This document shows positions 1-64,000 of a stretch of 64,000 nt of DNA, piece by piece. The stretch lies in contig JAGBJG010000009.1 of assembly GCA_017934595.1 (NCBI GenBank), positions 126,839 through 190,838 on the forward strand, in the 5' to 3' direction. A program made the position numbers and the translations under genes. Origin of the DNA: Bacilli bacterium (GTDB lineage: Bacteria; Bacillota_I; Bacilli_A; RF39; UBA660). The notes beneath the pieces are model-generated. The model saw only the letters and a list, made by a program, of their open reading frames with translations. It searched no databases and had not been told where the DNA came from. Within the stretch, counting starts at the first letter, position 1; each line of letters opens with the position of its first letter.

Positions 1-3000
1 TAGACGAATGGTCAAATGCGGGAGAATTAAATTTATTCAATGACCAAGTTAAAGTAGTTGAAATGCAAAGTGAAGCAGGTGCAGCAGGGTTAGTACATGG
101 TTCACTTAATGCAGGATTATTAACTAGTACATATACAGCTAGTCAAGGATTATTACTTATGATACCTAATATGTATAAAATAGCAGGTGAGATGCTTCCT
201 TGTGTCATGAATGTTGCTGCACGTAGTTTGTCTACACATGCATTATCTATATTTGGTGATCATCAAGATGTATATGCATGTAGATCTACTGGATTTTGTA
301 TGTTAGCTTCTTCTTCAGTAGCTGATGCACCTAATATGGCCGCAGTAGCCCATCTATCAGCTATTAAAGCTAGTCTACCTTTTATGCATTTCTTTGATGG
401 TTTTAGAACTTCTCATGAGATAGATAAAATAAATCTATTAGAAGCTTCTGATTTAAAACCACTATTAGATAAAGATGCTTTAAAGAAATTTAGGGATAGA
501 GCTTTAAATCCAGCTAAACCTTATACTATTGGTACAGCTCAAAATGATGATGTATATTTCCAAAATACTGAAGCTAGAAATAAATATTATGATGAAGCAG
601 TTAATATAGTAGAAGACTATATGAATAAAATAAATAAAATAACGGGTATGAATTATAAGCCATTTAATTATTATGGTTCAGAAAAAGCTACAAAAGTTAT
701 AGTAGCTATGGGATCAGTTTGTGAAACAATTAAAGAAGTAATAGATTATTTAAATGAAGATATTGGTTTAGTAGAAGTACATTTATATAGACCATTCTCA
801 GCTAAACATTTACTTAATGTATTACCTAAAACAGTTAAAAAAGTTGCGGTATTAGATAGAACTAAAGAAGCTGGTTCTAATGGTGAACCATTATACTTAG
901 ATGTTAAAAATGTATTATCTGATATAGAAGTAGTAGGTGGAAGATATGGACTATCTTCTAAAGATACTACTCCTGGTGATATCTATGCTGTATATAAAAT
1001 GTTAGATAAACCAGTTAATGATTTCACTATTGGTATAAAAGATGATATAACTAATAAGAGCTTAGATAGAGTAGAATTAAATACATCTACATCAGATGAG
1101 ATATTAATTTATGGATATGGTTCAGATGGTATGGTATCCGCATCTAAATCATTTATCAAGTTAGTAGGTAATTTAACAGATAAATATGTACAAGGATATT
1201 TCCAATATGATTCTAAAAAATCAGGTGGAGTTACTAAATGTCATTTAAGATTTAATGATAATATAATTAGATCTACATATTATGTTAATTCACCTAGTTT
1301 AATAGTTATTACTAAAGATGTATATTTATCTAAATTTGAAACATTATCAAATATAAAAGAAAATGGTACAGTAATAATTAATACTACATTAGATAAAGAT
1401 GAAATATTAAGTTATATACCATCTAATGATTTAAAAATATTAAAAGATAAGAAAGTTAAATTATATATAATTGACGCGAATAAAGTATCTAATGAAATCG
1501 GATTAGGTAATAAGATTAGTACTATTATGGAAAGTGTTATTGTTAAAATATCTAACTTAGTTCCTTATGAAAAAGCCAAAGAAGAAATGAAAGAATACGC
1601 CCATAAAAGATACTTTAAGAAAGGTGAAGAAGTAGTTAAAGCTAACTATAAAGCTATTGATGATGGCGCTAATTACTTAGAAGAAGTTAATTATGATGAC
1701 GCGATTGAAATAATTTATGATGATAATACTGAATATAATACTATTGAAAAGATTAACAAGAGATTAGGTGATACACTTCCTACATCTGCTTTTAATCCAA
1801 ATGGTATAACAGAATCAGCTTTAGCGTTAAAAGAAAAAAGAAATATAAGTGATGTAATTCCTAGATATACTAATATTAATTGTATAACTTGTGGAATGTG
1901 TTCACTATATTGCCCACATGGTGTTATAAGAAGTTATGAATTAACAGAAGAAGAATATAATAAAGCACCTGAAAATGTAAAAGCTAGATGTGTTAAAATG
2001 GGTAATACATATAATACAGTAGGTATATCTGCTAAGGACTGTACAGGTTGTGGTGTATGTACAACTGTATGTCCAGGTAAAGGTGGAGTTAAAGCCTTAG
2101 AATTAGTTCCTGTTACTAAAGAAGAAAAAGAAATAGAACAATCTATCTTTGATTATTTGGATAATAATATTGCTAATAATAGTAAATTACCAATTAACAC
2201 AGTTAAAGGTAGTCAACTAAAAAGACCTAAATTTGCATGTAGTGGTGCATGTGCTGGTTGTGGTGAAACAGCTTATATCAAACTATTAACTCAATTATTT
2301 GGTGATAATATGGTTATTAGTAACGCTACTGGATGTTCTTCAATTTATGGTGCGTCTTATCCATCTACACCATATAGTATTCCTTGGGCATCAAGTTTAT
2401 TTGAAGATAATGCTGAATATGGATATGGTATATTACTAGCTAATGAAACTATGAAAAATAGAATTAAAAACATTATGGAAAATAATATGGATAATTCTAA
2501 TAGTGAATTATTTAGTAAATGGTTAGAAAATCCTAATGATTATGAAAATACAAAATACGTATATGATAATTTAACAGATGATATTCCAGAAGAATTAAAA
2601 GATATTAAAGATTATATTGTAGCTAAAACTATATGGACAATAGGTGGAGATGGATGGGCTTATGATATTGGATTTGGTGGAATAGATCATGTACTAGCTT
2701 CAAACGATAATGTAAATATCTTAGTATTAGATAGTCAAGTATATTCTAATACAGGAGGCCAAGCATCTAAAGCTAGTCCTAAAGGTGTTATAGCTGAATT
2801 TGCATCAGCTGGTAAAAAGACAAGTAAAAAAGACTTAGCTAGAGTAGCTATGTCATATCCAAATGTATATGTTGGTCAAGTGTCATTAGGTGCTAATCCA
2901 AACGCGACTATAAAAGTAATGTTAGAAGCTTCTAAACATAATGGACCATCTATCATAATTGCTTATACTCCTTGTATATCTCATGGTATAAAAGGTGGAC

Positions 3001-3266
3001 TTATAAATAGTATAGAAGTAGAGAAGAAAGCTGCATCAACTGGATACTTCCCAATATTCCATTATAGTCCAGAAGACAAGAAATTTACTTTAGATTGTAA
3101 AGTTGACTTTGACAAGTATGAAGAATTCTTAGAAACACAAACCAGGTATTCGATGTTAAAGGTTGTAAACCCTGATAAAGCATTGAAATTACTAGAAGAA
3201 AACAAAAATGAAGCTATTGAAAGATTTAAGTATTACGAAAATTTGTCAAACGAAAGTGTAAAGTAA
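1..3266 (+). CDS. nifJ: Pyruvate:ferredoxin (flavodoxin) oxidoreductase, 5' truncated by window edge
   Basis: This enzyme oxidises pyruvate and CoA to acetyl-CoA and CO2 and passes the electrons to ferredoxin or flavodoxin; it is a core enzyme of anaerobes. The frame is open from base 3, and the Met at 63 is internal (VVEMQSEAGAAG is a family-internal motif), so roughly the first 100 residues lie upstream of the window. Visible parts, in order, are the pyrimidine-binding domain, the gamma domain, a two-[4Fe-4S] ferredoxin domain near 1880-2090 (CITCGMCSLYCP and CTGCGVCTTVCP), and the TPP domain with CSGACAGCGE and GDGWAYDIGFGGIDH. It ends with TAA. A monocistronic unit is likely, since a hairpin follows the stop. 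Identification is secure. Confidence 0.97.
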   Translation, partial: DEWSNAGELNLFNDQVKVVEMQSEAGAAGLVHGSLNAGLLTSTYTASQGLLLMIPNMYKIAGEMLPCVMNVAARSLSTHALSIFGDHQDVYACRSTGFCMLASSSVADAPNMAAVAHLSAIKASLPFMHFFDGFRTSHEIDKINLLEASDLKPLLDKDALKKFRDRALNPAKPYTIGTAQNDDVYFQNTEARNKYYDEAVNIVEDYMNKINKITGMNYKPFNYYGSEKATKVIVAMGSVCETIKEVIDYLNEDIGLVEVHLYRPFSAKHLLNVLPKTVKKVAVLDRTKEAGSNGEPLYLDVKNVLSDIEVVGGRYGLSSKDTTPGDIYAVYKMLDKPVNDFTIGIKDDITNKSLDRVELNTSTSDEILIYGYGSDGMVSASKSFIKLVGNLTDKYVQGYFQYDSKKSGGVTKCHLRFNDNIIRSTYYVNSPSLIVITKDVYLSKFETLSNIKENGTVIINTTLDKDEILSYIPSNDLKILKDKKVKLYIIDANKVSNEIGLGNKISTIMESVIVKISNLVPYEKAKEEMKEYAHKRYFKKGEEVVKANYKAIDDGANYLEEVNYDDAIEIIYDDNTEYNTIEKINKRLGDTLPTSAFNPNGITESALALKEKRNISDVIPRYTNINCITCGMCSLYCPHGVIRSYELTEEEYNKAPENVKARCVKMGNTYNTVGISAKDCTGCGVCTTVCPGKGGVKALELVPVTKEEKEIEQSIFDYLDNNIANNSKLPINTVKGSQLKRPKFACSGACAGCGETAYIKLLTQLFGDNMVISNATGCSSIYGASYPSTPYSIPWASSLFEDNAEYGYGILLANETMKNRIKNIMENNMDNSNSELFSKWLENPNDYENTKYVYDNLTDDIPEELKDIKDYIVAKTIWTIGGDGWAYDIGFGGIDHVLASNDNVNILVLDSQVYSNTGGQASKASPKGVIAEFASAGKKTSKKDLARVAMSYPNVYVGQVSLGANPNATIKVMLEASKHNGPSIIIAYTPCISHGIKGGLINSIEVEKKAASTGYFPIFHYSPEDKKFTLDCKVDFDKYEEFLETQTRYSMLKVVNPDKALKLLEENKNEAIERFKYYENLSNESVK

Positions 3267-3326
3267 GATAAAATTATTGACATATTTATTGATTATTTGA
3301 CAATTTATATAATATAATAAAATTGT

Positions 3327-3362
3327 AAGGATAAGAGGGGATTCGTCTAATCCTTCTTTTTT
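3327..3362 (+). terminator. Probable intrinsic terminator after nifJ
   Basis: An imperfect hairpin (AAGAGGGGATT paired with AATCCTTCTT through several G-U pairs) is followed by a T-run. It lies between nifJ and the pilin-like gene. Two TATAAT-like stretches just upstream (3308-3318) could instead form a promoter for a short transcript. Confidence 0.45.
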
Positions 3363-3442
3363 ATTGCTTAATTATTTTATAAAAACATATTGCTAAAAAA
3401 GTTGTTAGAATGTATAATTATATATAGAATAGGTGAGAGTAT

Positions 3443-3964
3443 ATGAATAAAAAAGGATTTACATTAATTGAGTTATTAGCTGTAATCGTAATATTAGCTA
3501 TAATAGCTTTGATAATAGTACCGGTAGTATCAAAAATAGTTGATAATGCTAGAAAAGAAACTGCAAAACGTAGTGTAGAAAATTATATTCAAGCTGCTAA
3601 CAATGCTGCTGCTATATCACTAATAGATAAGGATAGAGGAATTGATATTAAAGAAGATTACTATATTTTAGAAACTGGTGAAACAGATGCAGATTTATTA
3701 AAAGTAGATATCAAGGGTGAAAGACCAAAATATTCATATTTAGAATTTGATGTAACAGCTAGAACAGTAAAGACTGCAAAGGTATGCTTTGGTAAATATA
3801 ATTTTAATTATAATAATGGTAAAGTAGAAAGTACTAATACAGATTATTGTGCAGGTGCGAAAGGATTCGATGCTTCACAAATATCATATACTAATGAAGC
3901 GTCTACAAATAATTGTGATAATGTTTCTTGTGCATTAGATGAGTTATATGGGAAATTACATTAG
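3443..3964 (+). CDS. Type IV pilin-like protein with prepilin leader
   Basis: The 173-residue protein starts with the class III prepilin motif KKGFTLIEL, followed by a long hydrophobic helix (to about residue 32) and a charged linker. This is the N-methylation/type IV pilin and pseudopilin signature, processed by a PilD-like peptidase and anchored in the membrane before assembly. The remaining globular domain has Cys pairs (CFG, DYCAG, NNCDNVSC) that could form disulfides. The start is fixed by AGGTGA 5 nt upstream. No pilus assembly genes are in the window. The last 20 residues resemble a segment of the next protein (see findings). Whether it is a pilus, pseudopilus or lone surface protein cannot be told. 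Confidence 0.8.
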   Translation: MNKKGFTLIELLAVIVILAIIALIIVPVVSKIVDNARKETAKRSVENYIQAANNAAAISLIDKDRGIDIKEDYYILETGETDADLLKVDIKGERPKYSYLEFDVTARTVKTAKVCFGKYNFNYNNGKVESTNTDYCAGAKGFDASQISYTNEASTNNCDNVSCALDELYGKLH

Positions 3965-3986
3965 AAGTATCAGATGATACTTTTTA
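3965..3986 (+). terminator. Weak intrinsic terminator or attenuator
   Basis: AAGTATC and GATACTT form a 7-bp hairpin with a 4-nt loop followed by T residues. It lies directly after the pilin stop codon and before the SD of the glycine-rich protein, so it may reduce rather than abolish read-through. Confidence 0.5.
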
Positions 3987-4004
3987 ATGTTAAGGAGGAT
4001 AACA

Positions 4005-5093
4005 ATGGGTTTTATTAAGAAAAATATTAAATTATTTGTAGGAATATTAATTGGTATGTTGATGAGTGGTGGAGTAGTGTTCGCTGCTACATTAATGAAT
4101 GCTAATGAGGTTGCATATATACCTAGTGATAATGGTTGGAATGTAAATGATGTTAAATCAGCTTTAGACCAATTATATAATAAGGCATTCCCTGAATGTG
4201 AATATAGTGCAGGAGCAACATGGACTTTTGATTATGCTGGTGTTGCACAAGATTTTAGTGTACCTTGTGATGGCTCTTATAAGATTGAACTTTGGGGAGC
4301 TCAAGGTGGTGGAAATACCACAAGAGGATTTGGTGCATATACTAAAGGTGTAATCGGATTAAATGCGAACGAAAAACTATATGTATATGTTGGCAATAAA
4401 CCTGATTTAAAAGATAATAATTATAATGGTGGTGGAAACGCTAATAATAGTTATTATCCTACATATGATGGTGGTGGAGCTACTGACGTTAGATATTTCA
4501 GTCAAACACCTTCAGGTGCTGATTTAGCATGGGATTCATTTAATGGCTTAAAAGCCAGAATAATGGTAGCCGCTGGAGCTGGTGGTTATGGTACTTATAA
4601 TGAACGCCAAGGTGCTTCTGGTGGCGGATTAGTAGGTTATGATGCTGAAGGATACGCGACTGGAGGAACACAAACAGCAGGTGGTTCTAAAGGTAATGCT
4701 GGTGGACATAATGGAACATTTGGTAAAGGTGGAGATGGTGAATTGACTTACGGCGGTGGTGCCGGAGGCGGTGGCTACTACGGTGGTGGCGGAAATGGTA
4801 ATAGTTATTCTGTATGGGAAGGCGCTGGTGGTTCATCATTTATATCAGGACACGGTGGATGTAATGCAATCGCTGAAAACTCAACTAGTGATAATATAAT
4901 TCATAGAAATACATCAGAACATTTCAGTGGTAAAATATTTACTGAAACTGTTATGATAGACGGTAATGGATATAGTTGGACAACTGAAAAAACTGCTCAA
5001 GCAGATGGAATGCCAACACATGATGGTTCTAGTACTATGACAGGTAATGCTGGTAATGGTTTCGCTAGAATTACTTTGGTAAGTTTAAACTAA
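4005..5093 (+). CDS. Secreted or anchored glycine-rich surface protein
   Basis: The protein has 362 residues. A short basic start (MGFIKKNIK) and one hydrophobic segment ending near Ala-Ala form a signal peptide or anchor. After that comes an ALDQLYNK motif, then a domain very rich in Gly-Gly-Gly (for example from about 4560 to 4840), as in bacterial glycine-rich secreted proteins. A more distal ATG-like start at 3987 is possible, but AAGGAGG at 3992-3998 fits ATG 4005. It shares the V-x-x-ALDxLY motif with the pilin-like protein encoded just upstream, which suggests that the two act at the same surface. Its molecular function is unknown. Confidence 0.75.
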   Translation: MGFIKKNIKLFVGILIGMLMSGGVVFAATLMNANEVAYIPSDNGWNVNDVKSALDQLYNKAFPECEYSAGATWTFDYAGVAQDFSVPCDGSYKIELWGAQGGGNTTRGFGAYTKGVIGLNANEKLYVYVGNKPDLKDNNYNGGGNANNSYYPTYDGGGATDVRYFSQTPSGADLAWDSFNGLKARIMVAAGAGGYGTYNERQGASGGGLVGYDAEGYATGGTQTAGGSKGNAGGHNGTFGKGGDGELTYGGGAGGGGYYGGGGNGNSYSVWEGAGGSSFISGHGGCNAIAENSTSDNIIHRNTSEHFSGKIFTETVMIDGNGYSWTTEKTAQADGMPTHDGSSTMTGNAGNGFARITLVSLN

Positions 5094-5097
5094 TAAA

Positions 5098-5128
5098 AAA
5101 ATAGTGATTATTCAGTAATCACTATTTT
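5098..5128. terminator. Bidirectional terminator between convergent genes
   Basis: ATAGTGATTA and TAATCACTAT pair perfectly around a 5-nt loop with A-runs on one side and T-runs on the other. It serves the glycine-rich gene and nrdG, and it contains the last codons of nrdG. Confidence 0.85.
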
Positions 5129-5596
5129 ATTTTGCTTTAAACTTTTTTGTACATCGATAACTCTTTGGTTAGATGAACCTTTCCATTTAAGTCTAGGATC
5201 TCTTAATTCATCTACATATTGACCATCTACTAAGACATCTATATATTTAAGTACTTCTTGATTTTTTAATTGCTCAAATAGAAATCCTGTCCATACCCAT
5301 AGTGTTTTATTAGGGTATTTTTCTTTAAATGCTTGAGCTAAAGTAAGGGTTCCTTCGATATTAACTGGATGCATAGGTTCACCACCTAATATAGATAATC
5401 CTTTAATATAATCTTCACTACATAAATCTAATACTTTATCTATAGTCTCAATAGTAAATTCTTTTCCACCATTGAAATCCCACGTTTCACTGTTGAAACA
5501 ATTTTTACAATGGAATGCACAGCCTTGGAAGAAGATTGATACTCTTACACCAGGGCCATCAGCAATATCCATTTTTCTTATTTGATTATATCTCAT
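5108..5596 (-). CDS. nrdG: Anaerobic ribonucleotide reductase activating protein (radical SAM)
   Basis: NrdG cleaves S-adenosylmethionine through a [4Fe-4S] cluster to install the glycyl radical on NrdD. The cluster motif CxxxCxxC is visible as CAFHCKNC, followed by a GGE motif (SILGGEP). The length, 162 residues, is usual. Its start overlaps the nrdD stop by 4 nt (ATGA), so translation is coupled. The two genes form one operon read away from the divergent Crp/Fnr gene. Confidence 0.97.
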   Translation of the reverse strand: MRYNQIRKMDIADGPGVRVSIFFQGCAFHCKNCFNSETWDFNGGKEFTIETIDKVLDLCSEDYIKGLSILGGEPMHPVNIEGTLTLAQAFKEKYPNKTLWVWTGFLFEQLKNQEVLKYIDVLVDGQYVDELRDPRLKWKGSSNQRVIDVQKSLKQNKIVITE

Positions 5597-7785
5597 TCAG
5601 CTATTTTATTATCTACGTGTAAAACTCTTTCTTTGATTTCTTGAGTTCTACCTTTGTTCCAGAAGTTAGCTCCGATGTAACCACAAGTTCTTCTTGCTAC
5701 ATTCATCTTATCATGGTCTCTATTACCACAGTTAGGGCAATACCATTCAAGATTATCATCGATTAATATTTCACCTGTATAACCACATTGATGGCAGTAA
5801 TCAGATTTAGTATTTAATTCTGCATACATGATATTATTATAAATAAATTCAATAATTTCTAATACAGCAGGAATATTATTTTCTAGGTTAGGAGTTTCTA
5901 CATAAGATATAGCTCCACCTGGAGATAATCTTTGGAACTCTGATTCTAATTTTAATTTAGTGAATGCATCGATTTCTTCAAATACTGGTACGTGATATGA
6001 GTTAGTAATATAATCTCTATCAGTAATACCTTTTATAACACCAAATCTTTCTCTTAAACATTTAGCGAATTTATAAGTTGTGGATTCAATTGGTGTACCA
6101 TATACTGAGTAATCAATATTTTCTTCATCTTTCCATTTTTTACACATATCATTCATGTGTTGCATAACAGCAAGACCGAAATCTTTACCTTTACCATTAT
6201 CAGTATGTGAATGACCAGTCATATATTTAACACATTCATATAAACCAGCATAACCTAATGATATAGTAGAGTAACCATTATGTAATAAATCATGGATAGA
6301 TTCACCTTTATCTAATCTAGCTAACGCGCCATGTTGCCATAAGATTGGAGCAACATCAGAAGTTACCTTAGCTAATCTTTTATGTCTAGCTTGTAATGCT
6401 CTATGACATAACTCTAATCTTTCATCAAAGATTTGCCAGAATAAATCCATATCTTTACCAGCTGATAATGCTACATCTGGTAAGTTAATAGTAACAACAC
6501 CTTGGTTAAATCTACCATAGTATTTACCTTTACCAGGAACATAGTTCTTAGCTTTAGCAACATTACCTAAGCTAATTGATCTATCAGGGGTTAAGAAAGA
6601 TCTACATCCCATACAAGGATAACAATCACCTTGTCCTAATTCATTAATCTTTAATTCTTTCATTACTTTTTCAGAAATATAATCTGGAACCATTCTCTTA
6701 GCAGTACATTTAGCAGCTAATTCGGTTAAGTAATAATATTTACCTTTCTTATCCATATTATCTTCTTCAAGTACGTATAGAAGTTTAGGGAAAGCTGGAG
6801 TAATATATACACCTTGTTCATTTTTCATACCTTGAATTCTTTGTTTTAAGAATTCTTCAATTAACATAGCTAATTCATCTTTGTATTCTTCTGTTTCACC
6901 TAAATACATACAAACTGATAAGAATGGAGCTTGACCATTAGTTGTAGTCATTGAATTAATTTGGTATTGGAATGTTTGAACTCCATCAGTAATTTCTTTA
7001 GCTAAATCTTCTTTAGCAAATTTTTCAATTTGTTCTTTAGTTAATTTTCTTTTCTTGTATTTATCTAAATATTTTTCATAACTAGCACGAATGAATGGCG
7101 CTAAATGTGTAAGTGTAATAGTACATCCACCATATTGAGAAGATGATACTGCTGTAATTAATTGAGTCGCGATTGTCATAGCTGTTAAGAATCTATGTGG
7201 TTTTTCTATCATAACTCCATTAATATTAGTACCATTTTGAAGCATATCTTCTAAGTTGATTAAGTCACAGTTATGTAATGCGTTTTGAGCATAATAGTCA
7301 GCGTCATGGAAGTGAATAACACCTTCGTCATGAGCTTCAACGATATCTTCAGGAAGTAAAAATCTTCTTGTTATATCTGTACTAGTAATACCAGCTAAGT
7401 AATCTCTTTGAGTAGTGATTACAGTCGCGTTTTTATTAGAGTTTTCAGTATTCCAATATTCTGATTCACCATTAATTAATTCTTTAATAGATCTATCAGT
7501 AGTATTGCTTCTTCTTACTAACTCTCTAGTATATCTATATGTAATATATTTTTTAGCTAAAACGTATTTACCTAAATTCATAAGACGCATCTCAATGATA
7601 TCTTGGATATCTTCAACTAGCATACGTTTTTTCTTTAACCCTTCAATATATTTAATGATATTTTTAATTTGTACTGGAGATACTTGTTCTTCTTCAGGAA
7701 CTTCGGCATTAGCTTTTTCAATAGCAGCCTCAATTTTCTCTGGTGAATAATCTACAATATGTCCATCTCTTTTGATTATTTTCAT
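5593..7785 (-). CDS. nrdD: Anaerobic ribonucleoside-triphosphate reductase, class III
   Basis: NrdD reduces NTPs to dNTPs under anoxia using a glycyl radical. The 730-residue protein has an N-terminal ATP-cone (KRDGHIVDYSPEKIEAAI), the NRDD core, a zinc site near the C-terminus (CHQCG and CPNCG), and the glycyl radical loop RRTCGYIGANFW. The SD lies a few bases upstream of ATG 7785. The promoter region (7786-7897) is shared with a divergent Crp/Fnr-type regulator and contains a perfect palindrome, so oxygen- or redox-responsive control is likely. Family assignment is secure. Confidence 0.98.
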   Translation of the reverse strand: MKIIKRDGHIVDYSPEKIEAAIEKANAEVPEEEQVSPVQIKNIIKYIEGLKKKRMLVEDIQDIIEMRLMNLGKYVLAKKYITYRYTRELVRRSNTTDRSIKELINGESEYWNTENSNKNATVITTQRDYLAGITSTDITRRFLLPEDIVEAHDEGVIHFHDADYYAQNALHNCDLINLEDMLQNGTNINGVMIEKPHRFLTAMTIATQLITAVSSSQYGGCTITLTHLAPFIRASYEKYLDKYKKRKLTKEQIEKFAKEDLAKEITDGVQTFQYQINSMTTTNGQAPFLSVCMYLGETEEYKDELAMLIEEFLKQRIQGMKNEQGVYITPAFPKLLYVLEEDNMDKKGKYYYLTELAAKCTAKRMVPDYISEKVMKELKINELGQGDCYPCMGCRSFLTPDRSISLGNVAKAKNYVPGKGKYYGRFNQGVVTINLPDVALSAGKDMDLFWQIFDERLELCHRALQARHKRLAKVTSDVAPILWQHGALARLDKGESIHDLLHNGYSTISLGYAGLYECVKYMTGHSHTDNGKGKDFGLAVMQHMNDMCKKWKDEENIDYSVYGTPIESTTYKFAKCLRERFGVIKGITDRDYITNSYHVPVFEEIDAFTKLKLESEFQRLSPGGAISYVETPNLENNIPAVLEIIEFIYNNIMYAELNTKSDYCHQCGYTGEILIDDNLEWYCPNCGNRDHDKMNVARRTCGYIGANFWNKGRTQEIKERVLHVDNKIAE

Positions 7786-7814
7786 ACTTCATACATCCTT
7801 CCTTATTCTCCATC

Positions 7815-7823
7815 ATTGTAGCA
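7815..7823 (-). promoter_or_regulatory. nrdDG promoter, extended -10
   Basis: On the minus strand TGCTACAAT forms an extended -10 element. The expected -35 zone (about 7838-7843) is not consensus and touches the palindrome at 7842-7859, which fits activator- or repressor-dependent control. Confidence 0.55.
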
Positions 7824-7841
7824 CAATTCCTATAAAAAACA

Positions 7842-7859
7842 TTGTTGCATTTGCAACAA
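7842..7859. promoter_or_regulatory. Palindromic operator between nrdDG and Crp/Fnr regulator
   Basis: TTGTTGCA and TGCAACAA form a perfect 8-bp inverted repeat with a 2-bp spacer. It overlaps the -35 region of both divergent promoters: TTGCAA at 7851 is the likely -35 for the regulator gene, with TAAAAT at 7874-7879. The symmetry and size suit a Crp/Fnr dimer site. Confidence 0.65.
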
Positions 7860-7897
7860 ATCATAATTTTTGATAAAATATTTATAGAGGTGTAAAT

Positions 7898-8527
7898 ATG
7901 ATAGATGTATTTAATAATATAACGTTAAAAAATAAGGGCAAACTCTTAAAAATGCTTCGTGGGCATAATGTAAAATATACAAAAAGTCAAACAATTATTG
8001 ACCATTTAAATGATCAAGATGATATCGCAATTGTTAACTATGGAACTATCCAAGTTTTGAGAAATAATTATAACGGTACTACTACTATTATAGAAGAATA
8101 TAATCAAGGTGATCTTATTAGTTCAAATCATATTTATCTAAGAGACAATGATACATTTATTTATGCCAAGGAAGATAGTGAAGTGTTGCTTTTTAGTTAT
8201 GTGGCTATCATAAATCAAGATACTAAAGATTTTACGTATAATCAGTTTTTAAAAAATCTATTTATTATTCTAAATGAAACAATAGAATATAAAAATGAAA
8301 GAATTCAAATTTTATCTAAACGAAGTATAAGAGATAAATTGCTAGAATATTTTAATATCATGTCTACTAAAAGTGGTTCTAGAACAATACATTTACCATT
8401 TAACTTTTCTGATTTAGCTAATTATCTAGCTATTGATAGAAGTGCAATGGCAAGAGAATTAGGTTATTTAAAAGAAGAAGGATTTATATCAGTAAAAGGT
8501 AAGAGAATAACTTTACTTTATAATTAA
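7898..8527 (+). CDS. Crp/Fnr family transcriptional regulator
   Basis: The 209-residue protein has an N-terminal cyclic-nucleotide-binding-like beta-barrel and a C-terminal winged helix of the Crp type (RSIRDKLLEYF, then LPFNFSDLANYLAIDRSAMARELGYLKEEGFI). The cAMP-binding arginine/serine motif of true CRP is not evident, and there is no N-terminal cysteine cluster as in FNR, so its signal is unknown. It is divergent from nrdDG and shares the palindromic operator, so it probably controls anaerobic deoxynucleotide synthesis and itself. SD is GAGGTG. Confidence 0.85.
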   Translation: MIDVFNNITLKNKGKLLKMLRGHNVKYTKSQTIIDHLNDQDDIAIVNYGTIQVLRNNYNGTTTIIEEYNQGDLISSNHIYLRDNDTFIYAKEDSEVLLFSYVAIINQDTKDFTYNQFLKNLFIILNETIEYKNERIQILSKRSIRDKLLEYFNIMSTKSGSRTIHLPFNFSDLANYLAIDRSAMARELGYLKEEGFISVKGKRITLLYN

Positions 8528-8556
8528 AAAGTACTTTCTAAAAAGTGCTTTTTTTG
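8526..8556 (+). terminator. Intrinsic terminator
   Basis: AAAAAGTAC pairs with GTGCTTTTT (one G-U) and runs into seven T residues. It ends the regulator transcript. Confidence 0.8.
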
Positions 8557-8563
8557 TTATAAT
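8555..8563 (+). promoter_or_regulatory. queA promoter, extended -10
   Basis: TGTTATAAT lies directly in the tail of the preceding terminator. There is no clear -35. Confidence 0.65.
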
Positions 8564-8584
8564 ATAAAGACGGAAGTGATGCAG

Positions 8585-9607
8585 ATGAAAACTAGTGATT
8601 TTGATTATGAATTACCTGAAGAGTTAATTGCACAAACACCTCTTAAGGATAGATCATCATCTAGACTTATGGTTTTGGATAAATTTACTGGTGATATTGA
8701 ACATAAAAAATTTAGTGATATAACAGATTATTTAAAAGCAGGCGATGTATTAGTAATAAATGATACTAAGGTTATTCCAGCTAGATTAATGGGTACTAAA
8801 ATAGATACAGGCGCTGTTATAGAATTATTACTTTTAAAAGATATGGGTAATGATGAATGGGAATGTTTATCAAGACCTCAAAAAAGATTACATGTCGGAA
8901 CTGTTATTAAATTTAGTGATGAATTAAGTGCTGAAGTAACTAGTTTACTAGATGATGGTATTACTCATGTTAAATTATTATATAAAGGTATATTAATGGA
9001 AATATTAGATAGGTTAGGTGAAATGCCATTACCTCCATATATTCATGAAAAGTTAAAAGAAAAAGATAGATATAATACTGTTTATGCTAAAAATATAGGT
9101 AGTGCAGCTGCTCCAACAGCAGGATTACACTTTACTAAAGAATTATTAAGTGAATTAAAAGAAAAAGGTGTAATAGTAACTAATGTAACACTTCATGTAG
9201 GTTTGGGTACATTTAGACCAGTTGAAGTAGATGATATAAATAATCATAAGATGCATTCTGAATTTTATATTATGAGTGAAGAAACAGCTAATATATTAAA
9301 TAAGGCTAAAAAAGAATCAAGAAGAATTATATCTGTTGGTACAACTAGTACAAGAACATTAGAAACTATTATGGGTAAATATGGTGAATTTAAAGCTTGT
9401 TCAGGAAATACTGATATATTTATTTATCCAGGATATGAATTTAAAGCTATTGATGCTTTAATTACTAATTTCCATTTACCTAAATCAACACTTATTATGT
9501 TAGTAAGTGCCTTAGCAGGTAAAGATAATGTTTTAAATGCTTATAAAGAAGCAGTAAAAGAAGAATATCGTTTCTTTAGTTTTGGAGATGCAATGTTTAT
9601 AAAATAA
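8585..9607 (+). CDS. queA: S-adenosylmethionine:tRNA ribosyltransferase-isomerase
   Basis: QueA transfers the ribosyl part of SAM to preQ1 in tRNA to form epoxyqueuosine. The family start [15 protein letters not shown] and internal motifs ([40 protein letters not shown]) are all present, and the length of about 340 residues is normal. GTG 8576 and ATG 8579 also lie in frame, but GGAAG at 8572 and the family N-terminus ([10 protein letters not shown]) favour ATG 8585. It stands in a run with two other tRNA modification genes, miaA and thiI, separated by one peptidase-like gene. Confidence 0.96.
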
Positions 9608-9633
9608 GAATAAAAAGGTTCATAGGAGGACGT

Positions 9634-10632
9634 ATGGACAGTTTAACAAAAGATGTATTTAAACGTTATTATGATTATCTTAATAATAATGTCCCTAAAT
9701 CAATAGAATGTTTAGATTTCATAAATCACATTATTGTTTTTATGTTTGAAATTTATAATGATTTTAATTTGACAAGCAAAGATATTAGAAGCGAAATGTA
9801 TCTTACTAAGAAAAAAAAGAAATCTTTATGTATGGATATACTTAGAAGTATAAATATAGAGTATTCATATTTTTTTAATATTTGTTTGGAAAAAGGTTTA
9901 GTTAAAACTAGTAGAGTTGATCATTCATATACAAATAGTCATGGTATGCATATATTAAGAACCAATGTTTTTGATGAAGTATTGACTACAGTACATGAAT
10001 TTGCACATTATCTTCATTTAAAATACCGAAATCCAGATCCTAAGAATTTGGATTGGTGGCATTCTACTGAAACTATTGCTATGACATTTGAGTTTTATGC
10101 TCTTTTCTATATGGCTAAGATTGGTATATTATCTGAAGATGTAAAAAAATCATATTTATTATATATGGAGCACATGTATGTATCGGCATATAATACTATT
10201 GGCCAATCACTAGCGTTAACTGTTATAGACAAATATGGTGATTTAAGATTAAAAGATATAGAAGCATATAAAAATGATTATGGTGTAAACAATTATTATA
10301 TAAATTATATAGCTAAATCATCTTTGGATGATTTGATTTTAAAAAACAAGTATAGATATGCAAACGAATATAGATATTTATTTGGTTTGCCACTTGCTAT
10401 TTATATGGGTAATAGAATGGCTACTAGCTATTCTTATAAAGAGAAGTTTATAGAAAATCTTCCTATGATAGGAGATATTGGTAGTGATGGATTCTTTAAA
10501 AGAATGAATGCTTATCAAATATTTGAAGACGAAAATAAATTATACCAAGTTATGGGTGATGCTTATATGCATACAAAAAATATAATGGAGAATGATGAAT
10601 TTAATCCTAAAATGATAAAATTTAAAAGATAG
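9634..10632 (+). CDS. Putative zinc metallopeptidase, M3-like HExxH protein
   Basis: The 332-residue protein has HEFAH (near residue 122) in the context TVHEFAHYLH. About 25 residues later is a helix with Glu (TETIAMTFEFYALF) that could give the third zinc ligand, as in M3/oligoendopeptidase F-type gluzincins. M3 enzymes are about 600 residues, so only the catalytic half is represented. There is no signal peptide, so it should be cytosolic. Strong SD AGGAGG. It sits between queA and miaA with short gaps and is probably cotranscribed. The substrate is unknown, and assignment to M3 rests on the motif alone. Confidence 0.6.
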   Translation: MDSLTKDVFKRYYDYLNNNVPKSIECLDFINHIIVFMFEIYNDFNLTSKDIRSEMYLTKKKKKSLCMDILRSINIEYSYFFNICLEKGLVKTSRVDHSYTNSHGMHILRTNVFDEVLTTVHEFAHYLHLKYRNPDPKNLDWWHSTETIAMTFEFYALFYMAKIGILSEDVKKSYLLYMEHMYVSAYNTIGQSLALTVIDKYGDLRLKDIEAYKNDYGVNNYYINYIAKSSLDDLILKNKYRYANEYRYLFGLPLAIYMGNRMATSYSYKEKFIENLPMIGDIGSDGFFKRMNAYQIFEDENKLYQVMGDAYMHTKNIMENDEFNPKMIKFKR

Positions 10633-10642
10633 AAGGTGAGTT

Positions 10643-11527
10643 ATGGTTATAGTTATAGTAGGACCTACTGGTGTTGGTAAGACTAAATTATCAATTGAAT
10701 TAGCTAAGAAATTAAATGGTGAAATTATAAATGCTGATTCAACACAAGTATTTAAAACTTTAGATATAGGTACAGCTAAAGTAACTAAAGAAGAAATGCA
10801 AAATATACCACATCATTTATTAGATATTAAAGATATAACAGAAGATTATACAGTATATGATTATCAAATAGATTCTAGAAGATGTATTAAAGATATAGAA
10901 TCTCGTGGTAAAACTCCTATCTTAGTAGGTGGTACTGGATTATATATCAAGGCGTCTTTATATAATTATGAATTTGATAAAGAAGATAATACTAATTATG
11001 TAGATGAATCTTTATCTAATGATGAATTATATGATATCCTACTTAAAATAGATCCTAATACTACTATTCATAAGAATAATAGAAAAAGAATTATTAGAAG
11101 TATAAATCATTATTATTCATCTGGTAAATTACAAAATACTAATAGTGATAAACTTTTATATGATGCTTTATTCATAGGTTTAACAACTGATAGAAATACC
11201 TTATATGAAAGAATTAATAAAAGAGTAGATGCAATGGTAGATAATGGCCTTATAGAAGAAGCTAAAAGAATTTATGAAAGTGATATAAGAACTAAAGCTA
11301 TAACAACTCCAATATGTTATAAAGAGTTATTCCCATATTTTGAAGGTATTAAATCACTAGATGAATGTTTAGATGATATAAGAAAAGGTAGTAGAAGATA
11401 TGCCAAAAGACAATATACATGGAATAATCATCAATTTAACGTTAATTGGTTTGATGTAGATTTCAATAATTTTGATAATACAGTAAATGAAATATTAAAC
11501 TTTATAAAGAAAAGAGGTGAAGTATGA
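10643..11527 (+). CDS. miaA: tRNA dimethylallyltransferase
   Basis: MiaA adds a dimethylallyl group to A37 of tRNAs that read UNN codons. The P-loop GPTGVGKT, the INADSTQVF substrate motif, DIGTAKVT and VGGTGLYI are all present. At 294 residues the length is usual. The last bases overlap the thiI start by 4 nt (ATGA), so the two are translated together. Confidence 0.97.
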   Translation: MVIVIVGPTGVGKTKLSIELAKKLNGEIINADSTQVFKTLDIGTAKVTKEEMQNIPHHLLDIKDITEDYTVYDYQIDSRRCIKDIESRGKTPILVGGTGLYIKASLYNYEFDKEDNTNYVDESLSNDELYDILLKIDPNTTIHKNNRKRIIRSINHYYSSGKLQNTNSDKLLYDALFIGLTTDRNTLYERINKRVDAMVDNGLIEEAKRIYESDIRTKAITTPICYKELFPYFEGIKSLDECLDDIRKGSRRYAKRQYTWNNHQFNVNWFDVDFNNFDNTVNEILNFIKKRGEV

Positions 11528-12684
11528 AAGTAATATTAATTAAATATGGTGAATTAACTACTAAAGGTGAAAATAGAAATGAATTTATTAAACTTTTAAC
11601 TAAGAATATTAAAAATATCTTAAAAGGTTTAAATCCTATTATAGAAAGAAACCGTGTTAGAATGTATATCGAATGTGATGATGCAGATAAGGCTATAAAA
11701 AAACTTCAAAAAGTATTTGGTATACATGGTGTAGTACCTGCTTATAAAATTGAACCTGATGAAAAAATAATAAAAGAAAAAGCATTAGAATTATTAAAAA
11801 ATAAAGAAGGTACTTTTAAAGTAGAAACTAATAGGGCAGATAAAAATTATCCTATTCCTTCTATGGAATTTAATAATATTATGGGTGGATATATTTTAAA
11901 AAATACTAATTTAAAAGTAGATGTACATAATCCTGATACAGTACTTCATATTGAAATAAGAGTAGAAGGAACATATATCTATACGGATGTTATTAAAGGT
12001 ATGGGTGGATATCCTGTTGGTACTCAAGGAAAAGGATTGCTTATGCTATCAGGTGGAATTGATTCACCTGTAGCTGGTTACCTAGCTTTAAAAAGAGGTA
12101 TTGATATAGATTGCCTATATTTTGAAGCTCCTCCTCATACTTCTCCAGAAGCAAAAGAAAAAGTTATCAAATTAGCGTCTATTGTAAATGAATATTCTGG
12201 TAATATCAGATTACTAGTAGTACCATTTACTAAGTTACAAGAAGAAATATATAAGAATCACGCGGATACTTATATGATTACTATTATGAGAAGAATGATG
12301 TATAGAATAGCTTCAGAAGTATGCCATAAAAATCACTATAAAGCTATTATTAATGGTGAATCAATAGGTCAAGTTGCTAGTCAAACTCTAGATAGTATTA
12401 ATGTTATAGAGTGTGTAGCTGATATGCCTATAATAAGACCAGTAGCTTGTATGGATAAATTAGAAATAATTGATGTAGCTAAAAATATTGGTACATATGA
12501 AACATCTATCTTACCTTATGAAGATTGCTGCACTATATTTTTACCAAAACATCCCGTTATTAAACCTAAATTAGATAAATGTTTAGCTATAGAAAAAAGA
12601 TTTGACTTTGAATCACTTATTGAAGAAACTATCAATGGTATAGAAATAATAGATGATTTTAGTCATAATACTGATTTATTATAG
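11524..12684 (+). CDS. thiI: tRNA 4-thiouridine synthase
   Basis: ThiI adenylates U8 of tRNA and inserts sulfur; in many bacteria it also serves thiamine synthesis. The 386-residue protein has an N-terminal ferredoxin-like/THUMP region and a PP-loop domain with LSGGIDSPVAGYLA. There is no C-terminal rhodanese domain, so it is the short form typical of Firmicutes, which needs a partner cysteine desulfurase (not in this window). Confidence 0.96.
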   Translation: MKVILIKYGELTTKGENRNEFIKLLTKNIKNILKGLNPIIERNRVRMYIECDDADKAIKKLQKVFGIHGVVPAYKIEPDEKIIKEKALELLKNKEGTFKVETNRADKNYPIPSMEFNNIMGGYILKNTNLKVDVHNPDTVLHIEIRVEGTYIYTDVIKGMGGYPVGTQGKGLLMLSGGIDSPVAGYLALKRGIDIDCLYFEAPPHTSPEAKEKVIKLASIVNEYSGNIRLLVVPFTKLQEEIYKNHADTYMITIMRRMMYRIASEVCHKNHYKAIINGESIGQVASQTLDSINVIECVADMPIIRPVACMDKLEIIDVAKNIGTYETSILPYEDCCTIFLPKHPVIKPKLDKCLAIEKRFDFESLIEETINGIEIIDDFSHNTDLL

Positions 12685-12695
12685 TATTAAAAAAT

Positions 12696-12729
12696 AAAAC
12701 CTTCACATTATAATAGTGGAGGTTTTCTT
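12696..12729 (+). terminator. Terminator hairpin that contains the SD of the next gene
   Basis: AAAACCTTCAC pairs with GTGGAGGTTTT (one G-U) around a 9-nt loop holding TATAAT (12709-12714). The 3' arm contains GGAGG (12718-12722), the SD of the small gene at 12730. Transcripts from thiI would hide the SD or terminate. Confidence 0.7.
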
Positions 12730-12852
12730 ATGAAAAAAATTAAACCAATTTATAAAGATAGTATTAATAAAATAAAAAAAGAAATAGAAAGTGAATTAGG
12801 AATAAAAAGTATACAAAAAAAGAAATTCAAATTAGTGGGTGAGTACAAATAA
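12730..12852 (+). CDS. Small basic protein, 40 residues, unknown
   Basis: An ATG follows GGAGG by 7 nt and opens a 40-residue, Lys-rich reading frame (MKKIKPIYKDSINKIKK at the start). A perfect terminator follows immediately. The strong SD and flanking terminators suggest a real small gene. There is no transmembrane segment and no recognisable family. Confidence 0.55.
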   Translation: MKKIKPIYKDSINKIKKEIESELGIKSIQKKKFKLVGEYK

Positions 12853-12878
12853 AAATAGGAATTAATTCCTATTTTTTT
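12851..12878 (+). terminator. Intrinsic terminator
   Basis: AAAAATAGGAATT and AATTCCTATTTTT are perfectly complementary and run into T residues, directly after the small gene stop. Confidence 0.85.
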
Positions 12879-12942
12879 CATAAATTCACCTTCTGGTTTT
12901 CTATTATAACATATTAGATGTTAAATTCAAAGAAAAATATTG

Positions 12943-13049
12943 TATAATAAAAATGTAAAGTTTAGGGTGCATATATAAAATGCAACTCAAAGTTGGTAGT
13001 TTAGAATATATCCATAACATATAATTGAGTCATGAAAGGAGATGTTCCA
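12943..13049 (+). promoter_or_regulatory. Promoter and long structured leader of the HTH-DUF2975 gene
   Basis: TATAAT at 12943-12948 is followed by a leader of about 95 nt. TGCAT/ATGCA (12968-12984) and CAACT/AGTTG (12984-12996) can form hairpins, and ACTCAA near 12986 can instead pair with TTGAGT at 13025-13030 just before the SD (AAAGGAG, 13035). The leader may be regulatory, but no known riboswitch class is recognised. Confidence 0.4.
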
Positions 13050-13964
13050 ATGAAATTTGGAGAAAATTTAAGAAATTTAAGAAAATCAAAAAAAATAAGT
13101 CAAGAACAACTTGCAGAAAAGGTTAAGGTATCTAGACAAAGTGTAAGCAAATGGGAGACAGGAGAGGCCTATCCTGAGATGAACAATATACTGGAGCTTT
13201 GTAAGATATTTAAATGCCGTATTAATGATTTAGTTAATGATTCTATAATCGATCTAGATTCATTGGATGAAGATGTTATGGAAAGTGTAGTTAAATTAAA
13301 GAAAGCTGAACAAGCTAAAATGAAAGGTATTTCTAAAGCTATAAGCATTATAGCTAAAATTGGTAGAATAGTATCTATCGTAGGTATAGTTGCAGTCATA
13401 TTAGTTATGGTATTTACGCCATATATAGTTAAAAATATTGAGGTAGTAGATAATCAAATAGTATATAAAGGTAATGAAAAATTTTCTATTATAGAAGATT
13501 CAGTTATTAAAGTTAAATATGATGATAAAACTTTAGATGTAGAAGATGATGCAGAAACTATAATTAAAATAAAAGAAATATTTGAAAATAATTCTGATAT
13601 TAAAATTATAGGATTTACAGAGGCTGCTTTTGTATCATTAATAGTTACATTAGTATTAGTAGTATATATATTAAAACATCTAGAAGATTTATTTAATAAT
13701 ATAAATAAAGGTGATACACCATTTACTAAAGAAAATGTTAATCATATAAAGCGTATGGCATATCTTATGATTGCTGCTATAATCTTACCTTATGTAGCAG
13801 GTTCTATATTTGAACTTATCATCAAAACAGATTTAAATGTTGAATTTGAATTATTCAATTTAATAGAAATATTATTCTTATTTGGTATGGCTTATATCTT
13901 TGAATATGGTCACGCAATTCAATTAGATTCAAAAGGAAAGATGTATGGTGAAGTAGATGAATAA
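13050..13964 (+). CDS. Membrane-bound HTH (XRE) regulator with DUF2975-type domain
   Basis: Residues 1-65 are an XRE helix-turn-helix (LRKSKKISQEQLAEKVKVSR, then QSVSKWETGEAYP). A linker follows, then about four hydrophobic segments (from about residue 95, and 195-290) matching DUF2975-type membrane domains. This HTH plus membrane domain layout is common in Firmicutes; the signal is unknown. ATG 13050 has AAAGGAG at a good distance, so the in-frame ATG at 13032 was not chosen. The end overlaps the next gene by 8 bp. Confidence 0.85.
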   Translation: MKFGENLRNLRKSKKISQEQLAEKVKVSRQSVSKWETGEAYPEMNNILELCKIFKCRINDLVNDSIIDLDSLDEDVMESVVKLKKAEQAKMKGISKAISIIAKIGRIVSIVGIVAVILVMVFTPYIVKNIEVVDNQIVYKGNEKFSIIEDSVIKVKYDDKTLDVEDDAETIIKIKEIFENNSDIKIIGFTEAAFVSLIVTLVLVVYILKHLEDLFNNINKGDTPFTKENVNHIKRMAYLMIAAIILPYVAGSIFELIIKTDLNVEFELFNLIEILFLFGMAYIFEYGHAIQLDSKGKMYGEVDE

Positions 13965-14217
13965 GACTATGTTTATAGAAGAAATATCTAAAAGATGTGA
14001 TATAAGTATTTATGATGCAACTTTAGTTAATAGTATTTTAGAAGATAATTTTTTCTTAAGTAAAAGTAGTAAAGATAACATTGTAAATAGTATTATAGGT
14101 GCTTTAAATATTGATATAGATAAAGCTACATCTATATATGATACATGCGTATCTATAGCACGTGAAGCTGTTAAAAACAAATTAAAACATCCATTCAGAA
14201 ATTTGGATAAAAAGTAG
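13957..14217 (+). CDS. Small conserved-looking protein, 86 residues, unknown
   Basis: This helical, acidic-to-basic 86-residue protein is translated from an ATG inside the end of the HTH-DUF2975 gene, so the two are coupled. No transmembrane segment or known domain is visible. The stop codon sits inside the terminator stem. It probably works with the upstream membrane regulator. Confidence 0.6.
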   Translation: MNKTMFIEEISKRCDISIYDATLVNSILEDNFFLSKSSKDNIVNSIIGALNIDIDKATSIYDTCVSIAREAVKNKLKHPFRNLDKK

Positions 14218-14235
14218 ATATTAGTCTACTTTTTT
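14209..14235 (+). terminator. Intrinsic terminator
   Basis: AAAAAGTAGA and TCTACTTTTTT form a 10-bp stem with a 6-nt loop and a U-tract. Confidence 0.85.
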
Positions 14236-14243
14236 GATATAAT
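14235..14243 (+). promoter_or_regulatory. Extended -10 promoter
   Basis: TGATATAAT starts at the last T of the terminator. SD AAGGAG and ATG 14265 follow about 20 nt later. Confidence 0.65.
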
Positions 14244-14264
14244 TTAATTATAAGGAGAGTGTAT

Positions 14265-15881
14265 ATGAAAAAGAAAGTTAGAAATTCAAAATTACATATT
14301 GGTGGATTTATATTAGAACTATTAATTTTAGGTATAGCTTATTATATGTTCTTACCAGCTATTAATCCTAATGTATTCTCATTTTGGGTATTCGTAATAT
14401 TCGCGATTATGGTAACATGGGTAATATCTAGTTTTAATACAGTGTTTGATACTAATTATAGTGTATTAAATAGACTAAGAGATTTACCTAAAGCTACATT
14501 AGTATCTATGAGTAGTGTAGTAATTATTATGGTAGGTATAGTATTAGTAAATATTATAGTAGGACCTATTTTTAATGCCAAAAGTTATTCAGAAAGAATT
14601 ATAGTAGAAGATGGAGTATTTGCTGATGATATTAAAGAAGTAGATTTTTCTAAAGTACCTTTACTAGATAAAGATTCTTCCGAAAAAGTAGGGGATAGAA
14701 TTATGGGACAATATTCAGAATATGTATCTCAATTCTATGTATCAGATGAATATACTCAAATAAACTATAATGATGAAATTGTTAGAGTTACACCTTTAGA
14801 ATATGATGGATTTATTAAATGGTTAACTAATAAGAAAAATGGTATAGGTGCTTACATAACTGTTAACTCAGTTAATGGTGAAGTTAAATTAGTTAAATTA
14901 GATGAGGGAATGAAATATCTAAATAGTGCATATTTCAATCATAACTTAAAAAGAAAATTAAGATTTACATATCCATTTACTAACTTTGGTGAAGCTAAAT
15001 TTGAAATAGATAATGATGGAAATCCATATTATGTTATTCCTACTTTATCTTATACAGGTGTAGGAAGAAAAACAAAAGTAACAGGTGCGATTATATTTAA
15101 CCCAATTAATGGTGAATCTAAAAAATATAAATTAGAAGATGTACCTACTTGGGTAGATAATGTTTACAGAGCTGATTTAGTTATCGATCAAGTTAATGAT
15201 TGGGGTACTTATAAAAAAGGATTCTTAAACTCAATTTTTGGTCAAAAAGAAGTAGTTAATACTACTGAAGGATATAATTATTTAGCTTTAGGTGATGATA
15301 TATATCTATATACTGGTATTACTTCAGTATTAGCTGATGAATCTAACTTAGGATTTATCTTAACTAATTTAAGAACTGGTAAAACTAAATTCTATAATGT
15401 ACCAGGTGCAGAAGAATATTCAGCTATGGATTCAGCTAAAGGTCAAGTACAACAAATGAATTATACATCTACATTCCCACTATTAATTAACTTAGGTGGT
15501 AAACCAACATATTTAGTATCTTTAAAAGATAATGCTGGATTAGTTAAAATGTATGGCTTTGTTGATGTAAGTGATTATCAAAAAGTAGTTGTTACTGATG
15601 CTTCATTAGGTATTAATAAAGCTGCTTCAAATTATTTAAGTAGTAATCCAAAAGGAATATCAAGTGATATCCTTAAATCAAAAGATATAACTGTATCTAA
15701 GATTACAAATGCTGTTAAAGATGGTAATACATATTACTATATTGTTGATACAGAAGGAAATAAATATGTAGCTAATATAACTGTATCTGATATATTACCA
15801 TTTGTATCAAGTGGAACTAAATTAAATGTTAGATATGCAAGTGAAGCTAATATAACTGAAATAGTAAAAATAGTAGATTAA
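14265..15881 (+). CDS. Membrane protein with large extracytoplasmic domain, unknown
   Basis: The 538-residue protein has three hydrophobic helices in its first 110 residues (IGGFILELLILGIAYYMF, FWVFVIFAIMVTWVISS, MSSVVIIMVGIVLVNIIV), then about 420 residues of soluble beta-rich sequence that should face outside. The repeated style of short beta strands (for example TNLRTGKTKFYNV) suggests a propeller- or barrel-like fold, but no family is recognised. A GTG at 14259 is in frame, yet AAGGAG spacing supports ATG 14265. It is monocistronic, with its own promoter and terminator. Confidence 0.75.
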   Translation: MKKKVRNSKLHIGGFILELLILGIAYYMFLPAINPNVFSFWVFVIFAIMVTWVISSFNTVFDTNYSVLNRLRDLPKATLVSMSSVVIIMVGIVLVNIIVGPIFNAKSYSERIIVEDGVFADDIKEVDFSKVPLLDKDSSEKVGDRIMGQYSEYVSQFYVSDEYTQINYNDEIVRVTPLEYDGFIKWLTNKKNGIGAYITVNSVNGEVKLVKLDEGMKYLNSAYFNHNLKRKLRFTYPFTNFGEAKFEIDNDGNPYYVIPTLSYTGVGRKTKVTGAIIFNPINGESKKYKLEDVPTWVDNVYRADLVIDQVNDWGTYKKGFLNSIFGQKEVVNTTEGYNYLALGDDIYLYTGITSVLADESNLGFILTNLRTGKTKFYNVPGAEEYSAMDSAKGQVQQMNYTSTFPLLINLGGKPTYLVSLKDNAGLVKMYGFVDVSDYQKVVVTDASLGINKAASNYLSSNPKGISSDILKSKDITVSKITNAVKDGNTYYYIVDTEGNKYVANITVSDILPFVSSGTKLNVRYASEANITEIVKIVD

Positions 15882-15901
15882 TAAATGAATCTACTTTTTT
15901 T
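15873..15901 (+). terminator. Intrinsic terminator
   Basis: GTAGATT and AATCTAC form a 7-bp stem followed by seven T residues. Confidence 0.75.
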
Positions 15902-15942
15902 GACCAGTCCATATTTATTATGATCAATTAAAATGATATAAT
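15901..15942 (+). promoter_or_regulatory. TGACCAG motif and extended -10 promoter of the WYL gene
   Basis: TGACCAG (15901-15907) is followed by a CATATTT stretch and, 27 bp on, by TGATATAAT (15934-15942). The TGACCAG motif recurs upstream of two nearby units (17940, 20709). Confidence 0.5.
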
Positions 15943-15959
15943 TTAATTAGGTGAATAAT

Positions 15960-16946
15960 ATGGATAAAAATTTTCATGAAAAAAACGGTAATGCACTTTA
16001 TATAATTAATATATTAAAAAAATATTCAGATGAAGAACATAAATTATCAATTCAAGATATTATTAATTATATAGAAGATATATATAAAGTTAAGAATGAT
16101 AGAAGAACTATCGAAAGAAATATTGAACTTTTGAAAGATAAATTAGAATACGATATCGATATATCTAAAGTAAGAAATAAAAATTTTTATTATTTAATAA
16201 AAAATCCAGATATCGATTTTGAACCCGGTGAGATAAGGGCTATTATTGATACATTTAGTTATGCTACTTTTGTACCTACATCTATATCAGATGAAATTAT
16301 TAGTAAATGTAAGAATATGCAAAGTATTTATGAAAATGAAAAACTAAAAGATTATAAAATATATTCTAATAATATTAAAACTAACAATATGGAAATTATT
16401 AAGAATATAGAAGATATTAATAATGCTATATATGATAATAAAGCAATATCATTTGATTATTATAAATATGAACTTAATCCAACTTTATCTAATGTTATGG
16501 TAGGTACATATGAAGTTTCACCATATGCCGTTATTTATTCGATACAAGAATTATATTTAATAGGCTTAAAAAAAGGGGAAAATGAATTAAAAAAATTTAG
16601 AATAGATAGAATGAAAAACATCAATATTTTAAGCACGCCATCTAAAAAAATAGATAGTAAAAAAATAGATGGAATTATAAAATCATCTATATCTATGTAC
16701 GGAAGTAAAGGCAATGATATAGAAGTAGTATGTGATAATAAATTACTTGATAATGTCATCGAAGTATTTGGTAGAAATATTGATATAAGAAAATATGATA
16801 ACAATCATTTTAAATTAAAAATGAATAAAGATATTGATGGATTTAAATATTATGTTTTAAGAAATATAGAATATATAGATATAGTTAAACCAAAAGAATT
16901 AAAAGATAATATAAATAAAATATTAAATGATTATTTAAGGAGGTAA
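15960..16946 (+). CDS. WYL-domain transcriptional regulator
   Basis: The 328-residue protein has an N-terminal winged helix (LSIQDIINYIEDIY, then DRRTIERNIELL) and a central WYL-type module (VSPYAVIYSIQELYLIGL, FRIDRM). Such proteins sense small ligands or nucleic acid and often control stress or defence genes. AGGTGA 5 nt before ATG 15960 fixes the start. The next gene starts 2 bp after its stop, so they form an operon. Confidence 0.8.
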   Translation: MDKNFHEKNGNALYIINILKKYSDEEHKLSIQDIINYIEDIYKVKNDRRTIERNIELLKDKLEYDIDISKVRNKNFYYLIKNPDIDFEPGEIRAIIDTFSYATFVPTSISDEIISKCKNMQSIYENEKLKDYKIYSNNIKTNNMEIIKNIEDINNAIYDNKAISFDYYKYELNPTLSNVMVGTYEVSPYAVIYSIQELYLIGLKKGENELKKFRIDRMKNINILSTPSKKIDSKKIDGIIKSSISMYGSKGNDIEVVCDNKLLDNVIEVFGRNIDIRKYDNNHFKLKMNKDIDGFKYYVLRNIEYIDIVKPKELKDNINKILNDYLRR

Positions 16947-16948
16947 GC

Positions 16949-17911
16949 ATGACCTTAGAAGAATTTAATGCTAAAAGGCGTAAGGAAAGAAAGATAGAGG
17001 ATTTTATTAGTTTAAAAAAAGAAGAACAGTTATATTATGATTTTACAAATGACACTAATTCTAGTAAATATAAAGAAAACCTTGATATTATAAATAAATA
17101 TTTTATTTATAGAGCTAGACATACAAAAATAGATAATATTGCTCTATTTGAGAAGAATCATCCTAAGGCATATAATTATATTAGTAATATTCAAGAGAAG
17201 AGGGAATATGATGGAATATATGACCCGGATTCAAATTCACCTTTTCTTCAAGAAATCTATAATAAATTATGGTACAATTATCAACTTGATAAAAAAGACT
17301 ATATGAAGTATTCCAACGATGGTTTTATAAGTGGTGATACTATGACGTCTTTTGCTACTAGTTTAAACATTTCTTTAGGAGGGTATTATACTTCTGCTAG
17401 ATGCTTTGATGAATATGATGGTGGAAAAGGTCAAAAGATTATTAATGCAATTTTAAGTAATCATAATTTATATGAGTTTATGAAGTTATATCATACAATA
17501 GGAAATTTTATTCCTGTTCCATATGGACCTGAACCATACTATGGTTTTAATGTTAATAGGTCAAATTTTGGTAAACATGATTATTTTCATTTAGCACTTT
17601 TAAAAATTAAAGAATATTATAAGAATAGAAATGATGAAATTTTAAAAGAATTATTAAATGATGTGGATGGTAAAAAAACTGCCCTAATTTCTAATACAAA
17701 AGCATGGTTAAATGAGTTTGGAGACTATAAAACTTTTGTTATTGATAACTATTTGCAAGATTATGATAAATATTTAAATAAATTAAATAAATTGATTCCA
17801 TGGGATGAGGGTAAAAGAAAATATAAAAATAATAATAAGTTTTTAAAACTCCAATGTAAAATTATTAAAAGGCGTAGTAAAAGGATGTTAAAAAAGTTAA
17901 GCAAAGATTAA
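16949..17911 (+). CDS. Hypothetical protein coupled to the WYL regulator
   Basis: This 320-residue soluble protein is rich in Tyr, Asn and Lys. Conserved-looking blocks include YHTIGNFIPVP and NVNRSNFGKHDYFHLALL, with clustered His, Asp and Arg that could form an active site. It may belong to an uncharacterised family (a DUF6994-type assignment is possible but not certain). It starts 2 bp after the WYL gene with SD GGAGG, so it is its likely partner or target. Confidence 0.65.
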   Translation: MTLEEFNAKRRKERKIEDFISLKKEEQLYYDFTNDTNSSKYKENLDIINKYFIYRARHTKIDNIALFEKNHPKAYNYISNIQEKREYDGIYDPDSNSPFLQEIYNKLWYNYQLDKKDYMKYSNDGFISGDTMTSFATSLNISLGGYYTSARCFDEYDGGKGQKIINAILSNHNLYEFMKLYHTIGNFIPVPYGPEPYYGFNVNRSNFGKHDYFHLALLKIKEYYKNRNDEILKELLNDVDGKKTALISNTKAWLNEFGDYKTFVIDNYLQDYDKYLNKLNKLIPWDEGKRKYKNNNKFLKLQCKIIKRRSKRMLKKLSKD

Positions 17912-17940
17912 AAGAACTTAAATAGTTCTTTTCTTTTTTT
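17910..17940 (+). terminator. Intrinsic terminator
   Basis: AAAAGAACT and AGTTCTTTT form a 9-bp stem with a 5-nt loop, then a pyrimidine-T tract. Confidence 0.8.
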
Positions 17941-17980
17941 GACCAGTTATATTTTTTATAAATAAATAAGATTATATAAT
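17940..17980 (+). promoter_or_regulatory. TGACCAG motif and promoter of the WG-repeat operon
   Basis: TGACCAG (17940-17946) is followed by TATATTTT and a -10-like TATAAT at 17975-17980. It repeats the arrangement at 15901. Confidence 0.45.
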
Positions 17981-17999
17981 GATAATGAAAGGAGTAATT

Positions 18000-19112
18000 A
18001 TGTTAAATAAAATAGATGAAATAATTAATACGAATAATTTAGATAATGAGAAGATAAATGAAATATTAAAAAGTAAATATTTAAAAAGTATTAAACCAGA
18101 GTATTTAAAAAAGCTATATAAAGAAATTGGTATAAAAGTATGCCATAAATTCATATATGGTAAATTGAGTCTTGAAATAGACATGCACTCTATATGCTAC
18201 GATGATGAAAAAACAATGTTTGTTAAATATGATAGATATAAAAGTCTATTAATAAGTAAAATGGAAGATAGTGATAATTATGAATATGAATCGAATATAG
18301 AGAGTGATATAGAACTAATTACTTATGTAGATGAAATAAGTTTGAAAAGGGAAAATAAGCACATCAAAACTATTATAGTAAAAAAAGATGGTAAGGAATA
18401 CAGACTAAGTCCTAGTGATCATTTAAATGAAGGCAGATATCAATTATTAGGAATGATAGATGATAAGTATATAGTTAATGATACAAAAAAAGATAAATCT
18501 CTTATCGAATATTGTGCTCATACAGCTATAGATGAAGTATATGGTCTAGAAGGTAATTGGGGCTTAATAGATATTAAAGGTAATTGGATTATTAAACCGA
18601 AATATGTTTATCCATTTTTGGAATACGGTGATAACTTACAAGTAATGATGCCCCATGAATATAAAAAAATAAATGGTAAAACAAAGGTTATAACTTTAAA
18701 ACATGGGCTTATAGATAAATTAGGGAAAGTAATTATACCTATTAAATACATATATATGGAGTGTATGGATAATTCAGGAACATACTTTAGAATGCTAGAT
18801 CCAATAACTTGTAAAGCAGGGGTGATAGATAAATTTAATAATATTGTAGTACCTTTTAATTATGAATATATCTATGATCCTGATTTGGAATTGTGTGAAT
18901 ATAATGGACATGGTTCTATATATCCGGATTATATAGAACAAGTAAAAGTAGTTAATAATGATTTAGTTGGTATATATGATTTAAAGTTAAATAAAGAAAT
19001 TATAAAACCTAAATATAAATATATGAAAATAGTAGGTTACAATAAATTTTTAATAGGGGAAGATTATGAAAATTGTAATACATTAATTAATGAATTAGAA
19101 AAGATGGTATAA
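18000..19112 (+). CDS. WG-repeat (KG-repeat) protein
   Basis: The 370-residue protein has a C-terminal half of WG-type beta repeats (WGLIDIKGNWIIKPKY, HGLIDKLGKVIIPIKYIY, AGVIDKFNNIVVPFNYEY, VGIYDLKLNKEIIKPKY). The N-terminal 150 residues are unrelated and helical. There is no signal peptide. WG repeats are usually protein-interaction modules. AAAGGAG 5 nt before ATG 18000 overrides the in-frame ATG at 17979. It starts a group of three tightly packed genes that includes a SepF-like protein. Confidence 0.75.
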   Translation: MLNKIDEIINTNNLDNEKINEILKSKYLKSIKPEYLKKLYKEIGIKVCHKFIYGKLSLEIDMHSICYDDEKTMFVKYDRYKSLLISKMEDSDNYEYESNIESDIELITYVDEISLKRENKHIKTIIVKKDGKEYRLSPSDHLNEGRYQLLGMIDDKYIVNDTKKDKSLIEYCAHTAIDEVYGLEGNWGLIDIKGNWIIKPKYVYPFLEYGDNLQVMMPHEYKKINGKTKVITLKHGLIDKLGKVIIPIKYIYMECMDNSGTYFRMLDPITCKAGVIDKFNNIVVPFNYEYIYDPDLELCEYNGHGSIYPDYIEQVKVVNNDLVGIYDLKLNKEIIKPKYKYMKIVGYNKFLIGEDYENCNTLINELEKMV

Positions 19113-19316
19113 GTGAAGATAGTGGTAATAGAAAATTATAGTGATTTAGAAAAAGTATCTGATAATTTAATAGTAGATATATCAAAATTAAGCCCCAAAC
19201 TATCTTTAAGAGCAATAGATTTTTTACTAGGACTTACTTATAAATTTGGTAGTTTAAAAAGGATAGAAAGGTGTAAATATTTAGTTAGAATAGGTGATAA
19301 TAATGGAAAGAATTAA
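19113..19316 (+). CDS. SepF-core protein, N-terminally truncated
   Basis: The 67-residue protein matches the conserved C-terminal core of SepF, the FtsZ-anchoring division protein: YSDLEKVSDNL, VDISKLSPKLSLRAIDFL and LGLTYKFGSLKRIE, in the family order. Full SepF is about 150 residues with an N-terminal membrane-binding amphipathic helix that is absent here. GTG 19113 directly follows the previous stop, so it is translated by coupling. It overlaps the next start. It could dimerise with a full SepF encoded elsewhere, or be a specialised copy. Confidence 0.65.
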   Translation: MKIVVIENYSDLEKVSDNLIVDISKLSPKLSLRAIDFLLGLTYKFGSLKRIERCKYLVRIGDNNGKN

Positions 19317-19692
19317 TGAAATAATTGAAGGAGTTAAATTATATCCTAAGTTAAATAATCAATATATTAATCTATCTATAGTTATCGATATGAAAGATAG
19401 TTGTAGAATTTTATTTGGTGAGGATGATTATCAAGAGTTTATTAATAAAGTTAAAAATAATTTAGGTTATAGAAAAGATGTTATATATAGATTAAATAAT
19501 CATTTTAATTTAATAAATTATATTTTAATCACTAATTCAACATATGATAAATGGTATTATGCTAGATTTACAGAAAATATTTCTAAGGAATATACTCTTT
19601 TGTATATAGAAAATATATCTAATTTAAATCCAAAACATTTTTATGCAGATTATATAGATTTATTTGGCAATAAAATAGTTTTCAGTGAATAA
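19303..19692 (+). CDS. Hypothetical protein, 129 residues
   Basis: AGGTGA 5 nt upstream supports ATG 19303, which lies inside the end of the SepF-like gene. The protein looks like a small alpha/beta fold, with no membrane segment and no known motif. It is the third gene of the WG-SepF unit. Confidence 0.6.
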   Translation: MERINEIIEGVKLYPKLNNQYINLSIVIDMKDSCRILFGEDDYQEFINKVKNNLGYRKDVIYRLNNHFNLINYILITNSTYDKWYYARFTENISKEYTLLYIENISNLNPKHFYADYIDLFGNKIVFSE

Positions 19693-19697
19693 ATATA

Positions 19698-19706
19698 TGG
19701 TATAAT
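19698..19706 (+). promoter_or_regulatory. Extended -10 promoter
   Basis: TGGTATAAT lies 8 bp after the previous stop and about 15 bp before the SD of the membrane protein gene. Confidence 0.6.
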
Positions 19707-19722
19707 TTAATTGGGTGGTATG

Positions 19723-20688
19723 ATGAAAAAAATTAAAGATTTCTTAAAAGATTTTATATCTGGGATAATTGATAGTCCTTATATACTTAACTTTGCTACA
19801 TATGCTGTTGGTGTAATAGATATTATTATAGCTACTATTATTACATTTTTAAGTATTAGACCTATAAAAGCTAATTTTGACTTTAGTGATTTTATGGTTA
19901 AACTTGCTACTAATGTATATAATAAAGTATTCATAATTATATTTATTATATTAATGCTTTTATACATTATTTTCGTTTTAATAAAGTATTTTAAAGGGAA
20001 AAAAAGTATAGGCATAAATATCTTACTTATAATAACATTATTATTTGCTATTTTTGCAGGTGTTTCTATATGGGTTTCTATATATTATGATGACATAGAT
20101 TTAGCTACTAAGATAGGAAATATAATAATGCCTGAAAATTTAGATAGTGGCATTAAAGCTTTAATATTCATTGGGTATCTAAGTTTACCTATAATACTAT
20201 TTATGGTATTCTTAGGAATCTTGAGTAAGAAATTTGATGATTCATATCTTGGCAATTTTATTATATGTCTTTTAGTTAATACAATAGGTATAGGCTTAAT
20301 AATATTAGTTATAACTATAATAGCAGCTATTATAATCAATATTAAAGCTATATTGATTACTATAGGTATTGGTGCTTTGGCTCTAGTTGGATCTTATATT
20401 GGATTTGGAGTTCTCTTAGGTGGAACAGGTGGTGGCAGAAGTTATACACCATCACCTAAAAAAGAAGTTTCTAAAACCGAAATTAAGACTTCCGGACCTG
20501 AAGTTAAAGAGTTTAGTGGTGATGTTAGTTTTGTAAGGGAGTACAGTATAAATTATTCATCCGATCAAATATATGCTGATACATATTTTGGACATAATCG
20601 TGTTTGTAGTGCTAAGGAATTCGATGATGGCAAGGTAATTATTAAAAAAAATGGACAAGTTGTTAAGACAATTTTAAGGAAGAAGTAA
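19723..20688 (+). CDS. Polytopic membrane protein, unknown
   Basis: The 321-residue protein has about five hydrophobic segments between residues 15 and 230, including a Gly/Ile-rich pair near 185-230. A soluble C-terminal tail follows with beta-like sequence (VSFVREYSINYSS, VCSAKEFDDGKVIIKKNGQ). Two ATGs (19720, 19723) follow GGGTGG; the second has better spacing. No family is recognised. Confidence 0.65.
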   Translation: MKKIKDFLKDFISGIIDSPYILNFATYAVGVIDIIIATIITFLSIRPIKANFDFSDFMVKLATNVYNKVFIIIFIILMLLYIIFVLIKYFKGKKSIGINILLIITLLFAIFAGVSIWVSIYYDDIDLATKIGNIIMPENLDSGIKALIFIGYLSLPIILFMVFLGILSKKFDDSYLGNFIICLLVNTIGIGLIILVITIIAAIIINIKAILITIGIGALALVGSYIGFGVLLGGTGGGRSYTPSPKKEVSKTEIKTSGPEVKEFSGDVSFVREYSINYSSDQIYADTYFGHNRVCSAKEFDDGKVIIKKNGQVVKTILRKK

Positions 20689-20700
20689 TTCTTCCTTTTT
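20676..20700 (+). terminator. Intrinsic terminator
   Basis: AAGGAAGAA and TTCTTCCTT form a perfect 9-bp stem with a GTAA loop, followed by T residues. Confidence 0.85.
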
Positions 20701-20708
20701 ACATTTTA

Positions 20709-20715
20709 TGACCAG
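20709..20715 (+). promoter_or_regulatory. Third TGACCAG motif
   Basis: TGACCAG followed by TATATTTT recurs just after a terminator and about 55 bp upstream of the gene at 20770. Confidence 0.4.
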
Positions 20716-20769
20716 ATATATTTTACAACTTTCATATATAACATATAATTATATTCAGAAAGGAGTTAT

Positions 20770-21165
20770 ATGAAAGAAAAACAATTCAATGAAGCTATTA
20801 ATAGATTTAATAAAATCATTAAGAAACTTCACATTAATTCTGATATCATTAATAAATTTAAAAGTGGTAGGAGGTGTTTTTCTAATAGGACAACTTTAGA
20901 TAATGATATAATGTTACCTATAATAAAAGAGCATGAAAATAAACATGATTCATTAGTGTATTATAGTATTTTATCTCATACTCCATGGGGTGATGATGTA
21001 CTCGATATGTTATATGTAAGCAAATATGAAGATGAATGGTACTTAGGTGAGATAACAGAAGATAATTACATATATGTAGCTTCATATAATATAACAACTG
21101 GTTACATGGAACATGGCTTGATATTAGTTGACAATTATTATGGCATATTAGTAAGGATAGGATAA
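20770..21165 (+). CDS. Hypothetical protein, 131 residues
   Basis: SD AAAGGAG precedes ATG 20770. This soluble alpha/beta protein has a beta-rich centre (DDVLDMLYVSKYEDEWYLGE) and no known motif. Its transcript ends in a hairpin that overlaps its last codons and abuts the 3' end of sigK on the other strand. Confidence 0.6.
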   Translation: MKEKQFNEAINRFNKIIKKLHINSDIINKFKSGRRCFSNRTTLDNDIMLPIIKEHENKHDSLVYYSILSHTPWGDDVLDMLYVSKYEDEWYLGEITEDNYIYVASYNITTGYMEHGLILVDNYYGILVRIG

Positions 21166-21184
21166 CCCTTACTAATTTTTTTTA
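21147..21184 (+). terminator. Intrinsic terminator
   Basis: ATTAGTAAGG and CCTTACTAAT form a 10-bp stem followed by a T-run. The stem overlaps the end of the upstream gene and reaches the convergent sigK 3' part. Confidence 0.8.
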
Positions 21185-21538
21185 TTTTTTATGAATTCTT
21201 TTAACATTTTGGTTAAAGCTCTTTTTTCTATTCTTGATACATAACTTCTAGATATACCCATTTCAGAAGCTATTTCCTTTTGAGTTATTTCTTTATCCGT
21301 ATCTAATCCATATCTTTTATTAATTATTTCTTGTTCTCTAGGTGTTAATATACCAAAGTATTTTTTTAATAAGTTTAAACTTTCCATATTGTGAATATCT
21401 AAAGCATAATCTGGAGTTGGTGTTTTAAGTATATCAAGTAATGTAATTTCATTTCCATCTTTATCAAAACCAATTGATTCATTAAGACTAACATTTTTGT
21501 TATTCTTTTTATTTCCTCTAAAATACATTCTTATTTCG
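21172..21538 (-). CDS. sigK: sigK 3' segment (C-terminal half of sporulation sigma-K, SpoIIIC-like)
   Basis: Read after excision of the element, this segment encodes NEIRMYFRGNKK onward, GFDKDGNEITLLDIL, then region 4 with LTPREQEIINKRYGLD and the HTH ITQKEIASEMGISRSYVSRI. These are hallmark sigma-K sequences. It has no start codon or SD of its own; the open frame upstream (to 21576) lies in element DNA and the recombinase tail. With 36857-36531 and the AA core it makes a 696-bp gene (231 residues). This matches the split sigK of Bacillus subtilis and Clostridioides difficile, where DNA excision in the mother cell rebuilds the gene. Confidence 0.93.
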
Positions 21539-23281
21539 TTTGCAATTATCACCTGATGGAAAGTTAGTACTATCATTGTTTATGCAGGATTCAACATCAG
21601 AATTATTTACTGATCTAGCACCAATAAAGTTAATTGTTAAATCTTCTCCATCAGAAGTTATAGAACTAACAAGTAATTTTATCATGTTTCTTTTTGTGTT
21701 TAGATCCAATTTGTCAAATACATTCATGTAAGTGTCTAATACTTTAAGTATTATGTCAGCAGTTTCTTTGTCATTAATTTCATCAGTAGTAGTATTAGTT
21801 AATAGTTTTAACTTATTCTGTAATTCTTCATTTTTCTTTTTTAGTTCAACTATTCTTTCTGTTTGTTCTTTAACTAATTCAATATCGACATAAGGTAATC
21901 TTTCAGACAAACCTTGAATATCATTTTCGTTTTTAGTTATTTGTTTTCTAATAGCCTTAATTTCCTCATTTTGTTTGTACTCTTTAGTAAAATTATCCTT
22001 GGAAATTTTCTTTAATGCTTCATAGAACTTAGAAGATGGATTTGCAAGTTTCTTTATTTCTTCTAGTACTAATCTATCAGCTTCAAGTCCGTTAATGTTC
22101 TTGCATTGACATTTAGTTTTTCTACTTTTGTCTTTAAGCTCACACATATAACTGAATTTTCTTCTTCCTTGTTCATCAGTATCATTTCCTTGAAGTTTTG
22201 CTCTCATATATGATCCACAATGAGAACATTTCAATAAACCTGAAAGAAGTGCATTACTAGCAGATGGTTTTCGGTATTGCATTTGACAATTTTGTTCCAA
22301 TATATTTTGAACTTCAATCCATTCTTTACCTTTAATAGCTCCATTATGCTTTCCAACAGCTATGATCCACTCATCAATATCGCGTTTTTCAACGGCTTTA
22401 GTTTGTTCATTCTTTTCAGTTTTATTATATACCATCAATCCGTGTTTGCCATCAAATTCAGATTCATCTGCAAATACTTCAACATTTAAATTAATGAAGT
22501 AATTATACATATCCTTATCCGCAACAGCATATACAGGGTTGGTATAGATGTTTTTTAATCCCCAACGAGTGTATTTCTTTCCGTTTGTAGTTTTAATATC
22601 ATTTTGTAGTGCATATGTTTCAACACCTGACAATGATTTCAGTTCAAGCATTTTAGAAAATAATGTAATTACTTTAGCGTATTCATCGTTTTTGATTAGC
22701 TGAAATAGTTTTCTTTTCTTCCCATTAATATCAATTTTTTCAATAGCTTTAGAATCATATCCAGTAGGTGTTTTTCCACCAAGCCAGCGGCCAGTTTTAG
22801 CTAATTCAATCATATTATCTCTTATACGCTCGGCTATAGTATCACGTTCTAATTGTGCAAAGACTGAAGATATCATTAACATTGCTTTACCCATTGGAGT
22901 AATAGTTTCAATATTTTCGGTAGCTGAAACAAGTTTTACATCGTAAATATTCAACTCATTAAGTAAATTGCAAAAATCGCTCACATTACGACTAATTCTA
23001 TCTAGTCGATAAAATACTAAGGCTTGTATTTTATTATTACGTATGTCTTCCATCATGTTTTTGAAACCAGGTCGATTTGTATTATATCCAGTAAAACCTT
23101 CATCTTCATATATAATCACTTCATTTTCAAAATCAATATTTGGAAAACGTTTCAACAACTCATTCTTACAATCAGTTATTTGATTGTTTATACTATCTCC
23201 CTTACCGGTGAATTTAGATTTTCTAGAGTAAATTGCATACTTTCTATTATCAATTTTTTCTTTTTTTCTAGTTTTAGCCAT
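21518..23281 (-). CDS. Large serine recombinase of the sigK element (SpoIVCA-like)
   Basis: The 587-residue protein has an N-terminal resolvase domain with the catalytic Ser in YSRKSK and the DRISRN segment, then a recombinase domain, a zinc ribbon (CSHCG and later cysteines CELKD, KCQCK), and a coiled-coil region near residues 440-500. It is the expected enzyme for sigK element excision. The last 6 codons after the core, plus the stop (TAG 21520-21518), lie in sigK DNA, so the C-terminus changes when the element leaves. SD AGAGGT precedes ATG 23281. It is transcribed in the same direction as sigK. A promoter with an inverted repeat lies upstream. Confidence 0.95.
   Translation of the reverse strand: MAKTRKKEKIDNRKYAIYSRKSKFTGKGDSINNQITDCKNELLKRFPNIDFENEVIIYEDEGFTGYNTNRPGFKNMMEDIRNNKIQALVFYRLDRISRNVSDFCNLLNELNIYDVKLVSATENIETITPMGKAMLMISSVFAQLERDTIAERIRDNMIELAKTGRWLGGKTPTGYDSKAIEKIDINGKKRKLFQLIKNDEYAKVITLFSKMLELKSLSGVETYALQNDIKTTNGKKYTRWGLKNIYTNPVYAVADKDMYNYFINLNVEVFADESEFDGKHGLMVYNKTEKNEQTKAVEKRDIDEWIIAVGKHNGAIKGKEWIEVQNILEQNCQMQYRKPSASNALLSGLLKCSHCGSYMRAKLQGNDTDEQGRRKFSYMCELKDKSRKTKCQCKNINGLEADRLVLEEIKKLANPSSKFYEALKKISKDNFTKEYKQNEEIKAIRKQITKNENDIQGLSERLPYVDIELVKEQTERIVELKKKNEELQNKLKLLTNTTTDEINDKETADIILKVLDTYMNVFDKLDLNTKRNMIKLLVSSITSDGEDLTINFIGARSVNNSDVESCINNDSTNFPSGDNCKRNKNVF
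21539..21562 (-). other. Attachment site at sigK 3' side (element arm plus AA core)
   Basis: Read on the minus strand, the element arm is TTTCCATCAGGTG then ATAATTGCA, followed by the core AA (21540-21539) and sigK codons CGAAATAAG. The arm is an inverted copy (18 of 22 positions) of the arm at the other end. Crossover at AA restores the sigK frame. Confidence 0.8.
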
Positions 23282-23302
23282 GTTAATACCTCTTTCCTTA
23301 TA

Positions 23303-23327
23303 TGTGATATATAAACATTATATCACA
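23303..23327 (-). promoter_or_regulatory. Recombinase promoter with overlapping inverted repeat
   Basis: TGTGATATA and TATATCACA form a perfect 9-bp inverted repeat with a 7-bp spacer. One arm contains the minus-strand extended -10 TGATATAAT (23325-23317). A repressor bound here would block recombinase expression. Confidence 0.55.
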
Positions 23328-23548
23328 CTAGTAATAATTGATAAAGATAGCTGGTATTCTTTAATAAACATATGAATTATATTTATCGTATATTAAGGTA
23401 GAATCAATATTTTAGAATAATCCTTTAATATGGCCATAATTATTTGGTTGGTATGTTTATACTATTTATGTTATTAAACCCTTACAACCGTCACAAAATG
23501 GCCTAATAATTGGGAATTTAGTTAATAAATTATATTTAGGAGCAGAAT

Positions 23549-24028
23549 ATGAGCCAAAGAGATTGGATTTTAAGAATGAAAGGTAAACATATGATAACAA
23601 TACTAGCTTCTGGCGAAGTAAGATATAGTGTTGGGAAAGTTAAACTATTTACTCTTAAGAAAGATGTAATTAGAGAGTTAGAATCACTAATTAAGCTTAG
23701 TATAAGCGAAACTGACGATTCAATTCATACAAATTTAATTAGATATAATACTGATAAAGGTGTAATGACTTTATTTAATTGTAAGCTTTATACTAAGATT
23801 TGGAAAATAGTATATGAAGCTAGTAATGTGAAAGACACCCCTGAAGAGGTGCTAGAACTAACTGACCTAGTTGATTATATTATTCATTTTGGGGATCCAG
23901 CTAGTGAAGTTCCACTTGATGCACCGGATCCGGAATATCTTATTAGGATGTTAGATGTAGATATTGTTATAGAATCACTTATAAATTTAATTTTAACGAA
24001 GAACAATGAAGTTTATTACTTAAACTAA
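23549..24028 (+). CDS. Element hypothetical protein, 159 residues
   Basis: SD AGGAG is 7 nt before ATG 23549. This soluble acidic protein has a beta-rich start (MITILASGEVRYSVGKVKLF) and a helical C-terminus. It is not recognised. It is divergent from the recombinase across a 267-bp gap that holds the recombinase operator; otherwise nothing is seen in that gap. Confidence 0.6.
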   Translation: MSQRDWILRMKGKHMITILASGEVRYSVGKVKLFTLKKDVIRELESLIKLSISETDDSIHTNLIRYNTDKGVMTLFNCKLYTKIWKIVYEASNVKDTPEEVLELTDLVDYIIHFGDPASEVPLDAPDPEYLIRMLDVDIVIESLINLILTKNNEVYYLN

Positions 24029-24184
24029 ATATTATTTAAATTAGACAACAAACCTTAGGTTGCATTATTAGTTGTTCTATTGCTAGTTAGAAATAATAAA
24101 ATAATAATTTAATTTTGTTCATCCTATTGATAAATTATTTTATGTAAGGTTAAATTTAAAATCAAAGGAGTTGAAGAAAAGAAA

Positions 24185-24511
24185 ATGAATAATGAAACAA
24201 GAGAAAAGTTACAAGAAAATACACCAAGATGTACAATTTTCACAAAGGAATTAATTAGACGGAAGATCCTTGTGGATCCATCTGAATTTGAAATTGAATT
24301 ATTTGACACAATTTTTAAAGAGCTTTTAATGTATTATGAATATCGTGTAATTTTAATTTGTTGCAGCTATACTATATCCTGTATAAAAAGAAATGATTTA
24401 AAAGATGAAGAAAATAAACCAATTGAATCTTTATATGCCTATTTTAAAGTCGCTTTACTCTCAAATATTAAAAGATATACGCGACCTGTTGATATTGATT
24501 GGCTAGAATGA
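24185..24511 (+). CDS. Element hypothetical protein, 108 residues
   Basis: This basic helical protein has three cysteines in its middle (VILICCSYTISCIK). The SD AAGGAG is 14 nt from ATG 24185, longer than ideal, and no alternative in-frame start fits better. Its function is unknown. Confidence 0.5.
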   Translation: MNNETREKLQENTPRCTIFTKELIRRKILVDPSEFEIELFDTIFKELLMYYEYRVILICCSYTISCIKRNDLKDEENKPIESLYAYFKVALLSNIKRYTRPVDIDWLE

Positions 24512-24531
24512 ATATTATTTCTTATATAATA

Positions 24532-24542
24532 TGTGATATAAT
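24532..24542 (+). promoter_or_regulatory. Extended -10 promoter with TGTGATATA half-site
   Basis: TGTGATATAAT matches the recombinase promoter motif at 23303-23327 and the site at 28021, which suggests a common element regulator. Confidence 0.45.
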
Positions 24543-24560
24543 ACTACTTAAGGTGATTTA

Positions 24561-24635
24561 ATGTATTTAGATAATTTTGATGATGATTTAAAAGCGGCAT
24601 TAGTTAAACGTGGTGAATATAAATTAGATTATTAA
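24561..24635 (+). CDS. Mini-protein, 24 residues
   Basis: AAGGTGAT lies just upstream of an ATG that opens MYLDNFDDDLKAALVKRG and six more residues. Promoter and SD are well placed, so it may be translated, perhaps as a leader of the next gene at 24665. Confidence 0.35.
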   Translation: MYLDNFDDDLKAALVKRGEYKLDY

Positions 24636-24664
24636 TTTACAAACAATAATAGAGGTGAAGTTTT

Positions 24665-25060
24665 ATGAGTTTTTATGAAAGAATAGATAAAGCTTTAGAT
24701 GAGTCTATAATGTTAGAAGAGATAGCTAGAATAGGCTATACAAATGATTCTTATGAAGTGTATGTTAATACAGATGATCCTGGTAATATTGCTCATTTCC
24801 ATTATAGGAAGGGAAAGCAGAATGATTACATCTTTCATACCTGTATTAAGATAGAAAGTGCTGAATATTTTCACCATACAGGTAAAGAAGATGTCTTAAA
24901 CAAACAACAGAGAAAACAACTTGTACAGTTTTTGAAAGAGAAACCTAAAAAGGCTAATTATGGAACTAACTGGGAGTTTTTAATTAGTATGTGGAATGTA
25001 AATAATTCAGATGTAGAAATAAAGGCAGATTTAGAAATGCCTGATTATGAAAATCTATAA
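24665..25060 (+). CDS. Element hypothetical protein, 131 residues
   Basis: SD GAGGTGAA precedes ATG 24665. This alpha/beta soluble protein contains His-rich segments (IAHFHYRKGK, EYFHHTGKED) that could bind metal. The family is not recognised. It ends at a shared hairpin with the convergent gene at 25122. Confidence 0.6.
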   Translation: MSFYERIDKALDESIMLEEIARIGYTNDSYEVYVNTDDPGNIAHFHYRKGKQNDYIFHTCIKIESAEYFHHTGKEDVLNKQQRKQLVQFLKEKPKKANYGTNWEFLISMWNVNNSDVEIKADLEMPDYENL

Positions 25061-25083
25061 GCGTAACATATTTGATAAATTTA

Positions 25084-25116
25084 AAAGAAAGGTTTATAGC
25101 CTTTCTTTACTTTTTT
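25084..25116. terminator. Bidirectional terminator
   Basis: AAAGAAAGG and CCTTTCTTT form a 9-bp stem; T-runs follow on the plus side. Confidence 0.8.
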
Positions 25117-25121
25117 ATTGT

Positions 25122-25511
25122 TTATTTATCTAATGTTATTATTAAATCTGATACTTCTTTTAAATTGTTGTAATTTTCATTGAATATGTCTTTACCGCTA
25201 GCACAACAAGATATTAATATTATAGTTTTATTATTAGCTACTGCTTTTTCTTTTAATGACTTAATGTCTTCAATGTTATAGTTAGCTAATTCAATGTAGT
25301 CTACTAATAATATATCATTTTCTTCTAAATATTTATCTATATTGGTAATATCATTATATACTGCAATGTTATCTGCAATAGAAATATGTTTATTCCCTTC
25401 TAAATCAATATAACATGTTTTTTTATTTGATGCACTTAAAAGTGATACACCTAAACTTGATTTGTAAGTTGCTGGTTTAGCATAAATTACTATTAAATTA
25501 TTGTTTAACAT
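25122..25511 (-). CDS. Small RecA/AAA-like protein with degenerate Walker A
   Basis: The 129-residue protein has a beta-strand followed by YAKPATYKSS, which resembles a P-loop (GxPGxGKSS) with key glycines replaced but Lys-Ser-Ser kept. A Walker B-like ILLVDY and a later ILISCC strand follow. It looks like a minimal RecA-type ATPase core, perhaps a partner or decoy of the DnaB-like helicase in the element. SD AGGAGG precedes ATG 25511, with minus-strand TGGTATAAT upstream. Confidence 0.5.
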   Translation of the reverse strand: MLNNNLIVIYAKPATYKSSLGVSLLSASNKKTCYIDLEGNKHISIADNIAVYNDITNIDKYLEENDILLVDYIELANYNIEDIKSLKEKAVANNKTIILISCCASGKDIFNENYNNLKEVSDLIITLDK

Positions 25512-25572
25512 ACTATTCCTCCTGTCCGTTTATTATTATACCATTTATTAGATTAAATGCGAAATTTTGATA

Positions 25573-26934
25573 TTAACTATTGGATGTTTTATTACCTAAT
25601 TCATCTAATCTTTGTTTTAATCTAATATATGCAATTTCTCTCATTTGCTCAGCTTTTGTTGATTTTACATATTTTATTCCTTCTACAAATTGCTCGTAAA
25701 GAAATACTTTTCTAGGATCATTATTATTTGTATATGAATTAGGTTTTGTTATTGCTTTATATAAATCTTCATAGTCTATTATGCTATATTTATCACCATT
25801 TTCATAATTATTTCTTAGCTCCACTTTAGTTATTGAATTATATTTAGGTTTTAATAGATAATAATGAGTGTTTATACCAAATGATTCAGCATAATTATAA
25901 TATGAACTTAATTGGGAATCTTTTTTCTTTTTATTTGATTTCTTTGTTCCATTAATATGTGAATCTATTTTGTTTTCTATAACTATTAAATCTGTATCAC
26001 TTTGTAATAATATATCTATATGATTATCTTCTCTTGATATTTTAAATTCCTTATTAGGTTCTATTGTATTATCTGTATGTTTATTAAGCATTTCTATAAA
26101 GTTAGTAAGTAATTCTTTATCTCTACTTAAGAAGTATGCAATTTGATTAGATGTTGAATCTTCTAAATTTGTTCGGTCACATATAACAGCTAAACATTGT
26201 TCATCTGTTTTAGGAAGCTCTATAGTGTTTTCTACTACTTCTTTTTTATATTCTGATTTAACAATTTGATCTAATATTGTTAAATCTTTATCTCTTGAAT
26301 AGCATAAATTTCTACTTCCTGTAAGATTACATCCAAGATTAATTATAAAAATATCGTTTTCATTATCCTTTGTATGAACTTTCTCTAAATCCTGTGTAAC
26401 TTCTTCACTGTTATTTTTTTCAAAGTAAAAGTGAGTATTTTGATTTGGAATATAAAGAGCTTCAGCGATAAAACTGCATAGATGTGCTTTGCTATCATCA
26501 AATACTTTACCGAGAAATTTACCCGAGAAGTTCACATTTTCCTTTTCATATTTAGATCTTTCATTTATAGTTCCTGTGAGTTTTTTAGAATCATAGAAAG
26601 TAGGTTCATTTATATAGGTATTTGTTTTCTTATCTAATACCTGAGCAACCTTTGATATAGCAATTAATTCATAATAATTATTATCACCATATGTAGTTTC
26701 CATAACATGTAAAACATATTCAGTTTTTTTAGCTGCATCTTTGCCACGCTCGCCATATGGATTAATATATACTAATCTTTTATTACCAAATTTACTTCCA
26801 TTATCATCTGTTTTTATGAAGTTAATCATTTCATTACCTAAGTTATAAATTAGATATGATCCAGTAAATATTTTATTGAATGCATATATATAATTTGGTT
26901 TTTCTTTTTCCTTTTCCTTTTCATTATTGCCCAT
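25573..26934 (-). CDS. PD-(D/E)XK-like nuclease domain protein
   Basis: The 453-residue protein has a C-terminal half containing HIDILLQSDTDLIVIENKI, a classic D...ExK nuclease core, then a Gln-containing helix (SQLSSYYNYAES). This matches PD-(D/E)XK superfamily proteins such as PDDEXK_4-type genes. The N-terminal 230 residues are not recognised. The start has a charged repeat (EKEKEKEK). SD AAGGAGTG. It could be a defence nuclease or a repair protein; which one cannot be told here. Confidence 0.65.
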   Translation of the reverse strand: MGNNEKEKEKEKPNYIYAFNKIFTGSYLIYNLGNEMINFIKTDDNGSKFGNKRLVYINPYGERGKDAAKKTEYVLHVMETTYGDNNYYELIAISKVAQVLDKKTNTYINEPTFYDSKKLTGTINERSKYEKENVNFSGKFLGKVFDDSKAHLCSFIAEALYIPNQNTHFYFEKNNSEEVTQDLEKVHTKDNENDIFIINLGCNLTGSRNLCYSRDKDLTILDQIVKSEYKKEVVENTIELPKTDEQCLAVICDRTNLEDSTSNQIAYFLSRDKELLTNFIEMLNKHTDNTIEPNKEFKISREDNHIDILLQSDTDLIVIENKIDSHINGTKKSNKKKKDSQLSSYYNYAESFGINTHYYLLKPKYNSITKVELRNNYENGDKYSIIDYEDLYKAITKPNSYTNNNDPRKVFLYEQFVEGIKYVKSTKAEQMREIAYIRLKQRLDELGNKTSNS

Positions 26935-27033
26935 AAAATCACTCCTTTAAGATATTATACCATAAATAATGTTGATTAATATGCTGTAATTAATTTTAGA
27001 ACATGGTAAGATGTTTTTGATAGGAGGTACGAT

Positions 27034-27366
27034 ATGTTTCTAAAAGATACAGGTGCTGATGTAACTGAAGATGAATTTAATAACATTATTCTTCCTTTTG
27101 ATAATAAAATTCATAATTATTTACAGCAAGAAACTATTCCAACTTTTTGTGCATTCTATATTGCTGAAGGATTTAGAACAAGTAGTTTATTTGAAAATTC
27201 ATACAATGTCTACTTAAATGAAGCACTCGACTTATTTAATGATTTTCCGAAAGATTTAGAAAGCATTAAAGCTACTACTACAAAATTGTTAAAAGAAAAA
27301 TATAGACTTGAAGTAATTGCAGATAATCCCCTACAACTTAAGGAGGTTGAAGAAAGTGATTCGTAG
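27034..27366 (+). CDS. Element hypothetical protein, paralogue A
   Basis: SD AGGAGG. The 110-residue helical acidic protein has the plan (D-E-F)..PF....I..Y......FIAEGFRTSSLFENS. The next gene is a diverged tandem copy (similar YIASGYNMSALFEGS). Function unknown. Confidence 0.6.
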   Translation: MFLKDTGADVTEDEFNNIILPFDNKIHNYLQQETIPTFCAFYIAEGFRTSSLFENSYNVYLNEALDLFNDFPKDLESIKATTTKLLKEKYRLEVIADNPLQLKEVEESDS

Positions 27367-27682
27367 TGATTTTGATATAAGTGATGAAGATTTCGATAAG
27401 ATGAATAAACCATTTGAGGAAGCAATAGATAATTATGTTAAAAATAACTTTATAGATGAGTATATGGCTTACTATATTGCTTCAGGGTATAATATGTCTG
27501 CTTTGTTTGAAGGAAGTCTTAACGGTGTATTTAATGCTGCAATAGATGATCTTTGTTCTATTCAATATGGTAGTAAAGAAGATATAGAAAAATTAAAACA
27601 ATTGTTGAAAGAAAAATATAATTTGATACTTAGAAGTGATACAAGATTAGAAATTGAAGAAATTAAAAGGACCGACAATTAA
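27356..27682 (+). CDS. Element hypothetical protein, paralogue B
   Basis: AAGGAGG at 27339-27346 is 9 nt from GTG 27356; earlier in-frame starts are too close to or within the SD. The 108-residue protein is a tandem duplicate of the previous gene (shared layout: YYIASGYNMSALFEGSLN against FYIAEGFRTSSLFENSYN). The start overlaps the stop of paralogue A. Confidence 0.6.
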   Translation: MIRSDFDISDEDFDKMNKPFEEAIDNYVKNNFIDEYMAYYIASGYNMSALFEGSLNGVFNAAIDDLCSIQYGSKEDIEKLKQLLKEKYNLILRSDTRLEIEEIKRTDN

Positions 27683-27945
27683 TGTTGATCCTGTTTTTCA
27701 TCTTCTACATCTTCAAATAATTTTGATAATGGTATATTAAGAACTTGTGCAAACTTATACACTGTCCCAATACTAGCTGTCTGATATACTGACTCTGATT
27801 CTAGATTTTTTATAAAGCTTAATGCATATAAACTTTTATCACTCAATTGTTGCTGTGTAAGTCCTGCAGCCTTTCTATATTTTTTTAAGTTTTTAGCAAG
27901 AATAATATATGCATAGTTTTCATCAGTTTTTACTTTATCGTTCAT
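27679..27945 (-). CDS. XRE family HTH protein
   Basis: The 88-residue protein has LAKNLKKYRKAAGLTQQQLS and an HTH up to VLNIPLSKLF. ATG 27945 follows AGGTGAT; upstream GTG/ATG starts overlap the SD. It is the best candidate for the element repressor that would act on the TGTGATATA sites. Its end overlaps the convergent paralogue B by 4 bp. Confidence 0.8.
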   Translation of the reverse strand: MNDKVKTDENYAYIILAKNLKKYRKAAGLTQQQLSDKSLYALSFIKNLESESVYQTASIGTVYKFAQVLNIPLSKLFEDVEDEKQDQH

Positions 27946-28020
27946 GCACATCACCTAATACAATTATCTCAATAATTTGCCTAAAATAAGGTATGCTATT
28001 CATAGACCTTTATTGAAATT

Positions 28021-28029
28021 TGTGATATA
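28021..28029 (+). promoter_or_regulatory. TGTGATATA site upstream of the T5orf172 gene
   Basis: TGTGATATA overlaps a -10-like TATACT and lies about 20 bp before the SD (GAGGTG). It is the third copy of this motif in the element. Confidence 0.4.
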
Positions 28030-28050
28030 CTTTTATTTGAGGTGAAGTTT

Positions 28051-28686
28051 ATGAATGAATCATATCCTAATCGAGGTTATATTTATATTTTCAAGTGTAT
28101 TGTTGGCAGCGGATCGTGTGTATGTAAAATTGGTAAGACAAAACATTTTCATGACAAAAATGATAGACTTGAGCAACATGGAAGAACATTGTATTATGGG
28201 TTTGTCCCATATACAGAGTTTTTATCTGGCTCACCAATAGCTACAGGCTTTGAAGTTAAAGATTATAATAAAGCAGATAGACTGGTTAGAAAACAATTTA
28301 AAGATAGACAATTTGCTGGAATAGAAATATATAACGTTGATTATGATGAAGCTGTTGAAGAACTTTATAATTTTTTAAAAAATAATGATCAATTTATTAA
28401 TTTGATTGAAGATAATTATAGCCAATATAGTTTTCTTAATAAAGCAAAGATATCTAAGAAGCAATTTGAAGATATTAAGAGTGAAATCTTAAAGAAATAT
28501 AAAAATAAATTACCAGATGAATTACTTGATATGCTAAGAGAAAAGGAAGAATATGAAGAAAATTGTCGCTCACATTACGTTACTGGAAACTATATTGATT
28601 TTCCAGGTAACAAAGTGTTAGATATTCATTACAATAAACCTAAGCGAACTGAGTTATTAAATAAACTTAAGGATATACTAAAATAA
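28051..28686 (+). CDS. T5orf172/GIY-YIG-like nuclease domain protein
   Basis: The 211-residue protein starts with GYIYIFKC, then CKIGKT and RLEQHGRT, the order typical of T5orf172 (GIY-YIG-like) domains found in phage and defence proteins. FKDRQFAGIEIYNVDYDEAVE is the end of the domain. A helical C-terminal region of about 90 residues follows. ATG 28051 is chosen over GTG 28042 because the SD overlaps the GTG. It may be a nuclease or DNA-binding protein. Confidence 0.65.
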   Translation: MNESYPNRGYIYIFKCIVGSGSCVCKIGKTKHFHDKNDRLEQHGRTLYYGFVPYTEFLSGSPIATGFEVKDYNKADRLVRKQFKDRQFAGIEIYNVDYDEAVEELYNFLKNNDQFINLIEDNYSQYSFLNKAKISKKQFEDIKSEILKKYKNKLPDELLDMLREKEEYEENCRSHYVTGNYIDFPGNKVLDIHYNKPKRTELLNKLKDILK

Positions 28687-28701
28687 ATATAAATGGTGGT
28701 G

Positions 28702-30063
28702 ATGAATTTGAAAAGAAATAATGAAGGTAAAACCAAACCAAAGTATCCTCTATTGAAATCATTGGGTGGTTTCATTCTTTTAATTATATTTATGGAAACA
28801 TTTGATATGATAGTTAAATGGTTCTTTCAAGTTTTATTTACAGGTTCTATTAAAATGATTATGTTTGATATTGAACATTATCTTATTGATATAATAGGCT
28901 TTGGTGGTGTGATACTAATTTTAGTTGATAATTTTACAGGGAAACAAATTCTTAAAAATATGTTTAAGAAGATATGGAATTTCTATAGAAATTTTAAGGT
29001 TTATTGGATATATCATGTTATTATCATATTAGTTTTGTCAGGTTTAATAATTTATAGTCAGTTTAATTCAACTAAATTATGTGGAACTGATGGAGATATT
29101 TACTATTGTGCAACTAATGAAGAAATTGAATGTGATGATGAAGATTTAATACCTGTTTTTGATAAGAAAAGTTACAAATGTGTTAGTGATGATATATTTA
29201 GACATGATTATAAACATGAAGAATATGATTATATTTGTACCGAAAAATATAATGCTGGAACTATTGAACAAAATGAAGGCTTGATTGAAGCCGAGAAAGA
29301 ATGTTTATATAACAAAATAACAGCTGAAGCAACAACAGTTATAAATGATATAAAGAAAGAACTACCAAGTACATATGATGTTAGAAATAAGGTCACAATT
29401 AAAGCAGGAGATCAAGGCAATTCAAATACTTGTTATTTATGGAGTGTTACAAAGGCTTTAGAGATATCTGCACAATTGAAAGGTATCGATTATCAATTTT
29501 TATTAGATTATGAAAAACAAATAAATAATGTTGAAACATTTAATCCATTAGATGGAGGAACAAGTGATGCATTGTGCTTTGATGATGAATGTAGTTCTAT
29601 TCCTGGAAAGCAAAAATATATTAATATTGTTGATCTAGCACAATCATTTTATAATGAGGATTCACAAGACAACAAATACTATCCTGAGTTCTCTACTGAA
29701 TTTAAGAAGTATTATAATGCATATCTAAGCCTTTCTAATAATCATAATTTATTAAATGATTCTAATTTTATAGTTAATTCAGATGAATATTTTAATATTA
29801 TGACTAAGTTTATTATAATGAAGTATGGATCATCATTTATTTTAACAACCGATGATAACAAGTATATAAATCCTATTGTAGGTCACCAAATGACAATTAT
29901 CGGATGGGATGATTCTAAACAAGCTTGGTTGGCACTTAATTCATGGGGTAACTCATGGAATAAAGGTGGTCTAAATTCAAATGGTGATGGTACTACTTGG
30001 GTTAAATATTCAGATAAAGGTTGGAGTACAGGTATCGGAACTATAGAATTGATAAATAAATAA
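28702..30063 (+). CDS. Membrane-anchored papain-like (C1) cysteine peptidase
   Basis: There are about three hydrophobic segments in the first 125 residues (SLGGFILLIIFMETFDMIV, IDIIGFGGVILILV, IYHVIIILVLSGLIIY). A Cys-rich stalk follows, then a papain-like domain: LPSTYDVRNK, QGNSNTCYLWS with the catalytic Cys, GHQMTIIGWDD with the His, and LNSWGNSWNKGG with the Asn. All three catalytic positions are present. The domain should face outside. ATG 28693, ATG 28702 and TTG 28708 are all possible starts. It is an unusual cargo for a sigK element; the substrate is unknown. Confidence 0.8.
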   Translation: MNLKRNNEGKTKPKYPLLKSLGGFILLIIFMETFDMIVKWFFQVLFTGSIKMIMFDIEHYLIDIIGFGGVILILVDNFTGKQILKNMFKKIWNFYRNFKVYWIYHVIIILVLSGLIIYSQFNSTKLCGTDGDIYYCATNEEIECDDEDLIPVFDKKSYKCVSDDIFRHDYKHEEYDYICTEKYNAGTIEQNEGLIEAEKECLYNKITAEATTVINDIKKELPSTYDVRNKVTIKAGDQGNSNTCYLWSVTKALEISAQLKGIDYQFLLDYEKQINNVETFNPLDGGTSDALCFDDECSSIPGKQKYINIVDLAQSFYNEDSQDNKYYPEFSTEFKKYYNAYLSLSNNHNLLNDSNFIVNSDEYFNIMTKFIIMKYGSSFILTTDDNKYINPIVGHQMTIIGWDDSKQAWLALNSWGNSWNKGGLNSNGDGTTWVKYSDKGWSTGIGTIELINK

Positions 30064-30104
30064 TGATTTACTATAACTAATGTAATATGAAGTTTGTTTT
30101 AAAA

Positions 30105-30113
30105 TGGTATAAT
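30105..30113 (+). promoter_or_regulatory. Extended -10 promoter
   Basis: TGGTATAAT lies 20 bp upstream of the SD of the gene at 30133. Confidence 0.6.
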
Positions 30114-30132
30114 GTTATAGGAGGTTATATTA

Positions 30133-31038
30133 ATGTTTAAAGATATTAAAATTAAGAAGATTGAAGCGTCTGTACCTTATGATGTTCCAGTAACATCTAT
30201 AGCTTCTCTACCTGATAGTGGTAAGGCTACTTTAGAGGTATATTTCTCTTCTAAAAGTGCATATGAGGTTGATGGCAAGAATGTTGTTGTTTTAGATATT
30301 ATGGATAATAGTGCTGGAATGAAAGCTATTATGCTTATTGATAGTTTTAATAATATTGTTGATGATATTAAATTTGGATTAAAATATAGAATAGCTGGTA
30401 TTGTATCAATTGTAGATGGTGACGATGATGAGTTACCTTTCTTAGATAATGTTAAAGGTAACAAGGTTTTCTTTATAGGTGCCTTACAATGTTATAGTGA
30501 TACTTTCTTAGGTGTTGATATAGATGAATTTAATATCAATTTAAACCTTCAAGAGCAATATGATCTTGTTTTAAAGTATAGTGATTATTTGAAAGATGTT
30601 GACTTTAACCAAATAAAAGATATGAAAGTATCTTGTTATGATGAATTTGTATGTTTATTAGTTGATGGAACTTTATTTGTTAATGGTGTTAAGCAACACG
30701 ATAATATTAATATGATACATTATATTGATAATCATTCTATTATAGCGATTGGTAATAATAATACAATTACTTGTGTAACAAAGAAAAACATTTCTGGTGC
30801 TGAATTTTTAAATAATAATAATTATGAATATAAAAAAATAATAACAAATGAGTTTGGTATTGCTGCATTAACCTATGATGGTGTTGTTATATATTTTGGA
30901 GATTTGTATTCATGTGTAATTGATTATTCATTATACGTTGATGTAGATGATATTGAAGATGCTGGTAATGGTGATATAACTATTATAAAGAACAATAAGA
31001 AACACTTGTTATTTCATTCTGATGAAAGTATAAAATAG
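30133..31038 (+). CDS. OB-fold plus propeller-like protein, paralogue A
   Basis: The 301-residue protein has an N-terminal 130 residues resembling an OB nucleic-acid-binding barrel (ATLEVYFSSKSAYEVDGKNV, then LKYRIAGIVSIVDG), as found in PolC-like or RecG-like OB domains. The C-terminal half has short beta repeats (FVCLLVDGTLFVNG, IAALTYDGVVIYFG) like RCC1-type propeller blades, though too few for a full propeller. A second copy follows. SD TAGGAGG. Function is unknown; single-strand DNA binding is one guess. Confidence 0.55.
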   Translation: MFKDIKIKKIEASVPYDVPVTSIASLPDSGKATLEVYFSSKSAYEVDGKNVVVLDIMDNSAGMKAIMLIDSFNNIVDDIKFGLKYRIAGIVSIVDGDDDELPFLDNVKGNKVFFIGALQCYSDTFLGVDIDEFNINLNLQEQYDLVLKYSDYLKDVDFNQIKDMKVSCYDEFVCLLVDGTLFVNGVKQHDNINMIHYIDNHSIIAIGNNNTITCVTKKNISGAEFLNNNNYEYKKIITNEFGIAALTYDGVVIYFGDLYSCVIDYSLYVDVDDIEDAGNGDITIIKNNKKHLLFHSDESIK

Positions 31039-31065
31039 TAGATCTACTGGTCTACTATTTTTTTT
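31032..31065 (+). terminator. Intrinsic terminator
   Basis: AAAATAGTAGA and TCTACTATTTT form an 11-bp stem with an 8-nt loop and a T-run. Confidence 0.85.
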
Positions 31066-31108
31066 AATAACGTTTTTTCGTGCTTTAATAGACCATTATG
31101 TGTATTTA

Positions 31109-31117
31109 TGGTATAAT
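31109..31117 (+). promoter_or_regulatory. Extended -10 promoter
   Basis: TGGTATAAT lies about 17 bp upstream of the SD AAGGAGG of the gene at 31146. Confidence 0.65.
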
Positions 31118-31145
31118 TAATATAGTTTGATAAGGAGGTTTTTAT

Positions 31146-32114
31146 ATGAAAGATATAGGAATAAAAGAGATAAAAACTAATATACCTAATGATGCATTTG
31201 TTTCTCATATTGAAGGAATAATTGGAAATGTTAAGAATGTCATTTTTGAAGGTTCTTTTAGTAATATGCATGTTTATGAATTAGAAAAAGGTATGATAGC
31301 TTTATTTGATTTTACTGATAAAACTGGTACTATTCCTGCATTAATGTTTGGAAGTAGAAATAAAAATTTTAAGGATTTTTTAGAAAGTATTATTATGACA
31401 CATACATATAAAGTTCAAGGTAATGTACGTCTTGTAGAGGAAGCTGATGAACAATTACCTTTCAGTAAAAATCTATTAAATAAAAATATTTTAGCTATTA
31501 CTGCTATAGACGATTTAGCAGATACAAAATTATTTGGTGTAGACATAGTTAAATTATATAATTACGATGTATCAAAGGCATATAATTTTGTAAAAGATAA
31601 TACTGATTATTTAAATGATATATCAATTGATGAAGTTAAAGATATAGAATTTTCTGCTACTTCAGACATTATTATTTTATTAAATAATGGTGATGTCATT
31701 TTAAATGGTGAGTTAAAAGTTAATAATATAAAACTATTAGTATTTTTAAGTGGTCTTTCTATTTTTGGGATAAGTAATGAAAATCAAATTATTCCAATTA
31801 TAGGTTCTAATTATTCGTATAGTTTTATCAATAATAATAATTATAAATATAAGAAGATATTAATTAATCCATTAGTTATTATTGCTCTAACCAATGAGAA
31901 TAATATTAGATTGTATGGTACTGTTTGTGACGGAGCAATAGATTCTAATAGATTGATTGATGTAGAAGATATTGGTTATATAGATGAAAATGATGATATT
32001 GTAGTAATAAAAGATAGTAAGCCTTATTCATTATTTTATGAAAATGATTATTCAAATGATGTTCCTGAAGTTATGATAGAAGGAACATTAAATGATGTTA
32101 ATATTGTTGAATAG
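31146..32114 (+). CDS. OB-fold plus propeller-like protein, paralogue B
   Basis: The 322-residue protein has the same domain order as the gene at 30133 (compare KDIGIKEIKTNIPNDAFVS with KDIKIKKIEASVPYDVPVT). The C-terminal part keeps the N-N-N-N-Y-x-Y-K-K-I motif seen in both. Each copy has its own promoter and terminator, so they can be expressed separately. Confidence 0.55.
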   Translation: MKDIGIKEIKTNIPNDAFVSHIEGIIGNVKNVIFEGSFSNMHVYELEKGMIALFDFTDKTGTIPALMFGSRNKNFKDFLESIIMTHTYKVQGNVRLVEEADEQLPFSKNLLNKNILAITAIDDLADTKLFGVDIVKLYNYDVSKAYNFVKDNTDYLNDISIDEVKDIEFSATSDIIILLNNGDVILNGELKVNNIKLLVFLSGLSIFGISNENQIIPIIGSNYSYSFINNNNYKYKKILINPLVIIALTNENNIRLYGTVCDGAIDSNRLIDVEDIGYIDENDDIVVIKDSKPYSLFYENDYSNDVPEVMIEGTLNDVNIVE

Positions 32115-32142
32115 ATAGATTAATTTAATCTGTCTTTTTTTT
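32113..32142 (+). terminator. Intrinsic terminator
   Basis: AGATAGATTA and TAATCTGTCT (one G-U) are followed by a T-run. Confidence 0.75.
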
Positions 32143-32293
32143 GCCTTAATAAGTCGTATAAAATAAATCATTTGATTTCGTTTATATTAGAAACTTGCAC
32201 GAAATACGTTGCTTTTTACTCAAATTTAAGTGATTTATATAAATGAAATGTGAAAGATGTTTTCTTTTATATTTTAGAAATGAGGTAATTTAT

Positions 32294-32899
32294 ATGGAAA
32301 GCAAAGTATGGGGATATTGTAGGTGCAGCACCAATGAGCTTAAACAGGATGTTCAGTACCAGATTGATGCATTAATGGATAAGGGGTTAGATGTTTCAAA
32401 TATTAGATATGAGTATATTTCTGGTAGGAAGGAACATAGACCTGTCCTTGATGCATTATTTGAAGAAATGAATGAAGGTGATACCTTAATAGTTACTGAT
32501 ATTACTCGTTTATGTAGGAATACGAAGGTTCTGTGCGAAATAATCGATTTAATTATTGCAAAGAAATTTAGGCTTATTGTTGGTAGCATTGATATTGATT
32601 GTAGGAATGGAAGTTTAGATCCTATGATCGAAGCAATGTTGAAGGTTAATGGGGTTTTTGGCGAATTGGAAGCTAAAAATAAAAGATTTCAAATAAAATT
32701 AGGATTAGCTAGTGCGGTAAGCAAAGGTAAAAAATTAGGACGTCCTACAACTTCTTATAATGATATACCTAAAATATTTATGCAGTATTATCCAAAATAT
32801 AAAAATGGTAGCTTAAATAAGATGGCATTTGCTAGGGTTACTCAATTATCCTATCCTACTATTTATAAATATTTGGGTATAGTCGAAAATTCAAAGTAA
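32294..32899 (+). CDS. Small serine recombinase (resolvase/invertase family)
   Basis: The 201-residue protein has an N-terminal catalytic domain with the active Ser in YCRCST, the TDITRLCRN segment and the E-helix, and a C-terminal HTH (LNKMAFARVTQLSYPTIYKYL). This is the size of resolvases and invertases, distinct from the large recombinase in the same element. It may resolve dimers of the excised circle. The region upstream (32143-32293) has no clear res-type repeats. SD GAGGT. Confidence 0.85.
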   Translation: MESKVWGYCRCSTNELKQDVQYQIDALMDKGLDVSNIRYEYISGRKEHRPVLDALFEEMNEGDTLIVTDITRLCRNTKVLCEIIDLIIAKKFRLIVGSIDIDCRNGSLDPMIEAMLKVNGVFGELEAKNKRFQIKLGLASAVSKGKKLGRPTTSYNDIPKIFMQYYPKYKNGSLNKMAFARVTQLSYPTIYKYLGIVENSK

Positions 32900-32976
32900 G
32901 GAAGCTATAATTTTTAGTAAGGTTATATTCTTTCTTCTTTTTTTATGATAAAATAATTAGTTGAGGAGGAATAATT

Positions 32977-34230
32977 ATGCTAGAAGTCCTAAAAGAAATG
33001 CAAAAGCAAGGTATTTTTAAGTTATTACCTAACAATGATTTGGATATCGCTATCAGCAGATTTAGTAGTTCTGCAGATATTAATAAGGTATATGACTCTA
33101 TCCAAAAATATTTAAAACATTTATCTAGCGAATTATCCTATAAGCATAATGTAGATTTAGCTAGAACGTTAAGCGGATTTGAAGACAAATTTTCAGATGA
33201 GATGTTTGATATGACTTATACTTGTAAAGAACATCTTAATGCTGTGTATCAGAAAAATGTGAAATTTGATAAGTCTCATAAAGAAGGGTCTTTGGGTATA
33301 GAAATGTTTAATTCTACTTTCACTTTAGAAGAAAGAAAATTATTAAAGTTAATTAATCATTATTACATTTCTCTAAGTAATAAGGAGAGCTTCAATGATA
33401 GTTACTTCTTCATTCCTATAGAATCATTAAGACTTATTTTCCCAAAAGTCAACAATATAAAGTTGAAAGAGAAGATAATTGATACATGTAATCAATTAAG
33501 TAGTAAGACTATTTATTGGGATTTGAGTAAGACTGGATATGTAAAGAAACTTTCAAAAGATAATTTATGTACTGGTATTAAAGAGAAGATTGTAGATATT
33601 AATATTTTATATCTACCTAAAAAGAATAAGAATGGTGTTAATGGTGAGGCTACTGAGATTAAAGGTGTTATTTGCAGAATTACAAAGTTTATGAAATTAA
33701 GACGACGTGGTCTTAAACAAATATCTAATCGTTTCCCAATTAATGCTTTGAAAGCAAATTATCTTTCATTTATAGTTTCCGAGAAAATAGATTATCATTT
33801 AAATATGATTAAGCAAGGAACTAAGGAGCAAAAGAAGGATGCTAACTACAGCGTGAATTTAAGAAATTTATTAGATAGTATATATTTATATAAGAATAAT
33901 AAAGTGCAGTCAGATACTTACTTATATCAAATAATGAACGAAGTTAATTCAAAAGCCAATATTTGTAAAATATTTGAAGCAATTATTACTTCACTATGTA
34001 ATTTATCCAATAATATAGAGTTTACACCATCATTAATAGTTCAAAAGAAGAAAATAGATTTAACTAGATACATCAGTGACTTAAAAGATGCTTCAAACTC
34101 GAATGAAGTATTCAATGTAATAGATGAATTATATGAAGAAATTGTTAAAGTAAGTAACACACACTTCAATCAGGCTGAGGTAATGAAGTTGATCAGAAAT
34201 GGACATATATCTTTAATATTAGATTTCTAG
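32977..34230 (+). CDS. Putative replication initiator (Rep-like winged-helix protein)
   Basis: The 417-residue protein includes a central segment in the style of Rep_3-like plasmid initiators: FTLEERKLLKLINHYYISL, then a strand-turn FFIPIESLRLIF and a second helix pair ending LSSKTIYW. The C-terminal half is helical. Its position, next to a structured non-coding region and a DnaB-like helicase, supports a replication role. The sequence match is weak, and other DNA-binding roles are possible. SD GAGGAGG. Confidence 0.45.
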   Translation: MLEVLKEMQKQGIFKLLPNNDLDIAISRFSSSADINKVYDSIQKYLKHLSSELSYKHNVDLARTLSGFEDKFSDEMFDMTYTCKEHLNAVYQKNVKFDKSHKEGSLGIEMFNSTFTLEERKLLKLINHYYISLSNKESFNDSYFFIPIESLRLIFPKVNNIKLKEKIIDTCNQLSSKTIYWDLSKTGYVKKLSKDNLCTGIKEKIVDINILYLPKKNKNGVNGEATEIKGVICRITKFMKLRRRGLKQISNRFPINALKANYLSFIVSEKIDYHLNMIKQGTKEQKKDANYSVNLRNLLDSIYLYKNNKVQSDTYLYQIMNEVNSKANICKIFEAIITSLCNLSNNIEFTPSLIVQKKKIDLTRYISDLKDASNSNEVFNVIDELYEEIVKVSNTHFNQAEVMKLIRNGHISLILDF

Positions 34231-34296
34231 TGTACTATTAATTTCGACTTTTAGACTATTATGTTTTAAAAGTAGATTATTTAATTTTTTAAATGC

Positions 34297-34330
34297 AAAA
34301 GTTGTCGAGTTTTCTCGATGACTTTTTTTC
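34297..34330 (+). terminator. Intrinsic terminator after rep-like gene
   Basis: AAAAGTTGTCGAG and CTCGATGACTTTT pair around a TTTT loop, then a T-run. Confidence 0.8.
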
Positions 34331-34340
34331 TTATATCTTT

Positions 34341-34435
34341 AGATATTAAGCCCTCAACAAACCCTTAAGGGGTTTCTTGACTTAATGGTAACTATTCAGT
34401 AGAATAGTATACCAGAAGTTGAGGGATTAATATCT
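34341..34435. other. Three-way-junction structured region (RNA or replication origin)
   Basis: An outer helix pairs 34341-34358 with 34418-34435 (17 of 18 positions, across AGATATTAAGCCC and its partner). Inside are two hairpins: 34359-34375 (AAACCC/GGGTTT) and 34387-34413 (GGTA/TACC plus ACTATTC/GAATAGT). It sits in the 330-bp gap between the rep-like gene and the helicase operon, after a terminator. The rest of the gap (34436-34560) shows no reading frame with an SD. Confidence 0.6.
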
Positions 34436-34560
34436 ACTTCTTTCGAAGAAATTGTTCCGCGGTTGTTCTGCAATATGGCAAATACAGCTCCTTTTTAAAT
34501 TATATGTATTATTTAGCTGTCGCCGTAATTTTAATCATTAAAAAAGAAAGGAAGGAAATT

Positions 34561-34638
34561 ATGATTAAAAGACAGAACTTTGGTAATGTAATTACCGCAA
34601 ACAATTTTAATAGAAAGGAGGAAGACTTCTATGTTTAG
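34561..34638 (+). CDS. Leader peptide, 25 residues, coupled to the helicase gene
   Basis: SD GGAAGG precedes ATG 34561. The small frame ends inside the start of the helicase gene and covers its SD, so it may control helicase translation. It contains GGTAAT and ATTACC, a 6-bp inverted repeat at 34582-34596. Confidence 0.4.
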   Translation: MIKRQNFGNVITANNFNRKEEDFYV

Positions 34639-35719
34639 GATACCAGATTCAAATGGTACTTCTGTAGTTGTTAATGAAATCTATGAAGATGGTTTCAATA
34701 TAACAGCAACTAAGTACATGAATAAGTCTATCAAAACTTTTAAGAGACCAATTTTGGAAAGTTATTTCACTAAGGCTAAAAGAATTGTTATTGAAGATAT
34801 TGATGAAGAAGTAATACCAACAGGAATCAATTCTTTAGATGAAGTACTTGGTGGCGGCCTTAAAAATGGTTTGTTTGTTATCGGAGCTAATCCTGGTATG
34901 GGTAAAACAAGTTTAATGTTGCACATTGCAATTAATTTAGCTTTAAAGAAGAGACATACATTATTTTTTAGTTTAGATATGTCCGATATTCAATCTACTA
35001 TAAGATTGTTATCTAATACATCTTATAGATTTGAAGATTTAGACAATATGTCAATTAATGATTTATCTAATCCAAGGAAAATATATAGTGGTGATAAACT
35101 AAATGATAATGTAGAAAGAATTTACAAGAAATTTCATGAAGTTAATGGGTATATCAATGTATTATCTATACACGAAGATGTTTTGGGTAAAGTTGATAAT
35201 AGTGTCACTTATGTAGAATCGGTAGAAAAAGCAATTAAGAATTTTAGGCAGTATTTAAAACAAACTCCAGTAGTTGTTATCGATTTTTTGCAACTGCTTC
35301 AAAACCAGCCTACGTCTTCTTATAGAGATGAGTATGATGGTGAAATAACCGTAAAATCGTATGATAGAAGATTAGAAATGGATAAGGTTATTGAGCAACT
35401 TAAGAAATTATCTTCTGTTTATAAGTTACCAATAATTGTTATAACATCTACTAATCGTTCATCCTATACTAAATCAAATGGTTATGATAATAGTGATTAT
35501 GATATTGGATTTAGTAAAGAAAGTGGTAACATTGAGTACATAGCTGATGTACTTATTCGTTTAACTTCGAATGATGATGCTCCTACTGTATTTGGAGGTC
35601 CTGAACAAAAGGTTGTTAATCTCAATATCGTTAAATCGAGATTTGGTTTAGCGCAGAAAACTATTCCGTTAACATTTATTCCGGAATATGCATTTTTTAG
35701 GGAAGAAACAAGTCAATAG
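34631..35719 (+). CDS. DnaB-like replicative helicase, C-terminal (RecA-like) domain only
   Basis: The 362-residue protein has TGINSLDEVLGGGLKNG, Walker A GANPGMGKTS, Walker B VVVIDFLQLL and later ITSTNRSSY and ESGNIEYIADVLIRL, the order of the DnaB C-terminal ATPase. The N-terminal DnaB domain that contacts primase is missing. It could load onto an element origin or be a RecA/KaiC-like ATPase of another kind. SD AAAGGAGG. Confidence 0.8.
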   Translation: MFRIPDSNGTSVVVNEIYEDGFNITATKYMNKSIKTFKRPILESYFTKAKRIVIEDIDEEVIPTGINSLDEVLGGGLKNGLFVIGANPGMGKTSLMLHIAINLALKKRHTLFFSLDMSDIQSTIRLLSNTSYRFEDLDNMSINDLSNPRKIYSGDKLNDNVERIYKKFHEVNGYINVLSIHEDVLGKVDNSVTYVESVEKAIKNFRQYLKQTPVVVIDFLQLLQNQPTSSYRDEYDGEITVKSYDRRLEMDKVIEQLKKLSSVYKLPIIVITSTNRSSYTKSNGYDNSDYDIGFSKESGNIEYIADVLIRLTSNDDAPTVFGGPEQKVVNLNIVKSRFGLAQKTIPLTFIPEYAFFREETSQ

Positions 35720-35816
35720 ATGTGAATCTGTTGTATATTTCGTAGTAACGATTTATTAATCGAATTTGTAGTAATTAAATACATCAAGTTTCATAAGATT
35801 AATAAGGAGGTTATAG

Positions 35817-36005
35817 ATGAAAGTCATTGTTAACTTCCCTATAGAAAATGAAGCAATAAGTGAACTTGAAAATAGAACTGCTGAGTTTCATTCAACACTA
35901 GTTATAGAGTCAATTAAGCAACTTAAAATTGGTGATGAAGATAAAGAAAAGGTACTCAAATTGCTACTTGAAAAGTTAAAGTCTAGTAGTAAGACTAATG
36001 GTTAG
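35817..36005 (+). CDS. Small element protein, 62 residues
   Basis: SD AAGGAGG precedes ATG 35817. The protein has a beta-strand start and an amphipathic acidic/basic helix. It lies near the element end, where recombination directionality factors are often found, but nothing in its sequence proves that role. Confidence 0.5.
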   Translation: MKVIVNFPIENEAISELENRTAEFHSTLVIESIKQLKIGDEDKEKVLKLLLEKLKSSSKTNG

Positions 36006-36020
36006 CTATTTTCAAAAGAT

Positions 36021-36051
36021 AAAAGTGTATGATTTATTTCATACACTTTTT
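36021..36051. terminator. Bidirectional terminator
   Basis: AAAAGTGTATGA and TCATACACTTTT form a 12-bp stem with a TTTAT loop, between the small plus-strand gene and the minus-strand double-HTH gene. Confidence 0.85.
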
Positions 36052-36540
36052 AAGTTTTTTAAATTTTTCTCTAGATATATGGCTGCATCCTAATTCCCAT
36101 CTTCTAACGGATGTGTCACAAACTCCTATTAAATCGCCAAACTTTTGCATACTAAGATTTTTTTGTTTTCTGATTTGTCGTATTTTTTCACAAGGATCAT
36201 CTAAAAGAAAAGCAATATATTCATCATTAACTATTAATTTATCTTTAATATCTAGTTCCTCGATTATACCTTTAATTAATTTAATATCTACTAATTTCAT
36301 TTCTCTGTTTTCAATATGGAATAGTGCATCTCTAGAATATCCAAGTTTAAGACTTAGATCTTCTTGTTTAACATTAGCTAATCTACGATAATATTTTATT
36401 TGCTCACCAATACTAGCATTCTTCTTTAAAGGTTCTACATTCCATATAGGTGGTACTTTTATTTTAACTTCAGTTTTAATAGAAGGAAGTGTCTTATTCA
36501 ACAATTTTTCCAACAGGTGTATATTGCATTTTCGATACAT
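36034..36540 (-). CDS. Double-HTH protein at the element end
   Basis: The 168-residue frame has two XRE-like helix-turn-helix units (KYYRRLANVKQEDLSLKLGY; QIRKQKNLSMQKFGDLIGV). The only ATG (36540) lies in sigK DNA, out of the sigK frame, and has no SD. In the excised circle the same frame is continuous with the end of the recombinase: TGC AAA joins TGC AAT ATA. So its natural form may be the C-terminal part of a longer recombinase. Confidence 0.7.
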   Translation of the reverse strand: MYRKCNIHLLEKLLNKTLPSIKTEVKIKVPPIWNVEPLKKNASIGEQIKYYRRLANVKQEDLSLKLGYSRDALFHIENREMKLVDIKLIKGIIEELDIKDKLIVNDEYIAFLLDDPCEKIRQIRKQKNLSMQKFGDLIGVCDTSVRRWELGCSHISREKFKKLKKCMK

Positions 36541-36857
36541 TTAGCAGCATATGTAGTTATTCTAGTACCTGCTTTAGGAGAATATGAATCAACTCCTTTT
36601 ATAAGACCAATTGTACCTATACTAAGTAAGTCGTCCATATCTTCTTTTTGATGATCATATTTCTTAACTATATGAGCTACTAATCTAAGGTTATGTTCAA
36701 TTAATTTATCTCTAGCTATAGGATCACCTAACTTAGCTTTTCTCACACATTCTTCTTCCTCATCCTTAGGTAGGGGATCAGGAAATATATTATTAGAATA
36801 TGCAGCTGTAAATATATAAAAATCTTTAAATAGAAATTTCAATATTCTTTTAAACAT
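36498..36857 (-). CDS. sigK: sigK 5' segment (N-terminal half of pro-sigma-K, SpoIVCB-like)
   Basis: This segment encodes a hydrophobic pro-sequence (about the first 17-20 residues: FKRILKFLFKDFYIFTAAY), then FPDPLPKDEEEE and sigma region 2 with HNLRLVAHIVKKY and LLSIGTIGLIKGVDSY. True sigma-K sequence ends at codons ATC GAA plus the AA core (36531-36529); beyond it the frame runs 10 codons into the element and stops. SD AGAGGTG precedes ATG 36857. The pro-sequence implies processing by a SpoIVFB-like protease encoded elsewhere. Compare the C. difficile sigma-K, which lacks a pro-sequence. Confidence 0.93.
   Translation of the reverse strand: MFKRILKFLFKDFYIFTAAYSNNIFPDPLPKDEEEECVRKAKLGDPIARDKLIEHNLRLVAHIVKKYDHQKEDMDDLLSIGTIGLIKGVDSYSPKAGTRITTYAAKCIENAIYTCWKNC
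36507..36530 (-). other. Attachment site at sigK 5' side (AA core plus element arm)
   Basis: On the minus strand, sigK codons TGTATCGAA are followed by the core AA (36530-36529) and then the element arm TGCAATATACACCTG with TTGGAAA. It mirrors the arm at 21541-21562. Confidence 0.8.
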
Positions 36858-36873
36858 AATACACCTCTAATAA

Positions 36874-36899
36874 AAAATATGTAAAAAATAAAAAAATAT
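36874..36899 (-). promoter_or_regulatory. Possible sporulation promoter of sigK
   Basis: On the minus strand ATATT is followed, 13 bp later, by CATATTTT, about 20 bp before the SD. This resembles mother-cell sigma-E/sigma-K promoters, though spacing is 1-2 bp short. Confidence 0.35.
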
Positions 36900-36904
36900 T
36901 TTAG

Positions 36905-36952
36905 AAAAAAAGAGGATATTAAAAAGTTTTGTCATATTAAGTTTATAGGAGG
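36905..36952 (+). repeat. 48-bp upstream block, copy 1
   Basis: This block matches 58318-58365 at 45 of 48 positions and ends in AGGAGG. It lies upstream of the secreted coiled-coil gene. It contains TTAAAAAGTTTTG and CATATTAAG, the likely promoter and leader. Confidence 0.75.
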
Positions 36953-36970
36953 CGAGAAAGGAGTGATATT

Positions 36971-38311
36971 ATTAAGAAGTTATTTTTGATTATTTGTATG
37001 TTTTGTTTTATAGGAGTAGATGCTAAAGAATATTATTCAGAATATGGTAGTTTTAGTAAATGGGATACTAATTATGTAGAAAAAGATGAATTAACAGATG
37101 TAGAAGAAAAGAGGTTATATAAATATTATCATGAAGATATAATAGGTGATTATTATTTAGAAGGAGAAGCTCCAGATGGTTATACTTTAGATAAGTCTAA
37201 ATTTAAATATAGTAAATATAGTTCATATACTAATGAAGTTCCTCAAGTTATAAATGGACGTATTATAGAAAGTAAGGAAGTATTAGAATATCAAAGGATG
37301 GTACCTATATCATCAATTTTTATATATAACTTTAATAGTGCATTAGATATATCAGAAATAGATATTAAAGATAGTAATGGCAATGATATAAATTTCGATA
37401 TAAACTGTACTAACTGTAGTAGATTTTTTTCAGACAGTTTAAATAATAATTCTATATATGATTATAATTATTCTAATATTGATTCTAATATTATGATAAC
37501 TTTAAGAAAAGAATTATATTACGATGATATTAATGTTGATATATATCTATATGATACTTTAGCTAATCTAAAAGCGTTTGATATAGCTTTTCTATCTAAA
37601 GATGAAGATATTATTTTATTTAGTAATTTTAGAGAATATTTTAATTTAGATGATGTGCAAGATATAAAAAAATATACATTAAATTCTTCTAATATGATTG
37701 TTACTAATAAATGGAATAAAACTACTAGTAAAACGATAGATAAGTATACAAGAGTTATTTCTAATTATTCATATAGATATAGAGATTTACTTTATTACTA
37801 TTATAAAAAAGATATAACCTATAGTGATTATCTAGAAAAACCTACTAAGTATTATCCAAATCAAACTGAAGAATATATTACTTATTATAGATATAGGACT
37901 AGAGAAAAAGTTTTATATGATGAATTATTAAATGACTATAAATCTAATAAATTAGTTATTACTAATTTAAATAAAGATATTGAATTACTTAGATTAGAAA
38001 ATAGAAAATATATAGATGATTATAATAACTATATTAGTGATTTAAATGATAAAAATTTAAAAATAAATGAATTAAATATATCATTAGAAAATAATAAATT
38101 ATTATTAGAAAATAAAGAATTAGAAAAAAATAAAATAACTAAAGAATTTGAAAATGAATTATTAAATCTAAAAATGGAGGAAGAAACTAGGGAAGTAAGA
38201 AGTGTACCTTTATTAAAGATAGGTGATAACTATATTTATATATTACCAATTATATTTTTAATATTAATACTATCATTATTATTTATACTTAGAAAGAAAA
38301 AGAAAAACTAG
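36971..38311 (+). CDS. Secreted or anchored coiled-coil protein, unknown
   Basis: The signal peptide is IKKLFLIICMFCFIGVDA. A middle region with a Cys pair (INCTNCSRF) follows, then a long coiled coil (about residues 320-400, rich in Leu, Asn, Glu, Lys) and a C-terminal membrane helix with KKKKN, so the bulk faces outside. AAAGGAG at 36957-36963 points to ATT at 36968 or 36971 as the start; no ATG/GTG is in place, and TTG 36986 has no SD and would cut the signal. It sits between sigK and spoIIAA and may have a sporulation role. Confidence 0.65.
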   Translation: MKKLFLIICMFCFIGVDAKEYYSEYGSFSKWDTNYVEKDELTDVEEKRLYKYYHEDIIGDYYLEGEAPDGYTLDKSKFKYSKYSSYTNEVPQVINGRIIESKEVLEYQRMVPISSIFIYNFNSALDISEIDIKDSNGNDINFDINCTNCSRFFSDSLNNNSIYDYNYSNIDSNIMITLRKELYYDDINVDIYLYDTLANLKAFDIAFLSKDEDIILFSNFREYFNLDDVQDIKKYTLNSSNMIVTNKWNKTTSKTIDKYTRVISNYSYRYRDLLYYYYKKDITYSDYLEKPTKYYPNQTEEYITYYRYRTREKVLYDELLNDYKSNKLVITNLNKDIELLRLENRKYIDDYNNYISDLNDKNLKINELNISLENNKLLLENKELEKNKITKEFENELLNLKMEEETREVRSVPLLKIGDNYIYILPIIFLILILSLLFILRKKKKN

Positions 38312-38314
38312 TTT

Positions 38315-38321
38315 TGTCGAA
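38315..38321 (+). promoter_or_regulatory. Spo0A box upstream of spoIIAA-sigF
   Basis: TGTCGAA, in the context TTTTGTCGAATC, matches the Spo0A box exactly. The spoIIA operon is a known Spo0A-activated target in Bacillus. Confidence 0.6.
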
Positions 38322-38372
38322 TCTATTTAACTTAGATTAGAAACATGATAAAGTGGAGAGGAAGGTGATAAT

Positions 38373-38711
38373 TTGCTTGAAATAACAAAGGAGTTTCGCA
38401 AAGGAATTTTATTTGTAAGGCTTAAAGGAGTTTTAAATAAAGATACAGTTTCTTATTTAAATAAAGAAGTTACTAAAGTAGTAGCTGATATGCAATTTCA
38501 GAATGTATTATTCAATGTAGAAGAATTAACATCTATCGATATAGAAGGTGTACATGCTATATTATATAATTATAATTTATGCAAAGATAATAATGGTATA
38601 AGTCTATTATGTGGTGTAAATAAAAGTATTAAAAATATTATTAATCATAACTTATCTTTTATATTTCAAATAAAAGACGAAGAAAAAGCCATCAATATGG
38701 TAGAAATATAG
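38373..38711 (+). CDS. spoIIAA: SpoIIAA-like anti-anti-sigma factor (STAS domain)
   Basis: The 112-residue STAS protein begins LEITKEFRKGILFVRLKGVL. In B. subtilis SpoIIAA frees sigma-F by binding SpoIIAB, and is switched off by phosphorylation of a Ser in the DSSG motif. Here that motif is DIEG (SIDIEGVHAIL), so the phosphorylated Ser is absent. TTG 38373 follows AAGGTGAT. The sigma factor gene starts 8 bp after its stop, with no room for spoIIAB. Confidence 0.8.
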   Translation: MLEITKEFRKGILFVRLKGVLNKDTVSYLNKEVTKVVADMQFQNVLFNVEELTSIDIEGVHAILYNYNLCKDNNGISLLCGVNKSIKNIINHNLSFIFQIKDEEKAINMVEI

Positions 38712-38719
38712 GTGATATT

Positions 38720-39361
38720 ATGGATATAAAATTTATAAATGATAATAAAAATTTGATATATAGTATAGCTAATTATTATAGAGGATACGCGAATATAGAA
38801 GATTTATTTCAAGTTGGTTGTATAGGCTTAATAGAGGCATATAATAATTATGATTACAATAAAAATACCAAATTTAGTACATTCGCATATCCATATATAT
38901 TGGGTAGAATAAGTGAATATGTAAGATGCGATAAAGATATTAAAATATCAAAAGATATATATTCATTAAATGGTAAGATAGAAAAAGTAAAAGCTATGTT
39001 ATCACAAGAGTTAGGTAGAATACCAACTGATGAAGAAGTAGCTAACTATTTAGATGTTGATCCATATAAATATAGTGAAGCAGTCAATAGTATGAATCCT
39101 ATACAAAGTCTTGATTATGAATATATGGATATGTCTTTATATGATGTTATTAAAGATAATATGGATATTGAAACAATAGTAACTTTAAAAAATGAATTAG
39201 ATAAATTAGATCCTATTGATAAAGAAATAATAATATCAAGATATTTATATGATTTAACACAAATGGAAATAGCTGAGAAAATGAATATGAATCAAGTAGC
39301 TATATCTAGACGTAGTAATAAGGTATTAACTAAGTTAAGATCAAATTTAGAGTATAAATAA
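38720..39361 (+). CDS. sigF: Sporulation sigma factor, sigma-F type
   Basis: The 213-residue sigma-70 family protein has region 2 with NLIYSIANYY and DLFQVGCIGLIEAYNNYD then FSTFAYPYI, region 3 (KAMLSQELGRIPTDEEVANYL), and region 4 HTH (LTQMEIAEKMNMNQVAISRR). The position between spoIIAA and spoVA genes identifies sigma-F rather than sigma-G. It is shorter than B. subtilis SigF (about 255), mainly at the N-terminus. SD AGGTGAT. Confidence 0.85.
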   Translation: MDIKFINDNKNLIYSIANYYRGYANIEDLFQVGCIGLIEAYNNYDYNKNTKFSTFAYPYILGRISEYVRCDKDIKISKDIYSLNGKIEKVKAMLSQELGRIPTDEEVANYLDVDPYKYSEAVNSMNPIQSLDYEYMDMSLYDVIKDNMDIETIVTLKNELDKLDPIDKEIIISRYLYDLTQMEIAEKMNMNQVAISRRSNKVLTKLRSNLEYK

Positions 39362-39398
39362 AAAGCTTTCTAACATAATAAAGTTAGGAGGCTTTTTT
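39361..39398 (+). terminator. Terminator-like hairpin carrying the spoVAC SD
   Basis: AAAAGCTTTCTAAC pairs with GTTAGGAGGCTTTT (two G-U) around an 8-nt loop. The SD AGGAGG is inside the 3' arm, and the U-tract separates it from ATG 39399. It could tune sigF to spoVA expression. Confidence 0.75.
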
Positions 39399-39845
39399 AT
39401 GGATGAAAATAAGTATAGTATATTAGTAAAAAAACATACACCTAAAGAAGATGTATCAAAAAATGTGTTTAAAGCTTTTATAGGTGGTGGGATTATGGGA
39501 TTACTTGGACAAGGACTTATAGATATATATTCATTTTTGTTTAATGTTTCTACTAAGGAAGCAGGAATATATATGATTGTTACTTTAATATTTTTAGGAT
39601 GCTTATTCACATGCTTAGGATGGTTTGATAGATTAGTTAATTTTTTTAGATGTGGATTAATTATTCCTATTACAGGATTTGCCCACGCTATGCAGTCAGC
39701 TACATTAGAGTATAGGCGTGAGGGATTAATTACAGGCATAGGTACATGCATGTTTAAATTAGCAGGATCAGTAATTGCATACGGAATTATAAGTGCTTAT
39801 ACATTTGGGGTTATAAGATTAATTATATTAGGGGTGTTAAAATGA
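39399..39845 (+). CDS. spoVAC: Stage V sporulation protein AC
   Basis: The 148-residue membrane protein is part of the SpoVA channel that moves dipicolinic acid into the forespore. It has about three to four membrane helices and the conserved FAHAMQSATLEYRREGLITGIG. It is followed by spoVAD with a 4-bp overlap. Confidence 0.95.
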   Translation: MDENKYSILVKKHTPKEDVSKNVFKAFIGGGIMGLLGQGLIDIYSFLFNVSTKEAGIYMIVTLIFLGCLFTCLGWFDRLVNFFRCGLIIPITGFAHAMQSATLEYRREGLITGIGTCMFKLAGSVIAYGIISAYTFGVIRLIILGVLK

Positions 39846-40825
39846 ATTTTAAATATAAAAATGTTTATTTAAATGAAACTGCTTTAGTAGCCGGACCTTA
39901 TGAAGCAAAAGGACCATTTGGTAAATACTATGATAAAACATATAATGATTTTTACTTTGGTACTAATTCATGGGAAATGGCAGAATCAAAATTAATAACT
40001 GAAAGTGTATCTATATTACTTAATAAAGCTAAATTAAATAAAGATGATATTGATATACATATATCATCAGATTTATTAAATCAATTAGTAGCTAGTAATT
40101 ATGCAGCTAAAGATATTAATATACCATTTATAGGTTTATATGCAGCCTGTGCGTCATCTACATTAGGTATTATACTTGCTTCAAATATGATTAATAGTAA
40201 GCAAATTAAAAAAGCCATATGCACGGTTAGTAGTCATAATGCTTCTGCTGAAAAACAATTTAGATATCCTGTGGAATATGGTGGACCTAAAAGAAAGACT
40301 ACAACATCAACATCTACTGGTGGATGTGCAGCATTAATATCAAATAGTAAAAGTGGAATAAAGATTGAATCTGGAACTATAGGTAGAGTAGTTGATATGA
40401 ATATTAAAGATGTATATCATATGGGAGCAGTTATGGCACCAGCAGCTGCAGAAACTTTATATGAACATTTAAAATACCATAAAAGGAAACCTAATTATTA
40501 TGATTTAATTTTAACTGGAGATTTAGGTATATATGGTAGAGGAATATTTAAAGACTACTTGAAAGAAAAATATAATATTGAATTAAATAATTATGAAGAT
40601 GCAGGTTCTATTTTATATGGTAATAATAAAAAGATGTATGCTGGTGGATCAGGCCCTGCATGTCTGCCTTTGATATCATATGGATATGTTTTTAATAAAC
40701 TAAAAAATAAAGAATATAAAAAAGTATTATTAATAGCTACTGGAGCATTACATAGTGTAACTATGTGCAACGAAAAAAACTCAATACCAAGTATCGCGCA
40801 TGCTATTAGTTTGGAGGTTATATGA
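39842..40825 (+). CDS. spoVAD: Stage V sporulation protein AD
   Basis: The 327-residue protein has a thiolase-like fold (AACASSTLGIILASN, then GDLGIYGRGIFKDYL). In Bacillus SpoVAD binds dipicolinic acid on the spore membrane. Family motifs VAGPYEAKGPFG and FYFGTNSWEMAE are present. Confidence 0.96.
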   Translation: MNFKYKNVYLNETALVAGPYEAKGPFGKYYDKTYNDFYFGTNSWEMAESKLITESVSILLNKAKLNKDDIDIHISSDLLNQLVASNYAAKDINIPFIGLYAACASSTLGIILASNMINSKQIKKAICTVSSHNASAEKQFRYPVEYGGPKRKTTTSTSTGGCAALISNSKSGIKIESGTIGRVVDMNIKDVYHMGAVMAPAAAETLYEHLKYHKRKPNYYDLILTGDLGIYGRGIFKDYLKEKYNIELNNYEDAGSILYGNNKKMYAGGSGPACLPLISYGYVFNKLKNKEYKKVLLIATGALHSVTMCNEKNSIPSIAHAISLEVI

Positions 40826-41172
40826 TATATTTAAAATCATTTATATTTTGTGGATTAGTATCAGCTTTAGCAGAATTAATTTTATCTAAAACTAAATTAA
40901 CACCAGGTCATATGACAACTTTATTTGTTATAGTAGGATCATTTTTAGATGTCTTTGATATATATGATAAATTAATAGTATGGGCAGGTGGAGGTGCATT
41001 AGTACCAATTACTTCATTTGGACATTTATTAATTCATGGGGCTATGGATATGGCTACTAATTCTAATTTTATGGGATTACTTACTGGAATGCTTAATTTA
41101 ACAGCTGCAGGTATTACTTCAGCTATAATAATATCTTTTTATTTATCATTAATTTTTAAACCAAAAGACTAA
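40822..41172 (+). CDS. spoVAE: Stage V sporulation protein AE
   Basis: The 116-residue membrane protein has PGHMTTLFVIVGSFL and GGGALVPITSFGHLLIHGAM, typical of SpoVAEb. It overlaps spoVAD by 4 bp. spoVAA, spoVAB and spoVAF are not in this operon, as in many reduced spoVA sets. Confidence 0.94.
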   Translation: MIYLKSFIFCGLVSALAELILSKTKLTPGHMTTLFVIVGSFLDVFDIYDKLIVWAGGGALVPITSFGHLLIHGAMDMATNSNFMGLLTGMLNLTAAGITSAIIISFYLSLIFKPKD

Positions 41173-41185
41173 TAGTCTTTTTTTT
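41163..41185 (+). terminator. Intrinsic terminator after spoVAE
   Basis: AAAAGACT and AGTCTTTT form an 8-bp stem with a 3-nt loop and a T-run. Confidence 0.8.
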
Positions 41186-41194
41186 AATATTTAG

Positions 41195-41223
41195 TTGATA
41201 ATTTATTAAATCTTTGATACAAT
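41195..41223 (+). promoter_or_regulatory. Housekeeping promoter of the ireB-mltG operon
   Basis: TTGATA, 17 bp, then TACAAT with TG extension (TGATACAAT). Confidence 0.7.
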
Positions 41224-41251
41224 TAAGGTGTATCTAAAAGTAGGTGATATA

Positions 41252-41491
41252 GTGGATAAAACGAAAGTATATACTTTGTCAGATTTCCAAGATGAACTAG
41301 TTAAGGACACACTTAAAGATGTATCTGAAATTCTAGAAGAAAGAGGATATGATCCTATCAATCAAATAGTAGGATATTTAATAAGTGGTGATCCGGGTTA
41401 TATTTCTAGTTACAAAGAAGCACGTACTAAAATATCAAAACTAGATCGTACTAAAGTAATTGAAGTATTAGTAAGAGAAATGCTTAAATGA
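41252..41491 (+). CDS. ireB: IreB family regulatory phosphoprotein
   Basis: The 79-residue DUF965 protein has ERGYDPINQIVGYLISGDPGYIS, diagnostic for IreB, a substrate of the PASTA kinase IreK in enterococci, where it affects cell-wall stress responses. GTG 41252 follows AGGTGAT. It overlaps ruvX by 4 bp, as in other Firmicutes (ireB-ruvX-yrzB order). Confidence 0.93.
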   Translation: MDKTKVYTLSDFQDELVKDTLKDVSEILEERGYDPINQIVGYLISGDPGYISSYKEARTKISKLDRTKVIEVLVREMLK

Positions 41492-41919
41492 AATACTTAG
41501 GATTAGATTTAGGAACTAGAACATTAGGTATAGCTATATCTGATGCTACACATTTAGTTGCTACACCAGTTAAAGTTTTGAGATTTGAAGATAGTATGTA
41601 TGAGGATACTATAGCTCCGCTTAAAGAAATCATTGATAGTGAAAAAATATCTAAGATAATTTTAGGATTACCTAAGAATATGAATAATACTATTGGTGAT
41701 AGAGCTAATACTACTTTAGAGTATAAGAAGATGTTGGAAAGTATTTTTAATCTTCCAGTGATAATGCAAGATGAAAGACTATCTACGGTAGCTGCTCATA
41801 ACTATATGTTAGAAGCAGATTTATCTAGAAAAAAAAGAAAAGCCAAAGTAGATGGCTTAGCTGCAAGTATTATATTGCAGACATATTTAGATATAGAAAG
41901 AGGGAAAAATAATGAATAA
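41488..41919 (+). CDS. ruvX: Putative pre-16S rRNA nuclease / Holliday junction resolvase YqgF
   Basis: The 143-residue RNase H-like protein has GLDLGTRTLGIAISD, LPKNMNNTIGDRA and DERLSTVAA. It acts in 16S rRNA 5' maturation (YqgF) and was once named as a resolvase. It overlaps yrzB by 8 bp. Confidence 0.95.
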   Translation: MKYLGLDLGTRTLGIAISDATHLVATPVKVLRFEDSMYEDTIAPLKEIIDSEKISKIILGLPKNMNNTIGDRANTTLEYKKMLESIFNLPVIMQDERLSTVAAHNYMLEADLSRKKRKAKVDGLAASIILQTYLDIERGKNNE

Positions 41920-42220
41920 TTTAGAAGAACAAAAATTTACAGTAATTAATAATGAAGGTGAAGAAGTAGAATGTGAAGCTTTATTTAGATTTGAATCTGA
42001 TGAAACTCATAAAAACTACATAGTATATACTGATAATTCACAAGATGAAGAAGGTAATACTAGAGTATATGCTTCAATCTATACACCAGGACAAGAAAAA
42101 ACTAAATTAGAACCAATTGAAACTGACGCTGAATGGAATAAAATTCAACAAATCCTTGATGTTATTCAAGAACAAGTTAGAGAATCAATGGAAGGTACAG
42201 AAAATGGAGGACAAGCTTAA
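41912..42220 (+). CDS. yrzB: DUF1292 family protein (YrzB-like)
   Basis: The 102-residue acidic protein has FTVINNEGEEVECEALFRFE and a NYIVYTDNSQDEEGNTRVYAS strand pair, typical of DUF1292. The location after ruvX is conserved across Firmicutes; its function is unknown. Confidence 0.88.
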   Translation: MNNLEEQKFTVINNEGEEVECEALFRFESDETHKNYIVYTDNSQDEEGNTRVYASIYTPGQEKTKLEPIETDAEWNKIQQILDVIQEQVRESMEGTENGGQA

Positions 42221-42236
42221 TTATAAGCTTGTTTTT
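42211..42236 (+). terminator. Intrinsic terminator
   Basis: ACAAGCTTA and TAAGCTTGT form a 9-bp stem with a 4-nt loop and five T residues. Confidence 0.75.
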
Positions 42237-42241
42237 GTAGT

Positions 42242-43309
42242 ATGAAGAAATTTGTTGTAATAGCTAAAATGATGATAGTTTTTATTGCTATTATCATTAT
42301 AACTTTATGTGTATTTTATAGATTAGAAATAAGACCTATGGATAAGACAGGCCAAGATATTGAATTCGTCGTTGAAGATGGTGAAACTTGGTATAGTATA
42401 GGTGAAAGCTTATATGAAAAAGGTTTAATTCGTTCTTATAAATTTTATAAAATATATATCAAATTATTTAGACCAGATAATGTAGAAGCAGCTAATTATA
42501 TGTTATCTACTAATATGAGTCTACCTAAAATTATTGATGCATTAGAAAATGGTGAATCTATTAATCCTAATCTAGTTAATGTAACTTTTAGAGAAGGTAT
42601 TAATATGAGACGTGTTGCTTCTATAATAGCAGAAAATACAAATAATACTGAAGAAGATGTATTTAACTTACTTAATGATGAGGAATATATAGATAGTCTA
42701 ATTAATAAATATTGGTTTTTAACAGATGATATTAAAGATGAAAATATATATTATCCTTTAGAAGGTTATTTATTCCCTAGTACATATCAAGTAGATAAAA
42801 CTAAGGATGTTAAAACTATATTTGAAGTAATGCTTAATGAAACTGATAAAGTATTAAGTGAATATAAAGAAAAAATAAATAATAGTGATTTAAGCATTCA
42901 TGAATTAATCACTTTAGCGTCTATAGTTGAACTTGAAGCTGGTAATGCATCTGATAGATCTGATGTAGCAGGAGTATTTTATAATAGAGTTAAAAACTAT
43001 TGGACTTTAGGTAGTGATGTAACTACATATTATGCATTAAAAATAGATGATTTTAGTTATTCATTATCAACTAAAGAGTTAAATACATGCAATAAATATA
43101 ATACTAGAAGTACATGTTTTAATGGCCTACCTATAGGACCTATATCAAATCCGGGATTGGAATCAATCAAAGCTACTATAAATCCAACAGATACAACAGC
43201 ATATTACTTTGTCGCGGATTGTGATGGTAAAACATATTTAACTAAGACATTGAATGAACATGATAAAATTATATCTAAACTAAAAAGTGAGGATAATTGG
43301 TGTCAATAA
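42242..43309 (+). CDS. mltG: Endolytic murein transglycosylase
   Basis: MltG cuts nascent glycan strands at the membrane and sets glycan length. The 355-residue protein has one N-terminal membrane helix, a LysM-like segment and the YceG domain with ASIVELEAG (catalytic Glu) and NGLPIGPISNPGL. ATG 42242 lies only 5 nt after the terminator tail and has no clear SD, which is odd for this genome. The stop overlaps the next start by 1 bp. Confidence 0.93.
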   Translation: MKKFVVIAKMMIVFIAIIIITLCVFYRLEIRPMDKTGQDIEFVVEDGETWYSIGESLYEKGLIRSYKFYKIYIKLFRPDNVEAANYMLSTNMSLPKIIDALENGESINPNLVNVTFREGINMRRVASIIAENTNNTEEDVFNLLNDEEYIDSLINKYWFLTDDIKDENIYYPLEGYLFPSTYQVDKTKDVKTIFEVMLNETDKVLSEYKEKINNSDLSIHELITLASIVELEAGNASDRSDVAGVFYNRVKNYWTLGSDVTTYYALKIDDFSYSLSTKELNTCNKYNTRSTCFNGLPIGPISNPGLESIKATINPTDTTAYYFVADCDGKTYLTKTLNEHDKIISKLKSEDNWCQ

Positions 43310-43884
43310 TGTTTAGTGAATTAGAAAAATACGCGAAAGAAAATAAAGTACCTATAATATTACCTGATGGTATAGAATATATTGAAAATTACATCAAAGA
43401 AAATAATGTAAAAAATATATTAGAAATAGGTACTGCTATAGCTTATTCGGCTATAAGAATGTGTAGTGTATCTGATGATGTTAAAGTAACTACTATTGAA
43501 AGAAATCCAGAAATGATTTCTAAAGCTAAAGAAAATATCCATAAATTTAATATGGAAGATAGAATAACTATTATAGAAGGTGATGCTTTAGAAGTAGAAG
43601 TTACTGGTAACTATGATATGATTTTTATCGATGCAGCTAAAAGTCAATATATTAAATTTTTTGAAAAATATACGCCTTTATTAAATAAAGATGGAGTAGT
43701 CATTACAGATAATTTAAATTTTCATGGACTAAGAGAAAATATAGATAATATTGAAAGTAAGAATTTAAGAAGTATGATGAAGAAATTAAATGATTATATT
43801 GAATATTTAAAAAATAATCAATCATTTAAAACTACATTTTTAGATATTGGTGATGGACTTGGTATAACAAAAAGAAATGATTAA
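43309..43884 (+). CDS. O-methyltransferase, YrrM-like
   Basis: The 191-residue class I SAM-dependent methyltransferase (family 3, caffeoyl-CoA type) has ILEIGTAIAYSAIRM, TIERNPEMISKAKENI and DMIFIDAAKSQYIKFFE. In Bacillus the yrrM gene follows mltG (yrrL) in the same way. Its substrate is thought to be tRNA hydroxyuridine (TrmR), which is inference here. Confidence 0.85.
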   Translation: MFSELEKYAKENKVPIILPDGIEYIENYIKENNVKNILEIGTAIAYSAIRMCSVSDDVKVTTIERNPEMISKAKENIHKFNMEDRITIIEGDALEVEVTGNYDMIFIDAAKSQYIKFFEKYTPLLNKDGVVITDNLNFHGLRENIDNIESKNLRSMMKKLNDYIEYLKNNQSFKTTFLDIGDGLGITKRND

Positions 43885-43897
43885 TCATTTCTTTTTG
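43869..43897 (+). terminator. Intrinsic terminator
   Basis: AAAAAGAAATGAT and ATCATTTCTTTTT are perfectly complementary with a short loop; the stop codon is in the stem. Confidence 0.85.
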
Positions 43898-43901
43898 TTG
43901 T

Positions 43902-43929
43902 TTGACAAAAGCTCTATATTTGCTATAAT
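43902..43929 (+). promoter_or_regulatory. Consensus housekeeping promoter
   Basis: TTGACA, 16 bp, TATAAT with TGC extension. Confidence 0.8.
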
Positions 43930-43952
43930 AAAAGACGTGTAAGGTGATAGCT

Positions 43953-44273
43953 ATGAGTAATTTAGATGTGTATGATATTCAAATTGATAAACTTAAATCT
44001 AAACGCAAATATGCACTTATTAAATTAAAAGTAGCTAATACGGTTAGTATAGGATTTTACACATTAGGTTTAGCAGCTGTAGTAGTATTATCTAGAAAAT
44101 ACTGTTTAGAACAAAATATTGATTTAGGACAATATTTAAAAGAAACTTTATCAGTAAGTTGTGCTTGCAGTATTGGAGGCGCTTTAACAAAAAATATAGC
44201 TAAGTCGTCAAAAGATGAGATAGAAACATATGATGATGAATATAAAGAATTAGAAGAAAGTAAGAAGAAATGA
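43953..44273 (+). CDS. Small membrane protein, 106 residues
   Basis: AAGGTGAT precedes ATG 43953. There are two hydrophobic segments (VANTVSIGFYTLGLAAVVVL and SVSCACSIGGALTKN) with charged, coiled ends. Not recognised. It lies upstream of the spore-coat-type ylbD gene. Confidence 0.6.
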   Translation: MSNLDVYDIQIDKLKSKRKYALIKLKVANTVSIGFYTLGLAAVVVLSRKYCLEQNIDLGQYLKETLSVSCACSIGGALTKNIAKSSKDEIETYDDEYKELEESKKK

Positions 44274-44292
44274 TTAATTCATTTCTTTTTTA
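44265..44292 (+). terminator. Intrinsic terminator
   Basis: AGAAATGA and TCATTTCT with a 5-nt loop and a T-run; the stop codon of the upstream gene is inside. Confidence 0.75.
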
Positions 44293-44317
44293 TACATATA
44301 ATTATATAGGTGATTTT

Positions 44318-44659
44318 ATGAGTAAGATAGATGAATTTAAATCTTTTGTAAAGAAACATCCTAAATTAATTACTTATGTAAAAGATGGTAAAACAACATG
44401 GCAAAAATTTTATGAATTGTATGATTTATATGGCGATACTCCTGATATATGGAAAGAATATTTAGAACCAGCTATTATAACGGGTTCAACTGTAGGTGTA
44501 TCTGATATATTTAATGTTATAAAAAATATTAATTTAGATGAATTTCAAAATGGCATTAATAATGTTCAAAAGGTACTTGGTATGTTAGGAGATTTAACAA
44601 ATAAAGATACTAAAGAAGTATATAAACCTAGACCCATATATAAACATTTTGAGGATTAA
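44318..44659 (+). CDS. ylbD: YlbD-type spore coat family protein
   Basis: The 113-residue protein has the family core IDEFKSFVKKHPKLITYV then KTTWQKFYELYDLYGD. In Bacillus ylbD is annotated as a coat protein. TAGGTGAT sets ATG 44318. The ylbD-ylbE-rsmD order is conserved, although ylbF and ylbG are missing. Confidence 0.82.
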   Translation: MSKIDEFKSFVKKHPKLITYVKDGKTTWQKFYELYDLYGDTPDIWKEYLEPAIITGSTVGVSDIFNVIKNINLDEFQNGINNVQKVLGMLGDLTNKDTKEVYKPRPIYKHFED

Positions 44660-44880
44660 TGACCTTAGATATACAGTTTAAATTAAAAAGTAATCCTAAT
44701 TATATTAAGTATCTAAGAGAAAATTCATATTGGTATAAAATACTTACTAGAGATCCATCTATGTATAAAGAATTTGTAAATGAAGTAAAAGTAAATTATA
44801 AATTAAGACCAATTGATAAAATTAATGATGCATTATCTACTATAGAAATGCTACAAAGTATAATGTCTACAATGAAATAG
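44659..44880 (+). CDS. ylbE: YlbE-like protein
   Basis: The 73-residue protein has LKSNPNYIKYLRENSYWYKIL and RDPSMYKEF, matching YlbE-like proteins. The ATG overlaps the ylbD stop (TAATG). Function unknown. Confidence 0.82.
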   Translation: MTLDIQFKLKSNPNYIKYLRENSYWYKILTRDPSMYKEFVNEVKVNYKLRPIDKINDALSTIEMLQSIMSTMK

Positions 44881-44930
44881 TGTGTTCCACTATTTTTCTT
44901 TTTATAGTATAATTAAGATAGGTGGTTTTG

Positions 44931-45464
44931 ATGAGGGTTATCAGTGGAAAATATAAAGGTAGAAATCTAAAGGGTTTTGATATTGATGGTACTAGACCTA
45001 CGATGGATAGAGTAAAAGAGTCTATGTTTGCTTCTATTCAAAACAAGATAAAAGATAGTGTTGTCTTAGATTTATTTGCTGGTTCTGGAGCTTTAGGAAT
45101 TGAAGCTTTAAGTAATGGAGCTAAGGAAGTATATTTTATAGACAACAATACTGAAATAGAAAAGATATTAAAAGATAACTTAAAAGGTATAGAAAGTTAT
45201 AAAATAATAATTACAGATTATAATAAAGCTTTAAAAAGTTTTAGGGATAACTCTATTAAGTTTGATATTATTTTATTAGATCCACCATATGATAGACATT
45301 TTGTTAACAAGATACTAGACTTTATATATGACAACAATCTGTTAAATGAAGGTGGTATAGTTGTCACTGAGTATGAGACTGAGAAAGTAAAATCAGATAA
45401 ATTTAGAATATATAAGACTAAAAGATATGGTCATAAGACTGTTACTATCTTTGACATAGTATAA
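44931..45464 (+). CDS. rsmD: 16S rRNA (guanine966-N2)-methyltransferase
   Basis: The 177-residue protein has MRVISGKYKGRNL, DLFAGSGALGIEAL and LLDPPY. It methylates G966 of 16S rRNA. AGGTGG supports ATG 44931 over GTG 44922. coaD, its usual neighbour, is not next to it. Confidence 0.95.
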   Translation: MRVISGKYKGRNLKGFDIDGTRPTMDRVKESMFASIQNKIKDSVVLDLFAGSGALGIEALSNGAKEVYFIDNNTEIEKILKDNLKGIESYKIIITDYNKALKSFRDNSIKFDIILLDPPYDRHFVNKILDFIYDNNLLNEGGIVVTEYETEKVKSDKFRIYKTKRYGHKTVTIFDIV

Positions 45465-45479
45465 TAAGTATGCTATAAT
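45451..45479 (+). promoter_or_regulatory. Consensus promoter of engB
   Basis: TTGACA, 17 bp, TATAAT with TGC extension. The -35 overlaps the end of rsmD. Confidence 0.85.
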
Positions 45480-45504
45480 TTAGTCGTTTTTAAGGAGTGA
45501 TTAG

Positions 45505-46086
45505 ATGAAAATCAATTCTATAGATTTAAAAATCAGTGCGGTTAGACGTAGTCAATATCCAACTGATAATAAACCTGAATATCTATTAGTAGGTAGATCA
45601 AATGTAGGTAAATCAAGTTTTATAAATACGATTATAAATAGAAAAAATTATGCTAGAACTAGTGCTACTCCGGGTAAGACTCAAACAATTAATTTCTATT
45701 TAGTTAATGAGGCTTTTTACTTAGTAGATGCACCTGGTTATGGTTATGCAACACTAAGTAAAGAAAGACAAAAGAAATTTGGTCTTATGATGGAAGATTA
45801 CTTAGAAAATAGAAAAAATCTTAAACAAGTATTTATGTTAATAGATTTTAGACATAAACCAACATCTGATGATATAGCTATGTATAACTACTTAAAATAT
45901 TATAAAATCCCAGTTACTATTGTAGCTACTAAAATTGATAAAGTAGGAATTACACTACATCAAAAACAAAGAACAATGATTTTGGATGCTTTAGATTTAG
46001 TTGTAGGAGACGATTTCGTAATGTTTTCTAATGTATCTAAAGATGGTAAAGATGATGTTATACATAAAATAGAAAGAACGATGTAA
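45505..46086 (+). CDS. engB: Ribosome biogenesis GTPase EngB (YsxC)
   Basis: The 193-residue GTPase acts in 50S subunit assembly. G1 GRSNVGKSS, G3 DAPGYG and G4 TKID are present. SD AAGGAG. Confidence 0.97.
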   Translation: MKINSIDLKISAVRRSQYPTDNKPEYLLVGRSNVGKSSFINTIINRKNYARTSATPGKTQTINFYLVNEAFYLVDAPGYGYATLSKERQKKFGLMMEDYLENRKNLKQVFMLIDFRHKPTSDDIAMYNYLKYYKIPVTIVATKIDKVGITLHQKQRTMILDALDLVVGDDFVMFSNVSKDGKDDVIHKIERTM

Positions 46087-46129
46087 TTACCAATTTACTA
46101 ATCTTTCATACAATATAATGGTGATACGT

Positions 46130-46585
46130 ATGAAAGTTGATATAGTAGACGATAATATCATCGTTTTTTTAAATAAATATATAACTAAAGATTTAGATTA
46201 TAATGATTCAAAAGTATTAGAAGTAGAACTTAAAAATATCTTTGATAAATTAAATTTATATCATGGTATCAAAATAAAAGGATATTATGATGTTCATATT
46301 TATATAGATGATAATTTTGGAATTATAATAGAATTAATTAAAGATGATATAGACTATATAGATTATGATGATATTATAGATATGAAAATATCAATTAATA
46401 ATGTTAAGTTATTATATAAAATAGAAGATATTTTTATGTTTAATAAATTAGGTAGTATATATCTATATAAAAATAACTTATATTTAGAACCAAATATATA
46501 CGATATATATTTATTTGAGAATAGTGAAATTGTATATAAAAATATAGATGATATAAGAAAATATGGGCGTATTTTAAAAATATAA
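46130..46585 (+). CDS. Hypothetical protein, 151 residues
   Basis: GGTGAT precedes ATG 46130. This Asp/Ile/Tyr-rich protein has alternating beta strands (VHIYIDDNFGIIIELI), no membrane segment and no cysteine. Not recognised. It lies between engB and der, two ribosome-assembly GTPases. Confidence 0.6.
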   Translation: MKVDIVDDNIIVFLNKYITKDLDYNDSKVLEVELKNIFDKLNLYHGIKIKGYYDVHIYIDDNFGIIIELIKDDIDYIDYDDIIDMKISINNVKLLYKIEDIFMFNKLGSIYLYKNNLYLEPNIYDIYLFENSEIVYKNIDDIRKYGRILKI

Positions 46586-46591
46586 AAAGTA

Positions 46592-46600
46592 TGTTATAAT
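46592..46600 (+). promoter_or_regulatory. Extended -10 promoter of der
   Basis: TGTTATAAT, followed about 13 bp later by the SD (GGAGGTGAT). Confidence 0.65.
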
Positions 46601-46624
46601 ACTTTAGGTTTTGGAGGTGATACT

Positions 46625-47935
46625 ATGTATACAGTTGCATTACTAGGTAGACCAAATGTAGGTAAATCAACAATATTTAATAGATTAGTAGGTAAGAAAA
46701 TATCTATTATTGAAGATACACCTGGTGTTACAAGAGATAGAATATATGGTAAAGTTAATTTTGGAAAATATACATATAATTTAATTGATACAGGTGGTAT
46801 TGATTTAGGTACTGATAATTTCAACAAAGAAATAAAAGTTCAAGCAGAATTAGCTATAGATGAAGCGGATACTATTTTATTTGTTGTAGATGGTATGGAA
46901 GGATTAACATCTAATGACTTAGTAGTAAGAGATATGCTTATGAAAAGTAATAAGAAAGTTATCGTAGTAATAAATAAGTATGATAGTAAATTAACAAAAG
47001 ATAATCTATATGATTTCTATGAATTAGGTTTTGATACTTATATTCCTGTTAGTGGTGAACAAAATATGGGTATATATGACTTACAAGAAGAAATCACTAA
47101 AGATTACACTGAATCAGAAGAAGAGTATAAAGATACTATTAAGTTTAGTGTTATAGGTAGACCTAATGTAGGTAAATCAAGTTTAGTAAACGCCATCGTA
47201 GATAGTGAAAGAGTAATAGTCTCTAATATAGCAGGTACTACTAGAGACGCAGTGGATACACCATTTAAGTATCACGGTGAAGAATATGTAGTAATTGATA
47301 CAGCGGGTTTAAGAAAACAAGGTAAAATATATGAATCAGTAGAAAAATATAGTTTACTTAGAACTATGAGAGCTATTGATAGATCTGATGTATGTCTACT
47401 TGTTATAGACGCTACTACAGGTATCATTGAACATGATAAACATATAGCAGGATACGCTATTGAAGCAGGTAAACCAGTTATTATAGTAGTTAATAAGTGG
47501 GATACTATAGAAAACAAAGAAGAAGAGTTAAAACATTGGACTACTTTAATAAGAAATGAATTCCAATTTATGACATATGCTCCTATAGTATTTTTATCCG
47601 CTTTAACTAAAAAAAGAATTCATACATTAATGCCTACTATTTTAAAATGTTATGAAAATAGTAGAAAAGAAATTAAGACAAGTCTTTTAAATGACGTTAT
47701 AGAAGAAGCAGTAAGACTTGAAATGCCACCTTCATATAAAGGTAAGAGACTTAAAATATATTTTGTATCACAAGTTAGTGTAGCTCCACCAACATTTGAA
47801 TTTAAGGTTAATTCTAAAGGATTAGTACATTTCTCATATCAAAGATATTTAGAAAACAAATTAAGAGAATCATTTGATTTAGAAGGTACACCTATAGTTA
47901 TTAATTTTAAAAATAAAGGTGAAGAAAAGATGTAA
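46625..47935 (+). CDS. der: GTPase Der (EngA), ribosome biogenesis
   Basis: The 436-residue protein has two GTPase domains in tandem, each with GRPNVGKS (GRPNVGKST and GRPNVGKSS), DTPGVTRDR in the first, and a KH-like C-terminal domain. It is essential for 50S assembly. Confidence 0.98.
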   Translation: MYTVALLGRPNVGKSTIFNRLVGKKISIIEDTPGVTRDRIYGKVNFGKYTYNLIDTGGIDLGTDNFNKEIKVQAELAIDEADTILFVVDGMEGLTSNDLVVRDMLMKSNKKVIVVINKYDSKLTKDNLYDFYELGFDTYIPVSGEQNMGIYDLQEEITKDYTESEEEYKDTIKFSVIGRPNVGKSSLVNAIVDSERVIVSNIAGTTRDAVDTPFKYHGEEYVVIDTAGLRKQGKIYESVEKYSLLRTMRAIDRSDVCLLVIDATTGIIEHDKHIAGYAIEAGKPVIIVVNKWDTIENKEEELKHWTTLIRNEFQFMTYAPIVFLSALTKKRIHTLMPTILKCYENSRKEIKTSLLNDVIEEAVRLEMPPSYKGKRLKIYFVSQVSVAPPTFEFKVNSKGLVHFSYQRYLENKLRESFDLEGTPIVINFKNKGEEKM

Positions 47936-47940
47936 CAATT

Positions 47941-47980
47941 AATCGCTCCTTAAATATACTAAATTAGGAGTGATTTTTTT
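47941..47980 (+). terminator. Terminator-like hairpin carrying the spoVIF SD
   Basis: AATCGCTCCT and AGGAGTGATT form a 10-bp stem (one G-U) with a long loop; the SD AGGAG (47966-47970) is in the 3' arm and the T-run ends directly at ATG 47981. Confidence 0.7.
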
Positions 47981-48223
47981 ATGGCATTTGGAGATTCTTT
48001 TTTTAAAAGAGTAGAGGAAAAAACTAAGGTAGACAAAGATACAATTCTTTCTTTAGCTGCTAAATTAAGAGAAAATGATATGAAAAATGAAGGTACTTTA
48101 AGGGAAGTTATTCAAAGTCTTTCTAAAATGACAGGAAAAGATGTATCAAAAGAAAAAGAAGATAAAATTATTGAAGCTATTCAAAATGATAAAGTACCTA
48201 AAGATATAGATAAGATGATATAG
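47981..48223 (+). CDS. spoVIF: Stage VI sporulation protein F-like
   Basis: The 80-residue protein resembles SpoVIF (YjcC): FFKRVEEKTKVDKDTILSLA, then VSKEKEDKIIEAIQNDKVPKD. In Bacillus SpoVIF aids GerE-dependent coat assembly in the mother cell. The location next to spoIVA supports the assignment. Confidence 0.8.
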   Translation: MAFGDSFFKRVEEKTKVDKDTILSLAAKLRENDMKNEGTLREVIQSLSKMTGKDVSKEKEDKIIEAIQNDKVPKDIDKMI

Positions 48224-48284
48224 TCATCTTTTTTTGTAATATAAGAAATAATAATTCATATATTTTAATGAAAGCAGGGATTAA

Positions 48285-49760
48285 ATGGATAAATTAGAAA
48301 TAATAAAAAATATATCGGCTAGAACTGGTGGAGAAGTATATTTAGGCGTTGTAGGAGCTGTTAGGACTGGTAAATCAACATTTATTAAAAAAGTAGTTGA
48401 AACATTAATAGTTCCTAATATATCTGATGAATATGAAAAGAAAAGATGCTTAGATGAATTACCTCAATCAGCAGCCGGTAAAATGATAATGACAACTGAA
48501 CCTAAGTTTGTTCCATCTAATGGAGCTACTATTAAAATAGATGATTTTGAATCTAAAATTAGATTAGTAGATTGTGTAGGATATGTTATAGATGGTTCTT
48601 TAGGCTATGAAGATGAGAATGGACCTAGAATAGTTAAGACACCTTGGTATGATGAAGGTATACCTTTCATAGAAGCAGCTGAAATAGGTACAGAAAAAGT
48701 AATTAAAGATCATTCAACTATAGGTATATTAGTTACTACTGATGGTTCTATTGGTGAGATAGAAAGATCAAGTTATGAAAAAGCAGAAAAACGTATTGTA
48801 GATGAACTTAAGAGTATGGGTAAACCATTTATTGTTATTTTAAATACTAAATACCCAACTTCAAAAGCAACAGAAGAATTAACTATAAAATTAAATAATG
48901 AATATAATGTACCAGTAATACCTATTAGTGTATTAGATATGTCCGAAAGAGATATGTATAGTATTTTAAAAGAAGCATTATATGAATTCCCGGTAATAGA
49001 AGTAAATGCATCAATACCAGATTGGATAGCTTGTCTATCTAAAGATAATTGGCTAAAGAAAATATATATAGATAAAATTAAAGATACATTAGTAGAAGTA
49101 GATAAACTAAGAGATGTAGATTTAATTACTAACCGTTTAGATACATCAGAATATATTGAAAGAGCATATTTATCTAATGTAGATACATCAACTGGTGAAG
49201 TTACAATTACTTTAGAAGCACCATCTGAATTATATGATCAAATATTAAGTGAAGTAATAGGTACTAATGTATCAACAAGAGCAGATCTACTTAGTTTATT
49301 CCAAGATTATAATGAATCTAAGACTGAATATGACCAAATAAAAAATGCCTTACAAATGGTTAAAACAACCGGGTATGGTGTAGCTTCTCCAACACTATCT
49401 GATATGAAATTAGATACACCTGAGGTAATTAAGCAAGGTAGTAGATATGGTATTAGATTAAAAGCAGTGGCACCATCTATTCATATGATTAGAGTAGATG
49501 TAGAATCTACATTTGAACCAATTATAGGTTCTGAAATTCAAAGTAAAGAATTAATTGACTATATTCAAAAAGATAGTTCAACAGATCCAGATAGTATATG
49601 GAAAAGTGAAATATTTGGAAGAAGCTTAGATGTTATAGTGAAAGAAGGTATTCAAGCTAAACTTTCTATGATGCCAGAAAATGTAAGATTCAAATTACAA
49701 ACAACATTATCTAAATTAGTTAATAAAGGTAATGGTAATTTATTTGCCATTGTAATATAG
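48285..49760 (+). CDS. spoIVA: Stage IV sporulation protein A (coat morphogenetic ATPase)
   Basis: The 491-residue SpoIVA polymerises on the outer forespore membrane to build the coat platform. Walker A is VGAVRTGKST and the family motif SAAGKMIMTTEPKFVP is present. The upstream gap has CATATATTTT with TAATATA further up, a possible sigma-E promoter. Confidence 0.97.
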   Translation: MDKLEIIKNISARTGGEVYLGVVGAVRTGKSTFIKKVVETLIVPNISDEYEKKRCLDELPQSAAGKMIMTTEPKFVPSNGATIKIDDFESKIRLVDCVGYVIDGSLGYEDENGPRIVKTPWYDEGIPFIEAAEIGTEKVIKDHSTIGILVTTDGSIGEIERSSYEKAEKRIVDELKSMGKPFIVILNTKYPTSKATEELTIKLNNEYNVPVIPISVLDMSERDMYSILKEALYEFPVIEVNASIPDWIACLSKDNWLKKIYIDKIKDTLVEVDKLRDVDLITNRLDTSEYIERAYLSNVDTSTGEVTITLEAPSELYDQILSEVIGTNVSTRADLLSLFQDYNESKTEYDQIKNALQMVKTTGYGVASPTLSDMKLDTPEVIKQGSRYGIRLKAVAPSIHMIRVDVESTFEPIIGSEIQSKELIDYIQKDSSTDPDSIWKSEIFGRSLDVIVKEGIQAKLSMMPENVRFKLQTTLSKLVNKGNGNLFAIVI

Positions 49761-49779
49761 AATAAATTATTATATAATG

Positions 49780-49899
49780 TATATAGATGCAAGTAATTGC
49801 ATAAAATAAAAGTAGGAGCTACTTGACTTTGCTATGTTAGGTAACTGCCTTAATTAAGCTTAAAGCCTAATCGTTTATGTAAATGATTAGGCACTTTTT
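49780..49899 (+). ncRNA. Candidate antitoxin antisense RNA
   Basis: TATAAT at 49771-49776 gives a start near 49783, and a terminator hairpin (GCCTAATC/GATTAGGC, 49865-49892, then ACTTTTT) ends it. The RNA of about 115 nt has no SD-led frame and is complementary to the 3' part of the toxin mRNA on the other strand, including the stop codon. Confidence 0.55.
49835..49849. repeat. Long-range inverted repeat, arm 1
   Basis: TGTTAGGTAACTGCC pairs perfectly with 50017-50031. In the toxin mRNA this would join the 5' leader to the 3' end. Confidence 0.8.
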
Positions 49900-49970
49900 A
49901 TTATTGAAAGTAAATACATTACTAATAATAATATGATAACTAGTTTTAGAAAGCGATTATCTTTCTTCAT
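49887..49970 (-). CDS. Candidate type I toxin, 27-residue membrane peptide
   Basis: AAAGGAGG (49987-49980) is 9 nt from ATG 49970. The peptide is MKKDNRFLKLV followed by a hydrophobic helix IILLLVMYLLSII and the tail KSA. One membrane helix with a basic N-terminus is typical of type I toxins. Its stop lies in the hairpin of the antisense RNA. The leader can pair with the 3' end (15-bp perfect repeat), a hallmark of translation-locked toxin mRNAs. Confidence 0.65.
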   Translation of the reverse strand: MKKDNRFLKLVIILLLVMYLLSIIKSA

Positions 49971-50016
49971 AGTATCAAGCCTCCTTTCCATAACTATAGT
50001 GATAGTATGAAAAGTT

Positions 50017-50031
50017 GGCAGTTACCTAACA
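50017..50031. repeat. Long-range inverted repeat, arm 2
   Basis: Complement of 49835-49849, located in the leader of the toxin mRNA, 30-44 nt before its SD. Confidence 0.8.
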
Positions 50032-50050
50032 GTCTTTCACTCCTATGCTA

Positions 50051-50056
50051 ATTATA
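50051..50056 (-). promoter_or_regulatory. Toxin gene promoter (-10)
   Basis: On the minus strand TATAAT at 50056-50051; the -35 region (about TAGGAT) is poor, and Spo0A-type boxes lie just upstream, which suggests activator control. Confidence 0.5.
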
Positions 50057-50088
50057 TAATGAATACTGTCATAATCCTACAAAAATCG

Positions 50089-50115
50089 GTCGACAAAATT
50101 CGACATATTTCGACA
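50089..50115. promoter_or_regulatory. Triple Spo0A-box array between toxin and mgtE
   Basis: GTCGACA (50089), TTCGACA (50099) and TTCGACA (50109) repeat at exactly 10 bp. TTCGACA is the reverse complement of the Spo0A box TGTCGAA. The array lies upstream of both the toxin promoter (minus) and the mgtE promoter (plus). Confidence 0.65.
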
Positions 50116-50172
50116 TTTATATATATTTAGGATATTTTATATGATAAAATAAAGGTAGAAAAGGGTGATATT

Positions 50173-51510
50173 ATGGATATAAATAACATTAAAGAATTAT
50201 TAGAAAAGAGAAAATTTTCTGAAGTTAAAAAAATCCTTAGTGATATGAATGAATTTGATATAGCAGATCTTTTAAGTGAATTAAAAGGTGATATGTTAAC
50301 TAAGACATTTAGATTACTTCCTAAAGATATAGCATCAGATGTTTTTGCTAATATGGAAGAAGATATTCAAATTGATCTAATTTCATCATTAACTAAAAAT
50401 GAAGCTATTGACATCATTGAAGATATGTATACCGATGATGCAGCTGACTTATTTGATGAAATGCCAGCTTCAATGGTTAGTAAATTATTATCCGGAGTAT
50501 CAAAAGAAACAAGAACATCTATCAATAAATTATTAAAATATCCTGATAATTCAGCAGGTTCTTTAATGGCTATGGAATATATCCATTTAAAAAAAGGATT
50601 AACTATTAAAGAATCTATAGATAGAATAAGAAAACAAAAAGAAGATTTTGTTTCATATGATTCATGCTTTGTTACTGATAATTCTAGAAAATTATTAGGT
50701 TATGTTAATGTAAAAGATTTACTTATTAATCCTATGGATACTTTAATAGATGATATTATGTTAGAGTGTGAACATAGACTAACTACTTTAATGGATCAAG
50801 AAGAAGTAGCTAATATCTTTAAAGATTATGACTATTCTACATTACCAGTAGTTGATTCAGAAAATAGATTAGTTGGTATTATTACAATCGACGATATCGT
50901 AGATATCATTGAAGAAGAAGCAACAGAAGATATCGAAAAGATGGCAGCTATTACTCCAACTGATAAATCATATATGAAAACAGGAGTATTTGAAACATTT
51001 GGTAAAAGAATACCTTGGTTATTACTCTTGATGATATCAGCAACATTTACAGGTAGTATCATCGCGCATTTTGAAAGTGCTTTAGCTACATATGTAGTTT
51101 TAACAGCTTTTATACCTATGCTTATGGATACAGGTGGTAATGCAGGTAGCCAAGCATCAGTATCTGTAATAAGAAGTTTATCTTTGGATGAAATAGAGTA
51201 TAGGGATACTTTTAAAGTTATATGGAAAGAAATTAGAGTTGCTTTACTTTGTGGAGTTACTTTAGCTATAGCTAATTTTGCTAAACTAATGCTTATTGAT
51301 CATGTGTCTTTTTCCATTGCGTTAGTAGTATGTATAACATTAGTAACTACAGTTTTAGTAGCTAAATTTATAGGTTCAACATTACCTATTTTAGCTAAGA
51401 AAATAGGCTTTGATCCAGCTGTTATGGCTAGTCCATTTATAACAACATTAGTAGACGCAACATCATTACTTATATATTTCAAGATGGCATCAATTTTACT
51501 TGGAATTTGA
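50173..51510 (+). CDS. mgtE: Magnesium transporter MgtE
   Basis: The 445-residue protein has an N-terminal helical domain, two CBS domains (about residues 140-260) and a membrane domain with five helices, including PMLMDTGGNAGSQASVSVIRS. MgtE is a gated Mg2+ channel. No M-box riboswitch is seen in the 170 bp upstream. Confidence 0.96.
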   Translation: MDINNIKELLEKRKFSEVKKILSDMNEFDIADLLSELKGDMLTKTFRLLPKDIASDVFANMEEDIQIDLISSLTKNEAIDIIEDMYTDDAADLFDEMPASMVSKLLSGVSKETRTSINKLLKYPDNSAGSLMAMEYIHLKKGLTIKESIDRIRKQKEDFVSYDSCFVTDNSRKLLGYVNVKDLLINPMDTLIDDIMLECEHRLTTLMDQEEVANIFKDYDYSTLPVVDSENRLVGIITIDDIVDIIEEEATEDIEKMAAITPTDKSYMKTGVFETFGKRIPWLLLLMISATFTGSIIAHFESALATYVVLTAFIPMLMDTGGNAGSQASVSVIRSLSLDEIEYRDTFKVIWKEIRVALLCGVTLAIANFAKLMLIDHVSFSIALVVCITLVTTVLVAKFIGSTLPILAKKIGFDPAVMASPFITTLVDATSLLIYFKMASILLGI

Positions 51511-51534
51511 CAAAAATATTCATTATGCTATAAT
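51507..51534 (+). promoter_or_regulatory. Consensus promoter overlapping the mgtE stop
   Basis: TTGACA, 16 bp, TATAAT with TGC extension; the -35 contains the mgtE TGA stop codon. Confidence 0.85.
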
Positions 51535-51559
51535 AGATAGTGCTCGGGAGGAATATAGC

Positions 51560-51784
51560 ATGAAAACAAGTGAGCAGATGAGTATTATCCGTATAGTCTT
51601 ACCTTTAATGGTAGCTATGATAGCTAAGTTATTCGAAGTTATCATTGGATATAATTCTTTATTTGCGATTATAAACTTAGTAACATTTGTCTTATTTGTT
51701 AAAGGTATAATTAATTATATCGAAAATAAATATGATATTACTATATTAGCTATTAATCATAATAAAACTATTAGTAGCAGATAG
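51560..51784 (+). CDS. Small membrane protein, 74 residues
   Basis: GGGAGG is 8 nt before ATG 51560, so the longer frame from 51500 is not used. Two membrane helices (MSIIRIVLPLMVAMIAKLF, SLFAIINLVTFVLFVKGII) and a basic tail. Unknown. Confidence 0.65.
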   Translation: MKTSEQMSIIRIVLPLMVAMIAKLFEVIIGYNSLFAIINLVTFVLFVKGIINYIENKYDITILAINHNKTISSR

Positions 51785-51786
51785 AA

Positions 51787-51814
51787 AAGGCTTTAAGCCT
51801 TTTTTATTTTTTGG
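51787..51814 (+). terminator. Intrinsic terminator
   Basis: AAAAGGCT and AGCCTTTT with a TTA loop and a T-run. Confidence 0.8.
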
Positions 51815-51822
51815 TATAATTA
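51814..51822 (+). promoter_or_regulatory. Extended -10 promoter of hemW
   Basis: TGGTATAAT placed at the end of the terminator T-tract. Confidence 0.7.
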
Positions 51823-51835
51823 AATTGGTGGTAGT

Positions 51836-52924
51836 ATGGCTTCAGTATATATACATATTCCTTTTTGTAAACATATATGTTCATATTGTGATTTTGCTAA
51901 AATGTATTATGATAGTGAATTTGTAAGTAACTATTTAGATAGTTTAGAAAAAGAAATAAAGAAATATTATAAAAATGAAGAAATTAACACTATATATATA
52001 GGTGGTGGTACACCAAGTTTACTTAAATGTGATGAATTAAATAAATTATTTGATATTATTAAAATATTTAAATTGAATAATCCAGAATTTACATTTGAAT
52101 GTAACATAGAAGATATTAATGATGAATTATTAAATATCTTAAAAGATAATAAGGTTAATAGACTTAGTATTGGTATAGAATCTACTAATGATAAAATACT
52201 TAAGTTTTTAAATAGACCATATACTAAAGATGATATAGATAGAGGTATATCTTTAGCTAAAAAATATTTTGATAATATAAGTGTAGATTTGATGTACGCT
52301 ATTCCAGGAGAAAGCATAAAAGATTTAGAAAATGATATAGATAATATTTTAAAATATGATGTACCTCATATATCAACATATTCACTTATTATTGAGCCTC
52401 ATACTAAAATATATAATGATGGTATTAAAAATATAGATGAAGAAATAGATAGATCAATGTATGATTTAATATGTAGTAAATTATCTAAATATAATCATTA
52501 TGAAGTAAGTAATTTTGGTAAAATTGGATATAAATCTAAACATAACTTAGTATATTGGAATAATATGGAATACTACGGTTTTGGTTTAGGCGCAGGTGGA
52601 TATATAGATAAAGTAAGATATTTAAATACTAGAAATATAACTTTATATAATAAAGGTAATTATAGATTAGAAGAAGATAAATTATCTATAAATGAAGTAA
52701 TAGAAAATGAATTTATATTAGGTTTAAGAAAATTAGAAGGTATAAATAAGATAGAATTTAAAAATAAATATAATATAGATATAAATAGTATAGATATAGT
52801 AAATAAACTTATAAGTGAAAATAAACTTATAGATGATGGAGAATATATAAAAATAAAAGAAGATTTGATATATGTATCAAATAGTATATTAGTTAATTTT
52901 ATAGGAGTTGATTATAATGGATAA
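51836..52924 (+). CDS. hemW: HemW-like radical SAM protein
   Basis: The 362-residue protein has CKHICSYC (CxxxCxxC) and YIGGGTPSLL. HemW is a heme chaperone related to oxygen-independent coproporphyrinogen oxidase HemN. It overlaps the HD-domain gene by 8 bp. No other heme genes are in the window. Confidence 0.9.
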   Translation: MASVYIHIPFCKHICSYCDFAKMYYDSEFVSNYLDSLEKEIKKYYKNEEINTIYIGGGTPSLLKCDELNKLFDIIKIFKLNNPEFTFECNIEDINDELLNILKDNKVNRLSIGIESTNDKILKFLNRPYTKDDIDRGISLAKKYFDNISVDLMYAIPGESIKDLENDIDNILKYDVPHISTYSLIIEPHTKIYNDGIKNIDEEIDRSMYDLICSKLSKYNHYEVSNFGKIGYKSKHNLVYWNNMEYYGFGLGAGGYIDKVRYLNTRNITLYNKGNYRLEEDKLSINEVIENEFILGLRKLEGINKIEFKNKYNIDINSIDIVNKLISENKLIDDGEYIKIKEDLIYVSNSILVNFIGVDYNG

Positions 52925-53495
52925 AGAAAAATATTTTATTAAAGAACTTAGTTATATAAAAGATGCAAGAATACTAGAAAATAGTAAAAAAATGATTAAT
53001 ATGATACCTGATTATTTCTTTATAGTTCCAGCTTCATCAACAGGAAAGTATCATCCTGGATTTGCTCAAGGTGATGGTGGACTTTTAAGACATACTAAAG
53101 CAGCTGTAAGAATTGCGTATGAAATACTTTCTGATGAATGCTTATGTACAGGTTATTCTGATATTGATAAAGATTTAGTAATAATAGGTTTAATTATGCA
53201 TGATAGTTTAAAATATGGTTTAGTAAAAGGTAAATATACTTTAGTAAATCATCCTATTTTAGCAGCTAATTTAATTAGAGATAATAAAGATAAGTTAACT
53301 TTAACAGAAGAAGAATTAAATTTACTTACTGGTATGATAGAAACTCATATGGGACCATTTAATAAAGATTTTGATGGTAATGTTATGATGCCATTACCTA
53401 AAAATAAATATGAGAAGTTTGTTCATATGTGTGACTTACTTGCTTCTAAGAAATTTTTAGATATTAAATTTAGTAACAATGAGATAGTGGAGTGA
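52917..53495 (+). CDS. HD-domain phosphohydrolase
   Basis: The 192-residue protein has LLRHTKAAVRIA, IMHDSLKYG (the HD motif) and ETHMGPF with a downstream CDLLASKK Asp, which gives the H...HD...D metal site. It is probably a nucleotide or oligoribonucleotide phosphohydrolase. AGGAG sets ATG 52917. Confidence 0.8.
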   Translation: MDKEKYFIKELSYIKDARILENSKKMINMIPDYFFIVPASSTGKYHPGFAQGDGGLLRHTKAAVRIAYEILSDECLCTGYSDIDKDLVIIGLIMHDSLKYGLVKGKYTLVNHPILAANLIRDNKDKLTLTEEELNLLTGMIETHMGPFNKDFDGNVMMPLPKNKYEKFVHMCDLLASKKFLDIKFSNNEIVE

Positions 53496-53499
53496 TTTT

Positions 53500-54171
53500 A
53501 TGAGAGGGAAATTAATAGTTATTGAAGGAACGGACTGTTCAGGTAAAGAAACACAATCAAATAAATTATATGAATATTTAATTAGTAATAATGTTAAAGT
53601 AGAGAAATTCTCTTTTCCACAGTATGACACTCCAACTGGTAAAATAGTTGGTGGTCCATATTTAGGTAAGAGTTATATTTGTGAAGGATGGTTTAGTGAA
53701 GGCGCTTCTAATGTAGATCCTAAGGTTGCCTCACTTTATTATGCAGCAGATAGAAAATATAATATAGGAAAAATTAATGAACTTTTAGATAATGGTGTTA
53801 ATGTAATATTAGATAGATATATTTATTCTAATATGGCACATCAAGGTGGAAAAATAAGTGATGATAAAAAAAGAAATGAAATGTATGATTGGTTAGAAAA
53901 ACTAGAATTTGAATTACTTGAATTACCACATGCTGATATTAAAATATTTTTGCATATGCCACTTAAATTTAGTATTGAATTAGGTAAAAATAGAGCTGAA
54001 GCACTAGATCAACACGAGGCAGATCCAAAACATTTAGAAAATGCAGAAAAAGGATATTTAGAGATTGCATCTAGATATAATTTTAAAATAATTGAATGTG
54101 CATATGATACTGTTAGATCTAGAGAAGATATATCTAAAGATGTAATTAGTTATGTAAAGGATAATCTTTAG
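53500..54171 (+). CDS. tmk: Thymidylate kinase
   Basis: The 223-residue protein has P-loop EGTDCSGKET, the DRYIYSN motif and a lid with RAEALDQHEADP. It phosphorylates dTMP to dTDP. The end overlaps the convergent membrane gene by 26 bp. Confidence 0.88.
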   Translation: MRGKLIVIEGTDCSGKETQSNKLYEYLISNNVKVEKFSFPQYDTPTGKIVGGPYLGKSYICEGWFSEGASNVDPKVASLYYAADRKYNIGKINELLDNGVNVILDRYIYSNMAHQGGKISDDKKRNEMYDWLEKLEFELLELPHADIKIFLHMPLKFSIELGKNRAEALDQHEADPKHLENAEKGYLEIASRYNFKIIECAYDTVRSREDISKDVISYVKDNL

Positions 54172-54634
54172 TTTTATCAATTAATACTTTTTGAAATATG
54201 ATAGTTGCTTTACTATCATATTTTCTTATATAAGAGACTATTTCAGGTCTTTTTTTTCTTGGTGTAATAATATCTATATTTATTTCTTTATCTATATTTA
54301 CAATGTTGTAATGAATATTCCTATTATTAAGTATATTAAATATATTCTTATTAGTAGTCATTATTGATATTAAATTATTACCTATAGCTAATTTTTCTTC
54401 TAAAACACTACCCATATATGAGCCTATACCAGCTCCTAGGGAGAAAGCAAGCATTCTATATATACTACTTTCTATAGGTGTAACTACTATATAAGCAGTA
54501 TATAACCATAGCATAGTTGTTATAGTAAGTAGTATTGCTCCTATAAATTTTTTGCCATTAGCTACTAATATTAATCTTAATGTTCCAATCGCATTTTCTA
54601 TAAGTTTTGATATAAAGATAATTATATATATCAT
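54146..54634 (-). CDS. UPF0316 membrane protein (DUF5698/DUF2179)
   Basis: The 162-residue protein has three helices (IYIIIFISKLIENAIGTLRL, FIGAILLTITTMLWLYTAYI, LAFSLGAGIGSYMGSVLEEK) and a C-terminal DUF2179-like domain. GGTGATATC sets ATG 54634; the longer frame to 54757 lacks an SD. Function unknown. Confidence 0.8.
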   Translation of the reverse strand: MIYIIIFISKLIENAIGTLRLILVANGKKFIGAILLTITTMLWLYTAYIVVTPIESSIYRMLAFSLGAGIGSYMGSVLEEKLAIGNNLISIMTTNKNIFNILNNRNIHYNIVNIDKEINIDIITPRKKRPEIVSYIRKYDSKATIIFQKVLIDKTKDYPLHN

Positions 54635-54698
54635 GATATCACCAATATTATTTTGGATATTTATAAAATAATAATACATATAATTAAATGGTGATAAA

Positions 54699-55280
54699 AT
54701 GATAGGTATATTAGGAAGATTAGATAAAACACCATCTAATAAAGATGCATATATCATATATAAAAGTATTACTGATATGTTGGATAAATATGATATTACT
54801 TATATAGGAATAATACCTAATAGTATAAATAAGATTAAAGATGTTATTGATATGTGTGATGGCATTATATTAAGTGGTGGAGATAAGGAATCTATATATG
54901 ATTATGAAATAATTAAATATATATATGATAATAATATTCCTTGTTTAGGTATATGTATGGGAATGCAACAGATGTGTATGTTATATGGTGGAAAACTTAA
55001 AAAAGTAGATAATCATTATAGTAATGATATATATTTACATGATGTTAATATAACTAATAGTAAAATATATGGAAATAAAAAAATAAAAGTAAATAGTAGA
55101 CATCATGATGGAATAGTTAAAACTGATTTATATGTTACAGGTATATCTGATGTAATAGAAATGGTAGAAGATAATCATAAAAAATTCTTTGTAGGAGTAG
55201 AGTGGCATCCAGAAGATTTATATATGTTTGATGAGGATGCTAAAAAACTTATAAATATGTTTATAAAAAGTATAAAATAA
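54699..55280 (+). CDS. Class I glutamine amidotransferase-like (peptidase C26)
   Basis: The 193-residue protein has LSGGDKESIYD, CLGICMGMQQM (nucleophile Cys) and VEWHPEDLY (His, Glu). It resembles gamma-glutamyl hydrolase or gamma-glutamyl-GABA hydrolase proteins. Promoter and SD (GGTGAT) lie in the 60-bp gap shared with the divergent membrane gene. Confidence 0.85.
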   Translation: MIGILGRLDKTPSNKDAYIIYKSITDMLDKYDITYIGIIPNSINKIKDVIDMCDGIILSGGDKESIYDYEIIKYIYDNNIPCLGICMGMQQMCMLYGGKLKKVDNHYSNDIYLHDVNITNSKIYGNKKIKVNSRHHDGIVKTDLYVTGISDVIEMVEDNHKKFFVGVEWHPEDLYMFDEDAKKLINMFIKSIK

Positions 55281-55287
55281 TTTATAT

Positions 55288-55314
55288 TTCGACAATATTC
55301 GACATAATTCGACA
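55288..55314. promoter_or_regulatory. Triple Spo0A-box array upstream of the dinD-like gene
   Basis: TTCGACA at 55288, 55298 and 55308, exactly 10 bp apart. It is the same array as at 50089-50115. Confidence 0.7.
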
Positions 55315-55322
55315 AAATAATT

Positions 55323-55351
55323 TGATATATCTTTAATAGGAGGATATATCA
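55323..55351 (+). promoter_or_regulatory. Inverted repeat around the dinD-like SD
   Basis: TGATATATC (55323-55331) and GATATATCA (55343-55351) can form a 9-bp hairpin with AGGAG in the loop. It may be an operator or an SD-presenting hairpin. Confidence 0.5.
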
Positions 55352-55356
55352 AAAAT

Positions 55357-56181
55357 ATGCAATATATGGAAATACATAGTAGTAAAATGTTTGAAGATAT
55401 AAAACATATAGATTCAGATGGCAATGAATATTGGTGTGCAAGGGAGTTACAAAAAGTATTAGAATATAATCAGTGGAGAAGTATAAATGAGTTAATTGAA
55501 AGAGCTAAAATAGCTTGTGAAGGAAGTAAACATAATGTAGATAGCGATTTTGCGGTAGAACGCAAAATCGTGGAAGCAGGTGCTACAACAAAGAAAATAA
55601 AAGATTATAAACTATCTAGATATGCTTGCTATTTAATTGTTATGAATGGAAACCCAAATAAGAAAGTTATTGCTTTAGCGCAAACTTATTTCGCTGTTCA
55701 AACAAGAAAACAGGAATTACTAGAAAGTAAAGAATTAAGTGAAAATGAAAAAAGGTTAGTACTACGTGATAAGACTAAAAAAGGTAATTATAACCTTAAC
55801 AGGACTGCTATAAATAGTGGAGTAAAGGATTTAGCTAAATTTCATAATGCAGGATATAAAGGTCTTTATAACGGTGAAACAGCAGATGATATATTCAAAA
55901 GAAAAAAGCTAAGATATAGGGAAGATGTCTTAGATAATATGGGTAGTACAGAACTTGCAGCTAACTTATTTAGAATTACTCAAACGGATGATAAATTGAA
56001 AAGAGATAAAATATGTACTGAAAAAGCATCATGTGATATACATTTTAAAGTAGGAAAAGAAGTTAGAAATTCAATAAAAAGGATGGGCGGAGTAATGCCT
56101 GAAAATCTACCAAATCCTAATATCAGTTTAAAAGAATTTGATAAAGTAAAAAAGAATGATAATGTTATAAAAAATAGTTAA
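55357..56181 (+). CDS. dinD: DinD-like DNA-damage protein
   Basis: The 274-residue protein closely follows DinD: SSKMFEDIKHIDSDGNEYWC, ARELQKVLEYNQW, YKLSRYACYLIVMNGNP and YFAVQTRKQE. DinD is SOS-induced in E. coli and affects RecA filaments. No Bacillus-type LexA box is seen, but the triple TTCGACA array is. ATG 55357 has a 13-nt SD gap. Confidence 0.85.
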   Translation: MQYMEIHSSKMFEDIKHIDSDGNEYWCARELQKVLEYNQWRSINELIERAKIACEGSKHNVDSDFAVERKIVEAGATTKKIKDYKLSRYACYLIVMNGNPNKKVIALAQTYFAVQTRKQELLESKELSENEKRLVLRDKTKKGNYNLNRTAINSGVKDLAKFHNAGYKGLYNGETADDIFKRKKLRYREDVLDNMGSTELAANLFRITQTDDKLKRDKICTEKASCDIHFKVGKEVRNSIKRMGGVMPENLPNPNISLKEFDKVKKNDNVIKNS

Positions 56182-56188
56182 AAAATCA

Positions 56189-56318
56189 TTGTAAAATATT
56201 ATAAATATGCTATAATATTATTGGCTTTTTTAAATGTCATGGCATGAATTTCTATATCTAGTGCCTTAGGGTGGTATAGTTTTGAAGTGTCAGAAGTAAT
56301 AACGAAAGGAGAATGTTT
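56189..56318 (+). promoter_or_regulatory. rpsB promoter and leader
   Basis: TTGTAA, 16 bp, TATAAT with TGC extension (56208-56216), then a leader of about 95 nt containing GTCATGGCATGA and AGGGTGGTATAG segments. It may hold an autoregulatory S2 site; the structure is not resolved by eye. Confidence 0.55.
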
Positions 56319-57362
56319 ATGGCAGTAGTATCTATGAATCTACTATTGGAGGCTGGAGTACATTTCGGTCACCAAACAAAAAGATGGAACCCAAAAATGA
56401 AAGAATACATTTATGGTTCTAGAGATGATATTTATATTATCGATTTACAAAAAACATCTGACAAATTAGAAGAAGCTTATCATGCATTAGCTGAAATCAG
56501 TAAAAATGGTGGTAAAACATTATTTGTTGGAACAAGAAAACAAGCTGAAGAAGCTATGAAAGAAGAAGCTTTAAGAAGTGGATCTTTCTATGTTAACCAA
56601 AGATGGTTAGGTGGAACTTTAACTAACTTCAGAACAATTAGAAGAAGAGTTAAAAGATTAGAAGAAATTGAGAACATGGAAAAAGATGGTACTTTTGATA
56701 AGTTACCTAAGAAAGAAGTAGCTCTACTTAAGAAGGAATATGAAAAATTAAATAAATTATTATGTGGTATTAGAGAAATGACTAAATTACCAGATGCTTT
56801 ATTTATTGTTGATCCTTCTAAAGAAGATATCGCTATTAAAGAAGCAAGAAGATTAAATATCCCAGTATTTGGTATCGTTGATACAAACTGTGATCCAGAT
56901 ATGGTTGATTATGTTATCCCAGCTAACGATGACGCTATTAGAGCTGTAAAATTAATTACAGGTGTTATGGCAAATGCTATCGTTGAAGCTAATGGTGGTA
57001 AAGTAGTTGATTATGAATCATCTGATTCTCAAAGTGCTACTGATATCATGCAAAAAGCAGTTGAATCAGTAAGAAGAAAAGAAGATCGTGTTCCAAACGA
57101 AAATAGAGAAAGAAAATTCGATAAGAAAAAACCATTTGTAAAAGATAATAAAAAAGTAGAAAAGAAAGAAACTAAAGTAGAAGCAAAAGAAGAAACTAAA
57201 AAAGAAGCTAAAAAAGAAGTTAAGGAAGCAAAAGAAACTAAAAAAGCCACTGTAGATTTATCTACAAAAACAGTTGCTGAATTAAGAGATTTAGCTAAAG
57301 AAAAAGACATCAAAGGTTATTCTACAATGAAAAAAGCTGAATTATTAGAAGCTTTAAAATAA
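56319..57362 (+). CDS. rpsB: 30S ribosomal protein S2 with Lys/Glu linker and SAP/Rho-N-like tail
   Basis: The core S2 ([19 protein letters not shown], then [23 protein letters not shown]) covers about residues 1-235. A highly charged linker (repeats of KKE, KEAKK) follows, then the helix-turn-helix-type [16 protein letters not shown] and [10 protein letters not shown], like Rho-N/SAP modules. AAAGGAG supports ATG 56319 over ATG 56313. Confidence 0.96.
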
Positions 57363-57414
57363 TAAATAATAAGATGATTTTATAAATCATCTTTAATTAT
57401 AGAAGGAGAATATT

Positions 57415-58290
57415 ATGATAAGTGCTAGTATGGTTAAAGACCTTAGAGAAAAAACTGGTGCAGGTATGCTTGATTGCAAAAAAGCACTAGAAGAAACTAA
57501 TGGTAATATTGACGCAGCTATTGATTGGTTAAGAGAAAAGGGTATTTCTAAAGCAGCTAAAAAAGCTGATAGAATCGCTGCTGAAGGTTTAGCCGCAGTT
57601 CTAATTAATGGAAATAATGCATTAATTATTGAAGTTAACTCTGAAACTGATTTCGTTGCTAAAAACCCAGAATTTGTATCACTTGTTAACACTTTAGGTG
57701 AAACTATTTTAGCTAGTGATGCTAAGAATGTTGAAGAAGCATTAAAATTGGAAAATGATGGTAAAACATTAGAAGCTTTAATTACTGAAAAAACAGCTAC
57801 AATCGGTGAAAAATTATCATTAAGAAGATTTACTAAAGTTACTAAGACTGATAGTGAAGTATTTGGTAATTATATTCACATGGGTGGTAAAATTGCTGTA
57901 TTAACAGTATTAGAAGGTGCTAATGAAGATGTAGCTAAAGATGTAGCAATGCAATCTGCAGCTATGAGACCACTTTATGTTAGAAGTACTGATGTACCTG
58001 CTGATGTATTAGAAAAAGAAAAAGAAATCATGAGAGCTGAATTGTTAAATGAAGGTAAACCAGCTGATAAGATTGAAAATATCTTAGTTGGTAAAGTTAA
58101 CAAATATTATGAAGAAGTATGCTTAGAAAATCAAATATTTGTTAAAGCTGTTAATAAAGAAACAGTTGCTAAATTCGTTGAAAGCAATAATGGTTCTATT
58201 AAAGATATGATTCGTTACGAAGTTGGCGAAGGTATGGAAAAAAGAGAAGAAGATTTTGCTGCAGAAGTAGCTGCACAAATCAATGGATAA
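57415..58290 (+). CDS. tsf: Translation elongation factor Ts
   Basis: The 291-residue protein starts MVKDLREKTGAGMLDCKKAL and has NSETDFVAKN, both family marks. EF-Ts recharges EF-Tu with GTP. A weak hairpin (57371-57393) between rpsB and tsf could attenuate. SD AAGGAG. Confidence 0.98.
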   Translation: MISASMVKDLREKTGAGMLDCKKALEETNGNIDAAIDWLREKGISKAAKKADRIAAEGLAAVLINGNNALIIEVNSETDFVAKNPEFVSLVNTLGETILASDAKNVEEALKLENDGKTLEALITEKTATIGEKLSLRRFTKVTKTDSEVFGNYIHMGGKIAVLTVLEGANEDVAKDVAMQSAAMRPLYVRSTDVPADVLEKEKEIMRAELLNEGKPADKIENILVGKVNKYYEEVCLENQIFVKAVNKETVAKFVESNNGSIKDMIRYEVGEGMEKREEDFAAEVAAQING

Positions 58291-58316
58291 GAGATTTACT
58301 CTTATCTTTTTTTTTA
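58286..58316 (+). terminator. Intrinsic terminator after tsf
   Basis: GATAAGAG and CTCTTATC form a perfect 8-bp stem with a 5-nt loop and nine T residues. Confidence 0.9.
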
Positions 58317-58317
58317 C

Positions 58318-58365
58318 AAAAAAAGAGGAATTTAAAAAGTTTTGGCATATTAAGTTTATAGGAGG
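58318..58365 (+). repeat. 48-bp upstream block, copy 2
   Basis: 45 of 48 positions match 36905-36952, without gaps, ending at AGGAGG of the ORF6N gene. Confidence 0.75.
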
Positions 58366-58371
58366 AATATT

Positions 58372-59247
58372 ATGAATGATATAATCGAAGAAGTAAATAT
58401 TGAAAATATGATTTATGAAGTAAGAGGAGTAGAAGTAATGTTAGATTCAGATTTAGCCAAACTTTATCATGTCGAAACTAGAATATTTAATCAGACTGTA
58501 AAAAGAAATATAAAAAGATTTCCGGAGGAGTTTATGTTTCAATTGAAAGAGAATGAATATGTTGAATTGAGAAGAAATTTTATCTCATCACAAAATGTGA
58601 TGACATTAAAAAGGCCTAAAAGTTCTCCACCTTATGTTTTTACAGAACAAGGAGTTGCTATGTTATCAGGTATATTAAGAAGTGACATTGCTATAGAAGC
58701 AAGTATAAAAATAATTAAAGCATTCGTTAAAATGCGACACTATATTAATTATAATAAAGAAATATTACCTCATAGATTTATGCTATTAGAAGATAGGGTA
58801 GATAATAATACTAAAAGAATAGATGAATTATTTGATAAATTTAATTCTAAAGATATAACTAAAAACTATATATTTTTTAAAGATGAATTTTATGATGCAT
58901 ATTCAGTAATTATGGATATATTTAATAAAGCAGAAAAAGAAATAATCATAATAGATAATTATGCATCTAAAATCCTATTAGATATGTTAAGAAATATAGA
59001 AAAAAAGATAGTAATAGTATCTTCAAATATAGATAATAAATTAAAGATTAAATATGAATCTCAATATAACAATGTAGAATTTATATATAATGATACCTTT
59101 CATGATAGATATATTATCATAGATAGGACTTATTTATATACAAGTGGATCAAGTTTAAAAGATATAGGCAAAAAATGCTTTGCCATAAATGAAATTGATG
59201 ATATAGGTTATTTAGATAAAATATTAGAAATAATAAATATAAATTAA
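58372..59247 (+). CDS. ORF6N-domain protein with PLD-like C-terminus
   Basis: The N-terminus (VRGVEVMLDSDLAKLYHVET, FPEEFMFQL, FTEQGVAMLSGILRS) is the ORF6N/KilA-N DNA-binding domain of phage and mobile elements. The C-terminal part has HDRYIIID and GSSLKDIGKK, resembling a PLD-like half site. It is 291 residues. Such proteins are common as lone accessory genes. It uses the shared 48-bp upstream block. Confidence 0.8.
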   Translation: MNDIIEEVNIENMIYEVRGVEVMLDSDLAKLYHVETRIFNQTVKRNIKRFPEEFMFQLKENEYVELRRNFISSQNVMTLKRPKSSPPYVFTEQGVAMLSGILRSDIAIEASIKIIKAFVKMRHYINYNKEILPHRFMLLEDRVDNNTKRIDELFDKFNSKDITKNYIFFKDEFYDAYSVIMDIFNKAEKEIIIIDNYASKILLDMLRNIEKKIVIVSSNIDNKLKIKYESQYNNVEFIYNDTFHDRYIIIDRTYLYTSGSSLKDIGKKCFAINEIDDIGYLDKILEIININ

Positions 59248-59261
59248 TTTTATTGATATTA

Positions 59262-59270
59262 TGTTATAAT
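59262..59270 (+). promoter_or_regulatory. Extended -10 promoter
   Basis: TGTTATAAT about 7 bp before the SD AGGAGG of the gene at 59290. Confidence 0.6.
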
Positions 59271-59289
59271 AAATATAGGAGGATTAAAT

Positions 59290-59805
59290 ATGGCAAAGAA
59301 AGATTGTGCAGTTATAAAAAGGTGTATTAAAGGACAAATTAAAGATAATCAAGAACATAATAAAGATTATCAGTATACAATTGGCCTTAATTATATAAAG
59401 AATATTATATATGGTAAAAATAAATATGTATTAGATTTTAGAAAGCCAGTTAATGAATATAGTTGGAATCAAGGAGATAATGTTTTTCCTGCTAATAAAA
59501 TATTGATTGCTTTTTCTCCTTACGAAACATTTTTCTTGGGTTTTGATACTGAAATATCAGATCATAGAAAAAGATTTTTACCAATTGGTAAAAGTGTAAT
59601 AGAATACGAAGCATTAGAAAAATATTATGGTAAATTAGTATGGGTAAGATTAAGTGATATTTGTTCGACTGAAAGAGTATTTTCATATGGCGCATTAGAG
59701 TCATTGAATAGCTTAATAGTTGGTTTATTAGAACAATATCCTGATTTCTATAATATGTTGTTTGATGAAAAAAGAGAAATGGCTAAAAAAATATCATTAG
59801 ATTAA
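59290..59805 (+). CDS. Hypothetical protein, 171 residues
   Basis: SD AGGAGG. This soluble protein has no membrane segment. Its N-terminus has Cys and Lys (KKDCAVIKRCIKGQIK). Not recognised. Together with the ORF6N gene it forms an accessory pocket between tsf and the PstS-like gene. Confidence 0.6.
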   Translation: MAKKDCAVIKRCIKGQIKDNQEHNKDYQYTIGLNYIKNIIYGKNKYVLDFRKPVNEYSWNQGDNVFPANKILIAFSPYETFFLGFDTEISDHRKRFLPIGKSVIEYEALEKYYGKLVWVRLSDICSTERVFSYGALESLNSLIVGLLEQYPDFYNMLFDEKREMAKKISLD

Positions 59806-59831
59806 ACTACTTTAAAAGTAGTTTTTATTTT
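59804..59831 (+). terminator. Intrinsic terminator
   Basis: AAACTAC and GTAGTTT with a 7-nt loop and a T-run. Confidence 0.75.
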
Positions 59832-59841
59832 TAGAAAATGA

Positions 59842-59850
59842 TGATATAAT
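59842..59850 (+). promoter_or_regulatory. Extended -10 promoter
   Basis: TGATATAAT, followed by SD AGGAGG at about 20 bp. Confidence 0.6.
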
Positions 59851-59877
59851 TTATATAAGAATAAAGTAGGAGGATTT

Positions 59878-60960
59878 ATGGAAAATAATGAACAAAATAA
59901 AGTTGCTGAACCAGTGACTGAAGTAAGCAATACAGTTAATACTGAAGTGGCAACTGAAACAAATAGTGTGGAGACTCCAGTAGTTGAACCAGTAGAGCAA
60001 ACACAAGATGTAGAACCACAACCAGTAGTAATACCAAAAGGGGAAAAACCAAAGAAATCAGGAGTATTTGCATATATAATAATTTTATTGTTAATGGTAC
60101 TTAGTTGTGCAGCCTTATATTATTATTTAATAATCTTACCAAAGAAAAATAATACTATAACTGATGAATTTCTTTATACAAAGGAAACTCTACCACGTGT
60201 AGATGCTTCATTAGCAACTCAACCTTTGATGGATGCATTTGTACTTGACTTTACTGGTAAAACAACTAAAGAAATGGAAATAGAATATTCTAATACTGAT
60301 CCGGCATATACAAAATTAATAAATAATGAAACAGATTTAATTGTTGTAACTGAACCTAGTGCTGATGAATTAAAAAGAGCAGAAGATGCTAATGTCGAAT
60401 TAGAAGTAACTAAAGTAGTAAATGAAGGTTTTGTATTCTTTGTTAATAAGAATAATAAAGTAGACTCATTAACTTTAGAAGAAATTAGAAAAATATATTC
60501 TGGTGAAATAACTAACTGGAAAGAAGTTGGTGGAGATGATACTGAAATAATTGCATATCAAAGGCCAGAAAATTCAGGGAGCCAAACAGGGTTATATAGT
60601 TTAGTTATGAAAGAATTACCTGTTAAAGCTAGAACACCTAAAGAACAAGTAACATTATCAATGGCAGGAATCATTGAATATGTCTCTGATTATAAAAATG
60701 GATTAGATGCGATAGGATATTCATATTACTATTACGCTAATGAAATGTATTATAGTGCAGATTTAAAATATTTAGGTATTAATGGCATTAAATCTACTTA
60801 CGATACTATTAAAGATGAAACTTACCCAATTTTAACAGCTTATTATATAGTTACTAGAAAAGGCGAGACAAATGAAAATGTTTTAAAATTAAAAAATGAT
60901 ATGTTATCAAAAAGGGGACAAGCAGTAGCTACAAAAGCTGGATATGTTCCTTGTAAGTAG
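59878..60960 (+). CDS. PstS-like phosphate-binding protein, N-terminal membrane anchor
   Basis: The 360-residue protein has a Pro/Glu/Val-rich cytosolic tail (residues 1-58), one membrane helix (FAYIIILLLMVLSCAALYYY), and a PstS-type domain: EIRKIYSGEITNWKEVGG, RPENSGSQTGLY and a final KAGYVPCK. Unlike classic PstS it lacks a lipobox. No pst transporter genes follow, so it may be a sensor or surface protein. Confidence 0.75.
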   Translation: MENNEQNKVAEPVTEVSNTVNTEVATETNSVETPVVEPVEQTQDVEPQPVVIPKGEKPKKSGVFAYIIILLLMVLSCAALYYYLIILPKKNNTITDEFLYTKETLPRVDASLATQPLMDAFVLDFTGKTTKEMEIEYSNTDPAYTKLINNETDLIVVTEPSADELKRAEDANVELEVTKVVNEGFVFFVNKNNKVDSLTLEEIRKIYSGEITNWKEVGGDDTEIIAYQRPENSGSQTGLYSLVMKELPVKARTPKEQVTLSMAGIIEYVSDYKNGLDAIGYSYYYYANEMYYSADLKYLGINGIKSTYDTIKDETYPILTAYYIVTRKGETNENVLKLKNDMLSKRGQAVATKAGYVPCK

Positions 60961-60967
60961 GTGAAAT

Positions 60968-62413
60968 ATGAAAAAATGGATAATTTTAATAATTATATGG
61001 ATATTAGCTTTAGGTGGGATATTCATATATTCAAAAACTATTAAATTTGATGAAAATATAATAAAACCACCTGTAAAAGAAAAAGAAAACCTAAGTAAAT
61101 TTCAGTATATTGATTATACAGACTACTATAATGAAAATGATCTAAAAGTTGAAAAAATAAAATTTAGTGAAAATAATAGTAGTAATTACATTAAAATTTC
61201 CGGTTTAAAAGATAAGGAATTAGAAGAAAAATTAAATAAAAAGTTTTATGATGAGGCTAATAAAATTTTAAGTGAGTCATCTGGTAATGTCAATTCAAAT
61301 TTGAGCCTTAATGCGTTCAATATATTATCATTTTATGTGGAAACCTATAATAGTAAAAGTAAACCTTTATATTATAATATAGATTTAACAACTGGTGATG
61401 AAATTAAAATGAATGATATATTAAATACAACTAATATTACTAATATACTAGCATCAAATTATTATGAAGCAGTTGCAGATAGTTTGGCTTCTCGTTATGG
61501 ATATGACGTGGCATCTGATAAAAGAAATACGTTCTTAGAAGATATTGATAATCAGGAGTTGAAAAATTACATCGGCAAATTGGAGGATGACACCTTGGAA
61601 TATGCACGAAATTTTGATTACAATTCAGAATTTTATATGACTTCAGCAGGAATTTTTATTTCATCTAATTACAAAGATTTATTTAATACGCGTATTAGGC
61701 TTTTTATAGATGAAAATCCTAGACTATTTAATTATTTTTATAAATATAAGACTAAGGAATCTATATTTGATGGTAGTTATACTGGAAAGAAAAATCTTAT
61801 GTATGCTGAATATATGAGACGTTCAAGTATGCTACCTGCAAGTATGCAAGTTTTGGATAATGCAGTGGTTCATAAACTTCTAAATTTTGAATCTAACATT
61901 TATCCTAGTGATGAAAGCGTATTTGAAACACCATTATTTAAAAATTATCTAGATTCACTTGATAAAAACAAATTTTACTATATTGATAAAATAGAAACTG
62001 GTTGGGGTGAACGTGATTATATAGATTTGACACAATGCACTATGACAAAAGAATTTTATAATAACGAGTATAAAAAATATCTTGCTAATCAAATGATAAA
62101 TAAAGACGTGGTGAATAGCAAAACTGGATATTATAATCTTAGAAAAGACGGAGTTAATTGTGAGACTATAACATTATTTTTTAATAATCCTAATGTTTAT
62201 TCGAATTCTTGGTCTCAAGGAAATAATGCAAGAATATATATTAGAAATAATTCAGAAAAAACAGCTGAAATTAATTCTTATATTGAAACAACGATAGATA
62301 AATTAAAAAAAGAATATCCTTACGCTTACATTAGCAATTTTCAAATTACAGAAAACCAAATAATAATAACAATCAATTCAAGAGAGGTTATAACGAAAGT
62401 ATTTGATTTATAG
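60968..62413 (+). CDS. Secreted/anchored DUF3298-like protein
   Basis: The 481-residue protein has an N-terminal helix (KWIILIIIWILALGGIFIY) and an extracellular part with YYNIDLTTGDEIKMNDIL, the DUF3298/RsiV-type motif, followed by a long unrecognised C-terminal domain. It begins 7 bp after the PstS-like gene, so the two are cotranscribed. Confidence 0.65.
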   Translation: MKKWIILIIIWILALGGIFIYSKTIKFDENIIKPPVKEKENLSKFQYIDYTDYYNENDLKVEKIKFSENNSSNYIKISGLKDKELEEKLNKKFYDEANKILSESSGNVNSNLSLNAFNILSFYVETYNSKSKPLYYNIDLTTGDEIKMNDILNTTNITNILASNYYEAVADSLASRYGYDVASDKRNTFLEDIDNQELKNYIGKLEDDTLEYARNFDYNSEFYMTSAGIFISSNYKDLFNTRIRLFIDENPRLFNYFYKYKTKESIFDGSYTGKKNLMYAEYMRRSSMLPASMQVLDNAVVHKLLNFESNIYPSDESVFETPLFKNYLDSLDKNKFYYIDKIETGWGERDYIDLTQCTMTKEFYNNEYKKYLANQMINKDVVNSKTGYYNLRKDGVNCETITLFFNNPNVYSNSWSQGNNARIYIRNNSEKTAEINSYIETTIDKLKKEYPYAYISNFQITENQIIITINSREVITKVFDL

Positions 62414-62417
62414 AACC

Positions 62418-62445
62418 AGAGGTATAAATACCTCTTTTTCTTTTT
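62418..62445 (+). terminator. Intrinsic terminator
   Basis: AGAGGTA and TACCTCT with a 4-nt loop and a pyrimidine-T tract. Confidence 0.8.
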
Positions 62446-62454
62446 GCTTATCTT

Positions 62455-62463
62455 TGTTATAAT
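62455..62463 (+). promoter_or_regulatory. Extended -10 promoter of tcdA
   Basis: TGTTATAAT immediately after the terminator tail. Confidence 0.65.
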
Positions 62464-62478
62464 TAATATGGTGGTAAG

Positions 62479-63147
62479 ATGTTTACAAGAGAGAGTTGGC
62501 TTATAGGTGATAAATTAGATTTAATTAAGTCTAAAACTGTACTTGTTATAGGATTAGGTGGAGTAGGTGGATATACAGTTGAAACACTTGTAAGAGCAGG
62601 TATAGGTAATATCATTATAGTAGATAATGACGTTGTTGATATAACTAATTTAAATAGACAAATAGTATCTCTTCATTCAAATATTGGTAATAAAAAAGTA
62701 GACGAATGGGAGAAAAGAATTAAAGATATTAATCCAGATATTAATCTAATTAAGTATGATATGTTTGTAACTAAAGATAATATAGGTGAAATATTTAATA
62801 ATAAAATAGATTATGTCGTAGATGCATGTGATACTATCGAAACTAAAAAAGAAATAATTAGAATATGCGTTAAAAATAAGATTAAATTAATAACAAGTAT
62901 GGGTACAGGTAATAAACTAGATCCATCTAAATTATCTATTAAAGATATTAGAAAAACTAGTTATGACCCTATAGCTAAAAAGCTAAGAAAAATGATTAAA
63001 GATGAAAGAATAAAAGATAAGATCATGGTAATATCAAGTGAAGAAGAACCTAAAATAAAAGGTAAGGTGGGGTCTATATCATATGTTCCATCTATAGCTG
63101 GAATATATGCCACTTCATATATTATAAATGACATATTAAGGAGTTGA
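62479..63147 (+). CDS. tcdA: tRNA threonylcarbamoyladenosine dehydratase (TcdA/CsdL)
   Basis: The 222-residue E1-like enzyme has VIGLGGVGGYTVETLVRAGI, VDNDVVDITNLNRQI and a DACDTIETK motif. TcdA converts t6A37 of tRNA into its cyclic form. Within the ThiF/MoeB/HesA family, the start RESWLIGDKLDLIK and the length fit TcdA best. Confidence 0.88.
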   Translation: MFTRESWLIGDKLDLIKSKTVLVIGLGGVGGYTVETLVRAGIGNIIIVDNDVVDITNLNRQIVSLHSNIGNKKVDEWEKRIKDINPDINLIKYDMFVTKDNIGEIFNNKIDYVVDACDTIETKKEIIRICVKNKIKLITSMGTGNKLDPSKLSIKDIRKTSYDPIAKKLRKMIKDERIKDKIMVISSEEEPKIKGKVGSISYVPSIAGIYATSYIINDILRS

Positions 63148-63151
63148 TTGT

Positions 63152-63469
63152 ATGCCAAATGAATTATATATTTATATGGTGATTATGTATTTTGCTATCG
63201 CGTTTGCTAGAAAGAAAGTAGAAATTAAAATTAGCTTATTTGGAGCTTTTGTAATAGCTACATTAACTAATTTAGGGAATATTGGGACTTTAAATTTTTT
63301 ACCTACTATTATATATGAAGTTGTTATGTTTATGCTATCTTTTATAGTACTAGGATTAACATATAACTTTACTAAGATGAGTAAACTGGGATATTTAGTT
63401 GAAATATTAGTAGCTATTGGATTAGTATATGTATACTATAGATTTGGTATATATATCTTTGCTATGTAG
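63152..63469 (+). CDS. Small polytopic membrane protein, 105 residues
   Basis: SD AAGGAG overlaps the end of tcdA. There are three to four membrane helices (ELYIYMVIMYFAIAFA, LFGAFVIATLTNLGNIG, IIYEVVMFMLSFIVLGL, VEILVAIGLVYVYY). Unknown. The next gene follows with an 8-bp gap. Confidence 0.65.
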   Translation: MPNELYIYMVIMYFAIAFARKKVEIKISLFGAFVIATLTNLGNIGTLNFLPTIIYEVVMFMLSFIVLGLTYNFTKMSKLGYLVEILVAIGLVYVYYRFGIYIFAM

Positions 63470-63476
63470 GTGATAT

Positions 63477-64000
63477 ATGAAGAAGTTATTAATAATTTTA
63501 ACTAGTATATTTTTTATATCAGTAAGTGTAGTATTTTATTTTAAGTTTAGATTTAAATTAGAAGTTACATTAAGTGATGATTTATATGTAAAATCAGGTG
63601 AAGAAGTAAACTTAAAGAATTATATTATTGAGTCAAATGGTATATTTAAAGATTCATTAGTCACTTTTTATGAAGCTGGTGAAAAAGAAGTTACTCTATT
63701 ATATTTAGATAAATATAATAATGAAAGAGAATATAGTTTTAAAATAAATGTTATTGATAAAGATATGCCATTTATATTATCAAGTGGCTCTGTTACTACA
63801 TATGTAGGGGAAGAAATAGATCTATTAAAAGGTGTTATATGTGCTGATTATACTTCAGGTAATGTTACATGTATTGTTGAAGAGGAATATGACATTAATG
63901 AAATAGGTAAGTATTATCTTACATATAAGGCTACTGATGAAAGTGGTAATAGTGCAACTAAGAATTTCACTTTAAATGTCATAGAAAAGCCTAAATATAC
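63477..64000 (+). CDS. Surface protein with Ig-like (DUF5011-type) domains, 3' truncated by window edge
   Basis: AGGTGAT precedes ATG 63477. The frame is open to the window end (174 codons). It has one membrane helix (LLIILTSIFFISVSVVFYF) and then beta-rich repeats ending in DINEIGKYYLTYKATDESGN, the signature of bacterial Ig-like DUF5011 modules. It probably displays adhesive or peptidase domains outside the cell; the rest is not visible. Confidence 0.75.
   Translation, partial: MKKLLIILTSIFFISVSVVFYFKFRFKLEVTLSDDLYVKSGEEVNLKNYIIESNGIFKDSLVTFYEAGEKEVTLLYLDKYNNEREYSFKINVIDKDMPFILSSGSVTTYVGEEIDLLKGVICADYTSGNVTCIVEEEYDINEIGKYYLTYKATDESGNSATKNFTLNVIEKPKY

Follow-up and report, generated by a model that had tools for sequence, protein, structure and literature searches.

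A SpoIIAA-like STAS gene directly before sigF in a family of Bacilli in which neither SpoIIAB nor the SpoIIE phosphatase domain was detected

In a family of small-genome gut Bacilli, probably of the order RF39, the SpoIIAB–SpoIIE partner switch has almost certainly been dismantled, while the STAS protein that belonged to it has very probably kept a selected function that does not depend on phosphorylation. In other spore-formers, SpoIIAB, SpoIIE and SpoIIAA form the phosphorylation switch through which the set of genes expressed in the future spore is chosen. With the kinase gone, the phosphatase likewise gone from every genome examined for it, and the STAS protein changed yet still under selection, these bacteria must have another way of controlling the onset of spore development. 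The best overall explanation, which we hold with confidence evenly balanced against doubt, is a derived spoIIA operon in which the STAS protein acts free of phosphorylation, our leading guess being directly on sigma-F. Spore formation by these uncultured bacteria has not been demonstrated and is inferred from gene content only.

The locus lies in a window of 64,000 nucleotides (the whole stretch of DNA analysed), which comes from a 1.0-Mb draft genome that is 86% complete. The features in and around it are as follows:

36986–38311, + strand: coiled-coil exported protein with a C-terminal membrane anchor, directly 5′ of the STAS–sigF pair; no Pfam match.
38315–38321, + strand: Spo0A box TGTCGAA, identical to the motif and 58 bp upstream of the STAS start.
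38346–38354, + strand: putative −10-like element TGATAAAGT, part of a conserved upstream block; promoter function inferred.
38373–38711, + strand: SpoIIAA-like STAS gene, 112 aa, TTG start; PF01740 44.7 bits, TIGR02886 44.1 bits, best Foldseek and profile matches SpoIIAA.
38720–39361, + strand: sigma-F-like sigma factor gene, 213 aa, ATG start; TIGR02980 160 bits, SigF 154.8 bits, SigG 107 bits, best PDB match 1l0o_C.
39399–39845, + strand: SpoVAC; PF03862 105.9 bits, TIGR02838 150.8 bits.
39842–40825, + strand: SpoVAD; PF07451 389.8 bits.
40822–41172, + strand: SpoVAE (SpoVAEB type); TIGR02839 120.1 bits.

The STAS and sigF reading frames are exactly 8 bp apart within one contig and no GHKL or SpoIIAB gene lies between them in the window, so that the preliminary description was right to report the kinase gene as missing. 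The same abutment, more frequent than chance would allow, was found in 94 of 109 relative loci without SpoIIAB, with a gap mostly between −41 and +16 bp; in SpoIIAB-bearing relatives, STAS and sigF lie about 400–500 bp apart, with SpoIIAB in the gap. Two further SpoIIAB-less loci have a STAS frame without the usual start, and in one (L008/G002), the only sampled relative in which the pair is separated, metK lies between STAS and sigF. An apparent absence of STAS in L009 and L121 was an ORF-calling artefact. SpoVAC and SpoVAD follow STAS–SigF on the 3′ side in about 65 loci. Spacing this tight is typical of co-produced partners, from which we infer co-production. STAS–SigF loci obtained by a search of named genomes came mostly from uncultured Bacilli, Tenericutes, Firmicutes and Erysipelotrichaceae, with one from Candidatus Faecisoma merdavium. 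Homologues of the upstream exported protein occur in 45 family loci, 9–119 bp before STAS–SigF, with one overlapping it by about 15 bp; the gene perhaps lies outside the operon and its function is unassigned. Inspection by eye also placed an FtsK/SpoIIIE DNA translocase-like protein of about 736 aa just 5′ of STAS–SigF in about 16 loci (for example L124:1437–3647).

The predicted structure of the STAS protein (pLDDT 94) gave SpoIIAA as its top Foldseek matches (TM 0.90), the nearest solved structures being SpoIIAA within SpoIIAA–SpoIIAB crystals, and its profile matched B. subtilis SpoIIAA (1auz) with E 6.8e-22. RsbS and RsbV of the sigma-B system belong to the same fold family and are less similar to it than SpoIIAA; unlike theirs, the window's STAS gene has a sigma-F-type gene and spoVA genes as neighbours. 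The sigma factor, which contains regions 2, 3 and 4, belongs to the SigB/F/G type and scored higher as SigF than as SigG. Since both proteins fall below their NCBIfam equivalog cut-offs (114.75 bits for STAS against TIGR02886; 321 bits for SigF against TIGR02885), they are divergent members that are placed by position and best match, not by score. SigF is N-terminally short, as had been pointed out, its alignment to the SigF model (231 positions) beginning only at model position 15. This shortness was rejected as part of the same change, because the sigma factors of SpoIIAB-bearing relatives are often short too (181–265 aa). A column-by-column comparison of SigF proteins with and without SpoIIAB did not clearly show that a contact patch for the anti-sigma factor had been lost.

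SpoIIAB was detected in none of 386 family genomes from 150 genera (E ≤ 1e-15), under a search in which the B. subtilis control was positive. In a class-wide sample it was present in 48 of 247 genomes, none of them from the family. The SpoIIE phosphatase domain PF07228 was likewise found in none of 37 family genomes, the window's own included, and in all eight SpoIIAB-bearing class-mates in the same genome set. Both genes could in principle be missing merely from draft assemblies or bins, since the window's genome is only 86% complete and sigE and sigG were not found in it. However, STAS and sigF adjoin in a single contig, and SpoIIAB was absent from all 252 family genomes of at least 90% completeness and at most 5% contamination. 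An artefact is thus refuted for spoIIAB, and we give that explanation next to no weight overall. The sigE/sigG gap itself is probably missing sequence; most relatives, the sister species (G001) among them, gave a SigG-like match. The loss of the kinase gene that the preliminary description had noted is real, but it is a property of the family and not special to the window's genome.

The window's own genome gave no match to PF13581 (the SpoIIAB/RsbW-type ATPase), even at E ≤ 1. The SpoIIAB equivalog gave one weak match (G000:C13), which was rejected as SpoIIAB: the short protein carries HisKA (H-box) and HATPase domains and is a histidine kinase of the two-component type, and similar proteins are present in two relatives. 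A normal spoIIAB and spoIIE elsewhere, together with a second SpoIIAA carrying DSSG, had been named as the result that would overturn the proposal; none of these was found in the window's genome, which yielded only a single STAS protein. Short second STAS-like frames (82–94 aa) were seen in three relatives (G002:C43:43274–43498, G017:C6:22235–22468 and G007:C30:16056–16301); they cover only the first 77–84 positions of the STAS profile and one contains a stop.

Other parts of the sporulation pathway were kept. Among the 37 family genomes, sigF and SpoIIR were each found in 35, Spo0A in 34 and STAS in 31, and the two genomes without sigF (G006 and G034) are also the two without SpoIIR. The retention of Spo0A, sigF and SpoIIR, with SpoIIAB and SpoIIE gone, indicates that the line from Spo0A through sigma-F to SpoIIR was preserved and that the partner switch was removed from it. 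Endospore markers in the window's genome comprise Spo0A, SpoIIR, SigK (in two halves) and spoVA genes.

We compared the STAS protein with SpoIIAA at the residues that serve the switch. B. subtilis SpoIIAA is phosphorylated at Ser58, the first serine of DSSG (PMC11418112 for Ser58). The corresponding region of the window's protein reads S-I-D-I-E-G, and alignment to 1auz places Ser58 at Ile57 and Ser59 at Glu58. The earlier statement that DIEG replaces DSSG and that this SpoIIAA cannot be phosphorylated is correct for this site. Glu58 was considered as a phosphomimic and rejected, because the alignment and the literature numbering both make Ile57 the phosphosite; the acidic residue is at the neighbouring position. 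The alignment across relatives that had been proposed bore this out: serine is present at the phosphosite in all 29 SpoIIAB-bearing relatives, as against 3 of 88 SpoIIAB-less family proteins. On the SigF tree the serine/non-serine state requires four changes, counting the split from the canonical outgroup, and the serine of the three family members may have been either retained or regained.

The docking face was altered as well. The interface residues E21, D23, F55, S58 and R67 of SpoIIAA (taken from Asp20, Asp22 and Phe53 of SypA and their SpoIIAA equivalents, PMC10120452, and from Ser58 and Arg67, PMC11418112) correspond to positions 20, 22, 54, 57 and 66 of the window's protein, in which the SpoIIAB/SpoIIE docking residues E21, D23, F55 and R67 have become V, N, S and N. 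All five interface residues were kept in 28 of 29 canonical proteins; none was kept in 50 of the 88 family proteins and one was kept in 34. Phe55 was kept in 3 of the 88 and Arg67 in none. Phosphosite and docking face have eroded together in the family's STAS proteins.

A diverged or unrecognised kinase or anti-sigma factor, with a phosphatase, might still phospho-switch STAS or sigma-F from elsewhere in the genome. The family does possess short histidine kinases whose ATPase domains are of the GHKL type, extreme divergence can escape profile searches, and the STAS fold is retained with Asp56 and Gly59 invariant; we also count the phosphosite serine of the three family members against our own explanation. 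Nevertheless, the serine is gone from 85 of 88 proteins and the docking residues with it, the searches for PF13581 in the window's genome, for SpoIIAB in 386 family genomes and for the SpoIIE domain in 37 were all negative, and the one kinase followed up carries the H-box of a two-component kinase. We consider such a hidden switch improbable.

Selection on the two genes was estimated from 11 close pairs, for which the summed dN/dS was 0.09 for STAS and 0.097 for SigF. Purifying selection on STAS is thus as strong as on SigF, which argues against decay, the possibility that sporulation is being lost and that spoIIAB, spoIIE and the phosphosite disappeared at random along with it. Small genomes, the failure to find sigE and sigG in the window's assembly, and the absence of STAS or sigF from some relatives could be taken as signs of decay, but the same state is found in 150 genera, the Spo0A box, SpoIIR, Spo0A and the spoVA genes are conserved, and sigK is intact save for an element with its own recombinase. 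Decay therefore seems very unlikely to us. The preliminary description had suggested rewiring instead of random loss, and the absence of SpoIIAB and SpoIIE, the retention of sigF, SpoIIR and Spo0A, and the purifying selection on STAS all agree with it; the new control mechanism itself is an inference.

Several residues that are ordinary in canonical SpoIIAA are near-invariant in the family's STAS proteins: Glu7, Gly11, Ile12, Phe14, Arg16, Asn48, Cys80 and Glu103, of which Phe14, Arg16, Asn48 and Glu103 reach 98% conservation. By the secondary structure of the predicted model, they lie in the first beta hairpin, in strands three and four and in the last helix. The constraint on STAS has left the side that faced the kinase and now rests on other regions of the protein, where these residues may form a new interface or may instead stabilise the fold. 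The STAS alignment amounts to about 51 effective sequences, far too few for an analysis of coevolution between STAS and SigF.

The STAS gene was itself lost later in some members of the family. Twelve SigF sequences have no adjacent STAS, with at least five changes of state on the SigF tree, one of which accounts for a clade of eight, and no STAS was found anywhere in the assemblies of three STAS-less relatives (G009, G014 and G016). By this reconstruction, STAS was lost and sigF kept in at least four lineages. SigF remained constrained in the STAS-less clade (dN/dS 0.07–0.26), so that STAS is not indispensable for sigma-F everywhere. Its retention in most members together with this dispensability fits a modulator better than an essential holdfast.

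These losses without loss of SigF also bear on a different reading, in which STAS has taken on some partner besides sigma-F, for instance the exported protein encoded upstream or another protein of the septum or membrane, and is merely co-transcribed with sigF. Sigma-F would then be under no post-translational hold; Spo0A-driven synthesis would set its timing, and cell geometry or gene position would give it a compartment bias. In several clades conservation is higher in STAS than in SigF (90% as against 67–69% identity), the constraint on STAS has moved away from the old SpoIIAB face, and a conserved membrane protein gene lies directly 5′ in the 45 loci noted above; each of these fits a partner that is not sigma-F. 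Against it stands the tight adjacency of STAS and sigF in about 95 loci, often with overlap. We regard this reading as the main rival, though one that falls clearly short of an even chance.

Upstream of the pair, a Spo0A box was found within 200 bp of the STAS start in 62 of 93 relative loci, against an expected fraction of 0.023 (2%), and in 18 of 31 SpoIIAB-bearing relatives. The box is part of a conserved block, attCTAgTTTTGTCGAAt.tgTAtaAa...tgtgcTAAAtTa, in which tgtgcTAAAtTa lies downstream of it. Because the loci are related, a nominal probability for the box would overstate its significance; the block is nonetheless evidently conserved. Spo0A-driven transcription is thus, as inferred from this motif, the control layer that was retained.

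A mechanism consistent with our favoured explanation, a derived operon with a phosphorylation-free STAS protein, can be proposed as follows. In the common ancestor of the family, sigma-F would have ceased to be held by SpoIIAB or freed by SpoIIE. Phosphorylated Spo0A (Spo0A~P) would trigger sigma-F synthesis at the level of transcription, and STAS, probably made from the same message as sigF, would work unphosphorylated as a co-produced protein–protein regulator; both steps are inferred. As a leading guess, for which there are no binding data, STAS would bind sigma-F or the RNA polymerase holoenzyme directly and tune when and where sigma-F is active. Restriction to the forespore, where activity is itself only inferred, might come from STAS, from another unidentified cue, or from both. 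That STAS acts directly on sigma-F or the holoenzyme is, in our estimate, a little under an even chance, there being no physical evidence of contact. We are more hesitant still about the stronger proposal of a minimal two-protein STAS–sigma-F module throughout the family, in which a former anti-anti-sigma factor would regulate sigma-F directly and independently of phosphorylation, and which would set off cell-specific gene expression with no kinase, phosphatase or partner switching.

Like the B. subtilis spoIIA operon (spoIIAA–spoIIAB–sigF), the locus has STAS followed by sigF, spoVA genes on the 3′ side, a STAS fold and a Spo0A box on the 5′ side, and the SpoIIR signal is kept; the sigma factor is also nearest in sequence to solved sigma-F. 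Unlike B. subtilis, the locus and genome have no spoIIAB or spoIIE, Ser58 is replaced by Ile, E21, D23, F55 and R67 are lost, and SigF lacks an N-terminal stretch. As the defining partner-switch features that were tested are lacking, STAS–SigF is not a member of that switch, although it is descended from the spoIIA system. SypA of Vibrio fischeri (PMC10120452) is comparable as a STAS protein whose presumed target is not an anti-sigma kinase; it acts downstream of its kinase and, unlike the family's STAS, is still controlled by serine phosphorylation, via SypE.

The genes spoIIAA, spoIIAB, sigF and spoIIE have been reported in all spore-forming bacilli and clostridia (PMC3533761, Table 3), and even the streamlined Candidatus Arthromitus retains SpoIIAA, SpoIIAB and SpoIIE (PMC3533761). 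For the order RF39, spoIIAB and spoIIE have been described as reduced or absent in an order-level tabulation of presence and absence, and its spores were predicted to be markedly different in phenotype and regulation (PMC10868615, 2024; seen in part). The scarcity of the two genes in RF39 is thus already known from that source. The portion of it available to us mentions neither an operon of STAS and SigF nor the degraded phosphosite and docking residues, and neither the constraint acting on STAS nor its subsequent disappearance from some lineages. To that extent, and to our reading, four findings are new: the pairing of STAS with sigF in a two-gene operon, the erosion of the phosphosite jointly with the docking face, the purifying selection to which STAS is subject, and its repeated later loss. 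A family with Spo0A, sigma-F and SpoIIR, without the kinase and apparently without the phosphatase, opens to testing the long-standing question of what minimum suffices to confine sigma-F to the forespore. It is also a natural case of a signalling protein that has outlived its kinase and phosphatase and gained new constraint.

Other sigma factor genes in the window's genome and its relatives were noted in passing. In the window, a skin-like element about 15 kb long interrupts sigK, which extends over 21172–36857 in all, with its N-terminal half at 36498–36857 (− strand) and its C-terminal half at 21172–21576 (− strand). A large serine recombinase gene (21518–23281, − strand) overlaps the C-terminal half, and a membrane protein encoded within the element (28693–30063) contains a papain-family cysteine protease domain. 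When sigK was rejoined across the shared AA (36530–36529/21540–21539), the product, CIENEIRMYFRG, matched the intact SigK of a relative (L006, CIENEILMYFRG). The window's genome also encodes a second RpoD-like sigma factor (L166:1072–3639, G000:C15), which is 855 aa long and extends far beyond the sigma region at both the N- and the C-terminus; the same genome also has a sigma-70-like frame (366 aa, G000:C12). In several relatives, too, sigma-like matches fall in frames of unusual length (734–1025 aa).
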